NCBI RefSeq assembly: GCF_022524345.1
Contig: NZ_JAKWJU010000002.1
Span: 4,006,501 to 4,070,500, forward strand
Source of the DNA: Streptomyces marispadix
Lineage (GTDB): Bacteria > Actinomycetota > Actinomycetes > Streptomycetales > Streptomycetaceae
Reading direction: 5' to 3'
DNA: 64,000 nt
Positions 1 through 64,000 of this stretch are shown here, in pieces. A program made the translations under genes and the position numbers. The notes beneath the pieces were generated by a model that was given only the letters and a program-made list of their open reading frames with translations, had not been told where the DNA came from and made no database searches. Position 1 is the first letter of the stretch; every line of letters begins with the position of its first letter.

Positions 1-565
1 GGCGGACCAGATGACGCGACGCCACGTCCAGCCCGACGCGAGGGTGCTGCACATGCTCGCCGACGCCCTCGACGTACATCTCGGGCTGCCGGACGTGAGG
101 ACCATCCGCGGCGAGATCGACCGGCTCGGCCACTGGGACGCGGGCGACGTCGAGGACTCCTTCACCCGTGGCAACGCCGCGGCCCCCGCCTCCTCCACCC
201 CGCAGGCGGGCAAGGGCGAGGCGGTGCTCGCGGGACACCGGCTGCTGCTCGACCAGGGCAGGCTCCAGGACGGCGACGAGGCGCTGGCCGGTACGAGGCA
301 CCCCGCCCGCGCCCGGCTCTCCAAGGCCACCGCGGCCGAGGCGGGCGTGGCCGACGGCGAGGTGCTGTCGGTCTCGGGGCCGCTCGGCAGCGTCCAACTG
401 CCCCTGGAGATCACGCCGATGCCCGACCGGGTGGTGTGGCTCCCGCTGAACTCGGTGGGCGGCGGCGTCCAGTCGGACACGGGCGCCCTCCCGGGCGAGC
501 TGGTCCGTATCGCACCCGCACCCGGACCGCGCGACCGCGCCGCACAAGAGGAGGTGAGCGCGTGA
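1..565 (+). CDS. nuoG: NADH-quinone oxidoreductase subunit G, C-terminal part
   Basis: The gene is open at the left edge; the reading frame runs from base 2 and about 187 residues are visible. The conserved Fe-S and main molybdopterin-type domains lie outside. What is seen is the C-terminal beta-barrel domain of the molybdopterin oxidoreductase type (the stretch around VVWLPLNSVGGGVQSDTGALPGE is typical of actinobacterial NuoG ends). NuoG is the large Fe-S subunit in the NADH-oxidising arm of complex I. The stop overlaps a GTG that opens a 36-codon micro-ORF and is followed by nuoH. Identification rests on this domain and on the nuoH-N order that follows. Confidence 0.85.
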   Translation, partial: ADQMTRRHVQPDARVLHMLADALDVHLGLPDVRTIRGEIDRLGHWDAGDVEDSFTRGNAAAPASSTPQAGKGEAVLAGHRLLLDQGRLQDGDEALAGTRHPARARLSKATAAEAGVADGEVLSVSGPLGSVQLPLEITPMPDRVVWLPLNSVGGGVQSDTGALPGELVRIAPAPGPRDRAAQEEVSA

Positions 566-672
566 CCGCGCTGTTGAAGGTGAGGCGGCGGGCCGCGGCT
601 GCGGCCGCAGCGGCCGTCCGTCCGGTCGACGTGCGCAGCGCGTGCGCCCGCATCGAGGAGGTGACCGCGTGA
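562..672 (+). CDS. Putative 36-codon coupling ORF between nuoG and nuoH
   Basis: A GTG overlapping the nuoG stop opens 36 codons that end in a TGA overlapping the nuoH GTG. The peptide has an octa-alanine run and no recognisable domain. Both junctions have the same layout: GAGGAGGTGA, one variable base, then GCGTGA. A local duplication of the ribosome-binding/start region with filler between would explain this. It may simply carry ribosomes from nuoG to nuoH by translational coupling. I cannot tell whether the peptide has a function of its own. Confidence 0.4.
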   Translation: MTALLKVRRRAAAAAAAAVRPVDVRSACARIEEVTA

Positions 673-2081
673 ACGGCACCGTCCGGCTCGCCGAGGAGGA
701 CCTCTCGTTCTTCGGGCACGACCCGATCTGGCTGATCGCGCTCAAGGCCGTCTTCTGCTTCGCGTTCCTGATGGTGACGGTGCTGATCTCCATCGTGATG
801 GAGCGCAAGGTCGTCGCGTGGATGCAGTTGCGCATCGGCCCCAACCGGCACGGCCCGTGGGGCATGCTCCAGTCCCTCGCCGACGGCGTGAAGCTGATGC
901 TGAAGGAAGACGTCGTCGTCAAAGGCGCCGACAAGGTCGTCTATCTGCTCGCACCGGTGCTGGGCGCGATCCCGGCGTTCATGGCGATCGCCGTGATCCC
1001 GTTCGGGCCTCCCGGCAACGAGGTGTCGATCTTCGGCACCCGTACGGCGATGCAGCTCACCGACCTCCCGGTGGCGGCGCTGTACATCCTGGCCACGGCC
1101 TCCATCGGCGCCTACGGCGTGGTCCTCGCGGGCTGGTCGTCGAACTCGACGTACCCGCTGCTCGGCGCGGTCCGCGCCACCGCTCAGGTCATCAGCTACG
1201 AGATCGCGATGGGCCTGAGCTTCGCGGCGGTCTTCCTCTACTCCGGCTCGATGTCGACGTCGGCGATCGTGGACGCCCAGCAGGACACCTGGTTCGCGGC
1301 GCTGCTGCCGGTGTCGTTCCTGATCTACATGGTGTCGATGGTCGGCGAGGCGCACCGTGCGCCCTTCGACATGCCGGAGTCCGAGGGCGACCTCGTCGCC
1401 GGCTATCAGACCGAGTACAGCTCCATCAAGTTCGCGCTGTTCATGCTCGCCGAGTACGTGCACATCGTGACGCTCTCCGCCCTCGCCGCCACCCTCTTCC
1501 TGGGCGGCTGGCGGGCGCCGGCGCCGATCTCCACGTACTGGGAAGGCGCCAACCACGGCTGGTGGCCGATGCTTTGGTTCTTCCTCAAGGTGTGCGCCCT
1601 GATCTTCTTCTTCGTCTGGATCCGCGGCACGCTCCCGCGTGTGCGCTACGACCAGTTCATGAAGCTGGGCTGGAAGGTCCTCATCCCCGTTTCCCTGGTG
1701 TGGCTGATGCTCGTCGCCACCGTGCGGGCCATGCGCAACGAGGGCTACGACTTCGCGGGGATCGTCTACTGGGTCGCGGGCGCCGCGCTCGCGATCCTGC
1801 TGCTCTCCTTCGTCGTCGACGTCTTCCGCGGACGCAAGGAGGCGGCCGAGGAGGAGGCCGAGCAGCGTAAGGCGGCCTCGGAGGTCTTCGATCCGATGGC
1901 GGGCGGCTTCCCCGTGCCGCCGCTGCCCGGGCAGACGCTGCCGCCGGTGCCGCGCCGCCGCTCTCGCCACGACCGCACGCTGGTCGGGCCGTCCGGCGCG
2001 ACGTCGGATTCCGCGGGCGATGCCGGCGCGTCCGGCGACGCCGCCCAGAACACAGACGGAAAGGAGGCCGACGGTGCCTGA
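669..2081 (+). CDS. nuoH: NADH-quinone oxidoreductase subunit H
   Basis: 470 residues. NuoH is the membrane subunit that joins the peripheral arm to the proton-pumping arm and forms much of the quinone-entry tunnel. Multiple membrane helices are evident. The family signatures [18 protein letters not shown] (about residues 44-61) and [17 protein letters not shown] (about 227-243) are intact, including the acidic cytoplasmic loop. The C-terminal 70 residues form a charged, Pro/Arg-rich actinobacterial tail. I chose the GTG at 669 because it overlaps the preceding stop and follows GAGGAGG; its [18 protein letters not shown] start fits relatives. The 3' end overlaps nuoI by 8 bases. Confidence 0.96.
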
Positions 2082-2850
2082 CAACGACGCACAGGGGCTG
2101 CACCCCAAGACCCCGCGCAGCTCCGTGGCCGGCTTCGGCGTGACCTTCAAGGACATGTTCAAGAAGCGGCTGACGGAGCAGTACCCCGAGTACAAGAAGC
2201 CGACGGCACCCCGCTTCCACGGCCGCCACCAGCTCAACCGGCACCCCGACGGGCTGGAGAAGTGCGTCGGCTGTGAACTGTGCGCCTGGGCCTGCCCCGC
2301 GGACGCCATCTACGTGGAGGGCGCCGACAACACCGACGAGGAGCGCTACTCGCCGGGCGAGCGCTACGGACGCGTCTACCAGATCAACTATCTGCGCTGC
2401 ATCCTGTGCGGCCTGTGCGTAGAGGCGTGCCCGACGCGGGCGCTGACGATGACGAACGAGTACGAACTCGCCGACTCCTCCCGCGAGTCGCTCATCTACA
2501 CCAAGAAGGAGCTGCTCGCGGGCCTGGAGGACGGCATGGTCGACTCTCCGCACGCCATCTACCCGGGCATGACGGAGAAGGACTACTACCGCGGGCTCGT
2601 CACCGCCGCCGCTCCCGGCACCGAGCAGCAGACCGTGACCGACACCGGCGACCCGCAGGAGTCGGCAGGGACGTTCGGAGCCGCGGAGCCCGCCGCCAGC
2701 CCGCTGGTCACCGACGCCCCCTCCGGAGCCGACGCCGACGGCGTCGACCCGTCCTCGCGCGACGCCGCCGAGGCGGACACCGGTGAACAGGGCACGGCCG
2801 TACGGGCCCAGGGCAACCGCTCCGGGAACGACTCGAAGGAGGGAAGGTGA
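2074..2850 (+). CDS. nuoI: NADH-quinone oxidoreductase subunit I
   Basis: 258 residues. NuoI is the ferredoxin-like subunit carrying two [4Fe-4S] clusters (N6a/N6b) that pass electrons to NuoB. Both ligand sets are complete: [12 protein letters not shown] at about residues 62-73 and [12 protein letters not shown] at about 110-121. The GTG start follows AAGGAGG and overlaps the end of nuoH. The last 60 residues, Ala/Asp/Gly/Ser-rich, extend well beyond enterobacterial NuoI and look disordered. The 3' end overlaps the nuoJ start by 4 bases, so translation is probably coupled along the operon. Confidence 0.97.
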
Positions 2851-3836
2851 CCATGGCCGCCATGCTCGCCACGCCCGCCATGACCTCGTCCGCCGGAGCG
2901 CTCGACCTGGCCGCCGCCTCCACCTCGACCGGTGAGACCGCGGGGTTCTGGGTGCTGGGCACCGTCGCGGTGCTCGGTGCGCTCGGCACCGTGCTGCTGC
3001 GCCGCGCGGTGCACTCGGCGCTGTGCCTCGCGGGCACCATGGTGATCCTGGCGCTCTTCTACCTCGCCAACGGCGCCTACTTCCTGGGCATCGTGCAGAT
3101 CGTCGTCTACACCGGCGCCGTGATGATGCTCTTCCTCTTCGTGCTGATGCTGGTGGGCGTGAGCGCCGCCGACTCCCTCAAGGAGACGCTCAAGGGCCAG
3201 CGCTGGCTCGCGGCGGCCTGCGGTCTGGGGCTGGGCGTGCTCCTCGTCTCCGGCATCGGCCAGGCGTCGGTGCACACCTTCACCGGTCTCGCCCGCGCCA
3301 ACGACGGCGGCAACGTGCCGGCGCTGGCCTCGCTGCTGTTCACCAAGTACGTCGTCGCCTTCGAGGTGGTGGGCGCGCTGCTGACCGTCGCCGCAGTCGG
3401 CGCGACGCTGCTGACGCACCGCGAGCGCATCGAGAAGACCAAGTCCCAGCGCGAACAGGCCGAGGAGCGCGTCAAGTCCGGCAAGCAGCTTCCGCCGCTG
3501 CCCGCACCCGGCGTGTACGCACGGCACAACGCCGTCGACCGCCCCGGACTGCTGCCCGACGGCACGCCGTCCGAGCTGACCATCAGCGCGACGCTGCGGC
3601 AGCGCGGCCAGGTGCGCGAGGTCGGCCAGGACGCACTGCACCGGGTCGCGGCGCTGGAGCAGCGCACCGCCGACAGCCACGGCCAGACCGAGCGCATCGG
3701 ACGGATGTACGGCGAACCCCACGACCCGGAGCGGGACGTGGACGACGCCGACGACGAAGGACGCGGCGGTCGTGAGGCCCGTAAGGCCCGCGAAGGCGAC
3801 CGGGACCAGGTCCGGGAAGAGGAGGCCGCCAAGTGA
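2847..3836 (+). CDS. nuoJ: NADH-quinone oxidoreductase subunit J
   Basis: 329 residues, about twice the E. coli length. NuoJ is a membrane subunit between NuoH and the antiporter-like subunits. Five hydrophobic segments fill residues 30-200, including the conserved [20 protein letters not shown] segment whose glycine-rich helix TM3 is central to coupling. The remaining 130 residues are a charged cytoplasmic tail ([19 protein letters not shown] and an Asp/Glu/Arg-rich end) seen in actinobacterial NuoJ. Start is GTG at 2847, four bases into the nuoI stop, with ATG at 2853 as an alternative. The end overlaps nuoK by 4 bases. Confidence 0.96.
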
Positions 3837-4132
3837 GCCCCGTCAACTACGTCTATCTCGCCGCGTTGCTGTTCACCATCGGCGCCGCCGGGGTGCTGAT
3901 CAGGCGTAACGCCATCGTGGTGTTCATGTGCATCGAACTGATGCTGAACGCGGCGAACTTGACACTGGTCGCCTTCTCCCGGATTCACGGCAATCTCGAC
4001 GGGCAGATCATGGCGTTCTTCGTCATGGTCGTCGCCGCCGCCGAGGTCGTGGTCGGTCTGGCGATCATCGTGATGATGTACCGCTCCCGTCACTCGGCCT
4101 CGGTCGACGACGCCAGCCTGATGAAGCTGTAA
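3833..4132 (+). CDS. nuoK: NADH-quinone oxidoreductase subunit K
   Basis: 99 residues, normal family length, three membrane helices. NuoK is an MrpC-like pumping subunit. The two buried glutamates expected in helices 2 and 3 are present ([11 protein letters not shown] and [13 protein letters not shown]). The GTG start overlaps the nuoJ stop in a GTGA junction. Thirteen bases separate its TAA from the nuoL start. Confidence 0.97.
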
Positions 4133-4145
4133 GGGGTACGAACCA

Positions 4146-6116
4146 GTGGAGTCATTGATCGGACTGCTCGTCGGCTTCCCGCTGCTGGGTGCGGCGGTGC
4201 TGCTGTGCGGCGGCAGCAAACTCGACCGGAGCGGGCACTGGCTGGGAGTGCTGCTCGCGGGTGCCTCGTTCGTGACCGGCGCCGCGCTCTTCGCCGGGAT
4301 GCTCGGCGAGCCCGCGGACGACCGTGCCATGCACCAGCATCTCTTCAGCTGGGTGCCGGTGGAGAGCTTCCAGGCGGACGTCGCCTTCCAACTCGACCAG
4401 CTCTCCATGACGTTCGTGCTGCTGATCACCGGTGTGGGCACGCTGATCCACATCTACTCGGTCGGCTACATGGAGCACGATGTCTCCCGCCGCCGCTTCT
4501 TCGGCTATCTCAACCTCTTCCTCGCGGCGATGCTGCTGCTCGTACTCGCCGACAACTACCTGCTGCTGTACGTCGGCTGGGAGGGCGTGGGCCTCGCCTC
4601 GTACCTGCTGATCGGCTTCTGGCAGTTCAAGCCGAGCGCGGCCGTGGCGGCGAAGAAGGCGTTCCTGGTCAACCGCGTCGGCGACGCGGGCCTGGCCATC
4701 GCGATCTTCCTGATGTTCACCACGTTCGGCACCTTCACCTTCGCGCCCGTACTGGAGAACGCGACGGACGCGGGCGAGGGCAAGCTGACCGCGATCGGGC
4801 TGATGCTGCTGCTCGCCGCGTGCGGCAAGTCCGCGCAGGTGCCGCTCCAGTCCTGGCTGGGCGACGCGATGGAGGGCCCGACCCCGGTCTCGGCCCTCAT
4901 CCACGCCGCGACGATGGTGACCGCGGGCGTCTACCTCATCACCCGCTCCGGAGCGATCTTCAACGGTGCGCCGGACGCGCAGACGGCCGTCGTGGTCGTC
5001 GGTGCGGTCACGCTGCTCTTCGGTGCGATCGTCGGTTGCGCCAAGGACGACATCAAGAAGGCGCTGGCCGGTTCGACGATGTCGCAGATCGGCTACATGG
5101 TGCTGGCGGCCGGACTCGGCCCGATCGGCTACGCGTTCGCGATCATGCACCTCGTCACGCACGGCTTCTTCAAGGCGGGCCTCTTCCTCGGTGCCGGCTC
5201 GGTGATGCACGGCATGAACGACGAGGTCGACATGCGCAAGTACGGCGGCCTCCGCAAGTACATGCCGGTCACCTTCGTGACGTTCGGGCTCGGCTATCTC
5301 GCCATCATCGGCTTCCCCGGCCTCTCCGGGTTCTTCTCCAAGGACCAGATCATCGAGGCCGCGTTCGCCAGGGGCGGCACGCAGGGCTGGATCCTCGGCG
5401 CGGTCACCCTGGTCGGCGCCGCGATCACCGCGTACTACATGACGCGCGTGATGCTGCTGACCTTCTTCGGCGAGGAGCGCTGGCGCCGTACGACGCCGTC
5501 GCCGGACGAGCCGAGTTCCCCCAGCCTTCGGCCGGGGGTGCCCCCAGAGCCTGCGGCGGAGGTGCACGGCGAGCACGGCGAGCCGCACCCCCACGAGTCG
5601 CCGAGGGTCATGACGGTCCCCATGATCGTGCTGGCCTTCGGATCGGTCTTCGCGGGCGGCCTGTTCAAGGCGGGGGAGTCCTTCGTGCACTGGCTGGAGC
5701 CCGTCACGCAGTTCGAGCACGGACACCCGCCGGTCTCGGCCGCCGCGGTGACCGGCGCCACGGTCGTGGCGCTCGTGCTCGGTGTCGCCGGAGCCTGGCT
5801 CCAGTACGGCCGCAGGCCGGTGCCCTCGGTGGCGCCGCGCGGCAGCCTGCTGACGCGTGCTGCCCGTCGCGACCTGCTCCAGGACGACTTCAACCACGTC
5901 GCCCTGGTCAAGCCCGGCGAGTATCTGACGCGCGGGCTCGTCTACGCCGACAACAAGGTGGTCGACGGAGCCGTCAACGGCACCGCCGCCGCCTTCGGCG
6001 GACTCTCCGGCCGTACGCGCCGGGTCCAGAACGGTTTCGTCCGCTCGTACGCGGTCTCGATGTTCGGCGGCGCGGCGATCCTGGTCGCCGCGACCCTGCT
6101 GATGAGGGCGGTCTGA
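4146..6116 (+). CDS. nuoL: NADH-quinone oxidoreductase subunit L
   Basis: 656 residues. NuoL is the distal antiporter-like proton-pumping subunit with the long lateral helix. The proton-path glutamate lies in [17 protein letters not shown] (about residues 140-156) and the conserved helix [15 protein letters not shown] is present. The GTG start follows a weak purine-rich stretch just after nuoK. Around residues 455-485 the hydrophilic linker contains [20 protein letters not shown], encoded by a GC-rich palindromic sequence of the dispersed Streptomyces type, so this loop has probably taken up a repeat without breaking the frame. nuoM follows after 3 bases. Confidence 0.97.
5518..5545. repeat. 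Dispersed palindromic repeat inside nuoL
   Basis: A C5 run, AGCCTTCGGC, a G5 run, TG and another C5 run form alternative hairpins inside the nuoL linker. GCCTTCGGC next to G5/C5 runs is a motif I associate with short repeats scattered through Streptomyces genomes. The frame is open through it, giving a Pro/Ser-rich loop. The array at 16959-17060 is related in its GCCGAAGGC core. Confidence 0.5.
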
Positions 6117-6119
6117 GTC

Positions 6120-7784
6120 ATGTCTGTAGCAAACGCAGGTTTCCCCCTGCTGACGGTCACGGCCGCGCTGCCCGCGGCCGGAGCCGTCGTCACCGCGGCG
6201 CTGCCCGCCGCCAGGCGCGGGGCCGCGAAGTGGGTGGCGCTGCTGTTCTCCGTGGCGACGCTGGTGTCCGCGCTGGTGGTGCTCGCGCGGTTCACACCCG
6301 GCGGCCCGCGCTACCAGCTCACCGAATCGCACTCCTGGATCAGGGACTTCGGGGTGCGCTACGAGCTTGGCGTCGACGGCATCGGTGCCGTGCTGATCGC
6401 GCTCACCGCGCTGCTGCTCCCGTTCATCATCGGAGCGGCCTGGCATGACGCCGACGAGCTGGAGCCCGCGCGCCCCAACCGCCGCTGGCGGCCCACGCAG
6501 GGCTTCTTCGCGCTGATGCTGGCGACCGAGGCGATGGTGATCATCTCGTTCGCGGCGACCGACGTGTTCCTCTTCTACGTCTTCTTCGAAGCCATGCTGA
6601 TCCCGATGTACTTCCTCATCGGCGGCTTCGGCGACCGGGCCCACTCGGGCGGCGAGGACGAGGCGGCGAAGCAACGCTCCTACGCGGCCGTGAAGTTCCT
6701 GCTCTACAACCTCGTCGGCGGCCTCATCATGCTGGCCGCGGTCATCGGGCTCTTCGTCGTCACCTCCGACCAGCTCGGCGAGGGCACGTTCTCTCTCCCG
6801 GAGATCGCACGCGCACGCGCCGCCGGCGAGCTGAGCCTGGGCACGAACATCGAGCGGCTGCTCTTCCTCGGCTTCTTCTTCGCCTTCGCGGTGAAGGCGC
6901 CGCTGTTCCCGTTCCACACCTGGCTGCCCAACGCCATGGGCGAGGCGACGGCTCCGGTGGCCGTGCTGATCACCGCCGTCGTCGACAAGGTGGGCACCTT
7001 CGCGATGCTCCGCTTCTGCCTCGGCCTGTTCCCCGAGGCGAGCAAGTGGGCGACGCCGGTGGTGCTCGTACTGGCGCTGCTGAGCATCCTCTACGGTGCG
7101 CTGCTGGCGGTCGGCCAGCGGGACATCAAGCGGCTGATCGCCTACGCCTCGATCTCCCACTTCGGCTTCATCATCCTCGGCGTCTTCGCGATGACCAGCC
7201 AGGGCCAGAGCGGAGCGACGCTCTACATGGTCTTCCACGGCGTCTCCACCGCCGCGCTGATGCTGGTCGCCGGATTCCTCATCAGCCGTCGCGGCTCGCG
7301 TCTCATCGCGGACTACGGCGGTGTGCAGAAGGTGGCGCCCGTACTGGCGGGGACGTTCCTCGTGGGCGGCCTGGCGACGCTGTCGCTGCCGGGGCTGGCG
7401 CCGTTCATCAGTGAATTCCTGGTGCTGGTGGGCACGTTCAGCCGCTACCCGGTGGCTGGTGTCGTCGCCACTGCGGGCATCGTCCTGGCGGCGCTGTACG
7501 TACTGCTGATGTACCAGCGCACCATGACGGGGCCGGTGGAGAAGCCCGAGGTGCGGGCCATGCCGGACCTGAGGGTGCGGGAAGTGGCCGTCGCGGCGCC
7601 GCTGGTGGCGCTGCTGATCTTCCTCGGGGTCTTCCCGAAGCCACTGACCGAGATCGTGAACCCGGCTGTCGGGCACACGCTCTCGGACGTGCGGAAGAAG
7701 GACCCGGAACCGGAGCATCGGGTCGCGGAGACCGGATGGTTCGACTACAAGCCGGCTGAGCACGCCGGAGGTGACCACAAGTGA
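6120..7784 (+). CDS. nuoM: NADH-quinone oxidoreductase subunit M
   Basis: 554 residues. NuoM is the second antiporter-like proton-pumping subunit. About 14 membrane helices are evident. The proton-channel glutamate is in FYVFFEAMLIPMYFLIGGF (about residues 145-165), and the signature LFPFHTWLPNAMGEATAPVAV (about 261-281) is intact. The ATG start is 3 bases after the nuoL stop. The 3' end overlaps the nuoN GTG by 4 bases. Confidence 0.97.
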   Translation: MSVANAGFPLLTVTAALPAAGAVVTAALPAARRGAAKWVALLFSVATLVSALVVLARFTPGGPRYQLTESHSWIRDFGVRYELGVDGIGAVLIALTALLLPFIIGAAWHDADELEPARPNRRWRPTQGFFALMLATEAMVIISFAATDVFLFYVFFEAMLIPMYFLIGGFGDRAHSGGEDEAAKQRSYAAVKFLLYNLVGGLIMLAAVIGLFVVTSDQLGEGTFSLPEIARARAAGELSLGTNIERLLFLGFFFAFAVKAPLFPFHTWLPNAMGEATAPVAVLITAVVDKVGTFAMLRFCLGLFPEASKWATPVVLVLALLSILYGALLAVGQRDIKRLIAYASISHFGFIILGVFAMTSQGQSGATLYMVFHGVSTAALMLVAGFLISRRGSRLIADYGGVQKVAPVLAGTFLVGGLATLSLPGLAPFISEFLVLVGTFSRYPVAGVVATAGIVLAALYVLLMYQRTMTGPVEKPEVRAMPDLRVREVAVAAPLVALLIFLGVFPKPLTEIVNPAVGHTLSDVRKKDPEPEHRVAETGWFDYKPAEHAGGDHK

Positions 7785-9478
7785 GCGCGGTGGCAACGGC
7801 GGGGACGGCGGCGGCCGTTCCCGGTCTGTGGACACTCGGAGCCGGAGAACTACAGGCCCCGAAGATCGAGTACGGCCAGCTCTCGCCGACGCTGATCGTG
7901 CTGGGCGCTGCCGTGATCGGCATCGTTCTGGAGGCGTTCCTCCCCCGGAAGTGGCGCTACGGGGCGCAGTTGGTGCTCGCGGCACTGGGGCTCGCGAGCG
8001 CCTTCGCCGCGGTCCTCGGACTGGCCGTGTCGGGGCACGCCACGACGAAGGCGGCGATCGCCGGGATGGGCGCCGTCGCCGTCGACGGTCCGACGCTCTT
8101 CCTCCAGGGCACGATCCTGCTGGTGGGCCTGGTGTCGGTGTTCGTCTTCGCCGAGCGGCGTCTGGAGCCGCGTTCGCACGCATCGGACGGGACCGGTGGC
8201 TCCTCGGCCAAGCGCGGGGGGCACGTCGACTCCTTCGCCGCGCAGCCCGCGTCCGTACCGGGCGGTGACGGTGAGAAGGAGGCCACGAAGGCGGGCTGGA
8301 CGACCACCGAGGTCTATCCGCTGCTGCTCTTCGCGGTCGGCGGCATGCTCATCTTCCCTGCCGCGAACGACCTGTTGACGCTCTTCATCGCGCTTGAGGT
8401 CTTCTCCCTGCCGCTGTATCTGCTGTGTGCGCTGGCCCGCCGCAGGCGGCTGCTGTCGCAGGAGGCGGCGGTCAAGTACTTCCTGCTGGGCGCGTTCTCC
8501 TCGGCGTTCCTGCTGTTCGGCGCCGCACTGCTCTACGGCTACGCGGGCACCGTCAACTACTCGGGAATCGCCCGCGTGATCGGCAACGCCGACCGTACGA
8601 CCAGCACCGTACTGGCGGAGACCACGGGCAACGACGCGCTGCTGCTGATCGGCGGCGCCATGGTCGTCATGGGCCTGCTGTTCAAGGTGGGCGCCGTGCC
8701 GTTCCACATGTGGACGCCGGACGTCTACCAGGGTGCGCCCACGCCGGTCACCGGCTTCATGGCGGCGGCCACGAAGGTCGCGGCCTTCGGTGCGCTGCTG
8801 CGTCTGCTGTATGTCGTGCTGCCGGGCCTTCGCTGGGACTGGCGCCCTGTGATGTGGGGCGTCGCGATCATCACGATGCTGGCGGGCGCGGTCGTCGCCA
8901 TCACGCAGACCGACATAAAGCGTCTGCTGGCGTACTCGTCGATCGCGCACGCGGGCTTCCTGCTCGCCGGTGTCATCGCCACGTCGAGGGACGGCGTCGC
9001 CTCGGTGCTCTTCTATCTGGGCGCGTACTCGTTCGTGACGCTGGGCGCCTTCGCGGTCGTCACGCTGGTGAGGGACGCGGGCGGCGAGGCTACGCATCTG
9101 TCCAAGTGGGCCGGGCTGGGCCGCCGTTCGCCGCTGCTGGCGGGGGTCTTCGCGGTGTTCCTGCTGGCCTTCGCCGGTATTCCGCTGACGTCCGGCTTCT
9201 CCGGGAAGTTCGCCGTGTTCAAGGCGGCGGCCGAGGGCGGCGCGGGCGCGCTGGTGGTCGTCGGTGTGATCGCCTCGGCGATCGCGGCCTTCTTCTACAT
9301 CCGTGTGATCGTGCTGATGTTCCTCAGCGAACCGAAGGCGGACGGGCCCACGGTCGCCGTCCCCAGCGTGTGGACGACGTCGGCGATCAGCGTCGGTGTG
9401 CTGGTGACGCTCGTGCTGGGTGTCGCGCCGCAGTACTTCCTGGATCTGGCGAGCCAGGCGGGCGTCTTCGTCCGCTGA
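7781..9478 (+). CDS. nuoN: NADH-quinone oxidoreductase subunit N
   Basis: 565 residues. NuoN is the third antiporter-like pumping subunit. The conserved glutamate is in FIALEVFSLPLYLLCALARR and the helix motif GAVPFHMWTPDVYQGAPTPVTGF is clear. A hydrophilic insertion of about 45 residues near position 125-170 (ERRLEPRSHASDGTGGSS and on) separates the second and third groups of helices. The GTG start overlaps nuoM. This is the last gene of the main nuo operon, and a strong hairpin follows its stop by 44 bases. Confidence 0.97.
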   Translation: MSAVATAGTAAAVPGLWTLGAGELQAPKIEYGQLSPTLIVLGAAVIGIVLEAFLPRKWRYGAQLVLAALGLASAFAAVLGLAVSGHATTKAAIAGMGAVAVDGPTLFLQGTILLVGLVSVFVFAERRLEPRSHASDGTGGSSAKRGGHVDSFAAQPASVPGGDGEKEATKAGWTTTEVYPLLLFAVGGMLIFPAANDLLTLFIALEVFSLPLYLLCALARRRRLLSQEAAVKYFLLGAFSSAFLLFGAALLYGYAGTVNYSGIARVIGNADRTTSTVLAETTGNDALLLIGGAMVVMGLLFKVGAVPFHMWTPDVYQGAPTPVTGFMAAATKVAAFGALLRLLYVVLPGLRWDWRPVMWGVAIITMLAGAVVAITQTDIKRLLAYSSIAHAGFLLAGVIATSRDGVASVLFYLGAYSFVTLGAFAVVTLVRDAGGEATHLSKWAGLGRRSPLLAGVFAVFLLAFAGIPLTSGFSGKFAVFKAAAEGGAGALVVVGVIASAIAAFFYIRVIVLMFLSEPKADGPTVAVPSVWTTSAISVGVLVTLVLGVAPQYFLDLASQAGVFVR

Positions 9479-9522
9479 CCTGCCGGGCGCCGGCCGCTCA
9501 CGGGCCGGTCGTCTCCGTCTCG

Positions 9523-9566
9523 CGCCGCTGCCCGGCTCCTCAAGGGGAGCCGGGCAGCGGCGTTTT
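9523..9566 (+). terminator. Terminator of the main nuo operon
   Basis: A perfect 17-bp stem (9523-9539 with 9546-9562) with a 6-base loop is followed by TTTT. It lies 44 bases after the nuoN stop. Confidence 0.92.
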
Positions 9567-9647
9567 CAGCGGGTCGGCCGCCTGCTAGCTTGACGTGGCC
9601 CTGTCGACTGCGGGGCCGTGGACACAGGACCGACAAAGGAGTGCGGG

Positions 9648-10193
9648 GTGCGCAGGTCAGCGCGGAGAGCGGGGGCGGTGGCCGTGATCGCGGCCGGTGC
9701 GCTTCTGATGAGCGGGTGCGGAAGCGGCGACGACGGCGGCAAGGACGAGGGCGGCAAGGGCAAGCCGGAGGCCTCGGCCTCCAAGTCGGCCTCGGAGGGC
9801 GCGGGGAAGACAGACAAGCCCTCCGGCGACGGCGAGACCGGCGGCGACGCCACCGAGGGCGCCCCTGACGACGGCAGGGGCGGCGACTCGGGCAAGTCCG
9901 GGTCCGGCAAGTACGCCGGTGTCTGGAAGGCGAAGGGCAAGCAGTACGTGCTGACCGTCGTGGGCGACAAGGTGACGCTGCTGCGCGAGCGCGGCAGGAA
10001 CTGCACGGGCTCCCTGGGCGGTTCGGGCGGCCGCACCGTCGCCCTCAAGTGCCCGGGCGGCGCCGACGAGGCTCGTACGAACGGCGAGATCGGCGCCCTC
10101 AAGGGCAAGTCGATGACGGTGAGTTGGAAGGGCGGCCCGACCGAGGTCTACGCCCGGGTCACCGACGTACCGGTGGAGCTGCCCGAGGAGTAG
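9648..10193 (+). CDS. Putative secreted lipoprotein, function unknown
   Basis: 181 residues. The N-terminus has the arginine-rich start RRSARR, a hydrophobic helix and the lipobox LMSGC, so the mature protein should begin at the cysteine near residue 24 and be lipid-anchored outside the membrane. A Gly/Lys/Ser/Asp linker runs to about residue 85. A compact C-terminal domain of about 95 residues follows (GVWKAKGKQYVLTVVGDKVTLL...CPGG), with two cysteines that could form a disulphide. I chose GTG 9648, which follows AAAGGAG. It is preceded by the nuo terminator and stands alone. I recognise no family. Confidence 0.8.
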   Translation: MRRSARRAGAVAVIAAGALLMSGCGSGDDGGKDEGGKGKPEASASKSASEGAGKTDKPSGDGETGGDATEGAPDDGRGGDSGKSGSGKYAGVWKAKGKQYVLTVVGDKVTLLRERGRNCTGSLGGSGGRTVALKCPGGADEARTNGEIGALKGKSMTVSWKGGPTEVYARVTDVPVELPEE

Positions 10194-10223
10194 CAGAGGC
10201 ACGAGCGGCGCGGACCGTGCGGG

Positions 10224-10247
10224 GCACCCGCTAGCCGTGCCGGGTGC
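10224..10247. terminator. Weak hairpin between convergent genes
   Basis: A 7-bp stem (GCACCCG/CGGGTGC) with a 10-base loop lies in the 130-bp gap where the lipoprotein and the FAH-family gene converge. It could end transcription from both sides. There is no T-run. Confidence 0.3.
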
Positions 10248-10323
10248 GCCCGGGGGCCCGGAGAGCCGCGCTCCGGTGCCCGTAAGCCCCCGGCCATGCG
10301 ACGGACGACGGACCGCCAGGCAG

Positions 10324-11259
10324 TCAGCTCACGGACGCCGTGCGCCGCTCCCTGCGGATCAGTGGCCGGTCCAACGCCTCGGTCAGCCAGGCGAGTTGGG
10401 CCTGGTCGCCGACCACCGGGTTGGTCAGGGAGCCCACGCCCTCGATCTCGATACGGGCCGTGTCGCCGCCCTGGAGGGTGAAGTCCATCTCCGGGACGAT
10501 GCCCGTGCCCGTCGCCAGCACCGCGCCGTCCGGGAACGGCTGGGCGTGCCACAGGTGTTCGGCCAGGCCGTGCGGATCGCGGTGGAAGGCGGCGGTGGAG
10601 GTCTCGCCCTCGAAGGCGGTCTCGCCGTCGCGGAGGACGGTGAGAGTGATCCGCAGCGCGCTCACGTCCGGCAGCTCCCACGACGGTACGACGCCTGAGG
10701 AGACGGCCGCGCTGCCGCCGTAGATCTTCGCCTGCGGAAGGTACAGCGGGTTCTCGCCCTCGATGCTGCGGGAGCTGACGTCGTCTGTGACCACGTAACC
10801 GGCGGTCTCACCACGGCTGTTGAGCACCAGGCCCAGTTCGGGCTCGGGGACGTTCAGCTCCGAGTCGTCGCGTACGGCGATGGGCTCGCCGTCGGTCACG
10901 ATCCGCCAGGGCTGGGCCTTGAAGAAGAGTTCGGGCCGCGTGGCGTCGTAGACACGCTCGTAGACGGACTGCTCGGTGCTCTCGGCGACGCGGGCCTCGC
11001 GTGAGCGCTCGTAGGTGACGCCGGCCGCCCACAGCTCCATCAGCCCGTCCAGGGGCGGCAGCAGTACGACGCGGCCCTCGGCGAAGACGGCGGGCCCCGC
11101 GGCGGTCCCCTCGGCGAGGACGCGCAGCTCGTCCGTGGAGAGCCGCAGCAGGTCGGCCACGCGGGGTGCGCCCTCGAAGGCGCGGATCGCTCCTGAACCG
11201 TCCGCGACGCCGGTGCGTATGGTCCCGCTGTCGTCGGCGAAGCGCACTATGCGTGTCAT
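10324..11259 (-). CDS. Fumarylacetoacetate hydrolase family protein
   Basis: 311 residues. The FAH-family C-terminal beta-roll fold is indicated by the metal-site pattern VPEPELGLVL (ExE) and the downstream acidic VVTDDVSSRSIEGENPLYLPQAKIY. Family members cleave or hydrate C-C bonds of 2-oxo acids using Mg2+ or Mn2+. It is divergent from an L-fuconate dehydratase gene. In the known non-phosphorylated L-fucose pathway, 2,4-diketo-3-deoxy-L-fuconate hydrolase is an FAH-family enzyme yielding pyruvate and lactate, so that is the most likely role; the sequence alone does not prove the substrate. ATG 11259 is chosen for its GGGAGGGAG ribosome-binding site, 8 bases upstream. Confidence 0.85.
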   Translation of the reverse strand: MTRIVRFADDSGTIRTGVADGSGAIRAFEGAPRVADLLRLSTDELRVLAEGTAAGPAVFAEGRVVLLPPLDGLMELWAAGVTYERSREARVAESTEQSVYERVYDATRPELFFKAQPWRIVTDGEPIAVRDDSELNVPEPELGLVLNSRGETAGYVVTDDVSSRSIEGENPLYLPQAKIYGGSAAVSSGVVPSWELPDVSALRITLTVLRDGETAFEGETSTAAFHRDPHGLAEHLWHAQPFPDGAVLATGTGIVPEMDFTLQGGDTARIEIEGVGSLTNPVVGDQAQLAWLTEALDRPLIRRERRTASVS

Positions 11260-11556
11260 CGCTGCTCCCTCCCGCCTGCGGCGTCCCCTAAAGACGTCTG
11301 ACCGCTGGAACGTAACCTTCACATACGGCCATGACAAGGGGGTGCGGAGAGGCGCTTGTCAGGGTGCTGGACTGGTGTTACTGCTCGTTGTGCAGGCTTG
11401 GCTCGTCTGCCGGGTCTGGTCGAGACGGGCAGACATCTGACATCTTGGGTTGTGGGTGCGCTGAGGGCCCGCTCTGCCCACAGCGTCTCCCGGATGGCGC
11501 CGCCTTCGCGACCCTCCCGCACGTACCAGGAGCGCACGTACCAGGAGTGAGTGCCG
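11260..11556. promoter_or_regulatory. Divergent control region of the sugar-acid genes
   Basis: This region lies between the FAH-family gene (leftward) and the fuconate dehydratase gene (rightward). It holds a 30-bp imperfect palindrome at 11405-11434 (GTCTGCC...GGCAGAC arms around GTCT-GGTCG-AGAC), a plausible operator for the FadR-type repressor encoded two genes downstream. Next to the dehydratase start ACGTACCAGGAG occurs twice (11521 and 11537), duplicating the ribosome-binding sequence. No gene is seen in it. Confidence 0.45.
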
Positions 11557-12924
11557 ATGACCGCCCGCATCGCCGACGTCGAGACGATCGACGTCCGCTT
11601 CCCCACCTCCCGCGAACTCGACGGTTCCGACGCGATGAACGAGGCCCCCGACTACTCGGCCGCGTATGTGGTCCTGCACGTCGCGGACGACGGCGAGGGA
11701 ACGGGCGACGGAGGAGGAACCGGCGAGGGGGACGGGCAGGCGGTCTCCGAGGGGCACGGGTTCACGTTCACGATCGGCAGGGGGACCGACCTGGCGGTGG
11801 CCGCCGCACGCGCGATCGGCGAGCGCGCCGTGGGAACGTCCGTCGACGAGGTCGCCCGCGACCCGGGCGCCTTCTCCCGCCACCTCCTCGGCGACAGCCA
11901 GCTCCGCTGGCTCGGGCCCGACAAGGGAGCCATCCACCTCGGTGCCGCCGCGGTGATCAACGCCGCCTGGGACCTGCTCGCCAAGCGTGCGGGCAAGCCC
12001 CTGTGGAAGCTGCTCAGCGACCTCACCCCGCAGCAGATCGTCGATCTCGTCGACTGGCGTTACCTGAAGGACGCACTCACTCCCGAGGCCGCCCTGGAGC
12101 TTCTGGAGTCGCGGGCCGCAGGACGCGCCGAGCGCGAGGCATACGTACGAGAGCACGGCTACCCCGCCTACACGACCAGCGCGGGCTGGCTCGGCTACGA
12201 CGACGAGAAGCTGGCACGGCTGTGCCGGGAAGCCGTCGAACAGGGCTGGGACTCGGTCAAGTTGAAGGTCGGCGCCGACCTCGGCGACGACGTGCGCCGC
12301 TGCCGCATCGCCCGCGAGATCATCGGTCCCGGCCGGCGCCTGATGATCGACGCGAATCAGACTCTCGGCGTCGCCGAGGCGGTCGAATGGGCGGACGCGC
12401 TGAAGGAGTTCGGCATCTGGTGGTTCGAGGAGCCGACCAGCCCCGACGATGTACTCGGGCACGCCGCGATCCAGCGGCGCATCGCCCCCACTCATGTGGC
12501 GACCGGTGAACACGCCCACAACGCCGTGATGTTCAAGCAGTTCCTCCAGGCCGGTGCGATCGGGATCTGCCAGATCGACGCCTGCCGCCTGGGCGGTGTC
12601 AACGAGGCCGTCGCGGCGCTGCTGCTGGCCGCCGCGTACGACGTGCCCGTCTGCCCGCACGCGGGCGGCGTCGGCCTGTGCGAACTGGTGCAGCATCTCT
12701 CGGTGTTCGACTACGTGGCGGTCAGCGGCTCCATGGACGACCGCGTCGTCGAATACGTCGACCATCTCCACGAGCACTTCGTCGACCCCGTACGGGTGGA
12801 GGGCTCGCGCTACCGCGTGCCCGAGGTGCCCGGCTACAGCGCGCAGATCCGCCGCGAGACGCTTCGGGCGTACCGCTTCCCCGACGGCTCCGTGTGGGGC
12901 GGCACGGCCCCGGTGACATCCTGA
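11557..12924 (+). CDS. fucD: L-fuconate dehydratase (enolase superfamily)
   Basis: 455 residues. The enzyme removes water from L-fuconate to give 2-keto-3-deoxy-L-fuconate in the cytoplasm. It belongs to the mandelate-racemase/enolase superfamily. By count, the general-base KxK is K235/K237 (SVKLKVGAD), metal ligands are D265, E291 and E318, and the catalytic His is H368 (CPHAGGVGLCE). All lie exactly 17 residues after the positions I recall for Xanthomonas FucD (218/220, 248, 274, 301, 351), which fits a single N-terminal insertion. That insertion is the Gly/Asp/Glu-rich stretch near residues 43-64. ATG 11557 sits 9 bases after AGGAG. The GntR regulator follows after 5 bases. Confidence 0.9.
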   Translation: MTARIADVETIDVRFPTSRELDGSDAMNEAPDYSAAYVVLHVADDGEGTGDGGGTGEGDGQAVSEGHGFTFTIGRGTDLAVAAARAIGERAVGTSVDEVARDPGAFSRHLLGDSQLRWLGPDKGAIHLGAAAVINAAWDLLAKRAGKPLWKLLSDLTPQQIVDLVDWRYLKDALTPEAALELLESRAAGRAEREAYVREHGYPAYTTSAGWLGYDDEKLARLCREAVEQGWDSVKLKVGADLGDDVRRCRIAREIIGPGRRLMIDANQTLGVAEAVEWADALKEFGIWWFEEPTSPDDVLGHAAIQRRIAPTHVATGEHAHNAVMFKQFLQAGAIGICQIDACRLGGVNEAVAALLLAAAYDVPVCPHAGGVGLCELVQHLSVFDYVAVSGSMDDRVVEYVDHLHEHFVDPVRVEGSRYRVPEVPGYSAQIRRETLRAYRFPDGSVWGGTAPVTS

Positions 12925-12929
12925 CCGGC

Positions 12930-13682
12930 ATGACGAGCGAAAGAGACGGGGGCGGCGGAGGCGGCAGCGTCGTCGATGTGGCGATCGGCCGCCTGAAACA
13001 GCGCATCGAGAGCGGTGAGTTCGCCCCGGGGCACCGGCTGCCTCCGGAGTCGGTGCTGGCGGGCGAGCTGGCGCTGTCCCGCCCGAGCCTGCGTGAGGCG
13101 GTGCGGGCGCTCGCGATGGCCGGGGTCCTCGAAGTGCGCCGCGGGGACGGCACGTTCGTCACCGATCTGCGTCCCGAACGGCTGCTCAGCGCCATCGGCA
13201 GCTTCCTCGATCTGGCGCAGGACACCGCCCTGGACGAGATGCTGGAGTGCCGCAAGGTGCTGGAGCCCGGTGCCACCGCGCTCGCCGCGACCCGTATGGA
13301 CGACGCCGCGCTCGACGGTCTGCTGGAGCGGATCGAACGGATGCGGACGCTCCAGGAGCCGGGCGAACTCGTCCGCGAGGACCTGGCGTTCCACGCCGAC
13401 ATCGTCGCGGCGACCGGCAACCGTACCCTCCAGTCGCTGGTCTCCTCAGTCAGCAACCGCACGGCCAGGGCCCGCATCTGGCGGGCCCTGGTCAAGTCCG
13501 ACGTCCTCGCCTGGACGCATCAGCAGCACATGGACATCCTCGGCGCACTGCGCGCCCGCGACAGCCTCGGCGCCTTCGCCGCGGCGAGCCGCCACGTCAA
13601 CGATGTGGAGACGTGGGTACGGGAGCGGCTCGCGGTGGTACGGGAGGGCGCGGACGGGCACGAGATACCGCCCCCGGAGTGA
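12930..13682 (+). CDS. FadR-type GntR regulator (FCD domain)
   Basis: 250 residues. A winged helix-turn-helix occupies residues 10-75 (APGHRLPPESVLAGELALSRPSLREAVRALAMAGVLEVRRGDGTFV is the GntR pattern). The C-terminal alpha-helical FCD ligand domain follows, with the conserved histidine-bearing helices (EDLAFHADIVAATGN; ASRHVNDVE). Proteins of this group repress sugar-acid catabolic genes and release DNA when they bind a pathway intermediate. It starts 5 bases after the fuconate dehydratase stop, so local autoregulated control of this cluster is the natural inference. The downstream gene is convergent. Confidence 0.9.
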   Translation: MTSERDGGGGGGSVVDVAIGRLKQRIESGEFAPGHRLPPESVLAGELALSRPSLREAVRALAMAGVLEVRRGDGTFVTDLRPERLLSAIGSFLDLAQDTALDEMLECRKVLEPGATALAATRMDDAALDGLLERIERMRTLQEPGELVREDLAFHADIVAATGNRTLQSLVSSVSNRTARARIWRALVKSDVLAWTHQQHMDILGALRARDSLGAFAAASRHVNDVETWVRERLAVVREGADGHEIPPPE

Positions 13683-13822
13683 TCCGGCACGCACGGGGTC
13701 GTTTCCGGCCCGTCCGGCGCCGGTTCCCCCGTCGGCACCGACCCCGCCGTCCCGCTCCCGCGTCTGCCGCGCCCGCCTCTGCCGCGCCCGTCCCGCCCGG
13801 CCGCAGTCCCGTACCGGCCGCG

Positions 13823-15058
13823 CTACCGCGCCGGCTCGATCCGCCCCGTCACCTCGCCCAGGCCGATACGGCCGCCGCCCGGTCCCGGGGCCCAGGCGGT
13901 GAGCGTCACCTCGTCGCCGTCCTCCAGGAACCCCCGGGTTCCGTCCGGGAGTTGGAGCGGTTCCTTGCCGCCCCACGTCAGTTCCAGCAGACAGCCGCGC
14001 TGCCCGTGCTCCGGGCCGCTGACCGTGCCCGAGGCGTAGAGGTCGCCCGTACGCAGGGAGGCGCCGTTGACGGTCATGTGCGCGAGCTGCTGTGCCGCCG
14101 TCCAGTACATCGCGGAGAACGGGGGCTCGGAGACCGTGTGGCCGTTGATGCTCACCGTGATGTGCAGCTCGATGCCGCCGGGCTCCGGCTCCGCCGAGTC
14201 GTCGAGATACGGCAGGAGCGGCTCGTCGCGTGCGGGCGGTGCCGTACGAGCGTGGTCCAGCGCGTCGAGCGGCGTGATCCAGGCGGAGACGGACGTGGCG
14301 AAGGACTTGCCGAGGAACGGGCCCAGCGGCACGTACTCCCAGCCCTGGATGTCGCGCGCCGACCAGTCGTTGAGGAGCGTCACGCCGAAGACGTGGTCGC
14401 GGAAGCCGGACAGCGGCACGCTCTCGCCGCGCTCTGACGGTGTGCCCACCACGAACCCGACCTCGGCCTCGATGTCGAGCCTCCGCGACGCCCCGAAGAG
14501 CGGCGCCTCCTCGTTCGGCGGCTTGCGCTGCCCCTTGGGCCTCGGCACGGGCGTACCGGATACGACGACGGTGCCGGCGCGGCCGTGGTAACCGATCGGC
14601 AGATGCTTCCAGTTGGCGGGCAGCGCCGCGCTGTCGGGGCGGAAGATCTTGCCGACGTTGGTGGCGTGGTGCTCGCTCGCGTAGAAGTCGACGTAGTCGG
14701 CGACCTCGAACGGCAGCCGCATCGTCACCTCCGTCAGCGGCCGAAGGAATCCGGCCACCGTCTCCCGGTGCTCGGGCGCGGTCAGCCACTGGCGCAGCTC
14801 GGCCCTGACGGACTGCCATACGGGGCGGCCCGCCGCCATCAGCGGCCCCAGCAGCGGCTGTTGGAGCAGTTCGGTGTGCGGGGAGCCGAAGGCCGCCGCG
14901 GCGCCGCCCGCGTCGAGCACATGGTCGCCGTAGCGGACGACTATGTGCGGCCGTCGCGGGTGCTCGGGGGTGGTGCACACGCCGTACGGGAGGTTGTCCG
15001 GGCCGAAGGGGTCGCCTTCGGCCACATGTGGCTGCCGGGGAGGATTCACGTCTGTCAC
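13823..15058 (-). CDS. fahA: Fumarylacetoacetase
   Basis: 411 residues. It hydrolyses 4-fumarylacetoacetate to fumarate and acetoacetate, the last step of tyrosine/homogentisate catabolism. The active-site histidine signature YASEHHATNVGKIFRP (about residues 120-135) is present. So are the metal-binding DIEAEVGFVVG and the long conserved stretch GVTLLNDWSARDIQGWEYVPLGPFLGKSF. The length matches eukaryotic-type FAH. GTG 15058 is chosen because VTDVNPPRQPHVAEGDPFG begins the family-like N-terminus. It is a monocistronic leftward gene; no other homogentisate-pathway genes are in the window. Confidence 0.95.
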   Translation of the reverse strand: MTDVNPPRQPHVAEGDPFGPDNLPYGVCTTPEHPRRPHIVVRYGDHVLDAGGAAAAFGSPHTELLQQPLLGPLMAAGRPVWQSVRAELRQWLTAPEHRETVAGFLRPLTEVTMRLPFEVADYVDFYASEHHATNVGKIFRPDSAALPANWKHLPIGYHGRAGTVVVSGTPVPRPKGQRKPPNEEAPLFGASRRLDIEAEVGFVVGTPSERGESVPLSGFRDHVFGVTLLNDWSARDIQGWEYVPLGPFLGKSFATSVSAWITPLDALDHARTAPPARDEPLLPYLDDSAEPEPGGIELHITVSINGHTVSEPPFSAMYWTAAQQLAHMTVNGASLRTGDLYASGTVSGPEHGQRGCLLELTWGGKEPLQLPDGTRGFLEDGDEVTLTAWAPGPGGGRIGLGEVTGRIEPAR

Positions 15059-15509
15059 GGTGCCTCGCCTTCGAGATCGTCGCCGGTCACGGGCGAGTTC
15101 AGCGTACGGGCACCCTCGCGGCGCGCTGTGGGCGAGGGGAGCGACCCGGCCACGGCGCCAGGGCATCGCGAGGGCCGGCGGGGGCATCGCGAGGGCGGCT
15201 GCGAGAGCCGGGGGGCGGGCGCGAACGGGAGCCCCGGCGACCTGCGGAACGAGCCCGGTCGGCGGTGGGGCTCCAGGGGGCGCTCGGGCGGCGAGGACCC
15301 CCGCCGCACCCCCTCGGGCCTCCGCAACCGAACGGCGCACGGGCCACCGCAGGGCCGGTGTCCGTCAGCCGATATGCGCCCATGGAGATCGACATGGGAC
15401 CGGATACGCTGCCGGGTGTTGGCGACGACCGGAAGTGAACCCGGAAGTGGAAGCAGCGAGCGTTCCGCGTGACCGCTCATTCGTCGTATGCAGACAGGAG
15501 AAACCCCTC
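15059..15509. other. Intergenic region with a short direct repeat
   Basis: 451 bases between the divergent fumarylacetoacetase and polyprenyl synthase genes. A 15-base direct repeat (GGGCATCGCGAGGGC) starts at 15161 and 15182. Promoters for both genes must lie here, but I see no convincing -35/-10 pair. No gene is supported. Confidence 0.4.
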
Positions 15510-16523
15510 GTGAACGACGTCGGGCCCTTCGGACTGACCGTGCAGGACAAGGCTCTCGAGGCCGATGTCCGTGCGGGGCTGTCTGCTGTCGAGGAAGGTC
15601 TCATCGAGGCCACGAAGAGCGACGTCCCGTTCATAACGGGCGCCGCGCAGCACCTCGTACGGGCGGGCGGGAAGAGATTCCGGCCGCTGCTGGTGATGCT
15701 CGGCGCACAGTTCGGCGACCCGCACGCACCGGGGGTGGTGCCCTCGGCCGTCGTCGTGGAGCTGACGCATCTCGCGACGCTCTACCACGACGACGTGATG
15801 GACGAGGCGGACGTGCGCCGCGGCGTCCCCAGCGCGAACGTCAACTGGACCAACTCGGTGGCCGTGCTCACCGGCGACTACCTCTTCGCGCGTGCGTCCC
15901 ACATCCTCGCCGACCTCGGCCCCGAGGCCGTACGCATCCAGGCCGAGGCGTTCGAGAGGCTGGTGACGGGCCAGATCATGGAGACCGCCGGGCCAGGCGA
16001 AGGCCAGGACCCGGTGCAGCACTACCTCGACGTCATCGCGGGCAAGACCGGCTCGCTCATCGCCGTCGCGGGCCGCTTCGGCGGGCTGATGTCGGGCGCC
16101 GACGAGAGCGTGGTCTCGATCCTCACCCAGTACGGCGAGCGAGTGGGCACCGCCTTCCAACTCGCCGACGACGTACTCGACATCGCCAGCGACTCGCATG
16201 AGTCCGGCAAGACGCCCGGCACGGATCTGCGCGAGGGCGTCCCCACCCTTCCCGTTCTGCGGCTGCGCGCCCACGCCGCCTCCCCGCAGGCCACCGCCGA
16301 GGACCGGGCACTGCTCGAACTGCTCGACGGCGACCTCACCGACGACGCCCGGCACGCCGAGGCTCTGACGGCGCTTCGGGCGCACCCGGCGCTGGAGCAG
16401 GCACGTCAGGACACCGTGCGATACGCGAACGAGGCACGCGAGATGCTGACGCCGCTGCCCGACTGCGCCGCGAAGACCGCCCTTTCGCAGCTCTGCGACG
16501 CGGTGGTGCACCGGGCCGCCTGA
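15510..16523 (+). CDS. Polyprenyl diphosphate synthase (all-trans, long chain)
   Basis: 337 residues. It condenses isopentenyl diphosphate onto allylic diphosphates. Both aspartate-rich motifs are present: HDDVMDEAD near residues 93-101 (first DDxxD) and LADDVLDIASD near 217-227 (second). GGKRFRPLLV near residue 53 is the substrate-binding lysine/arginine stretch. Similarity is to the heptaprenyl/octaprenyl group, so menaquinone side-chain synthesis is likely, which fits the two flanking nuo clusters. GTG 15510 follows CAGGAG by 7 bases. Exact chain length cannot be read from the sequence. Confidence 0.9.
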   Translation: MNDVGPFGLTVQDKALEADVRAGLSAVEEGLIEATKSDVPFITGAAQHLVRAGGKRFRPLLVMLGAQFGDPHAPGVVPSAVVVELTHLATLYHDDVMDEADVRRGVPSANVNWTNSVAVLTGDYLFARASHILADLGPEAVRIQAEAFERLVTGQIMETAGPGEGQDPVQHYLDVIAGKTGSLIAVAGRFGGLMSGADESVVSILTQYGERVGTAFQLADDVLDIASDSHESGKTPGTDLREGVPTLPVLRLRAHAASPQATAEDRALLELLDGDLTDDARHAEALTALRAHPALEQARQDTVRYANEAREMLTPLPDCAAKTALSQLCDAVVHRAA

Positions 16524-17114
16524 GGGTCCATCGCCCGCGAGCCCTTTCGTACGAGGGCCCATACGGAATCGGCAGCTTCTGAGCGGACGTCCGAGTGCAC
16601 GTCCGAGTGGGCGTCCGAGTGGGCGTCTGCGGCGTCCACACGGCCTCCGGGTCCGGCTGAGGGACCGTCTCGTCCGGAAAGCGCCCCGGAAGATGGCCGT
16701 CCACGCGTCGGCCCGCCCGCCTCACCGGCCGGTTCATGGTGTGACCCGTCATCCGGTTCATCGACCGGCGCAATGGACGGCTCAGGGTTCCAGCCCCCTC
16801 ACGGGCCTCCGCACGGGGGACATGGCACTCCGCTTCTCCACCCGCAGGAGTAGGCGCAGTTGCCTCCATCGGTTGACGCGAAACGCTCCCGGGTTTGGTG
16901 CGATGGAGACTCCACCCCGCACGTTCCCGTGGAATTCGGGGACAATGGCCGAGCGGGAGTGGGGTCTCCCTGCCGAAGGCTGGCAGGGGTCTCCTCGCCG
17001 AAGGCAGGCGTGGGGTCTCCCCGCCGAAGGCAGGCGTGGGGTCTCCCCGCCGAAGGCAGGGGACGGACGAGTGCACGTAGACAACCGGCCACCGACCCGG
17101 AGGTAGGGCACGAC
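16524..17114. other. 591-bp intergenic region with two tandem arrays
   Basis: No gene is supported. Near the left end, 16587-16634 holds a 12-bp tandem repeat (core GTCCGAGTGGGC, about 3.5 copies). Near the right end is the 26-bp array described separately. Open frames here are low-complexity and lack family features. Confidence 0.55.
16959..17060. repeat. Four-copy 25-26 bp tandem array upstream of the LolA-like gene
   Basis: Copies begin at 16959, 16985, 17010 and 17036; copies 3 and 4 are identical over 25 bases. Each has the core GGTCTCCCCGCCGAAGGCAG, which can fold on itself. There are no unique spacers, so it is not CRISPR. It ends 54 bases before the start codon of the downstream gene, inside its leader or promoter. 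Confidence 0.85.
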
Positions 17115-18536
17115 ATGGCACAGATCCAACCGAAGACGTCCGGCAGGAAGGCCGTCCGGTACGGGATACCAGCCGGCGTCGCCGGAATCGCCGCGCTGAC
17201 CATCGGACTCGTCCCGGCACTCGCCAAGACCGGCGCCCCCGACCTGCCGAAGATCTCGGCTGAGGAACTGGTCGCGAAGATGGCCGCGTCCGACACCCAG
17301 CACATGTCCGGCACCATGAAGATCAAGACCGATCTCGGTCTGCCGGAGATCCCGGGCATGGCAGGGGGAAGCGGCGGCCGGCAGGGCGGCGGCCTCTTCG
17401 GCGGCGGCCCGCACGGCGACGACAAGGGCGGCGGCCAGGGCGAAGGCAAGGGCTCGGGCCCCGCGCCCCAGGAGAAGCTGATGGAGCTGGCCTCCGGCGA
17501 GCACATGCTGCGCGTCGCGGCCGACGGACCCGAGAAGCAGCGCGTGTCCATCGTCGAGGACGCCTCCGAGTACAGCTTCATCCACAACGGCGACGAGGCG
17601 TGGATGTACGACAGCGGCTCGGACACCGCCTTCCACGCAAAGGCACCCGAGGGCGCGGCCGGGAAGCACGAGGACCACGGCAAGCGCGGGGAGCACGGCA
17701 AGGGCCACGGCGGCATGCCGGGCGGCGGGATCGGCGACGTGACCCCGCAGAAGGCCGCGAAGCAGGCGCTGAAGGCGGCGGACGACACCACTTCCGTGAC
17801 GGTCGACGGCACGGCACAGGTCGCGGGCCGCGACGCCTACCAGCTCCTCATCAAGCCGAAGGGCGCCTCCCACTCGACCATCGACTCCGTACGCATCGCG
17901 GTCGACGCCGACAACGGCACACCGCTGAAGTTCACGGTCGCCCCGAAGGGCGGCGGCGAGCCGGTCGTCGATGTCGCCTACACCAAGGTCGACTTCGGCA
18001 AGCCCGACGCGGGCACCTTCGACTTCAAGCCCCCGAAGGGCACCGACGTCACCGAGGCGGGCCCGCACGGGAAGGCGCACGGCAAGCACCTCCGTGAACT
18101 GAAGAAGCATGGAATGCCCGGGATGCATGGAATGCCGGGTGCGCGCGGCGAGTTCGAGAAGTCCGAGAAATTCGAGAAGTCCGAGATGTTCGAGGAGTTC
18201 GGCAAGTCCGGGAAGGGCAAGGGCTTCGGGCCTTCAGGGCCCGGAGGGCTGAACGTCCTCGGCAAGGGCTGGGGTTCGGTCGCCGAGATCGACATGGGCA
18301 AGGGCGCGGGCGGTCTTCCCGGCGCCGGAGCCCAGGGGTCCGGCGACGACGCCAAGTCCCCGGAGGGGCAGCGGTTCCTCGACGGCTTCAGCGAGAAGGC
18401 AAAGGGAGACTTCGGCACCGGACGGATCTTCCACACCCGGCTCGTCAACGCTCTGATGACGGACGACGGAAAGGTCTACGTGGGCGCGGTGACGAAGGAG
18501 GGCCTGATCAAGGCCGCCGACGCCGCCGCCAAGTGA
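17115..18536 (+). CDS. LolA/DUF2092-like exported envelope protein
   Basis: 473 residues. After a basic start and one hydrophobic segment (YGIPAGVAGIAALTIGLVPALAKT, about residues 15-38) the protein should be outside the membrane. It matches the actinobacterial outer-membrane-lipoprotein-sorting-like (DUF2092) pattern: ISAEELVAKMAASDTQHMSGTMKIKTDLGLP, later VTVDGTAQVAGRDAYQLLIKPKG and a beta-rich half-barrel that could hold a lipid. Three inserts are unusual: a Gly-rich loop (about 82-115), a His/Lys/Gly loop (AGKHEDHGKRGEHGKGHGG, about 180-200) and a Phe/Glu/Lys repeat (about 345-360). ATG 17115 is chosen at the family-like start. The role is unproven. Confidence 0.7.
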   Translation: MAQIQPKTSGRKAVRYGIPAGVAGIAALTIGLVPALAKTGAPDLPKISAEELVAKMAASDTQHMSGTMKIKTDLGLPEIPGMAGGSGGRQGGGLFGGGPHGDDKGGGQGEGKGSGPAPQEKLMELASGEHMLRVAADGPEKQRVSIVEDASEYSFIHNGDEAWMYDSGSDTAFHAKAPEGAAGKHEDHGKRGEHGKGHGGMPGGGIGDVTPQKAAKQALKAADDTTSVTVDGTAQVAGRDAYQLLIKPKGASHSTIDSVRIAVDADNGTPLKFTVAPKGGGEPVVDVAYTKVDFGKPDAGTFDFKPPKGTDVTEAGPHGKAHGKHLRELKKHGMPGMHGMPGARGEFEKSEKFEKSEMFEEFGKSGKGKGFGPSGPGGLNVLGKGWGSVAEIDMGKGAGGLPGAGAQGSGDDAKSPEGQRFLDGFSEKAKGDFGTGRIFHTRLVNALMTDDGKVYVGAVTKEGLIKAADAAAK

Positions 18537-18567
18537 CCGTTCCGTAAAGCGGGTCGTGACCGGCTGT

Positions 18568-18602
18568 CCGTCCCCACCGCTCGTCGCGGGCGGTGGGGAC
18601 GG
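18568..18602 (+). terminator. Terminator after the LolA-like gene
   Basis: A perfect 13-bp stem (18568-18580 with 18590-18602) with a 9-base loop, 32 bases after the stop codon. There is no T-run, as is common in Streptomyces. Confidence 0.75.
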
Positions 18603-18617
18603 GCGTGCCTGAGGGGA

Positions 18618-18651
18618 GTTCCGTACAGAAGCACGTTCCGCACAGAAGCAC
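18618..18651. promoter_or_regulatory. Tandem 17-bp direct repeat before the ABC exporter
   Basis: GTTCCGTACAGAAGCAC at 18618 is followed immediately by GTTCCGCACAGAAGCAC at 18635, one mismatch in 17. It lies about 90 bases before the ABC ATPase start and looks like a paired regulator-binding site. Confidence 0.45.
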
Positions 18652-18737
18652 CGGGCGCGGCGGGAAGGGGGCACCGGCCCCGCCCACCGATCAGACACAC
18701 CGGACGCCGAGACGATCAGAGCGAACACGGGAGCGCC

Positions 18738-19703
18738 ATGGCCCAGCCGTCCGCCGAAGCGGTCATCGAGACCCGCGGGCTCAGCAAGCGCTACCGCGGT
18801 GGTCAACTCGCCGTGGACGGGCTGGATCTGACCGTCCCCCGCGGAAGCGTCTTCGGCTTCCTGGGGCCGAACGGCTCGGGGAAGACCACCACGATCCGCA
18901 TGCTCCTCGGCCTTATCGACGCCACCGAGGGCGGCATCCACGTGCTGGGCGAGCGGATGCCGTCCGCGGCCCGCCGGGTGCTGCCGCGCGTAGGAGCTCT
19001 GATCGAGGGCCCGGCGCTCTACGGGTTCCTCTCGGGGCGCGCCAACCTCCACCGCTACGACGCCGCCGACCCCACCGCCGATCCCCGTACGCGCGGGCCG
19101 AGGGTCGAGGGCGCGCTGGAGCGGGTCGGGCTGTCGGCGGCGGCGAACAAGAAGGCCAAGGCGTACTCGCTGGGGATGAAGCAGCGGCTGGGAATCGCCG
19201 CGGCCCTGCTGCAACCGCGCGAACTGCTGGTGCTCGACGAGCCGACCAACGGCCTCGACCCGCAGGGCATGCGTGAAATCCGTTCGCTGGTACGGGCGTT
19301 GGCGGAGGACGGCACGACCGTCTTCCTCTCCTCCCATCTGCTGGACGAGATCGAGCAGGTCTGTACGCATACGGCTGTGATGAACCGGGGGCAGCTCGTC
19401 ACCCAGGGCACCGTGGCGGAGATGTCGGCGGGTGCCCGTGGACGGCTGACGGTGGCCACACCGGACGGCGCGGAGGCGGCGCGCGTACTGAAGGAGCACG
19501 GCGTGAGCGATCTGACGGTGGCGGGCGACGAGGTGACGGGCGAACTGCCGCCGGGGGAGGCGGCTCCCGCGCTGGATCTCGCCGATCTGAACGCCGCGCT
19601 CGTACGTGCCGGGGTCCGGGTGCGGGGCTTCGGTGTGACGCGGGCGTCGCTGGAGGACGTCTTCGTATCGCTGACCGGGGAGGGCTTCGATGTCGCAGGC
19701 TGA
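18738..19703 (+). CDS. ABC transporter ATP-binding protein
   Basis: 321 residues. Walker A is GPNGSGKT (about residues 47-54), the signature is YSLGMKQRLG (about 144-153), Walker B is LLVLDEPTNGLD (about 165-176) and the switch His is in LSSHLLDEIEQ. The regulatory C-terminal domain of the drug/lantibiotic exporter (DrrA/BcrA-like) group follows. It works with the permease whose gene overlaps its 3' end by 14 bases. The substrate is unknown. Confidence 0.93.
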   Translation: MAQPSAEAVIETRGLSKRYRGGQLAVDGLDLTVPRGSVFGFLGPNGSGKTTTIRMLLGLIDATEGGIHVLGERMPSAARRVLPRVGALIEGPALYGFLSGRANLHRYDAADPTADPRTRGPRVEGALERVGLSAAANKKAKAYSLGMKQRLGIAAALLQPRELLVLDEPTNGLDPQGMREIRSLVRALAEDGTTVFLSSHLLDEIEQVCTHTAVMNRGQLVTQGTVAEMSAGARGRLTVATPDGAEAARVLKEHGVSDLTVAGDEVTGELPPGEAAPALDLADLNAALVRAGVRVRGFGVTRASLEDVFVSLTGEGFDVAG

Positions 19704-20610
19704 CCTCGCGGGTGAGGGCACCCGGCCCGAGTCCCAGTCCGTGGCCTCGTCCGGCGCAAGGGCCGTGAAAGGCCACCGGCGTCCGTCCGGTCTGCTGCGC
19801 AGCGAACTGCTCACAACCTTCCGCCGGTCGCGCACCATCGCACTGCTCGGCGTGCTCGCGGTGATCCCGGTACTGGTCGGCATCGCCGTCAAGATCGAGA
19901 CGGCGGACGGGGGTTCGGCGGGCGGCGGCGGAGGCGGGGGACCGGCGTTCATCTCGCAGATCACCAACAACGGCCTGTTCCTGGTCTTCACATCGCTCGC
20001 GGCCACGCTGCCGTTCTTCCTGCCGATGACCGTGGGCGTCGTCGCGGGCGACTCGGTGGCGGGCGAGGCCAACGCCGGCACGCTGCGCTATCTGCTGGTC
20101 GCACCGGCGGGGCGCACTCGGCTGCTGCTGGTGAAGTACGCGGGCACGATGGTCTTCTGCCTCGCCGCGACCCTCGTCGTCGCCGTGTTCGCCCTGGCGA
20201 CGGGGGCGGTCCTCTTCCCGCTCGGCGAGGTCACCCTGCTGTCGGGGACCTCGGTGCCGCTTTCGGAGGGGCTGCTGAGGGCGCTGGCCATCGCGGTGGC
20301 GGTGGCCGTATCGCTGACCGGGCTGGCCGCCCTCGGGCTGTTCGTCTCGACCCTCACCGACAGTGGAATCGCGGCGATGGCCGCAACGGTCGGGCTGCTG
20401 CTGATGGTTCAGATCGTGGACACCATTCCGCAGCTCCACGCCGTGCAGCCGTATCTCTTCCCCCACTACTGGCTGAGCTTCGCCGACCTGCTGCGCGACC
20501 CCGTCTACTGGGACGAGCTGGTGAGGAACTTCGGTCTACAGGCGCTCTACACGGCCGTGTTCGGGTCGGCGGCGTGGGCCCGCTTCACCGGGCGGGACAT
20601 CACGGCTTAG
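19690..20610 (+). CDS. ABC-2 type transporter permease
   Basis: 306 residues with six predicted membrane segments (for example FLVFTSLAATLPFFLPMTVG and LLLMVQIVDTIPQ regions) and a soluble N-terminal 35 residues. A glycine run (AGGGGGGGP) sits in the first external loop. It is the membrane partner of the preceding ATPase, with which it is translationally coupled. Its last 11 bases overlap the end of the convergent rarD-like gene. Confidence 0.9.
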   Translation: MSQADLAGEGTRPESQSVASSGARAVKGHRRPSGLLRSELLTTFRRSRTIALLGVLAVIPVLVGIAVKIETADGGSAGGGGGGGPAFISQITNNGLFLVFTSLAATLPFFLPMTVGVVAGDSVAGEANAGTLRYLLVAPAGRTRLLLVKYAGTMVFCLAATLVVAVFALATGAVLFPLGEVTLLSGTSVPLSEGLLRALAIAVAVAVSLTGLAALGLFVSTLTDSGIAAMAATVGLLLMVQIVDTIPQLHAVQPYLFPHYWLSFADLLRDPVYWDELVRNFGLQALYTAVFGSAAWARFTGRDITA

Positions 20611-21625
20611 GGCTGGACGCCGCCGCGGACGCTCCCGTCCCGGCTCCGGCTTCCGAGTCCGCCCCCGCTCCCGAGTCCGCTCCGGCTTCCGCTTCCGCCG
20701 CCTCGGCCGCCTTCGCCGCCGCCTTGCGCAACTGCTCGCGGCCCCGGCGCCTGGTGCGCAGCGCGTCCCACGTGAGCACGCACAGCGCCACCCACACCAG
20801 TACGAACCCGGCCCAGCGTTCGGGCGGCATCTCCTCGTGGAACGCCAGCAGGCCCAGCACGAACATCAAGCCCGGCGCCAGATACTGAAGCAGGCCGACG
20901 GTCGTGAGCGGCAGCCTCACCGCCGCGCTCCCGAAGAAGATCAGCGGTACCGCCGTGACCACGCCCGAGACGGCGAGCAGCAGGGCATGCCCGGTGCCGC
21001 CGCTTACGAAGGAGCCCTGGCCGGTGGCGCTCAGATAGACGAGGAAGCCCAGCGCGGGCACGAACTGGACGGCGGTCTCCGCGCTGAAGCTGTCGACGCC
21101 GTCCAGCAGGATGCGCTTCTTGACCAGCCCGTATGTGGCGAAGCAGAGCGCCAGTCCGATCGACAGCCACGGCACCTGCCCGTAGGCGATGCTCAGCACG
21201 GCGACCGCCGCCGCGCCGATCCCTACGGCCACCCACTGCCCGGGACGCAGCCGCTCCCGCAGCAGCAGCACGCCGAAGGCTATGGAGACAAGGGGGTTGA
21301 TGAAGTAGCCGAGGGAGGACTCCAGGACCATTCCGGCGCTCACCGACCAGATGAACAGGCCCCAGTTGACGGAGATCGCGGCGGCGGCGGCAACGACCAG
21401 GGCGAGCCGCTTCGGCTGCCGCAGCAGCGGGCGTATCCACGCCCAGCGGCGCAGCACGGCCAGCAGCACGAGGGCGGTCGGCAGGGACCACACCATCCGG
21501 TGGGCGAGGACCTCGCCGGGGCTGGTGGATTCGAGCAGATGCCAGTAGAGCGGAAGGATTCCCCAGAGGCCGTAGGCGGCGAAACCGTAGAGCAGGCCGG
21601 TCCGCTGGTCGCTTCGGTTTACCAC
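20600..21625 (-). CDS. rarD: RarD/EamA-family permease
   Basis: 341 residues. Ten membrane helices in two EamA halves; the opening LLYGFAAYGLWGILPLYWHLLESTSPGEVLAHRMVWS is the RarD hallmark. RarD homologues were named from chloramphenicol resistance in E. coli and Pseudomonas, but their natural substrates are unclear. The C-terminal 45 residues are an Ala/Gly/Glu-rich low-complexity tail. GTG 21625 is chosen because CGAGGAGG precedes it by 8 bases. The stop lies inside the convergent permease gene. Confidence 0.9.
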   Translation of the reverse strand: MVNRSDQRTGLLYGFAAYGLWGILPLYWHLLESTSPGEVLAHRMVWSLPTALVLLAVLRRWAWIRPLLRQPKRLALVVAAAAAISVNWGLFIWSVSAGMVLESSLGYFINPLVSIAFGVLLLRERLRPGQWVAVGIGAAAVAVLSIAYGQVPWLSIGLALCFATYGLVKKRILLDGVDSFSAETAVQFVPALGFLVYLSATGQGSFVSGGTGHALLLAVSGVVTAVPLIFFGSAAVRLPLTTVGLLQYLAPGLMFVLGLLAFHEEMPPERWAGFVLVWVALCVLTWDALRTRRRGREQLRKAAAKAAEAAEAEAGADSGAGADSEAGAGTGASAAASSPKP

Positions 21626-21647
21626 GAACCGTCCTCCTCGAAGAGAG

Positions 21648-21668
21648 CCGTCGGTGCGGGACCGACGG
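21648..21668. promoter_or_regulatory. Palindrome in the rarD leader
   Basis: CCGTCGGT and ACCGACGG, 8 bp perfect with a 5-base centre, 23 bases before the rarD start. It could be an operator or a leader hairpin. Confidence 0.35.
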
Positions 21669-21753
21669 TAAGCCCTCCGCGAAGGGACTGTCATCTCCGT
21701 TTCACATGACGGTACTGACAGCGCGCGGGTGGCGTGGGACGTGGTGCGCACGC

Positions 21754-21792
21754 CGCGGCCCCGCCGGAACCGAAGTCCCCGGCGGGGCCGCG
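21754..21792 (-). terminator. Terminator of the OFOR operon
   Basis: A perfect 14-bp stem (21754-21767 with 21779-21792) with an 11-base loop, about 110 bases after the korB stop and before rarD on the same strand. Confidence 0.7.
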
Positions 21793-21904
21793 TAGTTGCT
21801 GCTGATGCCTGTCAAGGTGCCGCGTGTCCGGTGCCGGTGCTGCGCGTCCGGCGCCTGTGCCCTCGTGTGCCTGCCGGGCCGCGTTCGGCGTCCGCCTGGC
21901 CGCG

Positions 21905-22991
<1,087 letters not shown>

Positions 22992-22999
<8 letters not shown>

Positions 23000-24989
23000 C
23001 GAGGGATGCCTCCTTCAATGCGGTCGCGAGCTGCTCGGCCTTGAAGGGCATGCCGTTGACCTGGGTGTAGGAGTGTGCGTCGACGAGGTATTCGGCGCGG
23101 ATGAGGGTGGCGAGCTGGCCGAGGTTCATCTCGGGCACGATGACCCGCTCGTAACGCCGGAGCACCGCCCCGAGGTTGGACGGGAACGGGTTGAGATGGC
23201 GCAGATGCGCCTGTGCGATGTGCTGCCCGTCCCTGCGCAGCCGGCGCACGGCCGCGGTGACCGGCCCGTACGTCGAACCCCAGCCCAGTACCAGCGTCTT
23301 GGCGCGGCCGCCCGGGTCGTCGGCCTCGATGTCGGGCACGTCGACGCCGTCGACCTTGGCCTGGCGGGTGCGGACCATCAGGTCGTGGTTGGCCGGGTCG
23401 TAGGAGATGTTGCCGCTGCCGTCCTGCTTCTCGATCCCGCCGATGCGGTGTTCGAGGCCGGGCGTTCCCGGGACCGCCCAGGGCCGCGCCAGGCTGTGCG
23501 GGTCGCGCTTGTACGGCCAGAAGGTCTCGGTGCCGTCGTCGAGCCGGTGGTTGGGGACCTGGGCGAACTGCACGCTCAGATCCGGGAGTTCGTCCGTCTC
23601 CGGGATACGCCAGGGCTCGGAGCCGTTGGCGAGATAGCCGTCGGAGAGAAGGAAGACCGGTGTGCGGTAGGTCAGCGCGATGCGGGCGGCTTCCAGTGCC
23701 GCCGTGAAGCAGTCGGCGGGGGTGCGCGGCGCGACGATCGGCACGGGTGCCTCGCCGTTGCGCCCGTACATGGCCTGGAGCAGATCCGCCTGCTCGGTCT
23801 TGGTGGGCAGCCCCGTCGAAGGGCCGCCGCGCTGGATGTCGACGATCAGCAGCGGCAGCTCCAGCGAGACCGCGAGCCCGATGGTCTCCGACTTCAGCGC
23901 CACACCCGGGCCCGACGTGGTGGTCACGCCGAGCGCGCCTCCGAAGGCTGCGCCGAGCGCGGCGCCGATGCCGGCGATCTCGTCCTCGGCCTGGAAGGTG
24001 CGAACCCCGAAGTTCTTGTGCCGGGACAGCTCGTGCAGCACGTCCGAGGCGGGCGTGATCGGGTACGAGCCGAGGAAGAGCGGCAGCCCCGACTGGTGGG
24101 ACGCGGCGATCAGGCCGTAGGCGAGGGCGAGATTGCCCGAGATGTTCCGGTACGTCCCGGGCGGGAAGGCGGAGCTGGCGGGTGCCACCTCGTAGGAGAC
24201 GGCGAAGTCCTCGGTGGTCTCGCCGAAGTTCCAGCCGGCCCGGTACGCGGCGATGTTGGCCTGTGCGACCTGCGGCTTCTTCGCGAACTTGGTGCGCAGG
24301 AAGTGCTCGGTCTGCTCGGTCGGGCGGTTGTACATCCACGACAGCAGGCCGAGGGCGAACATGTTCTTGGAGCGCCCGGCGTCCTTGCGGCCGACGTCGA
24401 ACTCCTTGAGCGCCTCCACGGTGAGCGTGGTCAGCGGCACCTCGTGGACCCGGTAGCCGTCGAGCGAGCCGTCCTGGAGGGGGCTGACGTCGTAACCGAC
24501 CTTCGCCATCGCGCGCTTGGTGAACTCGTCGGTGTTGACGATGATCTCCGCGCCGCGCGGCACGTCGCCGATGTTGGCCTTGAGCGCCGCCGGGTTCATC
24601 GCCACGAGCACGTTGGGGGCGTCGCCCGGCGTGAGGATGTCGTGGTCGGCGAAGTGGAGCTGGAAGGAGGAGACGCCCGGCAGCGTGCCCGCGGGGGCGC
24701 GGATCTCGGCGGGGAAGTTCGGCAGCGTCGACAGGTCGTTGCCGAAGGAGGCCGTCTCGGACGTGAAGCGGTCGCCGGTGAGCTGCATGCCGTCGCCGGA
24801 GTCGCCCGCGAAGCGGATGATCACGCGGTCCAGGCGGCGTACTTCCTTGCCGGGGGCGGGCCCCTCCACGCGTGGGGCGCCGGTGCCGTCCGTACCGTTC
24901 GCGGCTGCCGTGCCGTCCGCGGCGCCGGTCGCCGCGGGCTCATCAGGGCCCGGGCGCTGCCCGGCTGGGCTGTTGACCTGGTTGGTCAC
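22992..24989 (-). CDS. korA: 2-oxoacid:ferredoxin oxidoreductase, fused gamma-alpha subunit
   Basis: 665 residues. After a 45-residue Ala/Pro-rich lead, the gamma domain (RVIIRFAGDSGDGMQLTGDRFTSETA, to about residue 230) is fused to the alpha pyrimidine-binding domain (FGVRTFQAEDEIAGIGAALGAAFGGALGVTTTSGPG). LIVDIQRGGPSTGLPTKTEQ is the family signature. There is no ferredoxin domain, so electrons go to a separate ferredoxin. KorA of mycobacteria has the same fused layout. The enzyme makes low-potential reductant and links the citric-acid cycle to respiration; its place 6 kb from the second nuo cluster is notable. Confidence 0.95.
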
Positions 24990-25214
24990 GGTGGATCGGA
25001 CCTCCTAGCGGCGGCGTGCTCGCCAGCCATCGTACGTCGGTAAGGGTTGCCTTCCCTGGTGTGACCACATCGCGGACGAGGACTTGAGACGCCGCGTGGA
25101 TCGCCACGGTCCGGGCCTCGCCGTGCCCTGCCGGGCTCCTCCTCCGGGCTTCTCCTGTCTCCGTAATCCCAGCTCAAGGCCCTGGCGCCGAAATGCGGGC
25201 AGCAGCCGGGCGGC

Positions 25215-25238
25215 AGCGCCCGTGACCGGTCAGGCGCT
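25215..25238 (-). terminator. Hairpin at the response-regulator stop
   Basis: AGCGCC/GGCGCT arms enclose the perfect 10-base palindrome TGACCGGTCA. It touches the stop codon of the response-regulator gene, so it may end that operon before korA. Confidence 0.4.
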
Positions 25239-25921
25239 CAGGAGCCGAGATACGTCAGCACCGCCAGCACGCGGCGGTGATCAGCGTCACTCTGCGACAG
25301 GCCCAGCTTCATGAAGATGTTGCTCACATGCTTCTCGACGGCACCGTGGCTGACCACGAGCTGCTGCGCGATCGCGGAGTTCGTACGCCCCTCCGCCATC
25401 AGCCCCAGCACCTCCCGCTCCCGAGGGGTCAGCGCCGCCAGTACGTCCTGCTTGCGGCTGCGGCCCAGTAGCTGCGCGACCACCTCCGGGTCGAGGGCCG
25501 TACCGCCCCGTGCGACCCGTACGACCGCGTCCACGAACTCCCGCACCTCGGCCACCCGGTCCTTCAGCAGATAGCCGACGCCGCTGCTGGAGCCGGCCAG
25601 CAGCTCCGTGGCGTACTGCTCCTCCACGTACTGCGACAGCACCAGGACGCCCAGATCGGCGTGGGCCTCGCGGAGCGCGATGGCCGCCCGTACGCCCTCG
25701 TCGGTGTGGGTCGGCGGCATCCGCACGTCGGCGACGACCACGTCGGGGAGCGACCCCGCGGCAGCCAGCTCCGCGACGGCCTCGACCAGGGCGTCGCCGT
25801 CGCCCACGCCCGCGACGACCTCGTGACCGCGGTCCGTCAGAAGCCGGGTCAGGCCCTCCCGCAGCAGCACCGAGTCCTCTGCGATGACCACCCGCACCCT
25901 GTCCTCCACGTCCTCCGCCAT
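25238..25921 (-). CDS. NarL/FixJ-family response regulator
   Basis: 227 residues. The receiver domain has acidic residues E15/D16 (VIAEDSVLLREGL), phospho-acceptor D65 (VVVADVRMPP) and the conserved lysine in GYLLKDRV. The LuxR-type DNA-binding domain occupies about 155-215 (LTPREREVLGLMAEGRTNSAIAQQLVVSHGAVEKHVSNIFMKLGL). It should be phosphorylated by one or both sensor kinases encoded upstream on the same strand. The gap to the first kinase is 233 bases, with a 7-bp hairpin at 26039-26054. Confidence 0.93.
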   Translation of the reverse strand: MAEDVEDRVRVVIAEDSVLLREGLTRLLTDRGHEVVAGVGDGDALVEAVAELAAAGSLPDVVVADVRMPPTHTDEGVRAAIALREAHADLGVLVLSQYVEEQYATELLAGSSSGVGYLLKDRVAEVREFVDAVVRVARGGTALDPEVVAQLLGRSRKQDVLAALTPREREVLGLMAEGRTNSAIAQQLVVSHGAVEKHVSNIFMKLGLSQSDADHRRVLAVLTYLGS

Positions 25922-26154
25922 TCAAGGCCCCCGGATCTTGACTCGTGGACTGCTCAGTACGACGCATACGACGCGCTCAGCATTCCAGACTCCCGCCGCA
26001 CGGGCTGAGGGACGCGGCAGCGGGGGCGGGGGTTGTCAGCCCGTGGGCACGGGCCGCGCGCTCATGGCGTGGGCCGCTCCCACCCGGGGGACGGACGCGC
26101 CTCCGCGAGCACGGGACGCGTCTCGGCGGGCGGCGTGCGGGGCGGTCGCAAGTG

Positions 26155-27498
26155 TCAGACCTGCCAGGGGAGTTGGGCGGTGATGGTGGTGGGTCCGCCG
26201 GTGGGGGAGTCGATGAGGAGGAGTCCGTCTACGGCGGTGAGGCGTTCGGTGAGTCCTTTGAGGCCGGTGCCGTGGGTGGTGTTGGCGCCGCCTTGGCCGT
26301 TGTCGGTGATTTGGAGGTGGAGGTGGTCGTGGGTTTTCCACAGGTCGATGTGGGCGGTGGTGGCGCCGGAGTGTTTGGTGATGTTCTGGAGTAGTTCGGA
26401 GGCGGTGAAGTAGGTGATGCCTTCGATGGCTTGGGCGGGGCGTTGGGGGAGGTCGTCGGTGATGGTGGTGGTGGCGGTGCAGCGGGTGGCGAGTGCGGTG
26501 AGGGCGGGGGCGAGGCCGCGGTCGGTGAGGATGGCGGGGTGGATGCCGCGGGCGAGGTCGCGGAGTTCTTGGAGGGCGAGTTTTGCTTCGCCGTGTGCTT
26601 CGTCGACCATGTCGGCTGCGGCTTGGGGGTCTTCGAGGAGTTTTTCCTTGGCGAGTCCGAGGTCCATGGCGAGGGTGACGAGGCGTGCTTGGGCGCCGTC
26701 GTGGAGGTCGCGTTCGATGCGGCGCAGGTCGGCCGCGGCGGTGTCCGCCACGGAACCACGATCCGACTCCAACTCCCTTACGCGGGTGGCGAGCGGCGAA
26801 GGGCCGAGCAGCCCGAGCACCATCAGCCGGTCGATCTGCGTAAGCCCCCGCACGATCCACGGCGCCGCCGTCAGCAGGACCAGCCCGACCGCGCAGGCGA
26901 TCGCCACCTCCGGTGGGCTGTCCACGTACATGCCCCCGATCTGCGTCGTGCCGTCCACGGTCGCCCCGTCGGGCCCCAGCCGGATACCGGGCTGGCCCAG
27001 ATGCCGGGGGAAGACCCACTGCCACGCGGGATACAGCGTCAGCGTCCAGGCGCACGACCAGAAGGTGACGGAGACGACGAAGGCGAACAGCGCCCAGGGG
27101 AAGTACAGCAGCGTGTAGAGCAGATGCCGCCAGGAGACGCCGCTGCGCAGCAGCGCCCCCATCCATGGCATCAGGCCGCTGCGCCGCTGAAGCGTGTGCA
27201 CGGGCTCGGGCTCGGCGATGTCCACGTCCAGCAGCGTCCGCGCCCGCATCCGCTCCAGTACGCCGAGGCCGCGGCAGCCCATCAGGGCCGCGGCGAGCAC
27301 GGGCACCCCGAGGAAGGTGATCAGCAGTCCGGCGCCCGCCGAGACCATGACGACGGTGTACGAGAAGAAGAGGCATGCCAGCGGCAGCCCCGTGACGACG
27401 TACAGCAGCTCGCGCCATGTGCGTGCCTCGAACGGGGCGCGCAGTGCGGCGGGCATCCGGTGCGGCCGGGGCCCTGCGATGTCGGTTGCGGTAGCCAT
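26155..27498 (-). CDS. Sensor histidine kinase 1 (HisKA_3 type)
   Basis: 447 residues. The N-terminal half has four or more membrane helices with two Pro/Trp-rich external loops. The transmitter begins near residue 240; the phospho-acceptor is in RIERDLHDGAQARLV (H near 262). ATP-binding motifs are ASELLQNITKHSG and ITDNGQGGANTTHGTGLKGLTERL. Everything from ELESDRGS to TAQLPW is identical to kinase 2 and is encoded by the repeat 26163-26776. Codon use changes sharply there: CAA, GAA and AAA are favoured, while the membrane half uses CAG and GAG. ATG 27498 fits the RTWRELLYVV start of the first helix. Confidence 0.92.
   Translation of the reverse strand: MATATDIAGPRPHRMPAALRAPFEARTWRELLYVVTGLPLACLFFSYTVVMVSAGAGLLITFLGVPVLAAALMGCRGLGVLERMRARTLLDVDIAEPEPVHTLQRRSGLMPWMGALLRSGVSWRHLLYTLLYFPWALFAFVVSVTFWSCAWTLTLYPAWQWVFPRHLGQPGIRLGPDGATVDGTTQIGGMYVDSPPEVAIACAVGLVLLTAAPWIVRGLTQIDRLMVLGLLGPSPLATRVRELESDRGSVADTAAADLRRIERDLHDGAQARLVTLAMDLGLAKEKLLEDPQAAADMVDEAHGEAKLALQELRDLARGIHPAILTDRGLAPALTALATRCTATTTITDDLPQRPAQAIEGITYFTASELLQNITKHSGATTAHIDLWKTHDHLHLQITDNGQGGANTTHGTGLKGLTERLTAVDGLLLIDSPTGGPTTITAQLPWQV
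26163..26776 (-). repeat. 614-bp kinase-core repeat, copy A
   Basis: It matches 27874-28487 at a constant offset of 1711 bases. Where I compared base by base I found a single difference (26764 C, 28475 T). It covers the HisKA_3 and ATPase domains of kinase 1. Flanking coding sequence on both sides is unrelated. Confidence 0.93.
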
Positions 27499-27760
27499 GG
27501 GGCGGATGCCCGTCCTTCCGGGAGCGAGGGGTGGAGGTGCGGCACGGGCGCGCGGTCCGGGGCGTCCGGGCGGGCCTGCCGGGCTGTGCCGGGAGGGCTT
27601 CTGCCCGCCTGTGCTTGCCCCGGCCCGTCGTGTCCGGTCCGGCTCGCGTGAGCGTCCCCTACAGGGTCCGCCCCCGGTACGGGCGGCGGCCATGGCGTGG
27701 GCACGTGTCCCCGGGAGGGGGTTAACCCGACCCTTCCCCGAGTCGAGGCCCGCGTCGAGG

Positions 27761-29116
27761 TCAGTGGACGCGGCGGAAGCGCCTGCGCTTCGTACGGGAG
27801 TCCTTGCCCGTACGGGTCTTCTTGCCGTTGCCGCGTTCCGCGCCGGGGCTCCCGTGTCCGTTCTCCCGTTCGCGCCAGGGGAGTTGGGCGGTGATGGTGG
27901 TGGGTCCGCCGGTGGGGGAGTCGATGAGGAGGAGTCCGTCTACGGCGGTGAGGCGTTCGGTGAGTCCTTTGAGGCCGGTGCCGTGGGTGGTGTTGGCGCC
28001 GCCTTGGCCGTTGTCGGTGATTTGGAGGTGGAGGTGGTCGTGGGTTTTCCACAGGTCGATGTGGGCGGTGGTGGCGCCGGAGTGTTTGGTGATGTTCTGG
28101 AGTAGTTCGGAGGCGGTGAAGTAGGTGATGCCTTCGATGGCTTGGGCGGGGCGTTGGGGGAGGTCGTCGGTGATGGTGGTGGTGGCGGTGCAGCGGGTGG
28201 CGAGTGCGGTGAGGGCGGGGGCGAGGCCGCGGTCGGTGAGGATGGCGGGGTGGATGCCGCGGGCGAGGTCGCGGAGTTCTTGGAGGGCGAGTTTTGCTTC
28301 GCCGTGTGCTTCGTCGACCATGTCGGCTGCGGCTTGGGGGTCTTCGAGGAGTTTTTCCTTGGCGAGTCCGAGGTCCATGGCGAGGGTGACGAGGCGTGCT
28401 TGGGCGCCGTCGTGGAGGTCGCGTTCGATGCGGCGCAGGTCGGCCGCGGCGGTGTCCGCCACGGAACCACGATCTGACTCCAACTCCGCGATGCGCCGCT
28501 CCAGTTCGTCGGAGGGCGAGAGCAGCCCCCGTACGAGGGCACGGTCGACGTTCGTCAGCCCCCGCGCCAGCCACGGCAGCACCGGCCAGGCCACGAACAG
28601 CGCGGGCAGCGTGACCCCGAAGCTGAGCCAGCCCCAGGGCAGCCGTACGAAGAAATACAGCACGTGCCGCCAGGCCACCGAGTCCTTGAGCTGCGCCCAC
28701 AGCCACGACAGGAAGCCGTCCTCGCGCGCACGCACGGGGCTCGGCTCCTCGATGCTCACGCGCAGCAGCAGCCGCGCCCGTGCCCGCTCGAACCGTCCCA
28801 GCCCGCGTGCGCCGAGCAGCGTCAGCGCCAGCAGCGGCAGCCCGATCAGAGTGAACGACAGCCCCGCCGAGGCGGAGATGCAGGCCGTGATGTAGACGAA
28901 TCCGACGACGCCGACGGGCATGTTGCACAGCAGGTGTACGACCTCCCGCCATGACTGCGCGCTGAGCGGCGGCGCGGGCGGCGGCAGGCGCTCTTCGCCG
29001 GAGCCCTCGAGGCCGCCGGGCTTGCCGGGGCCGCTGGGCTCGCCGAAGTCGCCCGAGGCCCCGAAGTCGTACGGGTCCTCGGTGCCGCCGGTGCCGGAAG
29101 GGTGTCTGGCGCTCAT
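27761..29116 (-). CDS. Sensor histidine kinase 2 (HisKA_3 type)
   Basis: 451 residues. A 50-residue Gly/Pro/Glu-rich cytoplasmic lead precedes four membrane helices that are only loosely similar to kinase 1 (SWREVVHLLCNMPVGVVGFVYI; the RARLLLRVSIEEPSPV linker). The catalytic core is identical in protein to kinase 1. After it comes a unique 35-residue basic tail (GNGKKTRTGKDSRTKRRRF). ATG 29116 has no good ribosome-binding site, so the start is less certain. Kinase 2, kinase 1 and the regulator lie in that order on one strand. The identical cores suggest both kinases phosphorylate the same regulator while sensing through different membrane domains. Confidence 0.9.
   Translation of the reverse strand: MSARHPSGTGGTEDPYDFGASGDFGEPSGPGKPGGLEGSGEERLPPPAPPLSAQSWREVVHLLCNMPVGVVGFVYITACISASAGLSFTLIGLPLLALTLLGARGLGRFERARARLLLRVSIEEPSPVRAREDGFLSWLWAQLKDSVAWRHVLYFFVRLPWGWLSFGVTLPALFVAWPVLPWLARGLTNVDRALVRGLLSPSDELERRIAELESDRGSVADTAAADLRRIERDLHDGAQARLVTLAMDLGLAKEKLLEDPQAAADMVDEAHGEAKLALQELRDLARGIHPAILTDRGLAPALTALATRCTATTTITDDLPQRPAQAIEGITYFTASELLQNITKHSGATTAHIDLWKTHDHLHLQITDNGQGGANTTHGTGLKGLTERLTAVDGLLLIDSPTGGPTTITAQLPWRERENGHGSPGAERGNGKKTRTGKDSRTKRRRFRRVH
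27874..28487 (-). repeat. 614-bp kinase-core repeat, copy B
   Basis: This is the partner of 26163-26776. It covers the same domains of kinase 2 and ends in the same codons of the ELES linker. Confidence 0.93.
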
Positions 29117-29455
29117 GGGGAAAGCCTGCCCCCGCTGGCAGGTGCGGCGCCATGGGGTCCGGCGGGGGGACGGCGTGGGGATAACCCCACCTCGCGAGGG
29201 CAGCCGGCGCGCGTGAGAGCCCGGCGTACGGGCGCCCGGCGCCCGTACGGAAACAGAGGCACGCACGACGATGTCTTCGACGGACGAGGATGTGACGACG
29301 CACGACCCTGTCTCGGCACACCACGACACCCGGCGCACGAAGACGCCCGCGCGTGCGCCGAGCGCACCCGCGGGCGTCGTCGTATCCACGTCCCCGGTCC
29401 GGTCCCGCGGCCTCGGCCGCAGGACAGATCCGTCAGAGCGGAGCGGGACCGGGCG
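29117..29455. other. Intergenic region between kinase 2 and the protease
   Basis: 339 bases with no supported gene. It contains the strong hairpin at 29342-29378 and a second possible stem (29399-29408 with 29443-29452, CCGGTCCCGC/GCGGGACCGG) just after the protease stop. The promoter for the kinase operon should lie between 29117 and 29340, but I cannot define it. Confidence 0.5.
29342..29378 (-). terminator. Terminator after the protease gene
   Basis: A 10-bp perfect outer stem (29342-29351 with 29369-29378) continues after one mismatch into a 5-bp inner stem with a 5-base loop. It lies about 78 bases past the protease stop. Confidence 0.7.
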
Positions 29456-30698
<1,243 letters not shown>

Positions 30699-31070
30699 GT
30701 GCCGGACTATTTCCACGGCTATTCGGTCGTCGGGCTGGTCGCGGTGGTCGGAGTGCTCTTCGTCGCCGTCGCGTTCGGCGCGGGACGGCTGCTGCGGCCG
30801 GTGGTGCCGACGCGGGAGAAATTCCTGACGTACGAATGCGGCGTCGATCCCGTGGGCGAGGGCTGGGCGCACACGCAGATCCGCTACTACGTGTACGCGT
30901 TCCTGTATGTGATCTTCGCCGTCGACTCGGTCTTCCTCTTTCCATGGGCGACCGTCTTCGCTGCGCCCGGCTACGGCGGTGTCACTCTGATCGAGATGTT
31001 CGTCTTCCTCGGATTCCTCACCGTCGGCCTGCTGTACGCATGGAAGAAGGGCGTCCTGGAATGGACGTGA
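30699..31070 (+). CDS. nuoA: NuoA-like subunit, second complex I cluster
   Basis: 123 residues, three membrane helices, full NuoA length. The conserved loop [13 protein letters not shown] with its cysteine (about residues 41-53), which lines the quinone entrance, is present. So is the acidic segment [12 protein letters not shown]. The GTG start follows AGGAAGGG. It overlaps nuoB by 10 bases. This is the first gene of a ten-gene cluster separate from the main nuo operon. Confidence 0.94.
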
Positions 31071-31849
31071 ACCGCGACGTGACGAACACGAACGACGACG
31101 TGACGAACGAGGCGAACGGCCGTGAGCGAGGCGGCGGCGCGAGCGGGCCTGCCGGAGAGAGCCGCTCGGGTCCGGTGGTGGTGAAGGCGGCGGCCAAGGC
31201 GCTCGGCCCGCTGGCGAGACTCGCGCCCGAGCCGATGAAGGTCGTACTCAACTGGGGCCGCCGCTACAGCCTCTGGGTCTTCAACTTCGGACTGGCCTGC
31301 TGCGCCATCGAGTTCATCGCGGCCTCCATGGCACGGCACGACTTCATCCGCCTCGGCGTCATCCCCTTCGCGCCCGGACCCCGGCAGGCGGACCTGATGG
31401 TCGTCTCGGGGACGGTCACCGACAAGATGGCGCCCGCGGTGAAGCGCCTGTACGAGCAGATGCCGGAGCCCAAGTACGTGATCTCCTTCGGCGCCTGCTC
31501 CAACTGCGGCGGCCCGTACTGGGATTCGTACTCCGTGACGAAGGGCGTCGACCAGATCATCCCCGTCGATGTGTACGTGCCGGGGTGCCCGCCGCGGCCC
31601 GAGGCGCTGTTGCAGGGCGTGCTGAAGCTCCAGGAGAAGATCGCCCGGGAGTCGACGGCCCAGCGGTACGCAGTCACGTCGCGCGGGCCTTCGACCGCAG
31701 CGCTGCGGAGCGGCCTGGTGGCGCCGCCGGAGGCGAACAGCGGTGCGCGGGACGGGAATTCGGACGCCGGCGCCGACGGCGGAACGCATGGGAGGACGGA
31801 CGGCGAACCGGGCCCCGGTGCCGATCCGGAGGAGGGCGGCGGCCGGTGA
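31061..31849 (+). CDS. nuoB: NuoB-like subunit, second complex I cluster
   Basis: 262 residues. NuoB carries cluster N2, which hands electrons to quinone. All four N2 cysteines are visible: the tandem pair in [10 protein letters not shown] (about 81-90), the one in [12 protein letters not shown] and the one in [12 protein letters not shown]. The core is flanked by a charged 45-residue N-terminal extension and a 60-residue Gly/Asp-rich tail. Start ATG 31061 (or GTG 31067). Its usual partner NuoD, needed to close the quinone pocket, is not encoded in this cluster. Confidence 0.94.
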
Positions 31850-33258
31850 GCGGGCCCGAGGAGCCGAAGGCAGAGCAGGCCCCGGGCGGGCCGGAGGGTG
31901 CTGACGCGCGTCAGGAACGGGACACGGCGGACGCACGGCCCGAGCCGGAGGGTATGGAGTCGCAGCCGGAGTCGAAGGGCGCGGATGCGCAGGCGCTGCC
32001 GGAGTCGGCGAGGGTTCCGGCCGGCTGGCTGCCCGACGGCGCGGAGGCGCTGTTCGGCGAAGGCGCACGTGCGGAGGAGTCGTACGGCCTGCTGACCGTC
32101 GACGTGCCCCCCGGATCGTGGATCTCCGCGCTCGAAACCGCTCGGGACGGGCTCGGCTGCCGCTTCTTCGACTGGCTGAGCGCGGTGGACGAGCCGGGCA
32201 CCGGCTTCCGGGTGTACGCCCATGTGGTGGCCCTGCCGGGGGGCTCGGGGCCGGAGCCGCGGGACCGGGGACCGGACGCGGCCGACGAAGCGCGAACGGA
32301 GAGCGCGGAGGAAGCGCGATCGGAAGGGCGAACGGAAGCGCCGGAGGCGGGACTTGACGAGCGGGGGCCGGCGGGGCCTCCGTCGGGCGGGGCCGTGCGC
32401 CGGTTGCTGCTGCGTACGACCGTGCCGCACGAGGCGCCCGTACTGCCGACCGCGACCGCCGTCTTCGCGGGTGCCGCCTGGCACGAGCGCGAGACCCACG
32501 AGATGTTCGGCGTCGACTTCAGCGGCCATCCCGGGCTGACTCCGCTGCTGCTGCCCGACTCCTTCGAAGGGCACCCGCTGCGCAAGGACTTCGTACTGGC
32601 CGCACGCGTGGCCAAGGCGTGGCCCGGAGCCGTAGAGCCAGGCGAGTCCTCCCACGGCGCACCGAAACGCAGGCAGATGCTGCCCCCGGGCGTACCGGAC
32701 CCCAACGAATGGGGGCCGCTCAAGGGGCAGTTGCCGCCCGTACCGTCACGGCCCGCACGCGGACGCGCGGGCCGCGCGGGTGCGGCGGAGCGCCCCGCAC
32801 GGCGCGCACGCTCGGCGAGCGCGGGCTCGGCCAGCCAGCGCGGAGACGCGGAGGCGGCGGAACAGCGACCCGGAGGGGAGCGTGCAGCGGAACGCGAACG
32901 GGAGCGGGAGCAGTCTCCCCAGACTCCTGAGCAACCCCCGGGACAGGAGCGGACGGCGCCCGGCGGTGGTGCCGGTCGGCGCAGGCCGTCCGATGCGCCC
33001 TGGCACGACGGCGGCGAGCGTTCCGGCAACACCGGTTCCGGCAACCCCGAATCCGGCAAGGGTGGTTCCGGCGAGGGCGTTTCGGAAGAGTCCGGCTCCC
33101 GCACCACCGATTCCGGTCGTGGCGGCGCGGGCGGCGAAGGCTCCGACCCCGGTGCGGAAGGCTCCGACTCCGGTGGCGAGGGCTCCGACTCCGGTGGCGA
33201 GGGCTCCGACTCCGGTGGCGAGGGCTCCGGTCCGCGACCGCCGAAGGGAGGCGCCTGA
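31846..33258 (+). CDS. nuoC: NuoC-like subunit with long repetitive tail
   Basis: 470 residues. The 30-kDa-subunit signature [37 protein letters not shown] (about 217-253) identifies NuoC, a structural subunit of the hydrophilic arm. The N-terminal 50 residues are Glu/Ala-rich. An acidic insertion of about 45 residues splits the conserved domain. The last 190 residues are disordered and end in heptad repeats EGSDSGG encoded by a 21-bp tandem array. No NuoD domain is fused at either end. Both ends overlap neighbours by 1-4 bases. Confidence 0.9.
33136..33234. repeat. 21-bp tandem repeat in nuoC tail
   Basis: Four full copies start at 33136, 33157, 33178 and 33199, with a 15-base partial copy following; copies 3 and 4 are identical. 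It is in frame and encodes [28 protein letters not shown]. Copy number is likely to vary between strains. Confidence 0.9.
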
Positions 33259-34217
33259 TGGATGTGGTCGACGTCCTCTGGCGGCTGCTCGCCGTACTGC
33301 TGGCGTTTCTGCTGCTGCCGCTGATCGTCGGACAGGCCGAGCACAAGGCGATGGCGCACATGCAGGGCCGCGTCGGGCCCATGTACGCGGGCGGCTTCCA
33401 CGGCTGGGCCCAACTCGTCGCCGACGGGGTGAAGTTCGCGCAGAAGGAGGACATCGTCCCCGATGGCGCCGACCGGCGGATCTTCCAACTGGCCCCCGCC
33501 GTCGCGCTGTTGCCGTACCTCGTGGTGCTGATCGCGATTCCCGTCGGGGACGGCGACGCGGTCGGCCAGGCCGTCGACGCGGGCGTCTTCTTCGTACTCG
33601 CCGTGATGGGCGTCGGCGTACTGGGCTCGCTCATGGGCGGCTGGGCCTCCGCGAACAAGTTCTCGCTGCTGGGCGGACTTCGTACGGCGGCCCAACTGCT
33701 CGCGTACGAACTGCCGATGCTGCTCGCCGCCGCCTCCGTCGCGATGGCCGCGGGCACGCTGTCCCTCACCGGCATCCTCGACGCCTGGCAGTGGTGGTGG
33801 CTGCCGTGGCAGGTCGCCGGCGGGCTCGTCTTCTTCACGGCAGGGCTGGCCGAGTTGCAGCGTCCGCCGTTCGACGCCCCGGTCGCCGACTCGGAGATCA
33901 TCTTCGGCGCGTACACCGAGTACACGGGGCTGCGCTTCGCGCTCTTCCTGCTCGCCGAGTACGCGGGCATCGTCGTGCTCTCCGCGCTGACGGCCGTGCT
34001 CTTCCTCGGCGGCTGGCACGGACCCGCCTCCGACTCGATCGGCTGGGTGTGGACGCTGCTGAAGACCGCCGTCCTCGCCTTCGTCGTCATCTGGCTGCGG
34101 GTGAGCTATCCGCGGCTGCGTGAGGACCAGATCCAGCGGGTGGCCTGGACCGTGCTCGTGCCGCTCGCCCTTCTCCAGATCGCCCTCACCGGCGTCGTCA
34201 AGGTGGTGATCCAGTAA
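33258..34217 (+). CDS. nuoH: NuoH-like subunit, second complex I cluster
   Basis: 319 residues, close to E. coli length and without the tail of the main NuoH. Eight helices are evident. The first quinone-site loop reads [15 protein letters not shown] instead of [14 protein letters not shown]. The acidic loop reads [24 protein letters not shown], so one conserved Glu is Val and the next is Asp compared with PESEGDL of the main copy. These changes lie at the proton/quinone coupling point, so altered rather than standard activity is possible. The start overlaps the nuoC stop by one base. Confidence 0.93.
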
Positions 34218-34906
34218 TGCCCGTGCCCGGCTCGGGACTGGCGAAGGGCCTCGCCGTCACCCTTCGTACGATGACGCGCCGCTCGGTCACCGCGCACTAT
34301 CCCGACGCGGCGCCCCAACTGCCGCCACGCAGCCGCGGAGTGATCGGCCTCTTCGAGGAGAACTGCACCGTCTGCATGCTCTGCGCCCGCGAGTGTCCCG
34401 ACTGGTGCATCTACATCGACTCGCACAAGGAGACGATGCCCGCCGCCGCACCCGGAGGACGCGAGCGCAGCCGCAACGTGCTCGACCGCTTCGCCATCGA
34501 CTTCGCGCTGTGCATGTACTGCGGCATCTGCATCGACGTGTGCCCCTTCGACGCGCTGTTCTGGTCACCGGAGTTCGAGTACGCCGAGACCGACATCCGC
34601 GAACTCACCCATGAACGGGACAAGCTCCGGGAGTGGATGTGGACGGTGCCCGAGCCGCCGCCGCTCGATCCGGCGGCCGAGGAGCCGAAGGAGATCGGCG
34701 CCGCGCGTAAGACGGCGGACAAACTCGCGGCACGGCAGGCGGAGTCGGCACCCGAGGGTCCGACCGCACCCGAGGGTCCGACCGCACCCGGAGGCCCGGC
34801 GGGAGCCGAGCAGGCGCCGGATCACGCACCGGAGGCGAGGGAGCAGGCGCCCGAACAGACGCAGGAGCCCCGGCGCCCCGGCGGCGAGCAGGAGGGCGAT
34901 TCGTGA
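34217..34906 (+). CDS. nuoI: NuoI-like ferredoxin subunit, second complex I cluster
   Basis: 229 residues. Two complete [4Fe-4S] motifs are present, [12 protein letters not shown] (about 52-63) and [12 protein letters not shown] (about 97-108). The core is followed by a 75-residue tail with repeated EGPTAP units. It should relay electrons to NuoB. ATG overlaps the nuoH TAA in TAATG. Without NuoE, F or G in the cluster, its own electron donor could be ferredoxin rather than NADH; that is inference. Confidence 0.93.
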
Positions 34907-35547
34907 ACGCAGCCGTATCCGCCGCCACTTCGCTCACCGCATCCACATCCCCTTCCGCCCTGACCGCCGACGCCTCCGCCGCGACCGCAACGGCCGCCGC
35001 CCACCCCGGCTTCCTCTCACCCACCGGCGTCGAGATCGTCTTCGTACTGGTCGGGCTGGCCACCTTCGGCGCCGCGCTCGTCACCGTCACCACCCGGCAA
35101 CTCGTGCACGCCGCGCTGTGGCTGGTGGCTGCGCTCGGCGGGGTGGCAGTCGAATATCTGCTTCTCACCGCCGAGTTCATCGCGTGGGTCCAGGTACTGA
35201 TCTACGTCGGTTCGGTCGTCGTGCTCCTGCTGTTCGGGCTGATGCTCACGAAGGCGCCCATAGGGCCCTCACCCGACGCCGACTCCGGCAACAGATGGCT
35301 CGCACTCGCCGTCGCCCTCGTATCAGCGGCCACTCTCGTCACTCTCGTCGTCGACGCGTTCCGTACGACCTGGATCGATCTGCGCACGTCGGCGGAGGGT
35401 TCCACCCGGGTCACCGGTGAAGCGCTCTTCCGAGGCTGGGTACTTCCCTTCGAAGCCTTGTCCGTACTGCTGCTCGCGGCGCTCGTCGGTGCCATAGTCC
35501 TCTCCCGGAAGGCGGCACCGGAGAAGAAGCAGGAGGGGCAGCGCTGA
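34903..35547 (+). CDS. nuoJ: NuoJ-like subunit, second complex I cluster
   Basis: 214 residues, five helices. The coupling-helix motif [24 protein letters not shown] (about 86-109) corresponds to TM3 of NuoJ. A 45-residue Ala/Thr/Ser-rich segment precedes the first helix. GTG 34903 overlaps the nuoI stop by 4 bases. It is shorter than the 329-residue main NuoJ because it lacks the long cytoplasmic tail. Confidence 0.92.
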
Positions 35548-36107
35548 TGCACATCGCCTACCCGGCCGTACTCGCAGCCCTGCTCTTCTCCACCGGTCTC
35601 TACGGCGTACTCGCCCGCCGCAACGCCATCCTCATGCTGATGTCGGTCGAGTTGATGCTCAACGCCGTCAATCTCAACCTCGTCGCCTTCGACGCCTGGC
35701 TCCGCGAGGAACTGCACACGGGCCAGGCCCTCGCGCTGTTCACCATCGCCATCGCCGCCGCCGAGATCGGCATCGGCCTCGCCATCGTGCTGCTCGTGTA
35801 CCGCACCCGGGGCAGCTCCGACATCGACCGGCTGAGAGACCTGCGCGAGGGCGGCCCGGGCGACCCCGGCGGAGACGCGACCGACGGCCCCGGGCCGGAC
35901 GGCCCGCACACCGGCACCGGTACCGGCACCGACAGCGGACCTGACTCCGGTACGGACACCACCGGCACCGGCACAACCCCGTCCGGCAGCACAGCAGGCA
36001 GAGCAACAGGCGTCGCAGGCACGGCAGACAGAGCAACGGACAGCGCAACAGGCGATCCGACAGGCAAGACGGCTACCACCACCGGCAGCGGGAGGCAGAA
36101 AGCGTGA
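35547..36107 (+). CDS. nuoK: NuoK-like subunit with long hydrophilic tail
   Basis: 186 residues. The first 95 are a normal NuoK with three helices and both buried glutamates ([25 protein letters not shown]). The remaining 90 residues are a Gly/Thr/Asp/Pro-rich tail with [14 protein letters not shown] repeats, which NuoK of the main operon lacks. ATG overlaps the preceding TGA by one base. Confidence 0.92.
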
Positions 36108-38134
36108 GCACCACGACCCTGGCCGCCCTCGTCCCCCTGCTGCCGTTCCTCGGCGCCGTCGCCGGCCTGCTCACCGGTCGCCGCGCGCCCGGCTTCGCGC
36201 AGCCGCTCGCCGTACTGCCGACGCTGCTCTCCACGGCGTTCGCGGTCACCGTCGCCGTACGACAGGGCGGCGGCGAGCCCATCAAGGCGGCGACCGAGCT
36301 GACGCCGACGGGCGACGCCGCGCTGCCGATCCAACTCGCCCTGCAACTCGACGGGTTCGCCGTACTCGTCGCCGTGCTCGTCGGTGTCGTCGCCTCCTGC
36401 GTGCAGCTCTACTCCACCGGCTATCTGCGCGACGACCCCCGCTACGCCAGCTACGCCGCCTTCGTCTCCCTCTTCACCGCCGCGATGCTGCTCGTCGTCT
36501 ACGCGGACGACCTGATCGTGCTGCTCGTCGGCTGGGAAGTCATGGGCATCTGCTCGTACTTCCTCGTCGGTCACTACTGGGAGACCCAGGCCGCGCGGGC
36601 CGCGTCCATCAAGGCGTTCCTGGTCACCAAGCTCGGCGATGTCCCCTTCCTCATCGGCATCCTCGTACTCGCCACCGACGCCGGTACCTTCCGCATCAGC
36701 GGCATCACCTCCAAACTCACCTCCCAGCTCGCCCAGTTCGAGCTGACGCACCCCACCGTCGTCGCGCTGCTGCTGCTCGCGGGCATCGCGGGCAAGTCCG
36801 CTCAGTTCCCGCTGAACACATGGCTGCCCGACGCCATGGCCGGCCCGACGCCCGTCTCCGCGCTGATCCACGCCGCCACGATGGTCGCCGCCGGCGTGTA
36901 CGTCGTCGCCAGGCTGCTGCCGGTCTTCGAAGCATCCACCGCAGCGCTCGTCGTACTCGCCGCCATGGCCGCCGTGACGATCGTCGGTTCTGCGCTGGCC
37001 GCGCTCGCCCAGGACGACGTCAAACGCGTCCTCGCCTACTCGACGATCGGCCAACTCGCCTATATGGCCGGTGCGTTGGCCGTCGCCGACCGCAGTGCCG
37101 CCGTCTTCCACCTCCTCACTCACGGTGCGTTCAAGGCGCTGCTCTTCCTCGCCGCGGGCGTCGTCATCCACGCCGCCGGCACGAACTCGCTCGCCGCCAT
37201 GTCCCGTATGGGCGGCCTCACCAAGATCGCCCCGGACGCGTACTGGACGATGACGATCGGGCTGCTCGCGCTCGCCGCCCTGCCTCCCTTCAGCGGCTTC
37301 TTCTCCAAGGAAGCCGTCTTCGCCGCCGCCGAGCACGCCGCGTTCGGCGGCGCCCACGCCGAGGGCGTCCCCACGGCGGCCGGGTGGATCGTGCTCATCT
37401 CCGGCATGCTCGGCGCGCTGCTCACGGCCGCGTACGCCACACGGCTGTGGCTGCTCGCCTTCCGGGGCGAGGGCCCGCGCGCCTCCTCCGAAGAGCACGG
37501 ACGTGAACCCGCCGTCATGAACGTCGTGTTGTGGCTGCTGGCCATCCCCTCCCTCGCGCTCGGACTCGCCGCCGGTGTGCTGCCGGGCTGGTTCGACAGC
37601 GGCTCCCTCGCCCCCTCACTCGCGACATCCGTACCGGCCACGGGCGTCGCCGCCGTCGGTGTCCTCGTCACATACGGCGCCTGGCGGCACACCACCTCCC
37701 TCGCCGCGTCCCGCGCCCCACTGGGTGCCGTAGCCGCACACCCGCAGGGTGACCCGGCCCTGTCGGAGGCCGAGGCCATCGCCACCCATGAGCCCGCCTA
37801 CGGGGACATCGCCTCCGCCCCCGACCCGGCAGACCCCGGAAGGCTGCTGCTCGGCCCCCTCCACCAGGCAGCGGCACACGGCTTCCATCTGGACGCCGCC
37901 TACCGGGCGTTGTTCGTACGCCCGGCAGAGGCCGCAGCCCGGCTCGTCCGCTTCCTCGACCGCGAGGTCGTCGACACCTGGGTGCGTGCCGCCGCCCTCG
38001 GACCCGGCCTGCTGGGCACGCTCGTACGCCGCACCCAGACCGGCAACACGCAGACCTACCTCGGCGCGCTCGTGGTGGGCTCGCTGCTGCTCACCGTGGC
38101 CGTCGTCCTGGTCGCCGGAAACGGAGGAGCCTGA
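36104..38134 (+). CDS. nuoL: NuoL-like subunit, second complex I cluster
   Basis: 676 residues. Antiporter-like pumping subunit with the C-terminal lateral helix. The channel glutamate is in [18 protein letters not shown] (about 143-160); the helix signature [25 protein letters not shown] is intact. GTG 36104 overlaps the nuoK stop by 4 bases, and nuoM starts 2 bases after the stop. All residues that I can recognise as essential for proton transfer are kept, so this is not a decaying copy. Confidence 0.95.
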
Positions 38135-38136
38135 CC

Positions 38137-39900
38137 GTGATCCCCCTCGGCAACGCCGCCATGCAGGCGCTCCTCATCGCCGTACTCGTACTTCCACTGC
38201 TCGGCTCGGCCGCCGCGCTGCTGCCGGCACCGCCCGGGCTCAAGGGCCGCGACCCGGAACAGGCCGTGCTGCGGCACGGAGTAACCGTCACCGGCGCCGT
38301 GCTCGTCGCCTCCGTCGTACTCGCGCTCGGCTTCGACACCGCACGGCCCGGGACCATGCAGGCCGAGTCCGACGTCGAGTGGATTCCCTCCCTGGGCGTT
38401 CACCTCCATCTCGGGGTCGACGGCGTCTCGTTGCCACTGCTCGTACTGACCGCTCTGCTCACCTTCCTCTGCTCTCTGCACAGTTACGGGGCGCACCTCA
38501 AGGCAGCGCCCGCGAGCGGCGACAGCTCGAAGGAGGGCCGGGACCAGGACGGCGACCGCACCGAAGGCGCCGCCGCGGCCCGACTCCACGGCACACCCCA
38601 GGCGTTCGTCGCCCTGCTGCTCCTCCTGGAGGCCGGGACGCTGGCGACCTTCGCCACCCTCGACCTCCTGCTGTTCTTCCTCGCGTTCGAGACCGTGCTC
38701 GTCCCGATGTACTTCCTGATCGCCCGCTGGGGGGTGGCCGACCCCCGCGAACGGGCCGCAGCCGCCTGGAAGTTCATCCTCTACACGCTGCTCGGCTCCG
38801 TCGTGATGCTGCTCGGCCTCCTCCTCATCGGTCTCAAAAGCGGCACTTTCGACATCGTGGCACTCGCCACTGACAGTCACCCCGAGCTGAGCCGCACCAC
38901 CCAGATACTCGCCGTCCTCGCCGTGGGCGCCGGGCTCGCGGTGAAGACCCCGATGTGGCCGCTGCACAGCTGGCTGCCCGACGCGCACACCGCCGCTCCG
39001 ACCGTCGGCTCCGTACTCCTGGCAGGCGTTCTGCTGAAGATGGGCACCTACGGCTTCGTACGGATACTGCTGCCGGTCGCCCCCGAGGGGATGCACACCT
39101 TCGCCCCGTATCTCGCCGCCCTCGCCGTGACCGGGATCGTCTACGGATCGCTCGCCTGCCTCGCCCTCGCACGCCGGGGCGCCGGCGGCGACCTCAAGCG
39201 CCTCATCGCGTACTCCTCCGTCGGCCACATGGGCTTCGTGCTGCTCGGCATCGCGACCATGACCCCCACAGGCGTCAACGGCGCCCTCTTCGCGAACATC
39301 GCCCACGGTCTGATCACCGGCCTGCTCTTCTTCCTGGTCGGCGCCCTGAAGGAGCGCACGGGCAGCACGAGTCTCGACACACTTTCGGGGGAGACCGGCG
39401 GAGCGCTCTACGGCACCGCGCCCCGCTTCGGCGGGCTGATCGCCTTCGGCGCCGTCGCCTCGCTCGGACTGCCCGGACTCGCGGGTTTCTGGGGCGAGAT
39501 GCTGACACTGCTCGGCGCGTACGACCCGGCCGGCGGCCTCAGCCGCCCCGCGTTCACCACGTACATGGCGATCGGCGGCCTCGGAACGCTGCTGACGGCC
39601 GCGTACATGCTCGTCGTCGTACGCCGTGTCTGCATGGGCGATCCCCTGGAGGAGCGCGGCGACGCACACCACCGCGAACGCTGGCAGCTCAAGGACCCCG
39701 ACCCCGGCACCTCGCCCGAGCCGCAGGCCGCGGGCGCGCACCCGGCCCCGGCGACCGTGCGCCTGCCCGACCTGCGCGGCTACGAGTACGCGGCCTGGAC
39801 GCCGCTGGTCGTCCTCACCGTCGCCGCCGGGCTGTGGCCCGCGCTGCTCCTCGGGCTCACCGACCCCGCGGTACAGAGCCTGCTGGGGGTCGCCCGATGA
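38137..39900 (+). CDS. nuoM: NuoM-like subunit, second complex I cluster
   Basis: 587 residues. Antiporter-like subunit. The conserved glutamate is in FFLAFETVLVPMYFLIARW and MWPLHSWLPDAHTAAPTVGSVLLAG is the NuoM signature. There is a hydrophilic loop of about 35 residues near 120-155, in the same place as the loop in other actinobacterial copies. GTG start; the 3' end overlaps nuoN by 4 bases. Confidence 0.95.
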   Translation: MIPLGNAAMQALLIAVLVLPLLGSAAALLPAPPGLKGRDPEQAVLRHGVTVTGAVLVASVVLALGFDTARPGTMQAESDVEWIPSLGVHLHLGVDGVSLPLLVLTALLTFLCSLHSYGAHLKAAPASGDSSKEGRDQDGDRTEGAAAARLHGTPQAFVALLLLLEAGTLATFATLDLLLFFLAFETVLVPMYFLIARWGVADPRERAAAAWKFILYTLLGSVVMLLGLLLIGLKSGTFDIVALATDSHPELSRTTQILAVLAVGAGLAVKTPMWPLHSWLPDAHTAAPTVGSVLLAGVLLKMGTYGFVRILLPVAPEGMHTFAPYLAALAVTGIVYGSLACLALARRGAGGDLKRLIAYSSVGHMGFVLLGIATMTPTGVNGALFANIAHGLITGLLFFLVGALKERTGSTSLDTLSGETGGALYGTAPRFGGLIAFGAVASLGLPGLAGFWGEMLTLLGAYDPAGGLSRPAFTTYMAIGGLGTLLTAAYMLVVVRRVCMGDPLEERGDAHHRERWQLKDPDPGTSPEPQAAGAHPAPATVRLPDLRGYEYAAWTPLVVLTVAAGLWPALLLGLTDPAVQSLLGVAR

Positions 39901-41546
39901 CCGTCCTCGCCCAGGGCGCCGCGCACACTGCCCAGTTCGCGACCTCCGCGGAGCTCGCTGCCCCGGCGCAACTCGCGGAGTCCGCCGTCCAGTCCGTCGA
40001 CTGGCTCGCGATCTCCCCGCCCACGATCGCCGCCGTGGCCGGACTCGCCGTACTCGTCGCCGACCTCTTCCTCTCCGAACGAGCCAAGCGGCTTCTCGGC
40101 CCCCTCTCCGCCGCCGCCCTGCTGCTGTCGGCCCTGCCCCTGCTCTTCCTCCGTACGAGGGACCTGGGGACGTTCTGCCTCCCCGACGAGGCGCAGACGT
40201 GCAGCTACTCCGCCGACACCCTCGCCCTCGTGCTCCAATTCCTCATCCTGGGCGCCGCGTTCGTCACCGCGCTGCTGTCGATGCCCGCGGTACGCGACCT
40301 GGGCCTGCCGCCCGGCGAGTACTGGTTCCTGCTGCTGTCCGCCACCGCCGGGGCCGCGCTCGTCCCCGCCTCACGCGATCTGGTCACCCTCGTCATCGCG
40401 CTGGAGACCGCGTCGCTGCCCGCCTTCGCGCTCGTGGGAATGCGGCGCGGAAGCCGCGGTTCCGCCGAGGCCGCGCTGAAGTTCTTCCTCTCCTCCGTCA
40501 CCGCCACCGCCGTGACCCTCCTCGGCGCGAGCTTCCTCTACGCCGTAACGGGCACCCTCTACTTCCGCGGCATCAGCGAGGGCCTCACCCGAGCCGATCC
40601 GCAGCTCGACGCCCTCGGCAGCGCCGGGCTCGCCCTCACACTCGTGGGCTTCGCCTTCAAGGCGTCGGTCGTCCCGTTCCACTTCTGGGTCCCCGACACC
40701 TATGTGGGCGCCCCCGTGCCCGTCGCCGCCTTCCTCTCGGTGGTCGGCAAGAGCGCGGGCATCTCCGGCCTCATCCTCCTTCTCGTCCAGGCGTTCTCCT
40801 CCCGTGCGGAACTCTGGGGCCCCGCGCTGGGAGTGCTCGCCGCCGTCACCATGACCGCGGGCAACGCCGCCGCCCTGCGCCAGCGCACCGACCGTGCGCA
40901 CAGCGCCGTACGCCTGCTGGCCTGGTCCTCCGTCGGCCAGGCTGGATATCTCCTGGTGCCGCTGGCCGCCGCCGCTGCGGACGCCGGGGGTACGGAACCC
41001 TCCGGCCCGGCGCTCTCCACGGTCGGCGCCACCGTCGCGTATCTGCTGATGTACGCCGCCGTGAACCTCGGCGCGTTCGCCGTCGTCGCCCACATCGCCC
41101 GCACCAGCGGCCCCAACCGCCTCGCCGACTACCGCGGCCTCTACGCCTCCCACCCCCTCGCCGCCCTGGCGCTCGCCTTCTTCCTGCTCTGCCTCGCGGG
41201 TCTGCCGCCCGGTGTCATCGGCCTCTTCGCCAAGGTCGCGATCTTCTCCACCGCCGTGGGCAGCGGCCTGGGCTGGCTCGCCGTGATCATGGCCGTCAAC
41301 GTGGTGCTCGCCCTCTTCTACTACCTGCGCTGGACGGCCCTGGTCTTCCGTACGGGTGCGACATCGGCGTCCGCCGCGTCCGCGACTCCCGTACCGGCTG
41401 CCGAACCGGTGCCCGACGGCGCACGCCGGGGTCCGCGCATGGCACCGCCGCTGGCCGTCGGCATCGCCCTCACCGCGGCAGCGGGCATCGCGCTCTCCGT
41501 CGACCCGGACCTGGTGCTCACGTTCACGTCGGGCGGCCTGCGCTAG
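39897..41546 (+). CDS. nuoN: NuoN-like subunit, second complex I cluster
   Basis: 549 residues. Antiporter-like subunit; the channel glutamate is in LVIALETASLPAFALVGM, and FKASVVPFHFWVPDTYVGAPVPVAAF is the NuoN signature. A 40-residue Ala/Ser/Gln-rich lead precedes the first helix. ATG 39897 overlaps the nuoM stop. It is the last gene of the cluster; no clear hairpin follows and htpX is 303 bases on. Confidence 0.95.
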   Translation: MTVLAQGAAHTAQFATSAELAAPAQLAESAVQSVDWLAISPPTIAAVAGLAVLVADLFLSERAKRLLGPLSAAALLLSALPLLFLRTRDLGTFCLPDEAQTCSYSADTLALVLQFLILGAAFVTALLSMPAVRDLGLPPGEYWFLLLSATAGAALVPASRDLVTLVIALETASLPAFALVGMRRGSRGSAEAALKFFLSSVTATAVTLLGASFLYAVTGTLYFRGISEGLTRADPQLDALGSAGLALTLVGFAFKASVVPFHFWVPDTYVGAPVPVAAFLSVVGKSAGISGLILLLVQAFSSRAELWGPALGVLAAVTMTAGNAAALRQRTDRAHSAVRLLAWSSVGQAGYLLVPLAAAAADAGGTEPSGPALSTVGATVAYLLMYAAVNLGAFAVVAHIARTSGPNRLADYRGLYASHPLAALALAFFLLCLAGLPPGVIGLFAKVAIFSTAVGSGLGWLAVIMAVNVVLALFYYLRWTALVFRTGATSASAASATPVPAAEPVPDGARRGPRMAPPLAVGIALTAAAGIALSVDPDLVLTFTSGGLR

Positions 41547-41849
41547 GGCCCTCGTTCGTACGGAGCGGGCTACGGGAGACGGGCCTACGGGAGACCGGCC
41601 TACGGAAACGGCAACGGGACCGGACGGACCCGAACCGGGGACGGACCGGAACCGGCACGGCCCGGAAACGGAACCGGCACGGACACGGGCCCAACCGGAA
41701 CGGCGATGGCAGGGCCGTAAGAGGCACGTCGTCCCAGGCAGGGAACTGTTGTCCGGCCCCCGGCGTTGACCAGGGCGGAGAGGTTCCAGCGAACCGTGGC
41801 AAGACCACGCGGCTCAGGGTTCCCCTGCTGCACCACTGGAGGGCGTACT
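41547..41849. other. Low-complexity intergenic region before htpX
   Basis: 303 bases with no supported gene. Degenerate short repeats fill it: CTACGGGAGAC-like units three times (about 41571-41606) and GGAACCGGCACGG twice (about 41648-41682). A promoter for htpX is expected near the right end but is not clear. Confidence 0.45.
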
Positions 41850-42710
41850 GTGCACCGGCACAACGGGCTGAGGACAGCCCTGCTCCTCGGCGGGCTGTCG
41901 GCACTGATCATCGTCATCGGCAGCTTCTTCGGCCGCATGGGCCTCGTCGTCGCACTGCTCGTCGCTCTCGGCACCAACGGCTACGCGTACTGGCGCAGCG
42001 ACAAGATCGCCCTCCGCGCGATGAGGGCCCGGCCCGTCAGCGAGTTCGAGGCCCCGGGGCTCTACCGGATGGTGCGTGAGCTGTCCACGGCCGCCCGGCA
42101 GCCCATGCCCCGCCTCTACATCTCGCCCACCCAGGCGCCGAACGCCTTCGCCACCGGCCGCAACCCCCGCAACGCCGCCGTCTGCTGCACCGACGGCATC
42201 CTCCGCCTGCTCGACGAACGCGAACTGCGCGGCGTCATCGGCCATGAACTCAGCCACGTCTACAACCGCGACATCCTCATCTCATCCGTCGCCGGCGCGC
42301 TGGCCTCCGTCGTGATGTTCCTCGTCAACTTCGCCTGGCTGATCCCCGTCGGACGCAGCGACGACGACGAGGGCCCGGGCCTCGTCGGCCTGCTGATGAT
42401 CATGCTCTTGGGCCCGCTGGCGGCCTCCGTCATCCGGCTCGCCGTCTCACGCTCCCGCGAGTACGAGGCCGACGCCTCCGGCGCCCAACTCACCGGCGAC
42501 CCGCTCGCCCTCGCCTCCGCCCTGCGCAAACTCGACGCCGGTACACGGCAGTTGCCGCTCCCGCCCGAGCCGAGGCTGGAGACGGCGAGCCATCTGATGA
42601 TCGCGAACCCTTTCCGCCGCGGCGAGGGCATGACCCGGCTCTTCTCCACGCACCCGCCGATGGCCCAGCGGGTCGCACGCCTGGAACGCATGGCGGGCCG
42701 CCGTCCATGA
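41850..42710 (+). CDS. htpX: HtpX-type membrane metalloprotease (M48)
   Basis: 286 residues. Two N-terminal helices, then the zinc motif HELSH (in [14 protein letters not shown], about 129-142), two further helices, and the downstream glutamate ligand in [13 protein letters not shown] (about 199-211). It degrades damaged membrane proteins at the cytoplasmic face. The [12 protein letters not shown] end is typical. GTG 41850 follows GGAGG by 7 bases and gives the family-like start [14 protein letters not shown]. Confidence 0.95.
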
Positions 42711-42783
42711 CGGCCGTGTCGCCGGCGCCCGTCCGTAACTGTGCCCCTGCAGCCGCACCGCGGCCCTGACCCCCCGTCCGCCC

Positions 42784-42808
42784 AACCCCCTTGTGCTGCA
42801 AGGGGTTT
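42784..42808. terminator. Hairpin after htpX
   Basis: An imperfect AACCCCCTTG/CAAGGGGTT stem (one bulge) with a 5-base loop lies about 75 bases after the htpX stop and before the next rightward gene. It may terminate htpX or belong to the next gene's control region. Confidence 0.45.
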
Positions 42809-42815
42809 GCTGCTT

Positions 42816-42843
42816 GATTCGGAGAAATCGATTTCACGATTCG
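42816..42843 (+). promoter_or_regulatory. LacI-type operator candidate before the glycosidase gene
   Basis: The perfect 12-bp palindrome GAAATCGATTTC (42824-42835) is flanked on both sides by GATTCG (42816-42821, 42838-42843). With its neighbours, AGAAATCGATTTCA fits the LacI/CcpA-type consensus TGWAANCGNTNWCA at 13 of 14 positions. It lies 25 bases before the start codon and is unusually AT-rich for this DNA. Confidence 0.55.
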
Positions 42844-42859
42844 AGTAGGAGACTCGCCG

Positions 42860-44878
42860 TTGATCTCCAGACGCGGACTGCTGACCACTGCCGCCACCAC
42901 GGCGGCCGCAGCGGGACTGGGCCTGTCGTTCCCGCCGTCCCGGGCCTCGGCGGCCGTCCCGCACGCCTGGGTGGGTGCGGGGGACTTCCTGCACGTCTAC
43001 GACCCCGCACAGCCCGGCGGACCCGCCGAGTACATCAACGACCACTGCCTGATCAGGGCGAACGACGGCACCTGGCACCTGTTCGGCATCACCGGGGACA
43101 TGGCACCGCCCGGCCAGGGTCCCGACAGCGGGGCTGAACACGATTTCGCGCACGCCACCGCCCCGTCCCTCACCGGCCCTTGGACACGTCAGGAGCACGC
43201 CCTGCACGTGGACCCCGACTACTACGGCGAGGAGCATCTGTGGGCGCCGCACGTCGTCGAACACGACGGCAAGTACCACATGTTCTACGCCGCCGGCGGC
43301 GCCGAGGGCGCGGCCGTCAACCTGGCCACCTCCACCGACCTGAAGACCTGGACCCGGCTGCCCTCGGGTCCGCTCTTCCGCGGCATCGTCGCTCGCGACC
43401 CCTTCGTCGTACGCGTGGGCGAGCGGTGGGTCATGTACTACTGCGAGCTGGCCGGACGGGGCGGCAACCACATCGTGGCCGCCCGCACCAGCACCGATCT
43501 CACCCGCTGGAGCGAGCCGTTCACGGTCTTCACCGACCCCGCCACGGAGGCCGACTCCGGACCCGTCACCGAGTCGCCTTACGTCGTACGGCGCGAGGGC
43601 TGGTGGTACCTGTTCATCGGTCCGCGCGGTGGCTACGAGGGCACCGACGTCTACGCGAGCACGGACCCGATGCGCTTCACCCCCGACGGCTACGCCGGGC
43701 ACCTGCCCGCCCACGCCCCCGAGGTCATATCCGACGGCGGCCGCGAATGGGCCACGAACTGCGGCTGGTTCGAGCACGGGGTCCATCTCGCGCCCCTCAA
43801 CTGGCGTACGGCGCCGCCGATTTGGCATACGCGCGACAATCCGGCCGTCGTTCTCGGCGCGGACGGCAGGCTCGCCGCCTTCGCCCTCGACCCGACGGGC
43901 GACGGCATGATCAGACGCGTACAGACCGATCCCGGCGGCGACGCCTGGGGCGACTGGGAGCCCTTCGCCCCGGCCTGCGCCACGACGCCCACCTTCGGCG
44001 TCGACGCGGACGGACAGCTTGAGGTCTTCGTCCTCGGCAAGGACGGTGCCGGAATCGCCCGCCGCGTACAGAAGAAGGACGGAAGCTGGGGCGAGTGGAC
44101 GGAGTTCGCCGCCGCGGCCTGCGCCGCCCCCGCCGTGGCCCGCAACGGCGACGGCTGTCTCGAAGCCTTCGTCATCGGCCCCTCCCGCGAACTCGCCCAC
44201 CGGCGGCAGACCTCTCCCGGAGGCGAGTGGAGCGGATGGCAGCGCTTCGGCACCGCGGCCGGGGGCCCTCCGGCAGTGTGCACCGACGCCGACGGCAGGC
44301 TGACCGTGCTCGCCGTCGGCCCCTCCCGTGAGCACATCGCCCGCCGCTTCCAGACCGTGCCCGGCGGCGGCTGGAGCGAGTGGGAGAGCGCCTTCGGACC
44401 CACGCCCTGCGGAGACGCGCCCACCGTCGCCCGCGACGTGACCGGCCGCCTGGAGGTCCAGGCGCTCGTGCCGTACGGAGGTGCGGTCGCCAGGCGCCGG
44501 CAGAACGCGCCCGGCGGCGAATGGGGCGACTGGGAGGGCGAGTTCCTCGGCTGGTCGAGCATGTCCCCGACGGTGATCGCCAACCGGGACGGCCGGTTGG
44601 AGAGCTTCGCCGTCTCGCCCGGCGGGGCCTTGACGACCCGGCGCTTCCAGACCTCCGCGAGCGGCGGCTGGAGCGCCCGCGAGGACTTCGGCGGCGGCCT
44701 CTGCACGGCGAATCCGAGCGCCGCTCGCGACGCGGCCGGGCGCATCCACCTCTTCGCCGTCGCTCCCGACGGGACGGTCTCCACCCGGGTGCAGACCGCG
44801 GCGAACGGCGAATGGGGCGACTGGCAGCCCTTCGGTACGGAGCGCATCGCCGCCCTGCCCGCCGGACAGGCAACGTAG
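42860..44878 (+). CDS. Tat-exported glycosidase-like beta-propeller with lectin-like repeats
   Basis: 672 residues. The N-terminus MISRRGLLTTAATT followed by a hydrophobic stretch and ASA-AVP is a twin-arginine signal. Residues 40-310 resemble five-bladed GH43/GH32-type propellers (WHLFGITG, EEHLWAPHVVEHDGKYHMFYA, ARDPFVVRVGERWVMYYC, VTESPYVVRREGWWYLF), with acidic residues at plausible catalytic sites. Residues 315-665 hold about seven repeats ending in GEWGDW-type motifs (DGRLEAF-V-GP-R---RRQT-PGGEWSGW), the PLL/tectonin-like lectin propeller. The start is TTG 42860, 8 bases after AGGAG. It probably binds and trims an extracellular glycan; the substrate is unknown. Confidence 0.8.
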   Translation: MISRRGLLTTAATTAAAAGLGLSFPPSRASAAVPHAWVGAGDFLHVYDPAQPGGPAEYINDHCLIRANDGTWHLFGITGDMAPPGQGPDSGAEHDFAHATAPSLTGPWTRQEHALHVDPDYYGEEHLWAPHVVEHDGKYHMFYAAGGAEGAAVNLATSTDLKTWTRLPSGPLFRGIVARDPFVVRVGERWVMYYCELAGRGGNHIVAARTSTDLTRWSEPFTVFTDPATEADSGPVTESPYVVRREGWWYLFIGPRGGYEGTDVYASTDPMRFTPDGYAGHLPAHAPEVISDGGREWATNCGWFEHGVHLAPLNWRTAPPIWHTRDNPAVVLGADGRLAAFALDPTGDGMIRRVQTDPGGDAWGDWEPFAPACATTPTFGVDADGQLEVFVLGKDGAGIARRVQKKDGSWGEWTEFAAAACAAPAVARNGDGCLEAFVIGPSRELAHRRQTSPGGEWSGWQRFGTAAGGPPAVCTDADGRLTVLAVGPSREHIARRFQTVPGGGWSEWESAFGPTPCGDAPTVARDVTGRLEVQALVPYGGAVARRRQNAPGGEWGDWEGEFLGWSSMSPTVIANRDGRLESFAVSPGGALTTRRFQTSASGGWSAREDFGGGLCTANPSAARDAAGRIHLFAVAPDGTVSTRVQTAANGEWGDWQPFGTERIAALPAGQAT

Positions 44879-45024
44879 CCGGGGGCCGGGCAGCGTGGCC
44901 GGGGGCCGGGCAATGTAGCCGGGGCCGGGGAGGCCCGCCCTGATCAGGGACCGCACCGAGCGGGCGCGAGCGTGTGCCGCCTCGGCCCGCACCGCCGCAC
45001 CGCCGCACCGCCGCACCGTCGCAC
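44875..45024. repeat. Two tandem arrays between convergent genes
   Basis: A 20-bp unit (GTAGCCGGGGGCCGGGCAGC type) starts at 44875, 44895 and 44915. The first copy includes the stop codon of the glycosidase gene. Further on, 44989-45024 is a run of CGCACCGCC-type 9-bp units. No gene lies between 44879 and 45043. Confidence 0.8.
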
Positions 45025-45043
45025 AGCCGCGCCGTCGCACCGC

Positions 45044-45637
45044 TCAGGTGAGGAGCCGCTCGGCCAGCGCCGTCACCGGCTCCTCCAACTCCCGCAGCCC
45101 GTCCAGGTCTTCCGTCGCCAGCCTGGCCGTGACGAGCTGCGCCGTCGCGGCCACCAGCGCCTCGCAGGCGAAGCGCTGATCATCCGAAGCGGCGCCGAAG
45201 ATCTCGGCGATCGCGTCCGCGAACCGCTGCTGCTGATCGCTGCGGCGCCGCATCGCCTCGGGCCCCGCCGCGTACACCTCGATCAGGAAGACACGGGCGA
45301 TGGCGGGCGACTCGGCGAGCGTGTGCAGATATACGCGCAGCAACTCGCGGAAACGTTCGAGCGGCGTACGCGTCTCGCGCCCGGTCGTGATGTCCAGCAG
45401 CCCGGAGAGGATCTCGACGCCCGCGTCCAGTGCCTGGATGAAGCAGTCCTGCTTGGAGGCGAACTGCTGGTAGAAGGTCTCGCGCGACACCCCGGCGCGG
45501 CGGATGACGTCGGTGACCGAGGTCCCGACGTAGCCCTTCTCCGTCATCTGCTCCGCCATGGCCGTGAGCATCCTGCTGCGCTGGGACGCGACGACCTGCT
45601 CGCGGCTGAGGTGGTGCCTGCCGCTGGGCAACGGCAC
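45044..45637 (-). CDS. TetR-family transcriptional regulator
   Basis: 197 residues. The N-terminal TetR helix-turn-helix is clear (RSRMLTAMAEQMTEKGYVGTSVTDVIRRAGVSRETFYQQFASKQDCF, about 21-67), followed by an all-helical ligand domain (EVYAAGPEAMRRRSDQQQRFADAI). The start is a GTG with a poor ribosome-binding site; ATG codons further in would cut into the first helix. It is leftward, downstream of the DUF6230 operon but behind that operon's terminator, so its targets may be that operon or the SDR pair. Confidence 0.88.
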   Translation of the reverse strand: MPLPSGRHHLSREQVVASQRSRMLTAMAEQMTEKGYVGTSVTDVIRRAGVSRETFYQQFASKQDCFIQALDAGVEILSGLLDITTGRETRTPLERFRELLRVYLHTLAESPAIARVFLIEVYAAGPEAMRRRSDQQQRFADAIAEIFGAASDDQRFACEALVAATAQLVTARLATEDLDGLRELEEPVTALAERLLT

Positions 45638-45784
45638 GGGGCGGGGGGCGAGTGCTGTTGCGACGTGCCGGTGCCGGTCATCTCTCCTCCGCGCTTCGGC
45701 TCAGGATGCGGCGCTGCGGAACCCGATCGTGCGACGCCGCCGTCACCCGGGACGGGCCTGGCCGGACTCCGCCGTGCGTACTTC

Positions 45785-45832
45785 CGGCGCGGGGACGGTG
45801 CCGCCCCGGCGGTACGCACCGTCCCCGCGCCG
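45785..45832 (-). terminator. Terminator of the DUF6230 operon
   Basis: A perfect 17-bp stem (45785-45801 with 45816-45832) with a 14-base loop, 18 bases after the stop of the last gene of the operon. Confidence 0.88.
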
Positions 45833-45850
45833 AACGCGCTACGGATGGCG

Positions 45851-46690
45851 TCACCGATACGGTATGGCAAGGGGTTCCAGCTCGCCCCCCGGGTACGTCA
45901 CCTTCGCCTCGTGCTCCAGACGGCGTCCCAGCAGGAACTTGCTCGCGTGTCTGCCGTCCACGCACACCTTCCACGTCTTCCGTACGCTCTCGCCCGCCGC
46001 GACGTCGGGCACCTCGCGGCGTGAGGTCTCCGTCACCCAGGGGACGCCGAGCGCGCCGACGACTCGCGAGGTGAAGACGACGGTGCCTTCCGTCACTTGC
46101 TCGCGGCCGGTGTTGTCGAAGGTCAGCGAGACCTTCTCGCACCAGGGCACGTCCGACGGCTCCCGCCTGGGGTCCGTGGCGGCAGGCATGCCGGGCCCCG
46201 GAGGCGCCGACGGTACGCCGGGCCCGCCTGCCCCTGGGCCGGACTCGCCGTTGTCCGGGGCCTGTTCGCCGTCGCCCGAGGGATGCCGGCCCTCGCCCGA
46301 ACCGCGGGAACTCTTCCCTCCGCCCTTGCCGGTCCCTTCGTCCGCGTATTCGTCCTCGCCGTCACCGATGTCGGTGCTGTCGCCCGGCGCCCTCGCGCGG
46401 GTCGCGGTGTCGAGACCGTCGGCGGTCAGCTCGTCCGTCGTGACGAGTGCCTGCTCGGCCTTGACACGCGTCATGTAGACGAACGGCGGTACGACGGGCG
46501 GAGCAGGCAGGCTCTCGGGAGAGAAGCTCAGGCAGACCACGCCCTCCAGGCAGCCGGAGAACTTCCGCATGTACAGCTTCACGTTCCCGCGCAGCTCCAA
46601 GTCCTTTGCCGCGAAACGCTGTTGTGCCATCCCGGGCTCGCGGGTCCACAGCCGGTAGCGGGTCAGCGAGGCCGCCTTCATCCGCAGCAC
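45851..46690 (-). CDS. Unknown protein, third gene of the DUF6230/DUF6114 operon
   Basis: 279 residues. No signal peptide or membrane helix is evident at the start (VLRMKAASLTRYRLWTREPGMAQQRFAAKDLELRGNVKLYMRKFSGCLEG). A beta-rich N-terminal part and a C-terminal part with several cysteines (VPWCEKVSLTFDNTGREQVTEGTVVF...WKVCVDGRHAS) are separated by a 70-residue Gly/Glu/Asp/Pro-rich linker. GTG 46690 is chosen for GAAGG 6 bases upstream; ATG 46681 is the alternative. It follows the DUF6114 gene by 8 bases, so all three genes are one unit. I do not recognise the family. Confidence 0.75.
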   Translation of the reverse strand: MLRMKAASLTRYRLWTREPGMAQQRFAAKDLELRGNVKLYMRKFSGCLEGVVCLSFSPESLPAPPVVPPFVYMTRVKAEQALVTTDELTADGLDTATRARAPGDSTDIGDGEDEYADEGTGKGGGKSSRGSGEGRHPSGDGEQAPDNGESGPGAGGPGVPSAPPGPGMPAATDPRREPSDVPWCEKVSLTFDNTGREQVTEGTVVFTSRVVGALGVPWVTETSRREVPDVAAGESVRKTWKVCVDGRHASKFLLGRRLEHEAKVTYPGGELEPLAIPYR

Positions 46691-46698
46691 GATGACCT

Positions 46699-47514
46699 TC
46701 AGCGGGCCTTCGCCGTGCGGACCTCCTCCGTACCGGCGAAGGTGAAGCCCTCAGGGGTGAACCGCGAAGTGGTGATGGTGGCCGGGGTGTTCGCCGCCGG
46801 GGGCGGTCCCGCGTCGCCCGCGGTGGCGGCAACGGCGTGCGCCTCGGGGGCGGCTGGTCCCGCGAAGGCGCCGAGGAAGGAGAGCGGCAGTGCGACGGCG
46901 AGGGCACGCCGTGCTGAACGAAACCGCGCCGCTGCGGACCGTGCCGACGGCCCGTCTCCCGGCCCTCCGTCACCCTCCACCCGGGCGGCCCCGCCGTCCG
47001 TACCGGTGCCCGAGTCGGCATCCGTATCGGCGCCCGCGCCCGCGTCCCGCGAACACCCCGTGTCCGACGCGTACTTGCGCGCCGCGTCCGGCCCGGGCGT
47101 CCAGCCGAAGCCCATCGCGCTGCCCGCGATGCCCAGCGCCGTACCCAGCACGAAGCCTCCGAGGTTCGTCGCAGCGAACGACAGTACGGACAGCAGCAGA
47201 GCATTCAGGCTCACGTACGCCCGCGCATGCGGAGCAGCCCACAGGAAGCCCCCGGCCAGGATGAGCGCGAGCCCGATCGCCATCGCCGCGATCCCGCCGA
47301 CGCCCAGGCTGACCAGCACACCGAACGGGGAGAGCGGCACGGCGATCAGCTCCGCTCCGGAGGCCATCAGCAGCAGACCGGCCCAGAACGGCCGCCGTCG
47401 CCGCCAGTTGCGGGCTGCGGCACGCGACCCGGGCCAGGGCAGACGGTCGTCGAGCCAGGCGCCCAGAGGTGCCCGGCCTCCGTCGCCGCGGTTGCGCGGG
47501 CGGCTCAGTAGCAT
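46699..47514 (-). CDS. DUF6114-like membrane protein
   Basis: 271 residues. After a 40-residue basic lead, four helices follow (RPFWAGLLLMASGAELIAVPLSPFG; GIAAMAIGLALILAGGFLWAAP; YVSLNALLLSVLSFAATNLGGFVLGTALGIAGSAMGFGW). Then come an Asp/Gly-rich linker, one more hydrophobic segment (ALAVALPLSFLGAFAGPA) and a short tail. The pairing with a DUF6230-like gene is a recurrent actinobacterial arrangement, from memory. ATG 47514 overlaps the DUF6230 stop by 10 bases. Function unknown. Confidence 0.75.
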   Translation of the reverse strand: MLLSRPRNRGDGGRAPLGAWLDDRLPWPGSRAAARNWRRRRPFWAGLLLMASGAELIAVPLSPFGVLVSLGVGGIAAMAIGLALILAGGFLWAAPHARAYVSLNALLLSVLSFAATNLGGFVLGTALGIAGSAMGFGWTPGPDAARKYASDTGCSRDAGAGADTDADSGTGTDGGAARVEGDGGPGDGPSARSAAARFRSARRALAVALPLSFLGAFAGPAAPEAHAVAATAGDAGPPPAANTPATITTSRFTPEGFTFAGTEEVRTAKAR

Positions 47515-48179
47515 TCCCTGCCGTCCAGACCGAGGTTGATCTTCATGCCCTTGAGTTTGAAGTCGCCGCCGGTAGCGGTCCACGCGCGTGACTTCACACC
47601 GGAGACCTCCACGTCCCGTACCTGAAGCCCGAACCCTCCGGCCTTGCCGTGAACGCCCGGCACGGAGTCCAGCGAAGAGGCGTCCCGCCCTATCTGGGCG
47701 CTGCCGAAGCGCGAGTCACCGGTCAACTCGTCCCCGTCGATGACGAGTCGGCTCGCTGTCACCGGGCCCGCGTCCCCGCCCGCCTGAAGCCTGAAGACCA
47801 CGGGACCCAAGGGGGTCTTGACGCGTGTGGACTGACAGATGGTCGACAGCGTCACGTCGTTCATGGCGAGCAGGGACACGGGATGCCGCTTGCCGTCGAC
47901 GGAGCGGTCCACGTCGATGTACGAGGCCAGCCCCCTGCTCCTCAACTCCCCCGAACTCACCTTGAAGTCGGTGCCGGAGACGGCGAAGGTCGCCGCCATC
48001 GCCCCCTGAGCCATCATCACCGCCATGGCGCCGACGGCCAGGACGCCCGGCACCGCCACCGCCGCCGACTTCCGCCACGACGTCCGCCCCGGCGGCCTGC
48101 CGCGGCCCGGCGTTCCTCCGTTGTCCTCGCTCGTGTCGTCTTCGATCGTGTGGTCTTCGCTCGTGTGGTCCTCGCTCAC
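47505..48179 (-). CDS. DUF6230-like exported protein
   Basis: 224 residues. A 40-residue acidic/basic lead contains (S)EDHT repeats encoded by a 15-bp tandem DNA repeat (about 48128-48179). One hydrophobic segment (AAVAVPGVLAVGAMAVMMAQGAMAATF, about 50-75) then acts as signal or anchor. The exported domain is beta-rich (FAVSGTDFKVSSGELRSRGLASYIDVDRS) with two cysteines. Databases often label relatives 'cholesterol esterase', but I see no Ser-His-Asp hydrolase motif. GTG 48179 has GGGAGG 7 bases upstream. It is the first gene of the operon. Confidence 0.75.
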   Translation of the reverse strand: MSEDHTSEDHTIEDDTSEDNGGTPGRGRPPGRTSWRKSAAVAVPGVLAVGAMAVMMAQGAMAATFAVSGTDFKVSSGELRSRGLASYIDVDRSVDGKRHPVSLLAMNDVTLSTICQSTRVKTPLGPVVFRLQAGGDAGPVTASRLVIDGDELTGDSRFGSAQIGRDASSLDSVPGVHGKAGGFGLQVRDVEVSGVKSRAWTATGGDFKLKGMKINLGLDGRECY

Positions 48180-48534
48180 TTCTGCCTCCCGTCGCGCTGC
48201 TGGTCGTGCAGTCCGGTGGTGCGGGTGGTCGTGACAAGTGCCCTCGCGGGCGCTCGCCGTCCGGCGGCCGAGCGCGAACTCCCCACGCGCCGCCTGCCGT
48301 TCACTTGCCGCGTGCCGTTCGCACGTCGGCGTACCGGCCCCGCGGAGCCGGCCTGGCTCGCCCGTAAGCACGCGAACGCTAACAGTGAGGAACAGTCGTG
48401 TACATGGAGTACGGCTCTATTCGCGTAAGCGCTGTGTGCTGCGTAAATGGCACGACCAATGGCACTCGGTGCTCAGGGCGACGCCCTTCGTAACTTTCAT
48501 GTACACGAGTGTTCGCCAGTGCTAGCGTCCCGCC
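48180..48534. promoter_or_regulatory. Divergent control region with inverted 11-bp repeats
   Basis: 355 bases between the DUF6230 operon and the SDR gene. TCGTGTACATG (48396-48406) and CATGTACACGA (48498-48508) are perfect inverted copies 102 bases apart centre to centre, each around a TGTACA core. The right copy supplies TGTACA at the -35 position (48500-48505) of a promoter with -10 TAGCGT (48523-48528), spacing 17. That -10 ends 6 bases before the SDR ATG, which has no ribosome-binding site, so the transcript may be leaderless. Confidence 0.5.
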
Positions 48535-49425
48535 ATGCGAAGGTCCGGGCTCCGAAGCGTCTACGGCCGCCGCCTGTTCATCACGGGAGCCGCCGGCGGC
48601 ATCGGACGCGCCACCGCACTGCGCGCGGCCGCGGAAGGCGCCGAACTGTTCCTCACCGACATCGATCAGGCAGGGCTGGACGCCACCGCCGAGGAGATAC
48701 GCACGCGCGGCGGCGCCGTCCGCCATGCCGAGGCAGCCGACATCACCGATCACCCGGCCGTCCGCGCCATGGCCGAGCGCGTCCACGCCCGGTCCGGCCC
48801 CATGGACGTGGTGATGAACGTCGCCGGCGTCTCCGCCTGGGGCACCGTGCAGTCGCTGGAGCACCGCCACTGGCGCTCGATGGTGGAGGTCAACCTGATG
48901 GGACCGATCCACGTCATCGAGTCCTTCCTCCCTCCCATGGTCGCGGCGGGCCGCGGCGGCCACCTCGTCAACGTCTCCTCGGCCGCCGGGCTGATCGGGC
49001 TCCCATGGCACGCGGCGTACAGCGCAGGCAAGTTCGGGCTCCGCGGCGTCTCCGAGGTGCTCCGCTTCGATCTGCGCCGGCACGGCATCGGCGTCAGCCT
49101 CGTATGCCCCGGAGCAGTACGTACGCCTCTGACCGACACGGTGGAGATCGCCGGCCTCGACAAGAACAGCCCCGCGTTCAAGCGGCTCCGCGACCGCTTC
49201 GCCGAACTCGCCGCCACCCCCGAGGCGGTGGCGGAGGCGATCCTGGACGGCGTACACAAGAACCGCTACCTGGTGCACACTTCGGGCCTCATACGCGCCG
49301 TACACGCCGCCCAGCGCGTCCTGCCCCCGCTGTACGTACTCGCCATGCGAGCGCTGAACAGAGCCGCGGACAAGGCACTCGCACAGGTACCGCCGCCCGC
49401 GCCCGGACGAAGGAGCACCGAGTGA
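48535..49425 (+). CDS. Short-chain dehydrogenase/reductase
   Basis: 296 residues. The Rossmann nucleotide motif TGAAGGIGRA (about 17-26) and acidic LTDID after strand 2 suggest NAD preference. NVAGVSAWG, catalytic Ser in NVSSAAG (about 147) and YSAGK (Y near 162, K near 166) complete the active site. The C-terminal 50 residues carry a hydrophobic helix (RVLPPLYVLAMRALN) that could touch the membrane, as in steroid/retinol-type SDRs. ATG 48535 appears leaderless. Its stop overlaps the next gene by 4 bases. Confidence 0.92.
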   Translation: MRRSGLRSVYGRRLFITGAAGGIGRATALRAAAEGAELFLTDIDQAGLDATAEEIRTRGGAVRHAEAADITDHPAVRAMAERVHARSGPMDVVMNVAGVSAWGTVQSLEHRHWRSMVEVNLMGPIHVIESFLPPMVAAGRGGHLVNVSSAAGLIGLPWHAAYSAGKFGLRGVSEVLRFDLRRHGIGVSLVCPGAVRTPLTDTVEIAGLDKNSPAFKRLRDRFAELAATPEAVAEAILDGVHKNRYLVHTSGLIRAVHAAQRVLPPLYVLAMRALNRAADKALAQVPPPAPGRRSTE

Positions 49426-50072
49426 ACGACGTGCGCCCCACGGACCCGGGCCACCCGTCCGACGAGCAGCGCCCGATGGGACCGCGGCACCCGGCGGACG
49501 GCGACGGCCCGCGCATCGCCCCCGGCGGCAGACGCGAAGTCGGCCTGCTCACCTGGCTGTTCAGCGGCGCCGCGGGTCTGCTGACGGGGACCAGGCCGCC
49601 CGCCCTGTTCCTCACCCTCGGCAAGCACCGGCGGCTGTTCCGCGGCTGGCTGATGTTCGCCGGGAGGCTGATGCCCGGGGGGCGCCTTCCGCGCCGTGAG
49701 ACCGAGCTGGTGATCCTGCGCGTCGCCCAACTGTGCGACTGTGCTTACGAGTTCGAGCACCACCGTCTGCTCGCACGCCGGGCGCGGGTCGGCCCCCGCG
49801 ACGTCGCACGCGTCGTACGCGGCCCGGACGCCGAGGGATGGTCACCGCGCGAACGCGCCCTGCTGACCGCCGTCGACGCGCTGCACCACGCACGCGACCT
49901 CGACGACGAGACCTGGCAGCGGCTGCGCGATCACCTGGACGAGCCTTCCGCGATCGAATTCCTGCTGCTCGTCGGACACTACGAAATGCTGGCCACGGCT
50001 ATCGGCACGCTCCGCCTGACGCCCGACCCGCCACGACGCGGCATCGCGGGCCGCAGCCGCGCGAAACCCTGA
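49422..50072 (+). CDS. Carboxymuconolactone-decarboxylase-like (AhpD fold) protein
   Basis: 216 residues. A 40-residue Pro/Gly-rich lead, a membrane-proximal helix and then the CMD core: RRETELVILRVAQLCDCAYEFEHHRLLARRARVG (about 88-121) with the Cys/Tyr/Glu/His pattern of the family, ending LLLVGHYEMLATAIGTLRL. Members include decarboxylases and peroxidase-related proteins; the exact reaction is unknown. It is translationally coupled to the SDR, so both probably act on the same metabolite. Confidence 0.88.
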   Translation: MNDVRPTDPGHPSDEQRPMGPRHPADGDGPRIAPGGRREVGLLTWLFSGAAGLLTGTRPPALFLTLGKHRRLFRGWLMFAGRLMPGGRLPRRETELVILRVAQLCDCAYEFEHHRLLARRARVGPRDVARVVRGPDAEGWSPRERALLTAVDALHHARDLDDETWQRLRDHLDEPSAIEFLLLVGHYEMLATAIGTLRLTPDPPRRGIAGRSRAKP

Positions 50073-50163
50073 GCGCAGGGGACACCGCCCGCCTTCTCGG
50101 CAGGAGACCGCCGACCGCTCCCAGCTCCCCCTTGCTCCCCGTGACCCGAAGGGGAGAACACAA

Positions 50164-50189
50164 CGAGGGCTGCTGTTCGGCAGCCCTCG
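50164..50189. terminator. Bidirectional terminator between CMD and yajQ genes
   Basis: CGAGGGCTGC/GCAGCCCTCG, a perfect 10-bp stem with a 6-base loop, in the gap between the two convergent genes. Confidence 0.8.
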
Positions 50190-50270
50190 GTGATGTGTTC
50201 CCGACGCGCCCCGCGAGGCACGCTCAACCCCCGTCGGCGCGACTACGTCCGTGCAGATCAGAGCGGTCGC

Positions 50271-50759
50271 TCACCGGTAGTTGACGAACTGGAGCGGGAA
50301 GTCGAAGTCCTTCCCCTTCAACAGCGCGATGATCTCCTGGAGATGATCGCGGCTCTTGGAAGAGACACGCAGCTCGTCGCCCTGCACCTGGGCCTTGACG
50401 CCCTTGGGGCCCTCGTCGCGGATGACCTTCGCGATCTTCTTGGCCTCGTCCTGGGCGATGCCCTCCTTCAGGGAAGCGAAGATCTTGTACTCCTTGCCGG
50501 ACGACTGAGGTTCGCCGGCGTCCAGCGCCTTGAGGGAGATGCCGCGCTTGATCAACTTGGACTGGAGGATGTCGAGCACGGCCTTCACCCGCTCCTCGGC
50601 GTTGGCACGCATCTCGATCTTGTCGCCCGACCATGCGACCGAGGCGTCCACGCCACGGAAGTCGTAGCGCTGCGAGATCTCCTTGGAGGCCTGGTTGATG
50701 GCGTTGTCGACCTCCTGCCGCTCGACCTTCGAGACGATGTCGAAACTGGAGTCGGCCAT
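50271..50759 (-). CDS. yajQ: YajQ-family nucleotide-binding protein
   Basis: 162 residues, normal family length. The duplicated RNP-like fold is indicated by [36 protein letters not shown] and the closing [13 protein letters not shown]. Some YajQ proteins bind cyclic di-GMP and affect transcription; this has not been shown for every member. ATG 50759 follows GAGGAG by about 10 bases. It lies immediately upstream of tRNA-Tyr on the opposite strand. Confidence 0.95.
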
Positions 50760-50948
50760 GGTGAGTTGGCTCCTCGTAATAGATCCGTCAGAGAGGCGGC
50801 CCACGACGCGGACCGCCGGGTCAGCCTAGCCACAGACCAGCCCCCGCACCCCTGATCAACCGGGTGGCGGAGCACCCCCGGTCATCGGGTATGGTTTACG
50901 TCGTTGCCAAGGCGGACCGCCCACGAGGCGGGCCCGGCAGCAATCCCA

Positions 50949-51030
50949 GGCGGTGTGCCCGAGCGGCCAAAGGGAGCAGACTGTAAATCTGCCGGCTCAG
51001 CCTTCCTAGGTTCGAATCCTAGCGCCGCCA
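50949..51030 (+). tRNA. tRNA-Tyr (anticodon GTA)
   Basis: 82 bases. The acceptor arms GGCGGTG and CGCCGCC pair, with discriminator A at 51030. The anticodon loop CTGTAAA gives GTA. A long variable arm marks a class II tRNA, and GGTTCGAATCC is the T arm. CCA is not encoded. Its 3' end is the integration site of the element that follows. Confidence 0.97.
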
Positions 51031-51035
51031 CAGGA
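50990..51035. other. Inferred attachment site (tRNA-Tyr 3' end)
   Basis: The integrase gene lies 172 bases beyond the tRNA 3' end and the tRNA is intact, as expected when an AICE integrates and restores the 3' half. The exact core cannot be set because the second att copy is outside the window. Confidence 0.5.
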
Positions 51036-51039
51036 GTGG

Positions 51040-51084
51040 AACCCCTTCCTGACCTGCTGTGAAGCAGAGTCGGAAGGGGTTTTC
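51040..51084 (+). terminator. Terminator of tRNA-Tyr
   Basis: A 10-bp AACCCCTTCC/GGAAGGGGTT stem (51040-51049 with 51072-51081), with further inner pairing (GAC/GTC, CTGC/GCAG), is followed by TTC. It begins 10 bases after the tRNA, within the element side of the junction. Confidence 0.85.
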
Positions 51085-51130
51085 TCGTGTTCGACAGCGG
51101 GTGTGATCGTGGGGGCGAAAAGCGCACTTT

Positions 51131-51147
51131 GTCTCACCTCGTCTCAC
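51131..51147. repeat. GTCTCAC direct repeat between att and int
   Basis: GTCTCAC at 51131 and 51141, ten bases (one helical turn) apart, lies between the tRNA and the integrase stop. The position suits an integrase or excisionase arm site, but two short copies are weak evidence. Confidence 0.35.
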
Positions 51148-51201
51148 GCTGATCCCAGTCCTGACCAGTGTGTGTCCCCCCAGCCGTCCCCCGGGGAACG
51201 G

Positions 51202-52605
51202 CTACTCGGGCTCACCCCACTCGCGCATCGCGGCATCGATACGTCGGTTGGCGATCTCTCGCGTCTGCGCCAGCACCTTGGCGTACACCCGATGGAGCAC
51301 CGCGATGCTGTGCCCCGCCCGGCGCGCGACCTCCATCGCGTCCACACCCGAGCTGAGCCAGAACGACACGCCAGCGTGACGGAGGTCGTACGGGCGGCGG
51401 GCAAGTAGAGACGCAGCCTCTTCGTCGGTGAGCGCCTTCTCTCGGGCCCGTGCCCACACCTCGCCGTAGCCGGTCTCCTGAAGGACTCCGCCGCGGCTCG
51501 TACGGAAGAGCCGGCCATCCGGAGCGGTCCCGAATTTGTCCAGATGCGCCCGAAGCGTCCGAACGAAGTGGGGCGGGATCGGCACGAGACGTGAATCCTT
51601 CGCCGCGCGGGCCTTCAGCCCCCTCTGTTCGTGCGCGCGACCGTCGTCGGTCCACCCCCGGCCGGCTCGGACGACACCGTGCCGGAGCGTGAGCGTCCCC
51701 CAGCCGGACTCGGGGAGGTGGCACTGCGCACGCTTCAGAGCCGCGGCTTCAGCCGGCCGCATCGCGGCGTGGTAGAGGCAGCCGAAGAAGGCGGCCAAGT
51801 GCTCGCCACGCGGGCCTTGTTCGCGTACGCCTGAGATGAGGGTTCGTACCTGGCGGGGGTTTGCGACGCTCTCGGGGTCGACCTCCTGAACGGATTTGGG
51901 GGCGACCCACTGCACGGCTTTGAGGGGGTTCACGGGAACCGTGAAGTACTTCTTCTCGACCGCGAGTCCCAGCACGTCGCTGAGGCAGGCTCGCTTGCGC
52001 TGAGCCGTACGAGCCGCAGCAGGCGTGCCGTCGAGCTTCAAAGCCAGCGCGTCCAGCGCGAGACGGACGACCTCGGTGTCTTCGAGGCGCGCGACCGGCA
52101 GGGAATGCTTCGTGATCCAGCTCAGCGCCTTTTCGATCTCGGGAGGTGGCTCTTCCTTCCACGTCCCGGCGCTCAGTTCGCCGTCCCAGCGGTTCTTGTT
52201 GTACGCCCAGCCGTACAGGGCACGGCGGAGAACCCTGGTGTCCGGCCGTCCTGCTTGGGTCCTCACCAGGGCCGGTGTGATGGTGGCGAGCGCGTCAGCG
52301 AAGTTCTTCCGTGACTTCGCCGGAGCGCTGTCCCACTTCCGGTCGATGAAGGCCCGAGTGTGCTCATACCAGGTGATGGAGTTCTTCCGGGCACGCAGCT
52401 CGGATACTGGCAGCCCCGACTCCTCATCGAACTGCTCGCCGAGCCGGAGAGCGGACATCAACTCGGCTCGCCTGCCGTCTGCTTGCGGCTTGAGCTTGTA
52501 GCTCTTCGAGTGCTTCCGCTGACCCACAAGCCATCGGAGCCGGTATGGCTTGGGACGGTCACGGCGCAGCTCGATCCCGTAGATCCGTACGTCGTACGTG
52601 AGCAT
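51202..52605 (-). CDS. int: Tyrosine site-specific integrase
   Basis: 467 residues. An N-terminal arm-binding/SAM-like core-binding domain is followed by the tyrosine-recombinase catalytic domain. The first catalytic Arg is in HAAMRPAEAAAL (about 280). The HxxR box is the variant YDLRHAG (about 404-410), and AGHSIAVLHRVYAKVL carries the His and the nucleophile Tyr (about 437). It integrates the element at tRNA-Tyr. ATG 52605 is chosen for the GGAGAG just before it and because MLTYDVRIYGIELRRDRPKPYRLRW is a usual AICE integrase start. A strong hairpin separates it from xis, 62 bases upstream. Confidence 0.93.
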   Translation of the reverse strand: MLTYDVRIYGIELRRDRPKPYRLRWLVGQRKHSKSYKLKPQADGRRAELMSALRLGEQFDEESGLPVSELRARKNSITWYEHTRAFIDRKWDSAPAKSRKNFADALATITPALVRTQAGRPDTRVLRRALYGWAYNKNRWDGELSAGTWKEEPPPEIEKALSWITKHSLPVARLEDTEVVRLALDALALKLDGTPAAARTAQRKRACLSDVLGLAVEKKYFTVPVNPLKAVQWVAPKSVQEVDPESVANPRQVRTLISGVREQGPRGEHLAAFFGCLYHAAMRPAEAAALKRAQCHLPESGWGTLTLRHGVVRAGRGWTDDGRAHEQRGLKARAAKDSRLVPIPPHFVRTLRAHLDKFGTAPDGRLFRTSRGGVLQETGYGEVWARAREKALTDEEAASLLARRPYDLRHAGVSFWLSSGVDAMEVARRAGHSIAVLHRVYAKVLAQTREIANRRIDAAMREWGEPE

Positions 52606-52649
52606 GTCTCTCCAAGAGGAGAGGACCCGTCCAGGGGACGGGTCCTCTC
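52606..52649 (-). promoter_or_regulatory. Alternative hairpins before int
   Basis: Read leftward, a perfect 14-bp stem with a 3-base loop (52619-52649) is followed by CTCTT and then the int ribosome-binding site GGAGAG. The last five bases of the 3' arm, CTCTC, plus the next C can instead pair with GGAGAG (CTCTCC-TCTT-GGAGAG). The terminator-like stem and the stem that hides the ribosome-binding site are therefore mutually exclusive. Confidence 0.6.
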
Positions 52650-52667
52650 GGTCGTGTTGGGGGCTGT

Positions 52668-52856
52668 CTAGGCGGCTTGCTCTTCGCAGGTCGCCCACCA
52701 GGCGTCGAGATCGCTGCGACGGCAGCGGATTTGACCATTGGGGAGCTTGATGAGCTTGGGTGCCTTGCCGCGGGCGCGCATGCGGTAGAAGGCAGCGCGG
52801 CTCATGTCGATCTCTTCGAGGACTTCCGAGAGCTTGAGCATCTTGGGCTGTGCCAT
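52668..52856 (-). CDS. xis: Excisionase (MerR-like winged helix)
   Basis: 62 residues. KLSEVLEEIDMSRAAFYRMRARGKAPKLIKLPNGQIRCRRSDLDAWW is the Xis/HTH_17 pattern: a DNA-binding helix followed by a small wing, ending in the typical DLDAWW. It directs the integrase to excise the element. ATG 52856 lies 17 bases after the rep stop and follows AAGGAGTT, so it is read with rep. Integrase is next downstream beyond the hairpin. Confidence 0.93.
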   Translation of the reverse strand: MAQPKMLKLSEVLEEIDMSRAAFYRMRARGKAPKLIKLPNGQIRCRRSDLDAWWATCEEQAA

Positions 52857-52873
52857 TGCGGGAACTCCTTGTT

Positions 52874-54484
52874 CTACCGGCAGTTGGGGCAGCGGGGGTT
52901 GCCGTAGCGGCCGTAGCGGACGGTTGGGGCCTGGCACTGGACGCAGGGGCCGACGTTGGGCCCGGTGATGCCTGTGCTGGGAGCCGTGTCGGTTGGCTCG
53001 TCATGTTGGGCTCGCAGTGCTGTGAGTCGCGGCTCATCGCGGCTCAGAGCCTCAGAATCGGGGTTGAGCCGCGATGAGCCGCGACTCAGACGATTGCGGG
53101 GCTGACTTGAGAGAGTGAGTCCCGCGTAGGTCGCGACCTGACGGCCGTCTTCGCCACGCGGCTTCGTACGCCGCAACTGCGGGAGGACGGATTGGAGGTT
53201 GCGGCCCAGGATCTGCTTGGTGCCGGCGCGAATTCCGGAGTCCTCGGCCCACTCCCGCCAGGCGTCCCAGACTTCGTCCACGGGCGCGTGGCACGTGGGT
53301 CCGGTCTCGCAGCATTCGCGCACGAACGCGGAGACGGGGGATGCGGTGTCCTGCATGGTGGTGACCGCATCCCGGGAGGTGTCGGGCTGGGTGATGTGGC
53401 CCTTGGCCTCCAGGCGCGCGAGACCGTCCAGGGCCCAGTTGAGGATGCCGGGCATCTCCGCGGCGAGCTTGCCCGTCAGGCCGGTGTCCTCCCTGCCCAG
53501 CCACGACGTGGTCATGGAGAGGACGATGAAGCGCCGTGCGATGACTCCGGAGGAGTCGCCGAAGTTGGGCAGCTCGTTGGAGAGGATCATCAACCGGGTG
53601 GGGAGTTTTCCTACCCACGGGTCGCGGAACTTGCGGTCCACGTCGATGGTGTCCTCACCGGAGATGGTCAGCAGCCGCTCCACGACCTGGCCACTGTTGT
53701 TGCCGGACAGGCGGGCGTCGGAGATGACCGCGAGCGGTTTGCCCAGCAGCGACGACAGCCCGAAGTTCGAGCCCAGTCCGGCGAGGGTGGGGCCTGCCAT
53801 GTTGCCGCGGCCGACCAGCTCGGCCAGCACACGCGCGATGGTGCCCTTTCCGGAGCGGGTGGGGCCGACGATGAGCATGACCTTCTGCTGGTCGGTTCGT
53901 CCGGACAGGACGTAGCCGAACCACTCCTGCAACGCTTCGATGGACTGCGGATCCTCGGGCCACAGTTGGTGCAGGAAGCGTTCCCAGGTCGGGGCTGTGG
54001 CGGTCGCGTTGTAGGTGTAGGGGACGGAGACGAGGTTGAAGAACTCCGGGCTCAGGGGCAGCAGTTCCCGGTCCCTCACGCGCAGCAGCCCGTTCTCACA
54101 GGCCACGATCGGGCTGTCGCCGTGCCTGTCGGGCTCGGTGAGCCAGGCGGGGGCGTCCACCTCGTGCGGCATGAGCGTGAGCGCCGAGAGGGCATCGAGC
54201 AGGTTGCCGATCTTCTGCTTCGTTGGGGCCCAGTCGCTGAGGATGGGCAGCCCGTCTTTCTCGCCGGAGACGTAGACGCAGTGCTCCAGTCGCTTGTACA
54301 GCTCCGCTCGTACCTGCTGGTCGTCCAGCTCTGTCCAGCGCGTGCGGTTCCAGTGCATCCACGAGCCGCGCCAGCGGCGGCGCAGCATGTCCCCGTCCGG
54401 GGAGGCCCAGTCGGCCGCAACGTACCGGGCGACGGCCATCGGATTAGACGGTGCCGGGATCTCCTCCGTAGCTGCGAGGGTCAT
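52874..54484 (-). CDS. P4-type replication primase/helicase
   Basis: 536 residues. The D5/P4 alpha-like helicase domain has Walker A GPTRSGKGT (about 205-213), LPTRLMILSNELPNFGDSSGVIARRFIVLSM (superfamily 3 motif C region and arginine finger, about 295-325) and a following winged-helix segment (HAPVDEVWDAWREWAEDSG). The C-terminus ends in a zinc ribbon CVQCQAPTVRYGRYGNPRCPNC. It should start and unwind element replication. The primase active site is not clear in the short N-terminal part, so priming may be supplied by the host. ATG 54484 follows GAGGAGG and overlaps the upstream gene. A large inverted repeat lies inside its 3' part. Confidence 0.88.
   Translation of the reverse strand: MTLAATEEIPAPSNPMAVARYVAADWASPDGDMLRRRWRGSWMHWNRTRWTELDDQQVRAELYKRLEHCVYVSGEKDGLPILSDWAPTKQKIGNLLDALSALTLMPHEVDAPAWLTEPDRHGDSPIVACENGLLRVRDRELLPLSPEFFNLVSVPYTYNATATAPTWERFLHQLWPEDPQSIEALQEWFGYVLSGRTDQQKVMLIVGPTRSGKGTIARVLAELVGRGNMAGPTLAGLGSNFGLSSLLGKPLAVISDARLSGNNSGQVVERLLTISGEDTIDVDRKFRDPWVGKLPTRLMILSNELPNFGDSSGVIARRFIVLSMTTSWLGREDTGLTGKLAAEMPGILNWALDGLARLEAKGHITQPDTSRDAVTTMQDTASPVSAFVRECCETGPTCHAPVDEVWDAWREWAEDSGIRAGTKQILGRNLQSVLPQLRRTKPRGEDGRQVATYAGLTLSSQPRNRLSRGSSRLNPDSEALSRDEPRLTALRAQHDEPTDTAPSTGITGPNVGPCVQCQAPTVRYGRYGNPRCPNCR
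53023..53088. repeat. Perfect 24-bp inverted repeat within rep, candidate origin
   Basis: 53023-53046 and 53065-53088 are exact inverted copies around an 18-base loop. Each arm contains two tandem units of about 10 bases (TCGCGGCTCA), so four iteron-like units lie in 66 bp. It encodes LSRGSSRLNPDSEALSRDEPRL between the helicase and the zinc ribbon of rep, a poorly constrained linker. Confidence 0.75.
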
Positions 54485-54978
54485 GCGGCGTTCCTCCTCT
54501 CCGGGGCGTCGAAGTCGCGGTAGGGCAGGTCGACTTGCTCGCCGTCGATGCAGTGGCGCCACCAGCCGGGCCGCCCGGGAAGACGGACGGGCCAGCCGGG
54601 GGTAGCGGTCACAGGGTGCGGCGGGCGCAGCTTGCGACGCTGAACGAGTTCGGAATGAGTGGGTGTGGAAGCCAGGGCCCGGCCGAGGCGGGCGGCAGTG
54701 TGGTCGGCGTCGGCGGTCACCTCGCGGAAGTAGGCGATCGGATCGGCGTCGAGGAGCGCGTCAAGGCGGGCCTGTTCCGTCGCGTGCCGGCGCCACAGTT
54801 CGGCGGCCGTGATGACGGCCGCGGACCGGCGTGGGTCACGGACGGTCAGACGAGCCCACTCCGGGGTGCCGTACTCCGGGAGTGCGATGCCCTCGGGGGC
54901 ACCGTCCAGCAGGTTCGTCACCGTGTTCTCCGCCCACACCGCGGCGACCTGAGCCGCGTGCTCGGTCTCGCTGCTCAT
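54481..54978 (-). CDS. DUF2742-like accessory protein before rep
   Basis: 165 residues, mostly helical, no membrane segment. Features are LPEYGTPEWARLTVRDPRRSAAVITAAELWRRHATEQ (about 42-78) and a Trp/Pro-rich end (PGRPGWWRHCIDGEQVDLPYRDF). The pattern recalls DUF2742 proteins, which occur next to replication genes in actinobacterial elements and phages; this is from memory and moderate. The stop overlaps the rep start (ATGA), so dosage is coupled to rep. Confidence 0.7.
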   Translation of the reverse strand: MSSETEHAAQVAAVWAENTVTNLLDGAPEGIALPEYGTPEWARLTVRDPRRSAAVITAAELWRRHATEQARLDALLDADPIAYFREVTADADHTAARLGRALASTPTHSELVQRRKLRPPHPVTATPGWPVRLPGRPGWWRHCIDGEQVDLPYRDFDAPERRNAA

Positions 54979-55064
54979 GCAGGCACCCCCGCAGGGGATC
55001 GCCGGATGTCGGTGGGTTGGGTCATGCTGGATGCCTCCAAGTTCGCTGCATGCGTGCTGGGAGA

Positions 55065-55103
55065 GCGGCGGCCCCCGGTTCTTGGCGGAAGGGGGGCTGC
55101 CGC
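55065..55103 (-). repeat. Intercistronic palindrome, type 1 copy A
   Basis: A 12-bp imperfect stem (55065-55076 with 55092-55103) with a TTGGCG-containing loop, between two minus-strand genes. It is clearly related to the sequence at 55535-55569 (shared GGAGAGC...GGCCCC...TTGGCG...AAGGGG...GCCGC). Confidence 0.6.
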
Positions 55104-55111
55104 GGTCGTGT

Positions 55112-55492
55112 TCAGGCGGAGTCGGGTTCCGGGTAGACGGCGAAGGCGCCACCGGTCCAGAACTTCCTCAGCGGTGCGCCGGTGAGGATCGCGTGCACGG
55201 TGTCGGCGACGTCCTGCGGATCGCTTGCGTCGGCGAGGATCCACTGGGGCATGTCGCACACGCCGCGTTCGTTGGCGACGCCGTAGGACCACATGCCGTG
55301 GAAGTTCGGCTTGCCGATGTACCACTCGTGGCCTTCGTCCAGGCCGGGTACGTCGATGGCGATGGCTTCGTCGTGGGCGTCAGTCACCGTGTGGCCGTGG
55401 GCCTGGATGGCAGTCGTGAACGCTTCGGTCCACTGCTCGGGAATCAAGTCCCACTCGGTCGGATCACCGAAAGAGTCGGTGCGTTCGGTCAT
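55112..55492 (-). CDS. Hypothetical protein of the element
   Basis: 126 residues, acidic, soluble, no signal. It has alternating Trp/Gly-rich strands (HEWYIGKPNFHGMWSYGVANERGVCDMPQW) and a C-terminal FWTGGAFAVYPEPDSA. ATG 55492 follows CGGAGG by 8 bases. It is the first gene after the promoter/terminator region at 55.5-55.9 kb, upstream of the DUF2742-like gene and rep. I do not recognise a family. Confidence 0.7.
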   Translation of the reverse strand: MTERTDSFGDPTEWDLIPEQWTEAFTTAIQAHGHTVTDAHDEAIAIDVPGLDEGHEWYIGKPNFHGMWSYGVANERGVCDMPQWILADASDPQDVADTVHAILTGAPLRKFWTGGAFAVYPEPDSA

Positions 55493-55534
55493 GCTGGGAA
55501 ACCTCCGTAGGTCTGTTCAGGACTGGAGAGCAGG

Positions 55535-55569
55535 GCGGCCCCGGGTCATTGGCGTGAAGGGGCAGCCGC
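55535..55569 (-). repeat. Intercistronic palindrome, type 1 copy B
   Basis: This is the partner of 55065-55103, 43 bases upstream of the 126-residue gene. It folds as GCGGC-CCC/GGGG-A-GCCGC with a bulge. Confidence 0.5.
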
Positions 55570-55665
55570 TTTCGTTCTCGGAGTCAGGTGGCGTCGATGC
55601 CGTGCCTGGCGCTCAAAGCCGCCGAGTCGTAGCGGTGCACTCCCCCCTGTCGATCTGATTTGCCG

Positions 55666-55693
55666 TATGTAGGACCGCCATGGTCGAATTCAA
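55666..55693 (-). promoter_or_regulatory. Putative promoter of the rep-xis-int transcript
   Basis: Read leftward, TTGAAT (55688-55693) and TACATA (55666-55671) are 16 bases apart, an AT-rich exception here. A transcript would start near 55660, about 170 bases before the 126-residue gene. Confidence 0.45.
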
Positions 55694-55868
55694 GCCCCCC
55701 GGGGCCGCATTCGGGCAGGTCAGTGGGGTATAGGGCTGGGAGTCGTGTGTCTTGAATGCGATGACGTCGTTCGCGTGGGTGACCTTCGTTGTGCTTGTCT
55801 GCATCCCGTACGTGACGGCTATAGGTGCGCCCGTGTCCGCTGCGACATGACGCGTGGCAGTGCCACAG

Positions 55869-55894
55869 ACAGGGGCCGCAGTCGCGGCCCCTGT
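55869..55894 (-). terminator. Terminator of the transfer-side operon
   Basis: ACAGGGGCCGC/GCGGCCCCTGT, a perfect 11-bp stem with a 4-base loop, 48 bases after the stop of the 164-residue gene. Confidence 0.8.
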
Positions 55895-55942
55895 TGCGTG
55901 TTTCGGGGTCGTACTCCTCTAATGCCGCAACTTGGTTCCTTG

Positions 55943-56437
55943 TCAGTCTGTGGACTGAAGGCTCCTCAACTTGCCGATCCATAGCTGGTGATGGCCCGCG
56001 TGACCAGCGTCTCCGCCCGGAGCGGCGAGGGAGAGGGCTCCGTCGAGATCCATCTCCCACTCGGTACACATCAGGTCGCGCGATGCGGAGGACAGGCGGG
56101 CGGCATGGCCGGTGCGGGCGAGGTAGGTCGCCAGGCGCCGCTCGTACGCGGGCTGGCTCTCGCTGGCACCCTGCGGGGACTCCGCAGCTGCGGCCCACGC
56201 CCACAGCGTCCGCTTCTCGGCGGCGGGATTGCCGTACGGCCGTGCGGAGTTGGCGCTGAGCCAGGTGTCGAGAGCGGCCGGGTCCGCTGCGGCGAGCGTC
56301 GCGGTCACACGCCCGTCGACGAGGGCCGTCGCGTAGAGGAGGCCGTAGGTGCCCCAGCCGGGGAGACCGGCCCAGATCCGGGCCAGCGTGACCTTGCCGG
56401 TACCGCCGATGCGCTCAGGTGCACGGACGGCGCTCAT
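55943..56437 (-). CDS. Hypothetical protein of the element
   Basis: 164 residues, soluble, Ala/Trp-rich: RIWAGLPGWGTYGLLYATALVDGRVTATLAAADPAALDTWLSANSARPYGNPAAEKRTLWAWAAAAES, then a charged helical end. ATG 56437 overlaps the stop of the DUF6197-like gene (ATGA). The frame continues open upstream to 57031, but that part is Arg-rich antisense-like sequence, so I use the coupled start. Family not recognised. Confidence 0.65.
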   Translation of the reverse strand: MSAVRAPERIGGTGKVTLARIWAGLPGWGTYGLLYATALVDGRVTATLAAADPAALDTWLSANSARPYGNPAAEKRTLWAWAAAAESPQGASESQPAYERRLATYLARTGHAARLSSASRDLMCTEWEMDLDGALSLAAPGGDAGHAGHHQLWIGKLRSLQSTD

Positions 56438-57021
56438 CGGCTCCTCCCTGCGGTGGAGGCGGCGGTGCGCAGGAGGTCGAGGACCTCGTCGCGGCGGCGG
56501 CCGGGGCGGTCGTTCCACTCGTAGTACGGGCCGCGCTGTCCGCGCTCGTTGAGGACGGCGTTGAGGGCTCGGCCGGCGGCGGCGATGGTGTTCTTGTCGC
56601 CGTAGCCGAGGTGGTGGAGTACGGTCTGGGCGCCGGCGATGCAGCGCCGTCCGGATCGGGAGCGCAGCGTGCCGTGCGACCAGCCGTAGCTCTTGATGAC
56701 GAGCGCGGTGAGTTCGAGGTGTTCGGCGACGGAGACCGGGCGAGAGCGGCGGCGCAGCGCTTTCAGTGCGCGGTCGGGCAGGACACGCAGGATGCGAGCT
56801 GGGCCGTCCAACTGCGGCGCAGGTTCGGGCCTCTTGAGGGCTCCGAGGGCCTCGTCGACGAGCTGCTGCGTGGACTTGGTGACGAGCCGGTGGGCAGTCG
56901 GCGGCGTGGTGGCGCGGGCGCGTGCGGCGAGGTACCGCTCGATCTCGCCGACCAGCAGCGCGGCGGACTCGTCGACATCGGCCGGACTGCGGCTTGCCGT
57001 ATGGGTGGTGAACATGGTCAT
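56434..57021 (-). CDS. DUF6197-like protein
   Basis: 195 residues, soluble. An N-terminal helical part is followed by WSHGTLRSRSGRRCIAGAQTVLHHLGYG and YYEWNDRPGRRRDEVLDLLRTAA. The W...G/GRRC...WND-PGR--EVL-LL-TA pattern recalls DUF6197 proteins of actinobacteria and their phages (from memory). Function unknown. GGAGG lies 11 bases before ATG 57021. A 49-bp repeat/hairpin precedes it. Confidence 0.7.
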   Translation of the reverse strand: MTMFTTHTASRSPADVDESAALLVGEIERYLAARARATTPPTAHRLVTKSTQQLVDEALGALKRPEPAPQLDGPARILRVLPDRALKALRRRSRPVSVAEHLELTALVIKSYGWSHGTLRSRSGRRCIAGAQTVLHHLGYGDKNTIAAAGRALNAVLNERGQRGPYYEWNDRPGRRRDEVLDLLRTAASTAGRSR

Positions 57022-57055
57022 CTCGGGTCATGCCTCCTGCGGGGTTTCTCCTGCG

Positions 57056-57104
57056 GGTGGGGTGGGGCGCCCGCCGCTTGGTAGGCGGGAAGCGGGCGCC
57101 CCGG
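57056..57104 (-). repeat. 49-bp intercistronic repeat with hairpin, type 2 copy A
   Basis: Identical over 49 bases to 57833-57881. The outer stem is GGGGCGCCCGC/GCGGGCGCCCC, and an inner CCCGCC/GGCGGG pairing is an alternative. It sits between the stop of one small gene and the start of the next, 35 bases before the DUF6197-like start. Confidence 0.88.
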
Positions 57105-57122
57105 TCTCGATTCGGTACCGCG

Positions 57123-57332
57123 TCAGGAGAAGTTGCAGATGTTGGCGTGGTTCTGGGCCCAGCTCGTCGCCTGGCCCACGGACTCGAAGCCCTTACTGCT
57201 GTCGGTGCAGCCGTGGCAGTACGCCTGGTACTGGAGCACGAAGAGCGCGGTGTGGTCCTTGGTGACGATCACGTCGGCCCCGGCCTTGTTGGTCGTCTTG
57301 GTGATGCATTCGAGTTCGGGCTTGCTCGCCAT
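57123..57332 (-). CDS. Mini zinc-ligand protein 4 (CxGC...HAxxC)
   Basis: 69 residues. It has YCHGC in the middle and ends WAQNHANICNFS. The spacing C-x2-C...H-A-x2-C could bind one zinc. The end is nearly the same as that of the 63-residue protein at 57893 (WARAHANICSSPA), so they are paralogues. ATG 57332 follows AGGAGG by 6 bases, an excellent ribosome-binding site. Function unknown; the place in the transfer operon suggests a role in conjugation or regulation. Confidence 0.75.
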   Translation of the reverse strand: MASKPELECITKTTNKAGADVIVTKDHTALFVLQYQAYCHGCTDSSKGFESVGQATSWAQNHANICNFS

Positions 57333-57361
57333 CGCTTCCTCCTGCGTGGTGTTGGCGGTCA

Positions 57362-57408
57362 CCGGACGGCTGTCCGGCTCCCCTCACCGCCCGGCTGGGG
57401 CCGGGCGG
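57362..57408 (-). repeat. Two adjacent hairpins between small genes
   Basis: CCGGAC/GTCCGG (57362-57377) and CCGCCCGGC/GCCGGGCGG (57387-57408), each with a 4-base loop, fill the gap between the 130-residue and the 69-residue genes. Confidence 0.65.
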
Positions 57409-57420
57409 ATCGGGCAGCCG

Positions 57421-57813
57421 TCAGGCGCGGGTGAGTTCCTTGCGGGCGCGTTCGAGGCCTTCGCAGAGGGCCCGGGCCAGTTGCTCGCGCTGCTTGGCGG
57501 TCGGCGGGTGGGCGTTGGTGGACGGCGCGAGCAGTTCCTCGATGTGGTCGCCGGGGTCCTCCATCAGCGGCCCGTAGTTGAGCCACACGTACGCGGGCGA
57601 GTGCGGGCCGCAGGACAGGCCGCCCAGTCGGCCGCGCTTGAACACCCACTTCATGGCGCGGGGTTCGTTGCCCCAGGGCTGTACGCACTCCTCGATGGAG
57701 TAGTACGGGACGCCTTCTTGGCAGTTGCGTTCGAAGCGCGCGGCTTCGCGGCGGGCCTTGCCGTTACCGCGGGCCTGGGTGAGGACGTTGTCGAGCCGGT
57801 CGATCCAACTCAT
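57421..57813 (-). CDS. Hypothetical protein of the element
   Basis: 130 residues, soluble and basic at the start (MSWIDRLDNVLTQARGNGKARREAARFERNCQEG). The middle has Trp/Pro-rich strands (VQPWGNEPRAMKWVFKRGRLGGLSCGPHSPAYVWLNYGPLMEDPGDHIEELL) and the end is helical. No family recognised. AAAGGA lies 12 bases before ATG 57813, directly after the second 49-bp repeat. Confidence 0.7.
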   Translation of the reverse strand: MSWIDRLDNVLTQARGNGKARREAARFERNCQEGVPYYSIEECVQPWGNEPRAMKWVFKRGRLGGLSCGPHSPAYVWLNYGPLMEDPGDHIEELLAPSTNAHPPTAKQREQLARALCEGLERARKELTRA

Positions 57814-57832
57814 GGCGTGTGCAGGTCCTTTC

Positions 57833-57881
57833 GGTGGGGTGGGGCGCCCGCCGCTTGGTAGGCGGGAAGCGGGCGCCCCGG
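57833..57881 (-). repeat. 49-bp intercistronic repeat with hairpin, type 2 copy B
   Basis: Identical partner of 57056-57104; it lies 20 bases before the 130-residue gene. Confidence 0.88.
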
Positions 57882-57892
57882 GTCGGGTCGTG

Positions 57893-58084
57893 TCAGGCGG
57901 GCGAAGAGCAGATGTTGGCGTGTGCTCGGGCCCACGGTTTGATGTCGCGATCCAGGTCGAAGTCCGTTGCGGAGAACCACCAGGGCATGTCGCATCCGGT
58001 GCAGGTGGCTGCGTAGCCGTGTTCCAGCTCGGCGACCAAAACCACCGGGCCCTCGCCGCGGGCGCAGTCTTCGGTTCCGGTCAT
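57893..58084 (-). CDS. Mini zinc-ligand protein 3 (CxGC...HAxxC)
   Basis: 63 residues. TCTGCDMPWWFS in the middle and WARAHANICSSPA at the end give the C-x2-C...H-A-x2-C pattern. ATG overlaps the stop of the preceding 62-residue gene (ATGA). It is a paralogue of the proteins at 57123, 58081 and 58279. Function unknown. Confidence 0.75.
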   Translation of the reverse strand: MTGTEDCARGEGPVVLVAELEHGYAATCTGCDMPWWFSATDFDLDRDIKPWARAHANICSSPA

Positions 58085-58269
58085 GTACGCGGGATCGCGC
58101 GGCAGTCGTGGGCGTGCTGGTTCGCGACGTCCTCCGGTGCCTGGTACGCGCTGACCTGGCGCCGGATGCGGCATCCGGTGCAGCGCCACCGCGGGTGACC
58201 GAGCAATAGCGGCCGGACGAGGACGAGTTCGCCTCCGCCAGCCGTGCGGTATCGGGTACGGATCGCCAT
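58081..58269 (-). CDS. Mini zinc-ligand protein 2 (CxGC...HAxxC)
   Basis: 62 residues. WRCTGCRIRRQVSAYQ is followed by VANQHAHDCRAIPRT. The ligands are as in its neighbours, with an extra His. GGAGG lies 6 bases before ATG 58269, within the end of the 80-residue gene region. Function unknown. Confidence 0.75.
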   Translation of the reverse strand: MAIRTRYRTAGGGELVLVRPLLLGHPRWRCTGCRIRRQVSAYQAPEDVANQHAHDCRAIPRT

Positions 58270-58278
58270 ACGGCCTCC

Positions 58279-58521
58279 TCAACCCCGGGGCAGAGCGCGG
58301 CACTTCTCGGCGCGTGCCTGCACCCACTCGCGGGTCAGCTCCTCGGCATACTGCGCGGCGTACGACTCGCCGCCGCGGAAGTAGTCGAGGTGCCAGGCCT
58401 CGTTCTCGTACTGGCTGCAGCCACCGCACGAAGCCTTGGTGACCTTCTCGTCCGGATGCGGGGTCACGGTGACGTGCGCCCCCGCGACAGTCACGTACTG
58501 GATCTTGCTCTCGGTGCTCAC
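58279..58521 (-). CDS. Mini zinc-ligand protein 1 (CxGC...AxxC variant)
   Basis: 80 residues. The first half is a beta-rich strand pair (IQYVTVAGAHVTVTPH), then ASCGGCSQYENEAWHLDYF and WVQARAEKCRALPRG. The His of the paralogues is replaced by Arg (RAEKCRALP against HAHDCRAIP). GTG 58521 follows AAAGGA by 7 bases. First gene after the transfer protein and its repeat-rich spacer. Confidence 0.72.
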   Translation of the reverse strand: MSTESKIQYVTVAGAHVTVTPHPDEKVTKASCGGCSQYENEAWHLDYFRGGESYAAQYAEELTREWVQARAEKCRALPRG

Positions 58522-58552
58522 CAGGTGTCCTTTCTGTCCCGGTTCGGGATGT

Positions 58553-58715
58553 GGTTGCGGGGGTGGTTGACCCCCGGTCTGTGTCTGGTTTGTCCTGGTC
58601 TGGCAAGTGGTCGTGGGGGTGGTCGGGGTGGTCTGGCGACCGGATCGGCGCCGACTGCGACTGGGTGGCATATCGGGTCAAGTCGGGCACCGACCGGGGG
58701 TGAACCACCCCTGTG
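58553..58715. promoter_or_regulatory. Repeat-rich locus after tra, candidate clt
   Basis: Two mirrored copies of a 20-base sequence (58559-58578 and 58691-58710, 19 of 20 matching as inverted repeats, each itself a hairpin) flank a block of TGGTC direct repeats at about 58596, 58608, 58620 and 58629 in the top strand. The 210-base gap right after a TraB/FtsK-type gene is where some Streptomyces plasmids keep the cis-acting locus of transfer recognised by TraB. Confidence 0.5.
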
Positions 58716-58731
58716 ACGGGGCTGTTTCGCC

Positions 58732-61029
58732 CTATTTGCCGGTTCCGTCGAACTGGTCGCGAAGGTAGCCGTTGGCGTTGGCCTTGCCGTCGACGGCGCC
58801 GATCTTCCGGGTGGTGCCGGCGCCCGCTTCGCGCAGGCGGGACTGGAGCCGGGCGGTGGTCAGCTCTCCGTACCGGCCGGGGTGGTGGGCGGTCAGGAGG
58901 TCTATGAGCCGCTCGGTGCGGACGCGGTCGAGACCGGCCGCATCCAGGACGGTGCGGCAGTCCTCCAGGAGTCGGCGGGCGTCGGCCGCAGCGGCGGCAG
59001 CCTTGCCGTACTCGACGGCGTCGCCGGTCAACGTCCCTGCGTCGATGCGCAGATCGCGGCCTCGCAGGCAGATGTCCTTGAACTCGGGGAGCGTGATCAC
59101 GTGGGACTTGAGGGTCACGTGTCCTTCCTCGGCGCCCTGGTCGAGGACGACGACGCCCTTGGAGTCCTCTCCGAGCATGTGCGGGGCGGCGCCGGCCGCG
59201 ACGGCGTCGTCGCCGAGGACCATGCGGGCGGACCGGTCGCCCTTCACGCGGAAGCTGCCGCGCTTCGCGCAGACCTCCCGCAGCGCGGTCGGCACCGAGT
59301 TGGCGTCGGGCCGCTGGGTGATGAAGACGCCCATGCCGCCGACGAAGCGGGTGACGCGTACGTAGCGGGCGAAGCCCTCGACCATGAGGTCCTTGCCGGA
59401 GCGGGTCTTGGGGCGCCGTCCTTCGTCGGCGAACTCGTCCTCGATGGGGACCTGGACGAGCGCGGCGCCGTCCAGGAGCTCCTGGAGCTCGTCGACGAGC
59501 AGGAGGACCGGGCCCATGCCCCGCTTCGCGAGTTCCGGGGTGATCTTCCCTTCCGGTACGGCCTCGGGGTTCTCCTCGTACAGGCGGTCCAGTTCGGTGC
59601 CCCGGTCCTGCATCTCGCCGATGGTCGACTCCATCAGGTCCAGGACGCTGCGGATCGTGCCGGGATCGGCCCCGGCGATCCAGCGGTGCGCGATGTGCCG
59701 CAGCGGTGCCCAGTCCGGGCCCGTCTTGCCGGTGACGACGATGATCCGCATCGTCGGGTCGAGCGCGGCGGCGGCGGCGACGAGCCGGGCGAGGTAGGAC
59801 TTGCCGTAGCCCATCAGGCCGCCGATCAGCAGCGAGGACCACAGCAGGTACATCGTCTGCAGCACGGCGCGGGCGTCCGAGCCGAGCGGGACGCCCTGCT
59901 TCCAGAAGTCCCAGGCGGGGGCCTCGATCAGCGGCGACGGGGTGATGCCGCTGCCGTAGGGGTTGTCCTCGTTGGCGACCCACAGCACGAACCGGCCTTC
60001 ATGGCCGTCCTCGGAGGTGTCGGCCTTCATCTCGATCCGGGTCTTCTTGATCCGCAGGGAGGAGGCGAGGTCGGCGACCTTGCTGACGGCCGTCTCGGCC
60101 TTGACGCCACGGGGCAGTTCGATGGTGGCCGTCCAGCCCGGCCCGGCGGGCTGGATGACGCCGACGACGTGGGTCTCGCCCTTCTGGTCAGCCCGGATGA
60201 TCCCGGCCTTCACCAGCGCGGTGATGAGGTCCAACTCGCCCCGCACGCGGGCGGAATCGCGCTTGACGAGGGAGACCTTGCCCGCATCGGCGAGGGTCGG
60301 CGGCAGGTACGGCTCACCCTCCACAGCGGTGTCCGCGGAAGCGGCCGGGGCGCTGGTCGACTCGGCGCCGGCGAGTTGCTCGACTTCCTCGTCGTGCTCC
60401 TGGATGTCGGTCTCGTCGAGGTCGTCGTCTTCCCGGGCGAGGTACCACCAGGCCACGGGGATGGCCACACCGGAGACGCCGAGGCCGACGAGGAAGTCGG
60501 CGGCGGCAAGCTGGAGCCAGCCGAAGCCGACAGCGGCCGTCGCCCCGGCGCGCTTGGCTTTGCGGACCCACCGCTCGTGACTGAGGTCCTTCGCGGTCGG
60601 TACGGGCACATCAGCGGCAGTGCTCTTGCGGCCGTCCCCGGCACGGATCTCCACGCGGGCCTCAGCGGCGGCCAGTTCACCGGAGAGACGCTCGATCTCA
60701 TAGGTGTGGCTCATCGACTCACCGCCCGCAGCCTCGTGAGCGCGGGCGCGGGCCTTGGCCTGGCCGAGCTGGGTGCGGATGCGAGCGACCTCAGCGACGA
60801 TGCGGTCGTCCTTTGCCTGCTTGCGCAGCCGCAGCCGTTCAACGGCCTTGGCGTAGATCTTCTCCTCAGTCAGATCCTCCGCGGCGTACCAGCGGCGCAG
60901 CCGGGCCGCGACGCGGACGCGCTGCACGGCGTAGGCATCCTTGAGCCGGTCCATCGTGCCGGGCTCGACGACTTCGGCGTCGATCACGCCGTCCTGTACG
61001 TCGTCCGGCTTGTGCAGTTCCACTGCCAT
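58732..61029 (-). CDS. FtsK/TraB-type conjugal DNA translocase
   Basis: 765 residues. An N-terminal helical, coiled-coil-like part (residues 45-125) is followed by two membrane helices (GATAAVGFGWLQLAAADFLVGLGVSGVAIPVAWWYL, about 161-196). The motor domain has Walker A GGLMGYGKSYL (about 397-407) and Walker B VLLLVDELQEL (about 503-513). RFVGGMGVFITQRPDANSVPTALREVCAKRGSFRV is the FtsK family pattern, and a winged-helix-like C-terminus (about 690-765) may read the clt DNA. It moves double-stranded DNA between hyphae. ATG 61029 follows CAGGAGG. Confidence 0.93.
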   Translation of the reverse strand: MAVELHKPDDVQDGVIDAEVVEPGTMDRLKDAYAVQRVRVAARLRRWYAAEDLTEEKIYAKAVERLRLRKQAKDDRIVAEVARIRTQLGQAKARARAHEAAGGESMSHTYEIERLSGELAAAEARVEIRAGDGRKSTAADVPVPTAKDLSHERWVRKAKRAGATAAVGFGWLQLAAADFLVGLGVSGVAIPVAWWYLAREDDDLDETDIQEHDEEVEQLAGAESTSAPAASADTAVEGEPYLPPTLADAGKVSLVKRDSARVRGELDLITALVKAGIIRADQKGETHVVGVIQPAGPGWTATIELPRGVKAETAVSKVADLASSLRIKKTRIEMKADTSEDGHEGRFVLWVANEDNPYGSGITPSPLIEAPAWDFWKQGVPLGSDARAVLQTMYLLWSSLLIGGLMGYGKSYLARLVAAAAALDPTMRIIVVTGKTGPDWAPLRHIAHRWIAGADPGTIRSVLDLMESTIGEMQDRGTELDRLYEENPEAVPEGKITPELAKRGMGPVLLLVDELQELLDGAALVQVPIEDEFADEGRRPKTRSGKDLMVEGFARYVRVTRFVGGMGVFITQRPDANSVPTALREVCAKRGSFRVKGDRSARMVLGDDAVAAGAAPHMLGEDSKGVVVLDQGAEEGHVTLKSHVITLPEFKDICLRGRDLRIDAGTLTGDAVEYGKAAAAAADARRLLEDCRTVLDAAGLDRVRTERLIDLLTAHHPGRYGELTTARLQSRLREAGAGTTRKIGAVDGKANANGYLRDQFDGTGK

Positions 61030-61087
61030 CCGTGGGCCTCCTGCCCTGTAGTGATACGGCGTGCACGAGTGCGAGAGGTGCGAGAGG

Positions 61088-61128
61088 TGCGACGGGTGCG
61101 ACCTGTGCGGGAGGTCGCACCCGTCGCA
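61088..61128 (-). terminator. Perfect 15-bp hairpin between spd-like gene and tra
   Basis: 61088-61102 pairs exactly with 61114-61128 around an 11-base loop, in the 109-base gap upstream of tra. It may attenuate transcription into tra. Confidence 0.65.
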
Positions 61129-61138
61129 AGCAGGGGGC

Positions 61139-61627
61139 CTACAGGCCGCCGAGGATCGCGCCGAAGGAGGTGACGGCACTGCCGGTGACCTGCTGGACGA
61201 GGGGGCCGATGAACGTCCCGGCCAGCAGCACGCCCATCGCGACGCCGAGGGCAAGGTGCGCGGCCTTCAGGCCGCCGCGCTTGACGAGAAAGAAGCTCAC
61301 GGTGCCCAGCAGCAGGACGGCCACGGAACCGACCGCGATGGCCCCGCCCCCGGCCTGGGTCTGCACGTTGTTGAGCTGCGTCGGGGCGGCGGGCTGCTGC
61401 TGCCCGGTGCCCGGCTGCTGCACCGCGGGCTGCTGTCCGGCCGGCGCCTGGTCGTTCCCGGCGCCCGGTGCGGCCGGGTCGCCGTCGTCCGCACCGGCGA
61501 GCTGCGCGACGGCAGCGTGCTGCGCGGGGCTTCCGTAGGAGGTGGAGGTGGCCGCAGCGGCGGGGCCGACCGAGCCCAGGAGGGCGACGAGAGTGGCGGC
61601 GCTGACGGCGGCGATACGGATCTTCAT
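61139..61627 (-). CDS. Small exported membrane protein (Spd-like)
   Basis: 162 residues. The signal peptide MKIRIAAVSAATLVALLGSVGPAAAA is followed by a Gln/Pro/Ala-rich linker (about 45-85) and two membrane helices (GAIAVGSVAVLLLGTVSFFLV and LALGVAMGVLLAGTFIGPLV), the second ending in Gly/Ala. Similar proteins lie between spdB and tra in Streptomyces plasmids and are linked to plasmid spread between compartments; assignment is by position and topology. ATG 61627 follows GAAGGGAAG. Confidence 0.72.
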   Translation of the reverse strand: MKIRIAAVSAATLVALLGSVGPAAAATSTSYGSPAQHAAVAQLAGADDGDPAAPGAGNDQAPAGQQPAVQQPGTGQQQPAAPTQLNNVQTQAGGGAIAVGSVAVLLLGTVSFFLVKRGGLKAAHLALGVAMGVLLAGTFIGPLVQQVTGSAVTSFGAILGGL

Positions 61628-61641
61628 GGTGTGACTTCCCT

Positions 61642-61800
61642 TCAGATTCGGACGGTGCGACCCGTTCGGGCGGTGGTGTTGTTGTTCGTCGTTTGGCAGT
61701 TCGGGCACGGCTTCGCGGACTTGCCGTCCCGGCTGATGACCTCGCGCCAGTCCTGGCAGCGCCAGCACTTCGGGCGCGGGTGCGGCTCCTGGCTCTTCAC
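61642..61800 (-). CDS. 52-residue zinc-ribbon protein
   Basis: This gene is short, but both ends are well set: GTG 61800 overlaps the SpdB-like stop (GTGA) and TGA lies 14 bases before the next ATG. The peptide has PKCWRCQDW and KPCPNCQTT, two CxxC pairs 19 residues apart, a classic zinc-ribbon layout, then a Thr/Arg-rich tail. A small nucleic-acid-binding or adaptor protein of the transfer operon is plausible. Confidence 0.72.
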   Translation of the reverse strand: MKSQEPHPRPKCWRCQDWREVISRDGKSAKPCPNCQTTNNNTTARTGRTVRI

Positions 61801-62951
61801 GAGACCGGCTCCTTCGTCCGGGCCCGGTGGCTCATCTCAGAGCGGGCGATCTGGCTGTACTCGACAGTCCCGGCGCGGCGCTTCGGCGGGGTGCCGCCGT
61901 TGCGCTTACGGCCGTCCTTGCCGCCCTTCTTGCCGCGCTTCTTCGCGGACTGCGACGAGCCCTCTGACGGGCCCTGTGAGGGGTCCTCCTCGCCGGGGGG
62001 CGTTTGGGAATCGACCTGCGCCTCTTCGCCCTCCGCAAGGTCCTTCAAAGGCCCGTTGTAGGCCGCGCGCACGGCCCGCTTCTGGAGCCTGGTGTGGGCG
62101 ATCCGATCGGCCGTCGACCCCAGCTCCGGAGTGCCGTGGATCTCGACCCACGCGCGGCGGTACGTCTTCTCCGACGGGACCATCTCGCCCAGAGCCGCAG
62201 CGAGATCGAGCGCCCGCTCCCACACCTCCGAGTCCCGCTCCGCGCGGGCCGCGTTGACCTTCTTCACGCGCTTCTTCTCCGCGCGGTCCTCGCGGCGCTG
62301 GCGGCGCCGTTCGGCGAGTGTCGGCTTACCGTCGCGCTTGGCGATCCGGCCGTTCTCGTGCAGGTCCCAGATCATCGGCCCGATGAGCGAGCACAGCGCC
62401 CCACCGACGCCGGTGGCGACGCCGTAGACCTCGGAACCGTGGGCGTAGTTGATCCCGGCCGCGATCAGCGCCTGAAGCAGCGCGCCGAGGCGGTAGTGCC
62501 ACGACGGGCGGCCGTCGTCGATCGCGGCCTCCGCGCCCTTCAACAGAGCCCAGGCGACGCCCTCCAGTACGAACGGAGCGGCGACAAGGAACCAGGCGTG
62601 CGGGTCCCAGAACGCCATGATCTGAAGCGGCAGGGAGACGATGACGCAGAGGACCGCGATCGTCTTCGCGGCCCGCTTCCACTCCTGCGCCGACTTCTCC
62701 GCCTTGGCCTTGGCCTTCGCCTCTTCCCGGCGCTTCTCCTCGGCCTGGCGGTCCTCCTCCCTCTCCTTCTTCAGCTCCCGACGCTGCTCGCGCTCGAACT
62801 TCGCAGCCTCACGCTCCCGCTGAAGCCGGTTGCGCTCACGCTCGTTCTCGTTCTGGATCTGCTGGGACTCGGTCTCGGCCTCGATCTGCGAGGCACGAGC
62901 GAAGCCCTCGGCGTACGTCTCGTTGGCCGGGGCGAGTTCGGTGACACTCAC
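61797..62951 (-). CDS. SpdB-like (DUF2637) membrane protein
   Basis: 384 residues. A long charged coiled coil (about 25-92, REREAAKFEREQRRELKKEREEDRQAEEKRREE) leads into four membrane helices (IAVLCVIVSLPLQIMAFW; WFLVAAPFVLEGVAWALL; YRLGALLQALIAAGINYAHG; GVATGVGGALCSLIGPMIWDLH). The GINYAHG...GGALCSLIGPMIWDLH stretch is typical of SpdB/DUF2637. The C-terminal 175 residues are basic and Gly/Lys/Arg-rich, likely DNA-contacting. It would act with the translocase in intramycelial spread. GTG 62951 overlaps the previous stop. Confidence 0.85.
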   Translation of the reverse strand: MSVTELAPANETYAEGFARASQIEAETESQQIQNENERERNRLQREREAAKFEREQRRELKKEREEDRQAEEKRREEAKAKAKAEKSAQEWKRAAKTIAVLCVIVSLPLQIMAFWDPHAWFLVAAPFVLEGVAWALLKGAEAAIDDGRPSWHYRLGALLQALIAAGINYAHGSEVYGVATGVGGALCSLIGPMIWDLHENGRIAKRDGKPTLAERRRQRREDRAEKKRVKKVNAARAERDSEVWERALDLAAALGEMVPSEKTYRRAWVEIHGTPELGSTADRIAHTRLQKRAVRAAYNGPLKDLAEGEEAQVDSQTPPGEEDPSQGPSEGSSQSAKKRGKKGGKDGRKRNGGTPPKRRAGTVEYSQIARSEMSHRARTKEPVS

Positions 62952-63106
62952 GACCGCACCCCCTCTTCGGAGCAGGTGCAGGCTTCGGGGTGCTCGACCG
63001 CGAGCCGGTCGAATGCGGCCTCAACGGGGTCGGGTTCGGCGTCGAGCACGCACTCGACGTGCGGTCGGTCCGCCCGCGGCTCACAGGACTTCAGGACGGT
63101 GCTCAT
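62948..63106 (-). CDS. 51-residue Cys-containing protein
   Basis: A small acidic protein (MSTVLKSCEPRADRPHVECV...EHPEACTCSEEGVRS) with four cysteines (C-x10-C, then C-x-C near the end), perhaps metal-binding. Both ends overlap neighbours by 3-4 bases (ATGA at 63106, GTGA at 62951), which supports it being translated. No family recognised. Confidence 0.62.
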   Translation of the reverse strand: MSTVLKSCEPRADRPHVECVLDAEPDPVEAAFDRLAVEHPEACTCSEEGVRS

Positions 63107-63306
63107 CACGCCCCCTTTCCGGGCTGCGCGGTGTGCGCTGCCGCAGTCGCGGACGCCTGCCGGTACGCCTCCTGGTAGTGCGGAAGGCTCCCGGTCGACG
63201 GGTGATTCGGGGTCGATGCGATCTCCCCGGCCCGGCGGGCGAGTCCGTCTGCGCGGTGCTGCTCCTCAGCGGCGAATGCCTCGCTGGGCTGCTGACGGCG
63301 GCTCAT
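63106..63306 (-). CDS. 66-residue hypothetical protein
   Basis: A charged, Ala/Gln-rich helical protein (MSRRQQPSEAFAAEEQHRADGLARRAGEIAS...LPHYQEAYRQASATAAAHTAQ). ATG overlaps the stop of the sigma-like gene; its TGA overlaps the next ATG. No family recognised. Confidence 0.62.
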   Translation of the reverse strand: MSRRQQPSEAFAAEEQHRADGLARRAGEIASTPNHPSTGSLPHYQEAYRQASATAAAHTAQPGKGA

Positions 63307-63722
63307 GCGGCCACCCCCAGCGCACTCGTGCGAACGAGGACCTCGACCACGGCGCGGGTGGTCGCCCTCGCCATCGCGACGTCCTCGGCCGCCGGCGCCT
63401 TCGCCAGCAACCGGGCGTGCGGGCCGCCGAAGTCGACGGCGACCTCCCGCGACCGCTCCCGGCGCACGTGGTGGGTGATCACCCGGCGGGCCACCGACGC
63501 CAGCCAGCCGAACGTCTCGGTCTCGTCGGCCCGCAGCAGGTGCAGGGACCGCCAAACCTCGATCCAGGTGTCCTGGGCCAGGTCGTCGGTCAGGTGGAAA
63601 CGAACGCCCAGCCGAGCCGCGATGTAGGCGCGGAGACGGCGGGCGTACAGCGTGTGCAGCGACTCGAAACGAGCCTCGTTCTCGCCCCCTCCCAGGGGCT
63701 GACCTGCGCTAGCGTCAGGCAT
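63303..63722 (-). CDS. Sigma-70 region-2-only protein
   Basis: 139 residues. Residues 20-85 match ECF sigma region 2: LHTLYARRLRAYIAARLG, then LTDDLAQDTWIEVWRSL (the core-polymerase contact helix) and TFGWLASVARRVITHHVRRERS (the -10 recognition helix). No region 4 helix-turn-helix follows; the protein ends in a 45-residue Ala/Arg/Val helix. It could be a minimal sigma-like activator or an anti-host modulator of the transfer operon. ATG 63722 follows GAGAGGAG by 10 bases. It heads the visible transfer operon. Confidence 0.8.
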   Translation of the reverse strand: MPDASAGQPLGGGENEARFESLHTLYARRLRAYIAARLGVRFHLTDDLAQDTWIEVWRSLHLLRADETETFGWLASVARRVITHHVRRERSREVAVDFGGPHARLLAKAPAAEDVAMARATTRAVVEVLVRTSALGVAA

Positions 63723-63760
63723 CGGGTCGTGCTCCTCTCAACGGTGGGACGGCCCACACA

Positions 63761-63792
63761 GCGCCCCCCGGAGCGGCTACTCCGGGGGGCGC
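63761..63792 (-). repeat. Perfect 13-bp hairpin before the sigma-like gene
   Basis: GCGCCCCCCGGAG/CTCCGGGGGGCGC with a 6-base loop, 38 bases before the sigma-like start. It is either the terminator of an upstream leftward gene or a leader element. Confidence 0.7.
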
Positions 63793-63819
63793 CCGCCCTG
63801 TTCGACGGTGGGTGGTGAA

Positions 63820-63897
63820 TCAGGTGATGTGAGGGTGCGGACGCGGCGGGCGAACCGGCAGCGGTGGTTTTGTCTTCTCGTGCTCACCGCTGCGCAT
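63820..63897 (-). CDS. Possible 25-residue ORF
   Basis: ATG 63897 opens MRSGEHEKTKPPLPVRPPRP and ends in TGA after 25 codons. The ATG overlaps the stop of a shorter frame (TGATG). No ribosome-binding site or family is evident, so this is only a candidate. The rest of 63723-64000 shows no other gene. Confidence 0.2.
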   Translation of the reverse strand: MRSGEHEKTKPPLPVRPPRPHPHIT

Positions 63898-64000
63898 CAG
63901 GTGCCGCTCTCGCGGTCGCGGGTCACTTCCCGCTTCACTGCCTAGCGGCGCTTCCCCGCAATGGCCCGCCCGCTGCAAGCCCGTCGGATTGCTCCCGGTC

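Follow-up and report, generated by a model that had tools for sequence, protein, structure and literature searches.

A second, ten-gene complex I cluster of Streptomyces marispadix and its unlinked NuoD2, a candidate partner of a MidA-type methyltransferase

The window, meaning the whole stretch of 64,000 nucleotides of Streptomyces marispadix DNA that was analysed, contains a second set of complex I genes, nuo2, in which ten genes on the forward strand run head to tail from 30,699 to 41,546 with spacings of −4 to +2 bases. The first of them, nuoA2 (30,699–31,070; PF00507, 110 bits), begins with a GTG start codon and is followed by nuoB2 (31,067–31,849; PF01058, 100 bits), whose product contains the four Cys ligands of cluster N2 and a motif of 15 residues, with Ile where NuoB1 has Met, and by nuoC2 (31,846–33,258; PF00329, 99.7 bits), whose product has its core at residues 185–254 and is, as judged from its sequence, a real subunit despite long low-complexity stretches. 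The gene nuoH2 (33,258–34,217; PF00146, 329 bits) encodes a protein with Val in place of the first Glu of PExE, and the product of nuoI2 (34,217–34,906) matches Fer4 families, has eight Cys corresponding to two 4Fe–4S clusters, and scores 95.8 bits against the NuoI model TIGR01971, below the cut-off of 113. The cluster continues with nuoJ2 (34,903–35,547; PF00499, 122.6 bits), nuoK2 (35,547–36,107; PF00420, 98 bits), which has a low-complexity C-terminal tail, nuoL2 (36,104–38,134; PF00361, 232 bits; TIGR01974, 460 bits), nuoM2 (38,137–39,900; TIGR01972, 525 bits), and nuoN2 (39,897–41,546; PF00361, 169 bits; TIGR01770, 291 bits, below the cut-off of 333). Except for NuoI2, every protein (9/10) scores above a Pfam cut-off, either for its particular subunit family or for the shared antiporter domain, and the four Cys of NuoB2 and the eight of NuoI2 are found in 41/41 and 39/39 aligned copies, respectively.

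Neither open reading frames nor family profiles revealed nuoD, nuoE, nuoF, or nuoG within the cluster, which thus lacks the co-encoded NuoEFG of the 14-subunit enzyme. The initial annotation, which had described an intact A, B, C, and H–N cluster devoid of D and of the NADH module, is therefore confirmed by reading frames, profiles, and Cys ligands. Its statement that the proton-path glutamates are intact holds for NuoL2, NuoM2, and NuoN2, where the Glu and Lys motifs, as we take them to be defined, are present, but not for NuoH2, owing to the replaced Glu of PExE. The main 14-gene operon, nuo1, starts 38 kb upstream of nuo2 (L005:4320), and nuoN1 ends at position 9478 of the window, 21 kb upstream of nuoA2; the proteins of the two sets are 31–52% identical in the ten pairs covered by BLAST, a search that did not extend to NuoN1.

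Searching the whole genome with the NuoD family yielded, besides nuoD1 of the main operon, one orphan gene, nuoD2 (C2:3823727–3824956; L004:9728–10957), which encodes 409 amino acids and lies 212 kb from nuoA2, so that the genome search for an orphan nuoD proposed in the initial annotation was successful. NuoD2 is 36% identical to NuoD1, and the best NCBIfam models for NuoD2 and NuoA2 are PRK12322 and PRK07756, both matched below their cut-offs. The large subunit of [NiFe] hydrogenases binds Ni through CxxC ligands; NuoD2 holds two Cys, neither of them within a CxxC, and a membrane-bound [NiFe] hydrogenase was therefore rejected.

The origin of this arrangement can be read from other classes of the phylum, for which 20 stretches from 19 genomes were picked by hand from the listed matches, genes being labelled by their best BLAST hits, a few of which were to a nuo1 protein. 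In 16 of these stretches (L278–L293), the order is A, B, C, D, H, with D best matching NuoD2; I comes next in 15 (L288 stops at a contig end), J was recognised in six, and nuoN2 is not visible in L286 and in the truncated L281 and L288. The other four are more distant nuo operons. These 16 NuoD proteins were compared with NuoD2 by residues rather than by a tree, and all of them share an Arg and a Trp with it. At the 41 inspected NuoD2 loci of the class Actinomycetes (from 40 of the 113 class genomes with NuoD2, plus a few of the genus), nuoD2 never occurs together with the rest of nuo2, and only L107 has antiporter-like genes nearby. Since nuoD2 sits between nuoC2 and nuoH2 in other classes, the ten-gene form most plausibly derives from an eleven-gene operon whose D gene has relocated. 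The initial annotation had reasoned that NuoD must be borrowed from the main operon or replaced by another partner: a dedicated NuoD2 does exist and, because it does and is found inside the operon in other classes, borrowing of NuoD1 is unneeded. The missing NuoD is thus accounted for, and the answer is largely in print already, since passages of PMC3765725 and PMC8388888 place nuoD2 apart from the nuo2 operon in Streptomyces.

The cluster is kept rather than decaying, as had been supposed from its intactness: among 121 genomes of the genus, NuoH2 was found in 119 and NuoD2 in 118 (a contig-edge part in G099), the five misses being drafts of 250 to 1300 contigs. Among 296 class genomes sampled, which include 31 from the genus, all 72 genomes with NuoH2 (at least 418 bits) also carry NuoD2; one further genome (G356) has a weak NuoH match and no NuoD2. 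In quick trees, the NuoD2 and NuoB2 sequences form one clade each, apart from NuoD1 and NuoB1, with an SH-aLRT support of 100. The NuoD2 tree comprises 39 sequences from the 41 loci, L106 and L117 being omitted for want of a usable frame, although the Arg and the Trp are both present there in a six-frame census. Pairwise distances, which are not independent of one another, correlate between NuoD2 and NuoB2 (r = 0.87, 28 genomes) and between NuoD2 and NuoI2 (r = 0.82, 27 genomes), compared with −0.04 for NuoD2 and NuoN1 (15 genomes) and 0.25 for NuoD2 and KorA (19 genomes) as controls. Within the 13 full-cluster genomes alone, the values are 0.57 and 0.60, and those of the controls are 0.66 (NuoN1, seven genomes) and 0.68 (KorA, ten genomes). 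The NuoD2–NuoB2 correlation is no tighter there than the controls, so the distance signal mostly reflects joint acceleration in reduced lineages.

These reduced lineages are frequent, since 41 of the 113 class genomes with NuoD2 show no NuoH2. All 41 carry NuoD1, and 40 have exactly one NuoH match, the other one (G145) having an extra weak match together with fragments of a broken nuoH2. A second NuoB match is present in 39 of the 41 (it is absent from G282 and G402); genome-wide tests covered NuoH and NuoB, and 20 of these 39 NuoB2 neighbourhoods were inspected, along with 20 NuoH2 loci (19 from the 72 genomes, with G086 of the genus sample as the twentieth). Only nuoB2, nuoC2, and nuoI2 are left among recognisable nuo2 genes in 16 of the 20 reduced neighbourhoods. 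Of the others, L135 has B2 and C2, with I2 4.5 kb further on, L133 (from G145) has A2, B2, C2, a broken H2, and I2, and contig ends cut L132 (A2, B2, C2) and L134 (B2, C2). The reduced forms keep the four Cys of NuoB2 (20/20) and the eight of NuoI2 (18/18), and their NuoD2 retains HRGAEK and HDW with small changes. A segment of ten residues before the CC pair of NuoB2, which is near-invariant in 21 full copies, is degenerate in them; its Trp survives in 6/20 reduced NuoB2 proteins, four of which are those of L132–L135, loci that cluster with full systems in the trees. This segment presumably faces the quinone and the membrane, as in complex I structures. The NuoD2 tree, in which long branches make the details unsure, contains four changes between full and reduced labels, namely a clade of 17 reduced sequences and three isolated cases. 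This pattern suggests that the membrane arm was lost repeatedly and the electron-carrying part retained, possibly as a soluble enzyme.

A frequent companion of nuoD2 is a gene for a PF02636 methyltransferase (MidA), separated from it in this genome by a bacterial-PH-domain gene; the protein scores 55.9 bits against PF02636 (cut-off 23.3). MidA is found inside the fetched stretch at 38 of the 41 NuoD2 loci and just outside it in G172, and genome-wide searches did not find it in G223 and G295. Of the 80 named loci, 75 also have it, and four of the five without it are represented by short stretches. Among the 296 class genomes, 106 have both proteins, seven only NuoD2, four only MidA (three of them by weak matches, E = 1e-10 to 1e-12), and 179 neither, which gives a Fisher p of 6e-66, a value uncorrected for phylogeny; 75 genomes with both remain when the 31 of the genus are set aside. 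Six families (f5, f15, f16, f22, f28, and f33) contain both double-positive and double-negative genomes, so the association does not stem from a single shared event. Moreover, MidA directly follows nuoN2 at two loci of other classes. A Foldseek search with the AlphaFold model of a homologue from Streptomyces harbinensis (L199; pLDDT 87.6) returned members of COG1565 and the structure of MidA from Dictyostelium (5ztz; E = 2.4e-18, TM 0.69, 17% identity), the match to 5ztz being insignificant by sequence only (E = 0.14).

In humans, Arg-85 of NDUFS2 is dimethylated by NDUFAF7, according to a passage of PMC3829151. The methylated arginine sits in an HRGxE motif, 3.7 Å from N2, and it is a Thr in Thermus, dimethylated in Paracoccus, and unmodified in Escherichia coli, as given in part of PMC8042128. 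The corresponding residue is Arg at 93/93 NuoD2 loci and Thr in 11/11 NuoD1 proteins. The 93 loci of this census are those found without a motif pattern, and the 80 named loci were excluded from it since the patterns used to scan for them contained the Trp. The presence of the target Arg in NuoD2 and of Thr in NuoD1 would explain why MidA tracks NuoD2, and we infer that MidA may methylate NuoD2.

The presumed quinone site differs from that of the main enzyme as well. Passages of PMC7434922 describe Tyr87 of Nqo4 as hydrogen-bonded to quinone and call it conserved and essential, and list Met51 of Nqo6 among the contacts of quinone. At the place of this tyrosine, all 93 NuoD2 loci of the census (full, reduced, and other-class) have Trp, and 11/11 NuoD1 proteins have Tyr; in the NuoD2 alignment, one full sequence has Leu at the Trp position and two lack the His. 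Among the four more distant nuo operons of other classes, two combine Arg with Tyr and two have no motif. The GPQHP His is kept in 52/54 full and 20/20 reduced NuoD2 sequences without a gap. At the position of Met51, located by assuming that the CC pair is residues 45 and 46, NuoB2 has Ile in 20/21 full copies and NuoB1 has Met in 11/11, while 16 other-class NuoB2 proteins have Ile (10), Gly (5), or Met (1). The first Glu of PExE, to which we presume a functional role, is Val, Ile, or Leu in 21/21 class and 16/16 other-class copies of NuoH2, and it is Glu in the 5/5 NuoH1 sequences, of 7, that cover it. To judge by its residues, the Trp for Tyr exchange lowers the canonical character of the quinone site and leaves the subunit make-up untouched. 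Because pocket residues of NuoD2, NuoB2, and NuoH2 are all changed, Nuo2 may rely on an acceptor or a proton donor of another kind.

With regard to the electron donor, three proteins of the genome match the NuoF family (PF01512): NuoF1, one whose gene adjoins that of a formate-dehydrogenase-like molybdopterin oxidoreductase, and a NuoF–ferredoxin protein. By neighbours and domains, only nuoF1 qualifies as a complex I NuoF, and a second one was rejected. The initial annotation had named, as a refutation of its reading, a nuoD-like gene elsewhere that completes an ordinary isoform linked to NADH. Half of this is borne out: such a gene is present at another site, but nothing, including this NuoF search of the genome, indicates an isoform of that type. 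The window also encodes KorAB, a 2-oxoacid:acceptor oxidoreductase that is presumably specific for 2-oxoglutarate; its alpha subunit exceeds the cut-off of TIGR03710, and its beta subunit stays below the cut-offs that apply to it. KorAB lies near nuo2 at 26/40 loci (12/20 without and 14/20 with NuoH2). As a control, KorB loci were chosen in genomes lacking NuoD2, and 20/20 have this neighbourhood without any nuo2 gene, nuoN1 falling within the stretch in 12/20; KorB occurs in 228/296 class genomes (99/113 with NuoD2 and 129/183 without). KorAB was thus set aside as the donor, and since its proximity is not specific to nuo2, the ferredoxin link is weak. By analogy with enzymes devoid of the N module, as portrayed in parts of PMC11238625 and PMC9686372, reduced ferredoxin would be the likeliest donor, with a chance of about even. 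NuoEFG of the main operon could also dock onto Nuo2.

Taken together, it is probable that the products of the cluster and of the unlinked nuoD2 form a single, dedicated complex I of 11 subunits that lacks the NADH-oxidising N module, with a Q module made of NuoB2, NuoC2, NuoD2, and NuoI2 and a membrane arm made of NuoA2, NuoH2, and NuoJ2–NuoN2. The gene for NuoD2 would ancestrally have been inside the operon and is now found beside midA in the class Actinomycetes, where the NDUFAF7-type MidA would methylate the NuoD2 arginine adjoining Fe–S cluster N2 and thereby mature the subunit. A soluble low-potential carrier, most probably reduced ferredoxin, would deliver electrons to NuoI2, from which they would pass through N2 in NuoB2 to menaquinone or a different acceptor, bound in a pocket with Trp for Tyr; this transfer would drive proton pumping via NuoL2, NuoM2, and NuoN2. 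A pocket without the tyrosine termed essential in the portion of PMC7434922 concerned counts against this model. A wider proposal, tentative and in our estimate somewhat more apt to fail than to hold, is that Nuo2 forms a complex I class of its own, marked by a non-canonical site for the acceptor and by methylation of NuoD at an arginine, and that in many Actinomycetes it has become a membrane-free Fe–S enzyme of four subunits, NuoB2–C2–D2–I2, with the Q module acting as a soluble oxidoreductase and MidA as its maturase.

The best of the alternatives, although unlikely, is that the main 14-subunit complex I takes up Nuo2 subunits in exchange for its own antiporter or Q-module subunits, with NADH electrons arriving via the main NuoEFG. 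This hybrid has been proposed in print (passages of PMC9239103, PMC3765725, and PMC8388888), and the main operon ends only 21 kb upstream of nuoA2. However, the Nuo2 set is complete on its own once NuoD2 is included, the nuo1 and nuo2 clades are deeply separate, and the quinone-site residues of NuoD2, NuoB2, and NuoH2 are all unlike those of the main set. Moreover, scanning with what we presume to be the Rex consensus gave a Rex-like site upstream of nuoA1 but none before nuoA2 at up to three mismatches. It is very improbable that NuoD2 and MidA serve a separate function unrelated to the cluster, with NuoB2 pairing with NuoD1: this would account for the NuoD2 genomes without NuoH2 (41/113), but a second NuoB match is present in 39 of these genomes, NuoD2 is inside the operon in other classes, and the rates of NuoD2 and NuoB2 change together. 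Least credible of all is a pure proton/sodium antiporter-like device with no redox role and no need of NuoD, close to the proton/sodium translocator that the initial annotation had suggested, since the matches of NuoL2, NuoM2, and NuoN2 to Mrp antiporter models are outweighed by the invariant iron–sulfur ligands of aligned NuoB2 and NuoI2 and by the persistence of the redox subunits NuoB2, NuoC2, NuoI2, and NuoD2 in genomes without a second NuoH.

A cell with two types of NuoD, one with Thr and Tyr and the other with Arg, Trp, and MidA, is a natural experiment on complex I, both for the effect of arginine dimethylation beside N2 and for whether the quinone-site tyrosine is truly indispensable. 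The presumed membrane-free relatives would offer a small assembly in which to seek the donor of complex I lacking the NADH module, an open question according to a passage of PMC11238625.

Among known systems, the cluster is of the same kind as Streptomyces nuo2 (SCO4599–SCO4608) with its separate nuoD2, both of which are already in print for the genus; it also lies beside a two-component system with two kinases, as does AbrC in Streptomyces coelicolor (in part of PMC9739823). The nuo2 gene lists seen in PMC3765725 and PMC8388888 name A2, B2, D2, and H2–N2, with C2 unnamed there, and a passage of PMC9239103 calls the function of nuo2 unclear while proposing a hybrid machine. Searches of the open-licence PMC literature brought up no biochemical work on this complex, nor any mention of the association of MidA with NuoD2 and its arginine, of the changed pocket residues, or of the membrane-free form; these last three seem to be new. 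As in the 11-subunit complex I, nuo2 and nuoD2 together account for subunits A–D and H–N with NuoEFG absent, but nuoD2 is unlinked and the quinone Tyr is replaced by Trp. Nuo2 shares homologous core subunits with the 14-subunit NADH:quinone oxidoreductase encoded by nuo1, from which it differs in lacking the N module and in having Arg and Trp in NuoD2 instead of the Thr and Tyr of NuoD1. Finally, the MidA of these genomes resembles NDUFAF7/MidA in its PF02636 domain, in its modelled fold, akin to that of Dictyostelium MidA (5ztz), and in the target arginine kept in NuoD2; unlike the known NDUFAF7/MidA proteins, it is an actinobacterial, predicted methyltransferase tied to a second NuoD.

Among relatives of nuo2, the ten-gene complex I cluster, the nuoB2 neighbourhood of G145 (L133), a genome with NuoD2 and without intact NuoH2, carries broken nuoH2 fragments between nuoC2 and nuoI2, at about 7.9-8.2 kb, and the membrane arm seems to have been captured there mid-loss. 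In G143, NuoM/NuoL antiporter-like relatives adjoin nuoD2, the separate NuoD gene (L107, 4.9-9.6 kb), and no such antiporter-like genes were seen beside nuoD2 at the other 40 loci inspected.

Within nuo2 itself, NuoC2 (window 31846-33258) and NuoK2 (window 35547-36107) bear long low-complexity additions, those of NuoC2 with repeated GSDSGGE-like units. Elsewhere in the genome that the window comes from, a minus-strand gene (L194, C2:326000-339000, at 5792-7366) encodes a protein with a NuoF-like portion (PF01512, PF10589) and, at its C-terminus, a ferredoxin domain (PF13459). Upstream of nuoA1 by ~120 bases, at the start of the main operon, lies a Rex-operator-like site (L005:4181-4196) with one mismatch to a Rex operator consensus, an equally good match arising in 8 of 200 shuffles; scanning the window with this consensus found no such site near nuoA2.

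The minus strand carries genes for KorB and KorA, the beta and alpha subunits of a 2-oxoacid:acceptor oxidoreductase, at window 21905-24989, ~6 kb upstream of nuoA2. A trypsin-family protease gene (PF00089; window 29456-30274) is placed between nuoA2 and two preceding, adjacent sensor histidine kinase genes. Both kinase genes contain a common 614-base stretch with 99.8% identity (window 26163-26776 and 27874-28487), a pattern such as would be expected after recent gene conversion, and, judged by its place, the pair appears AbrC-like.
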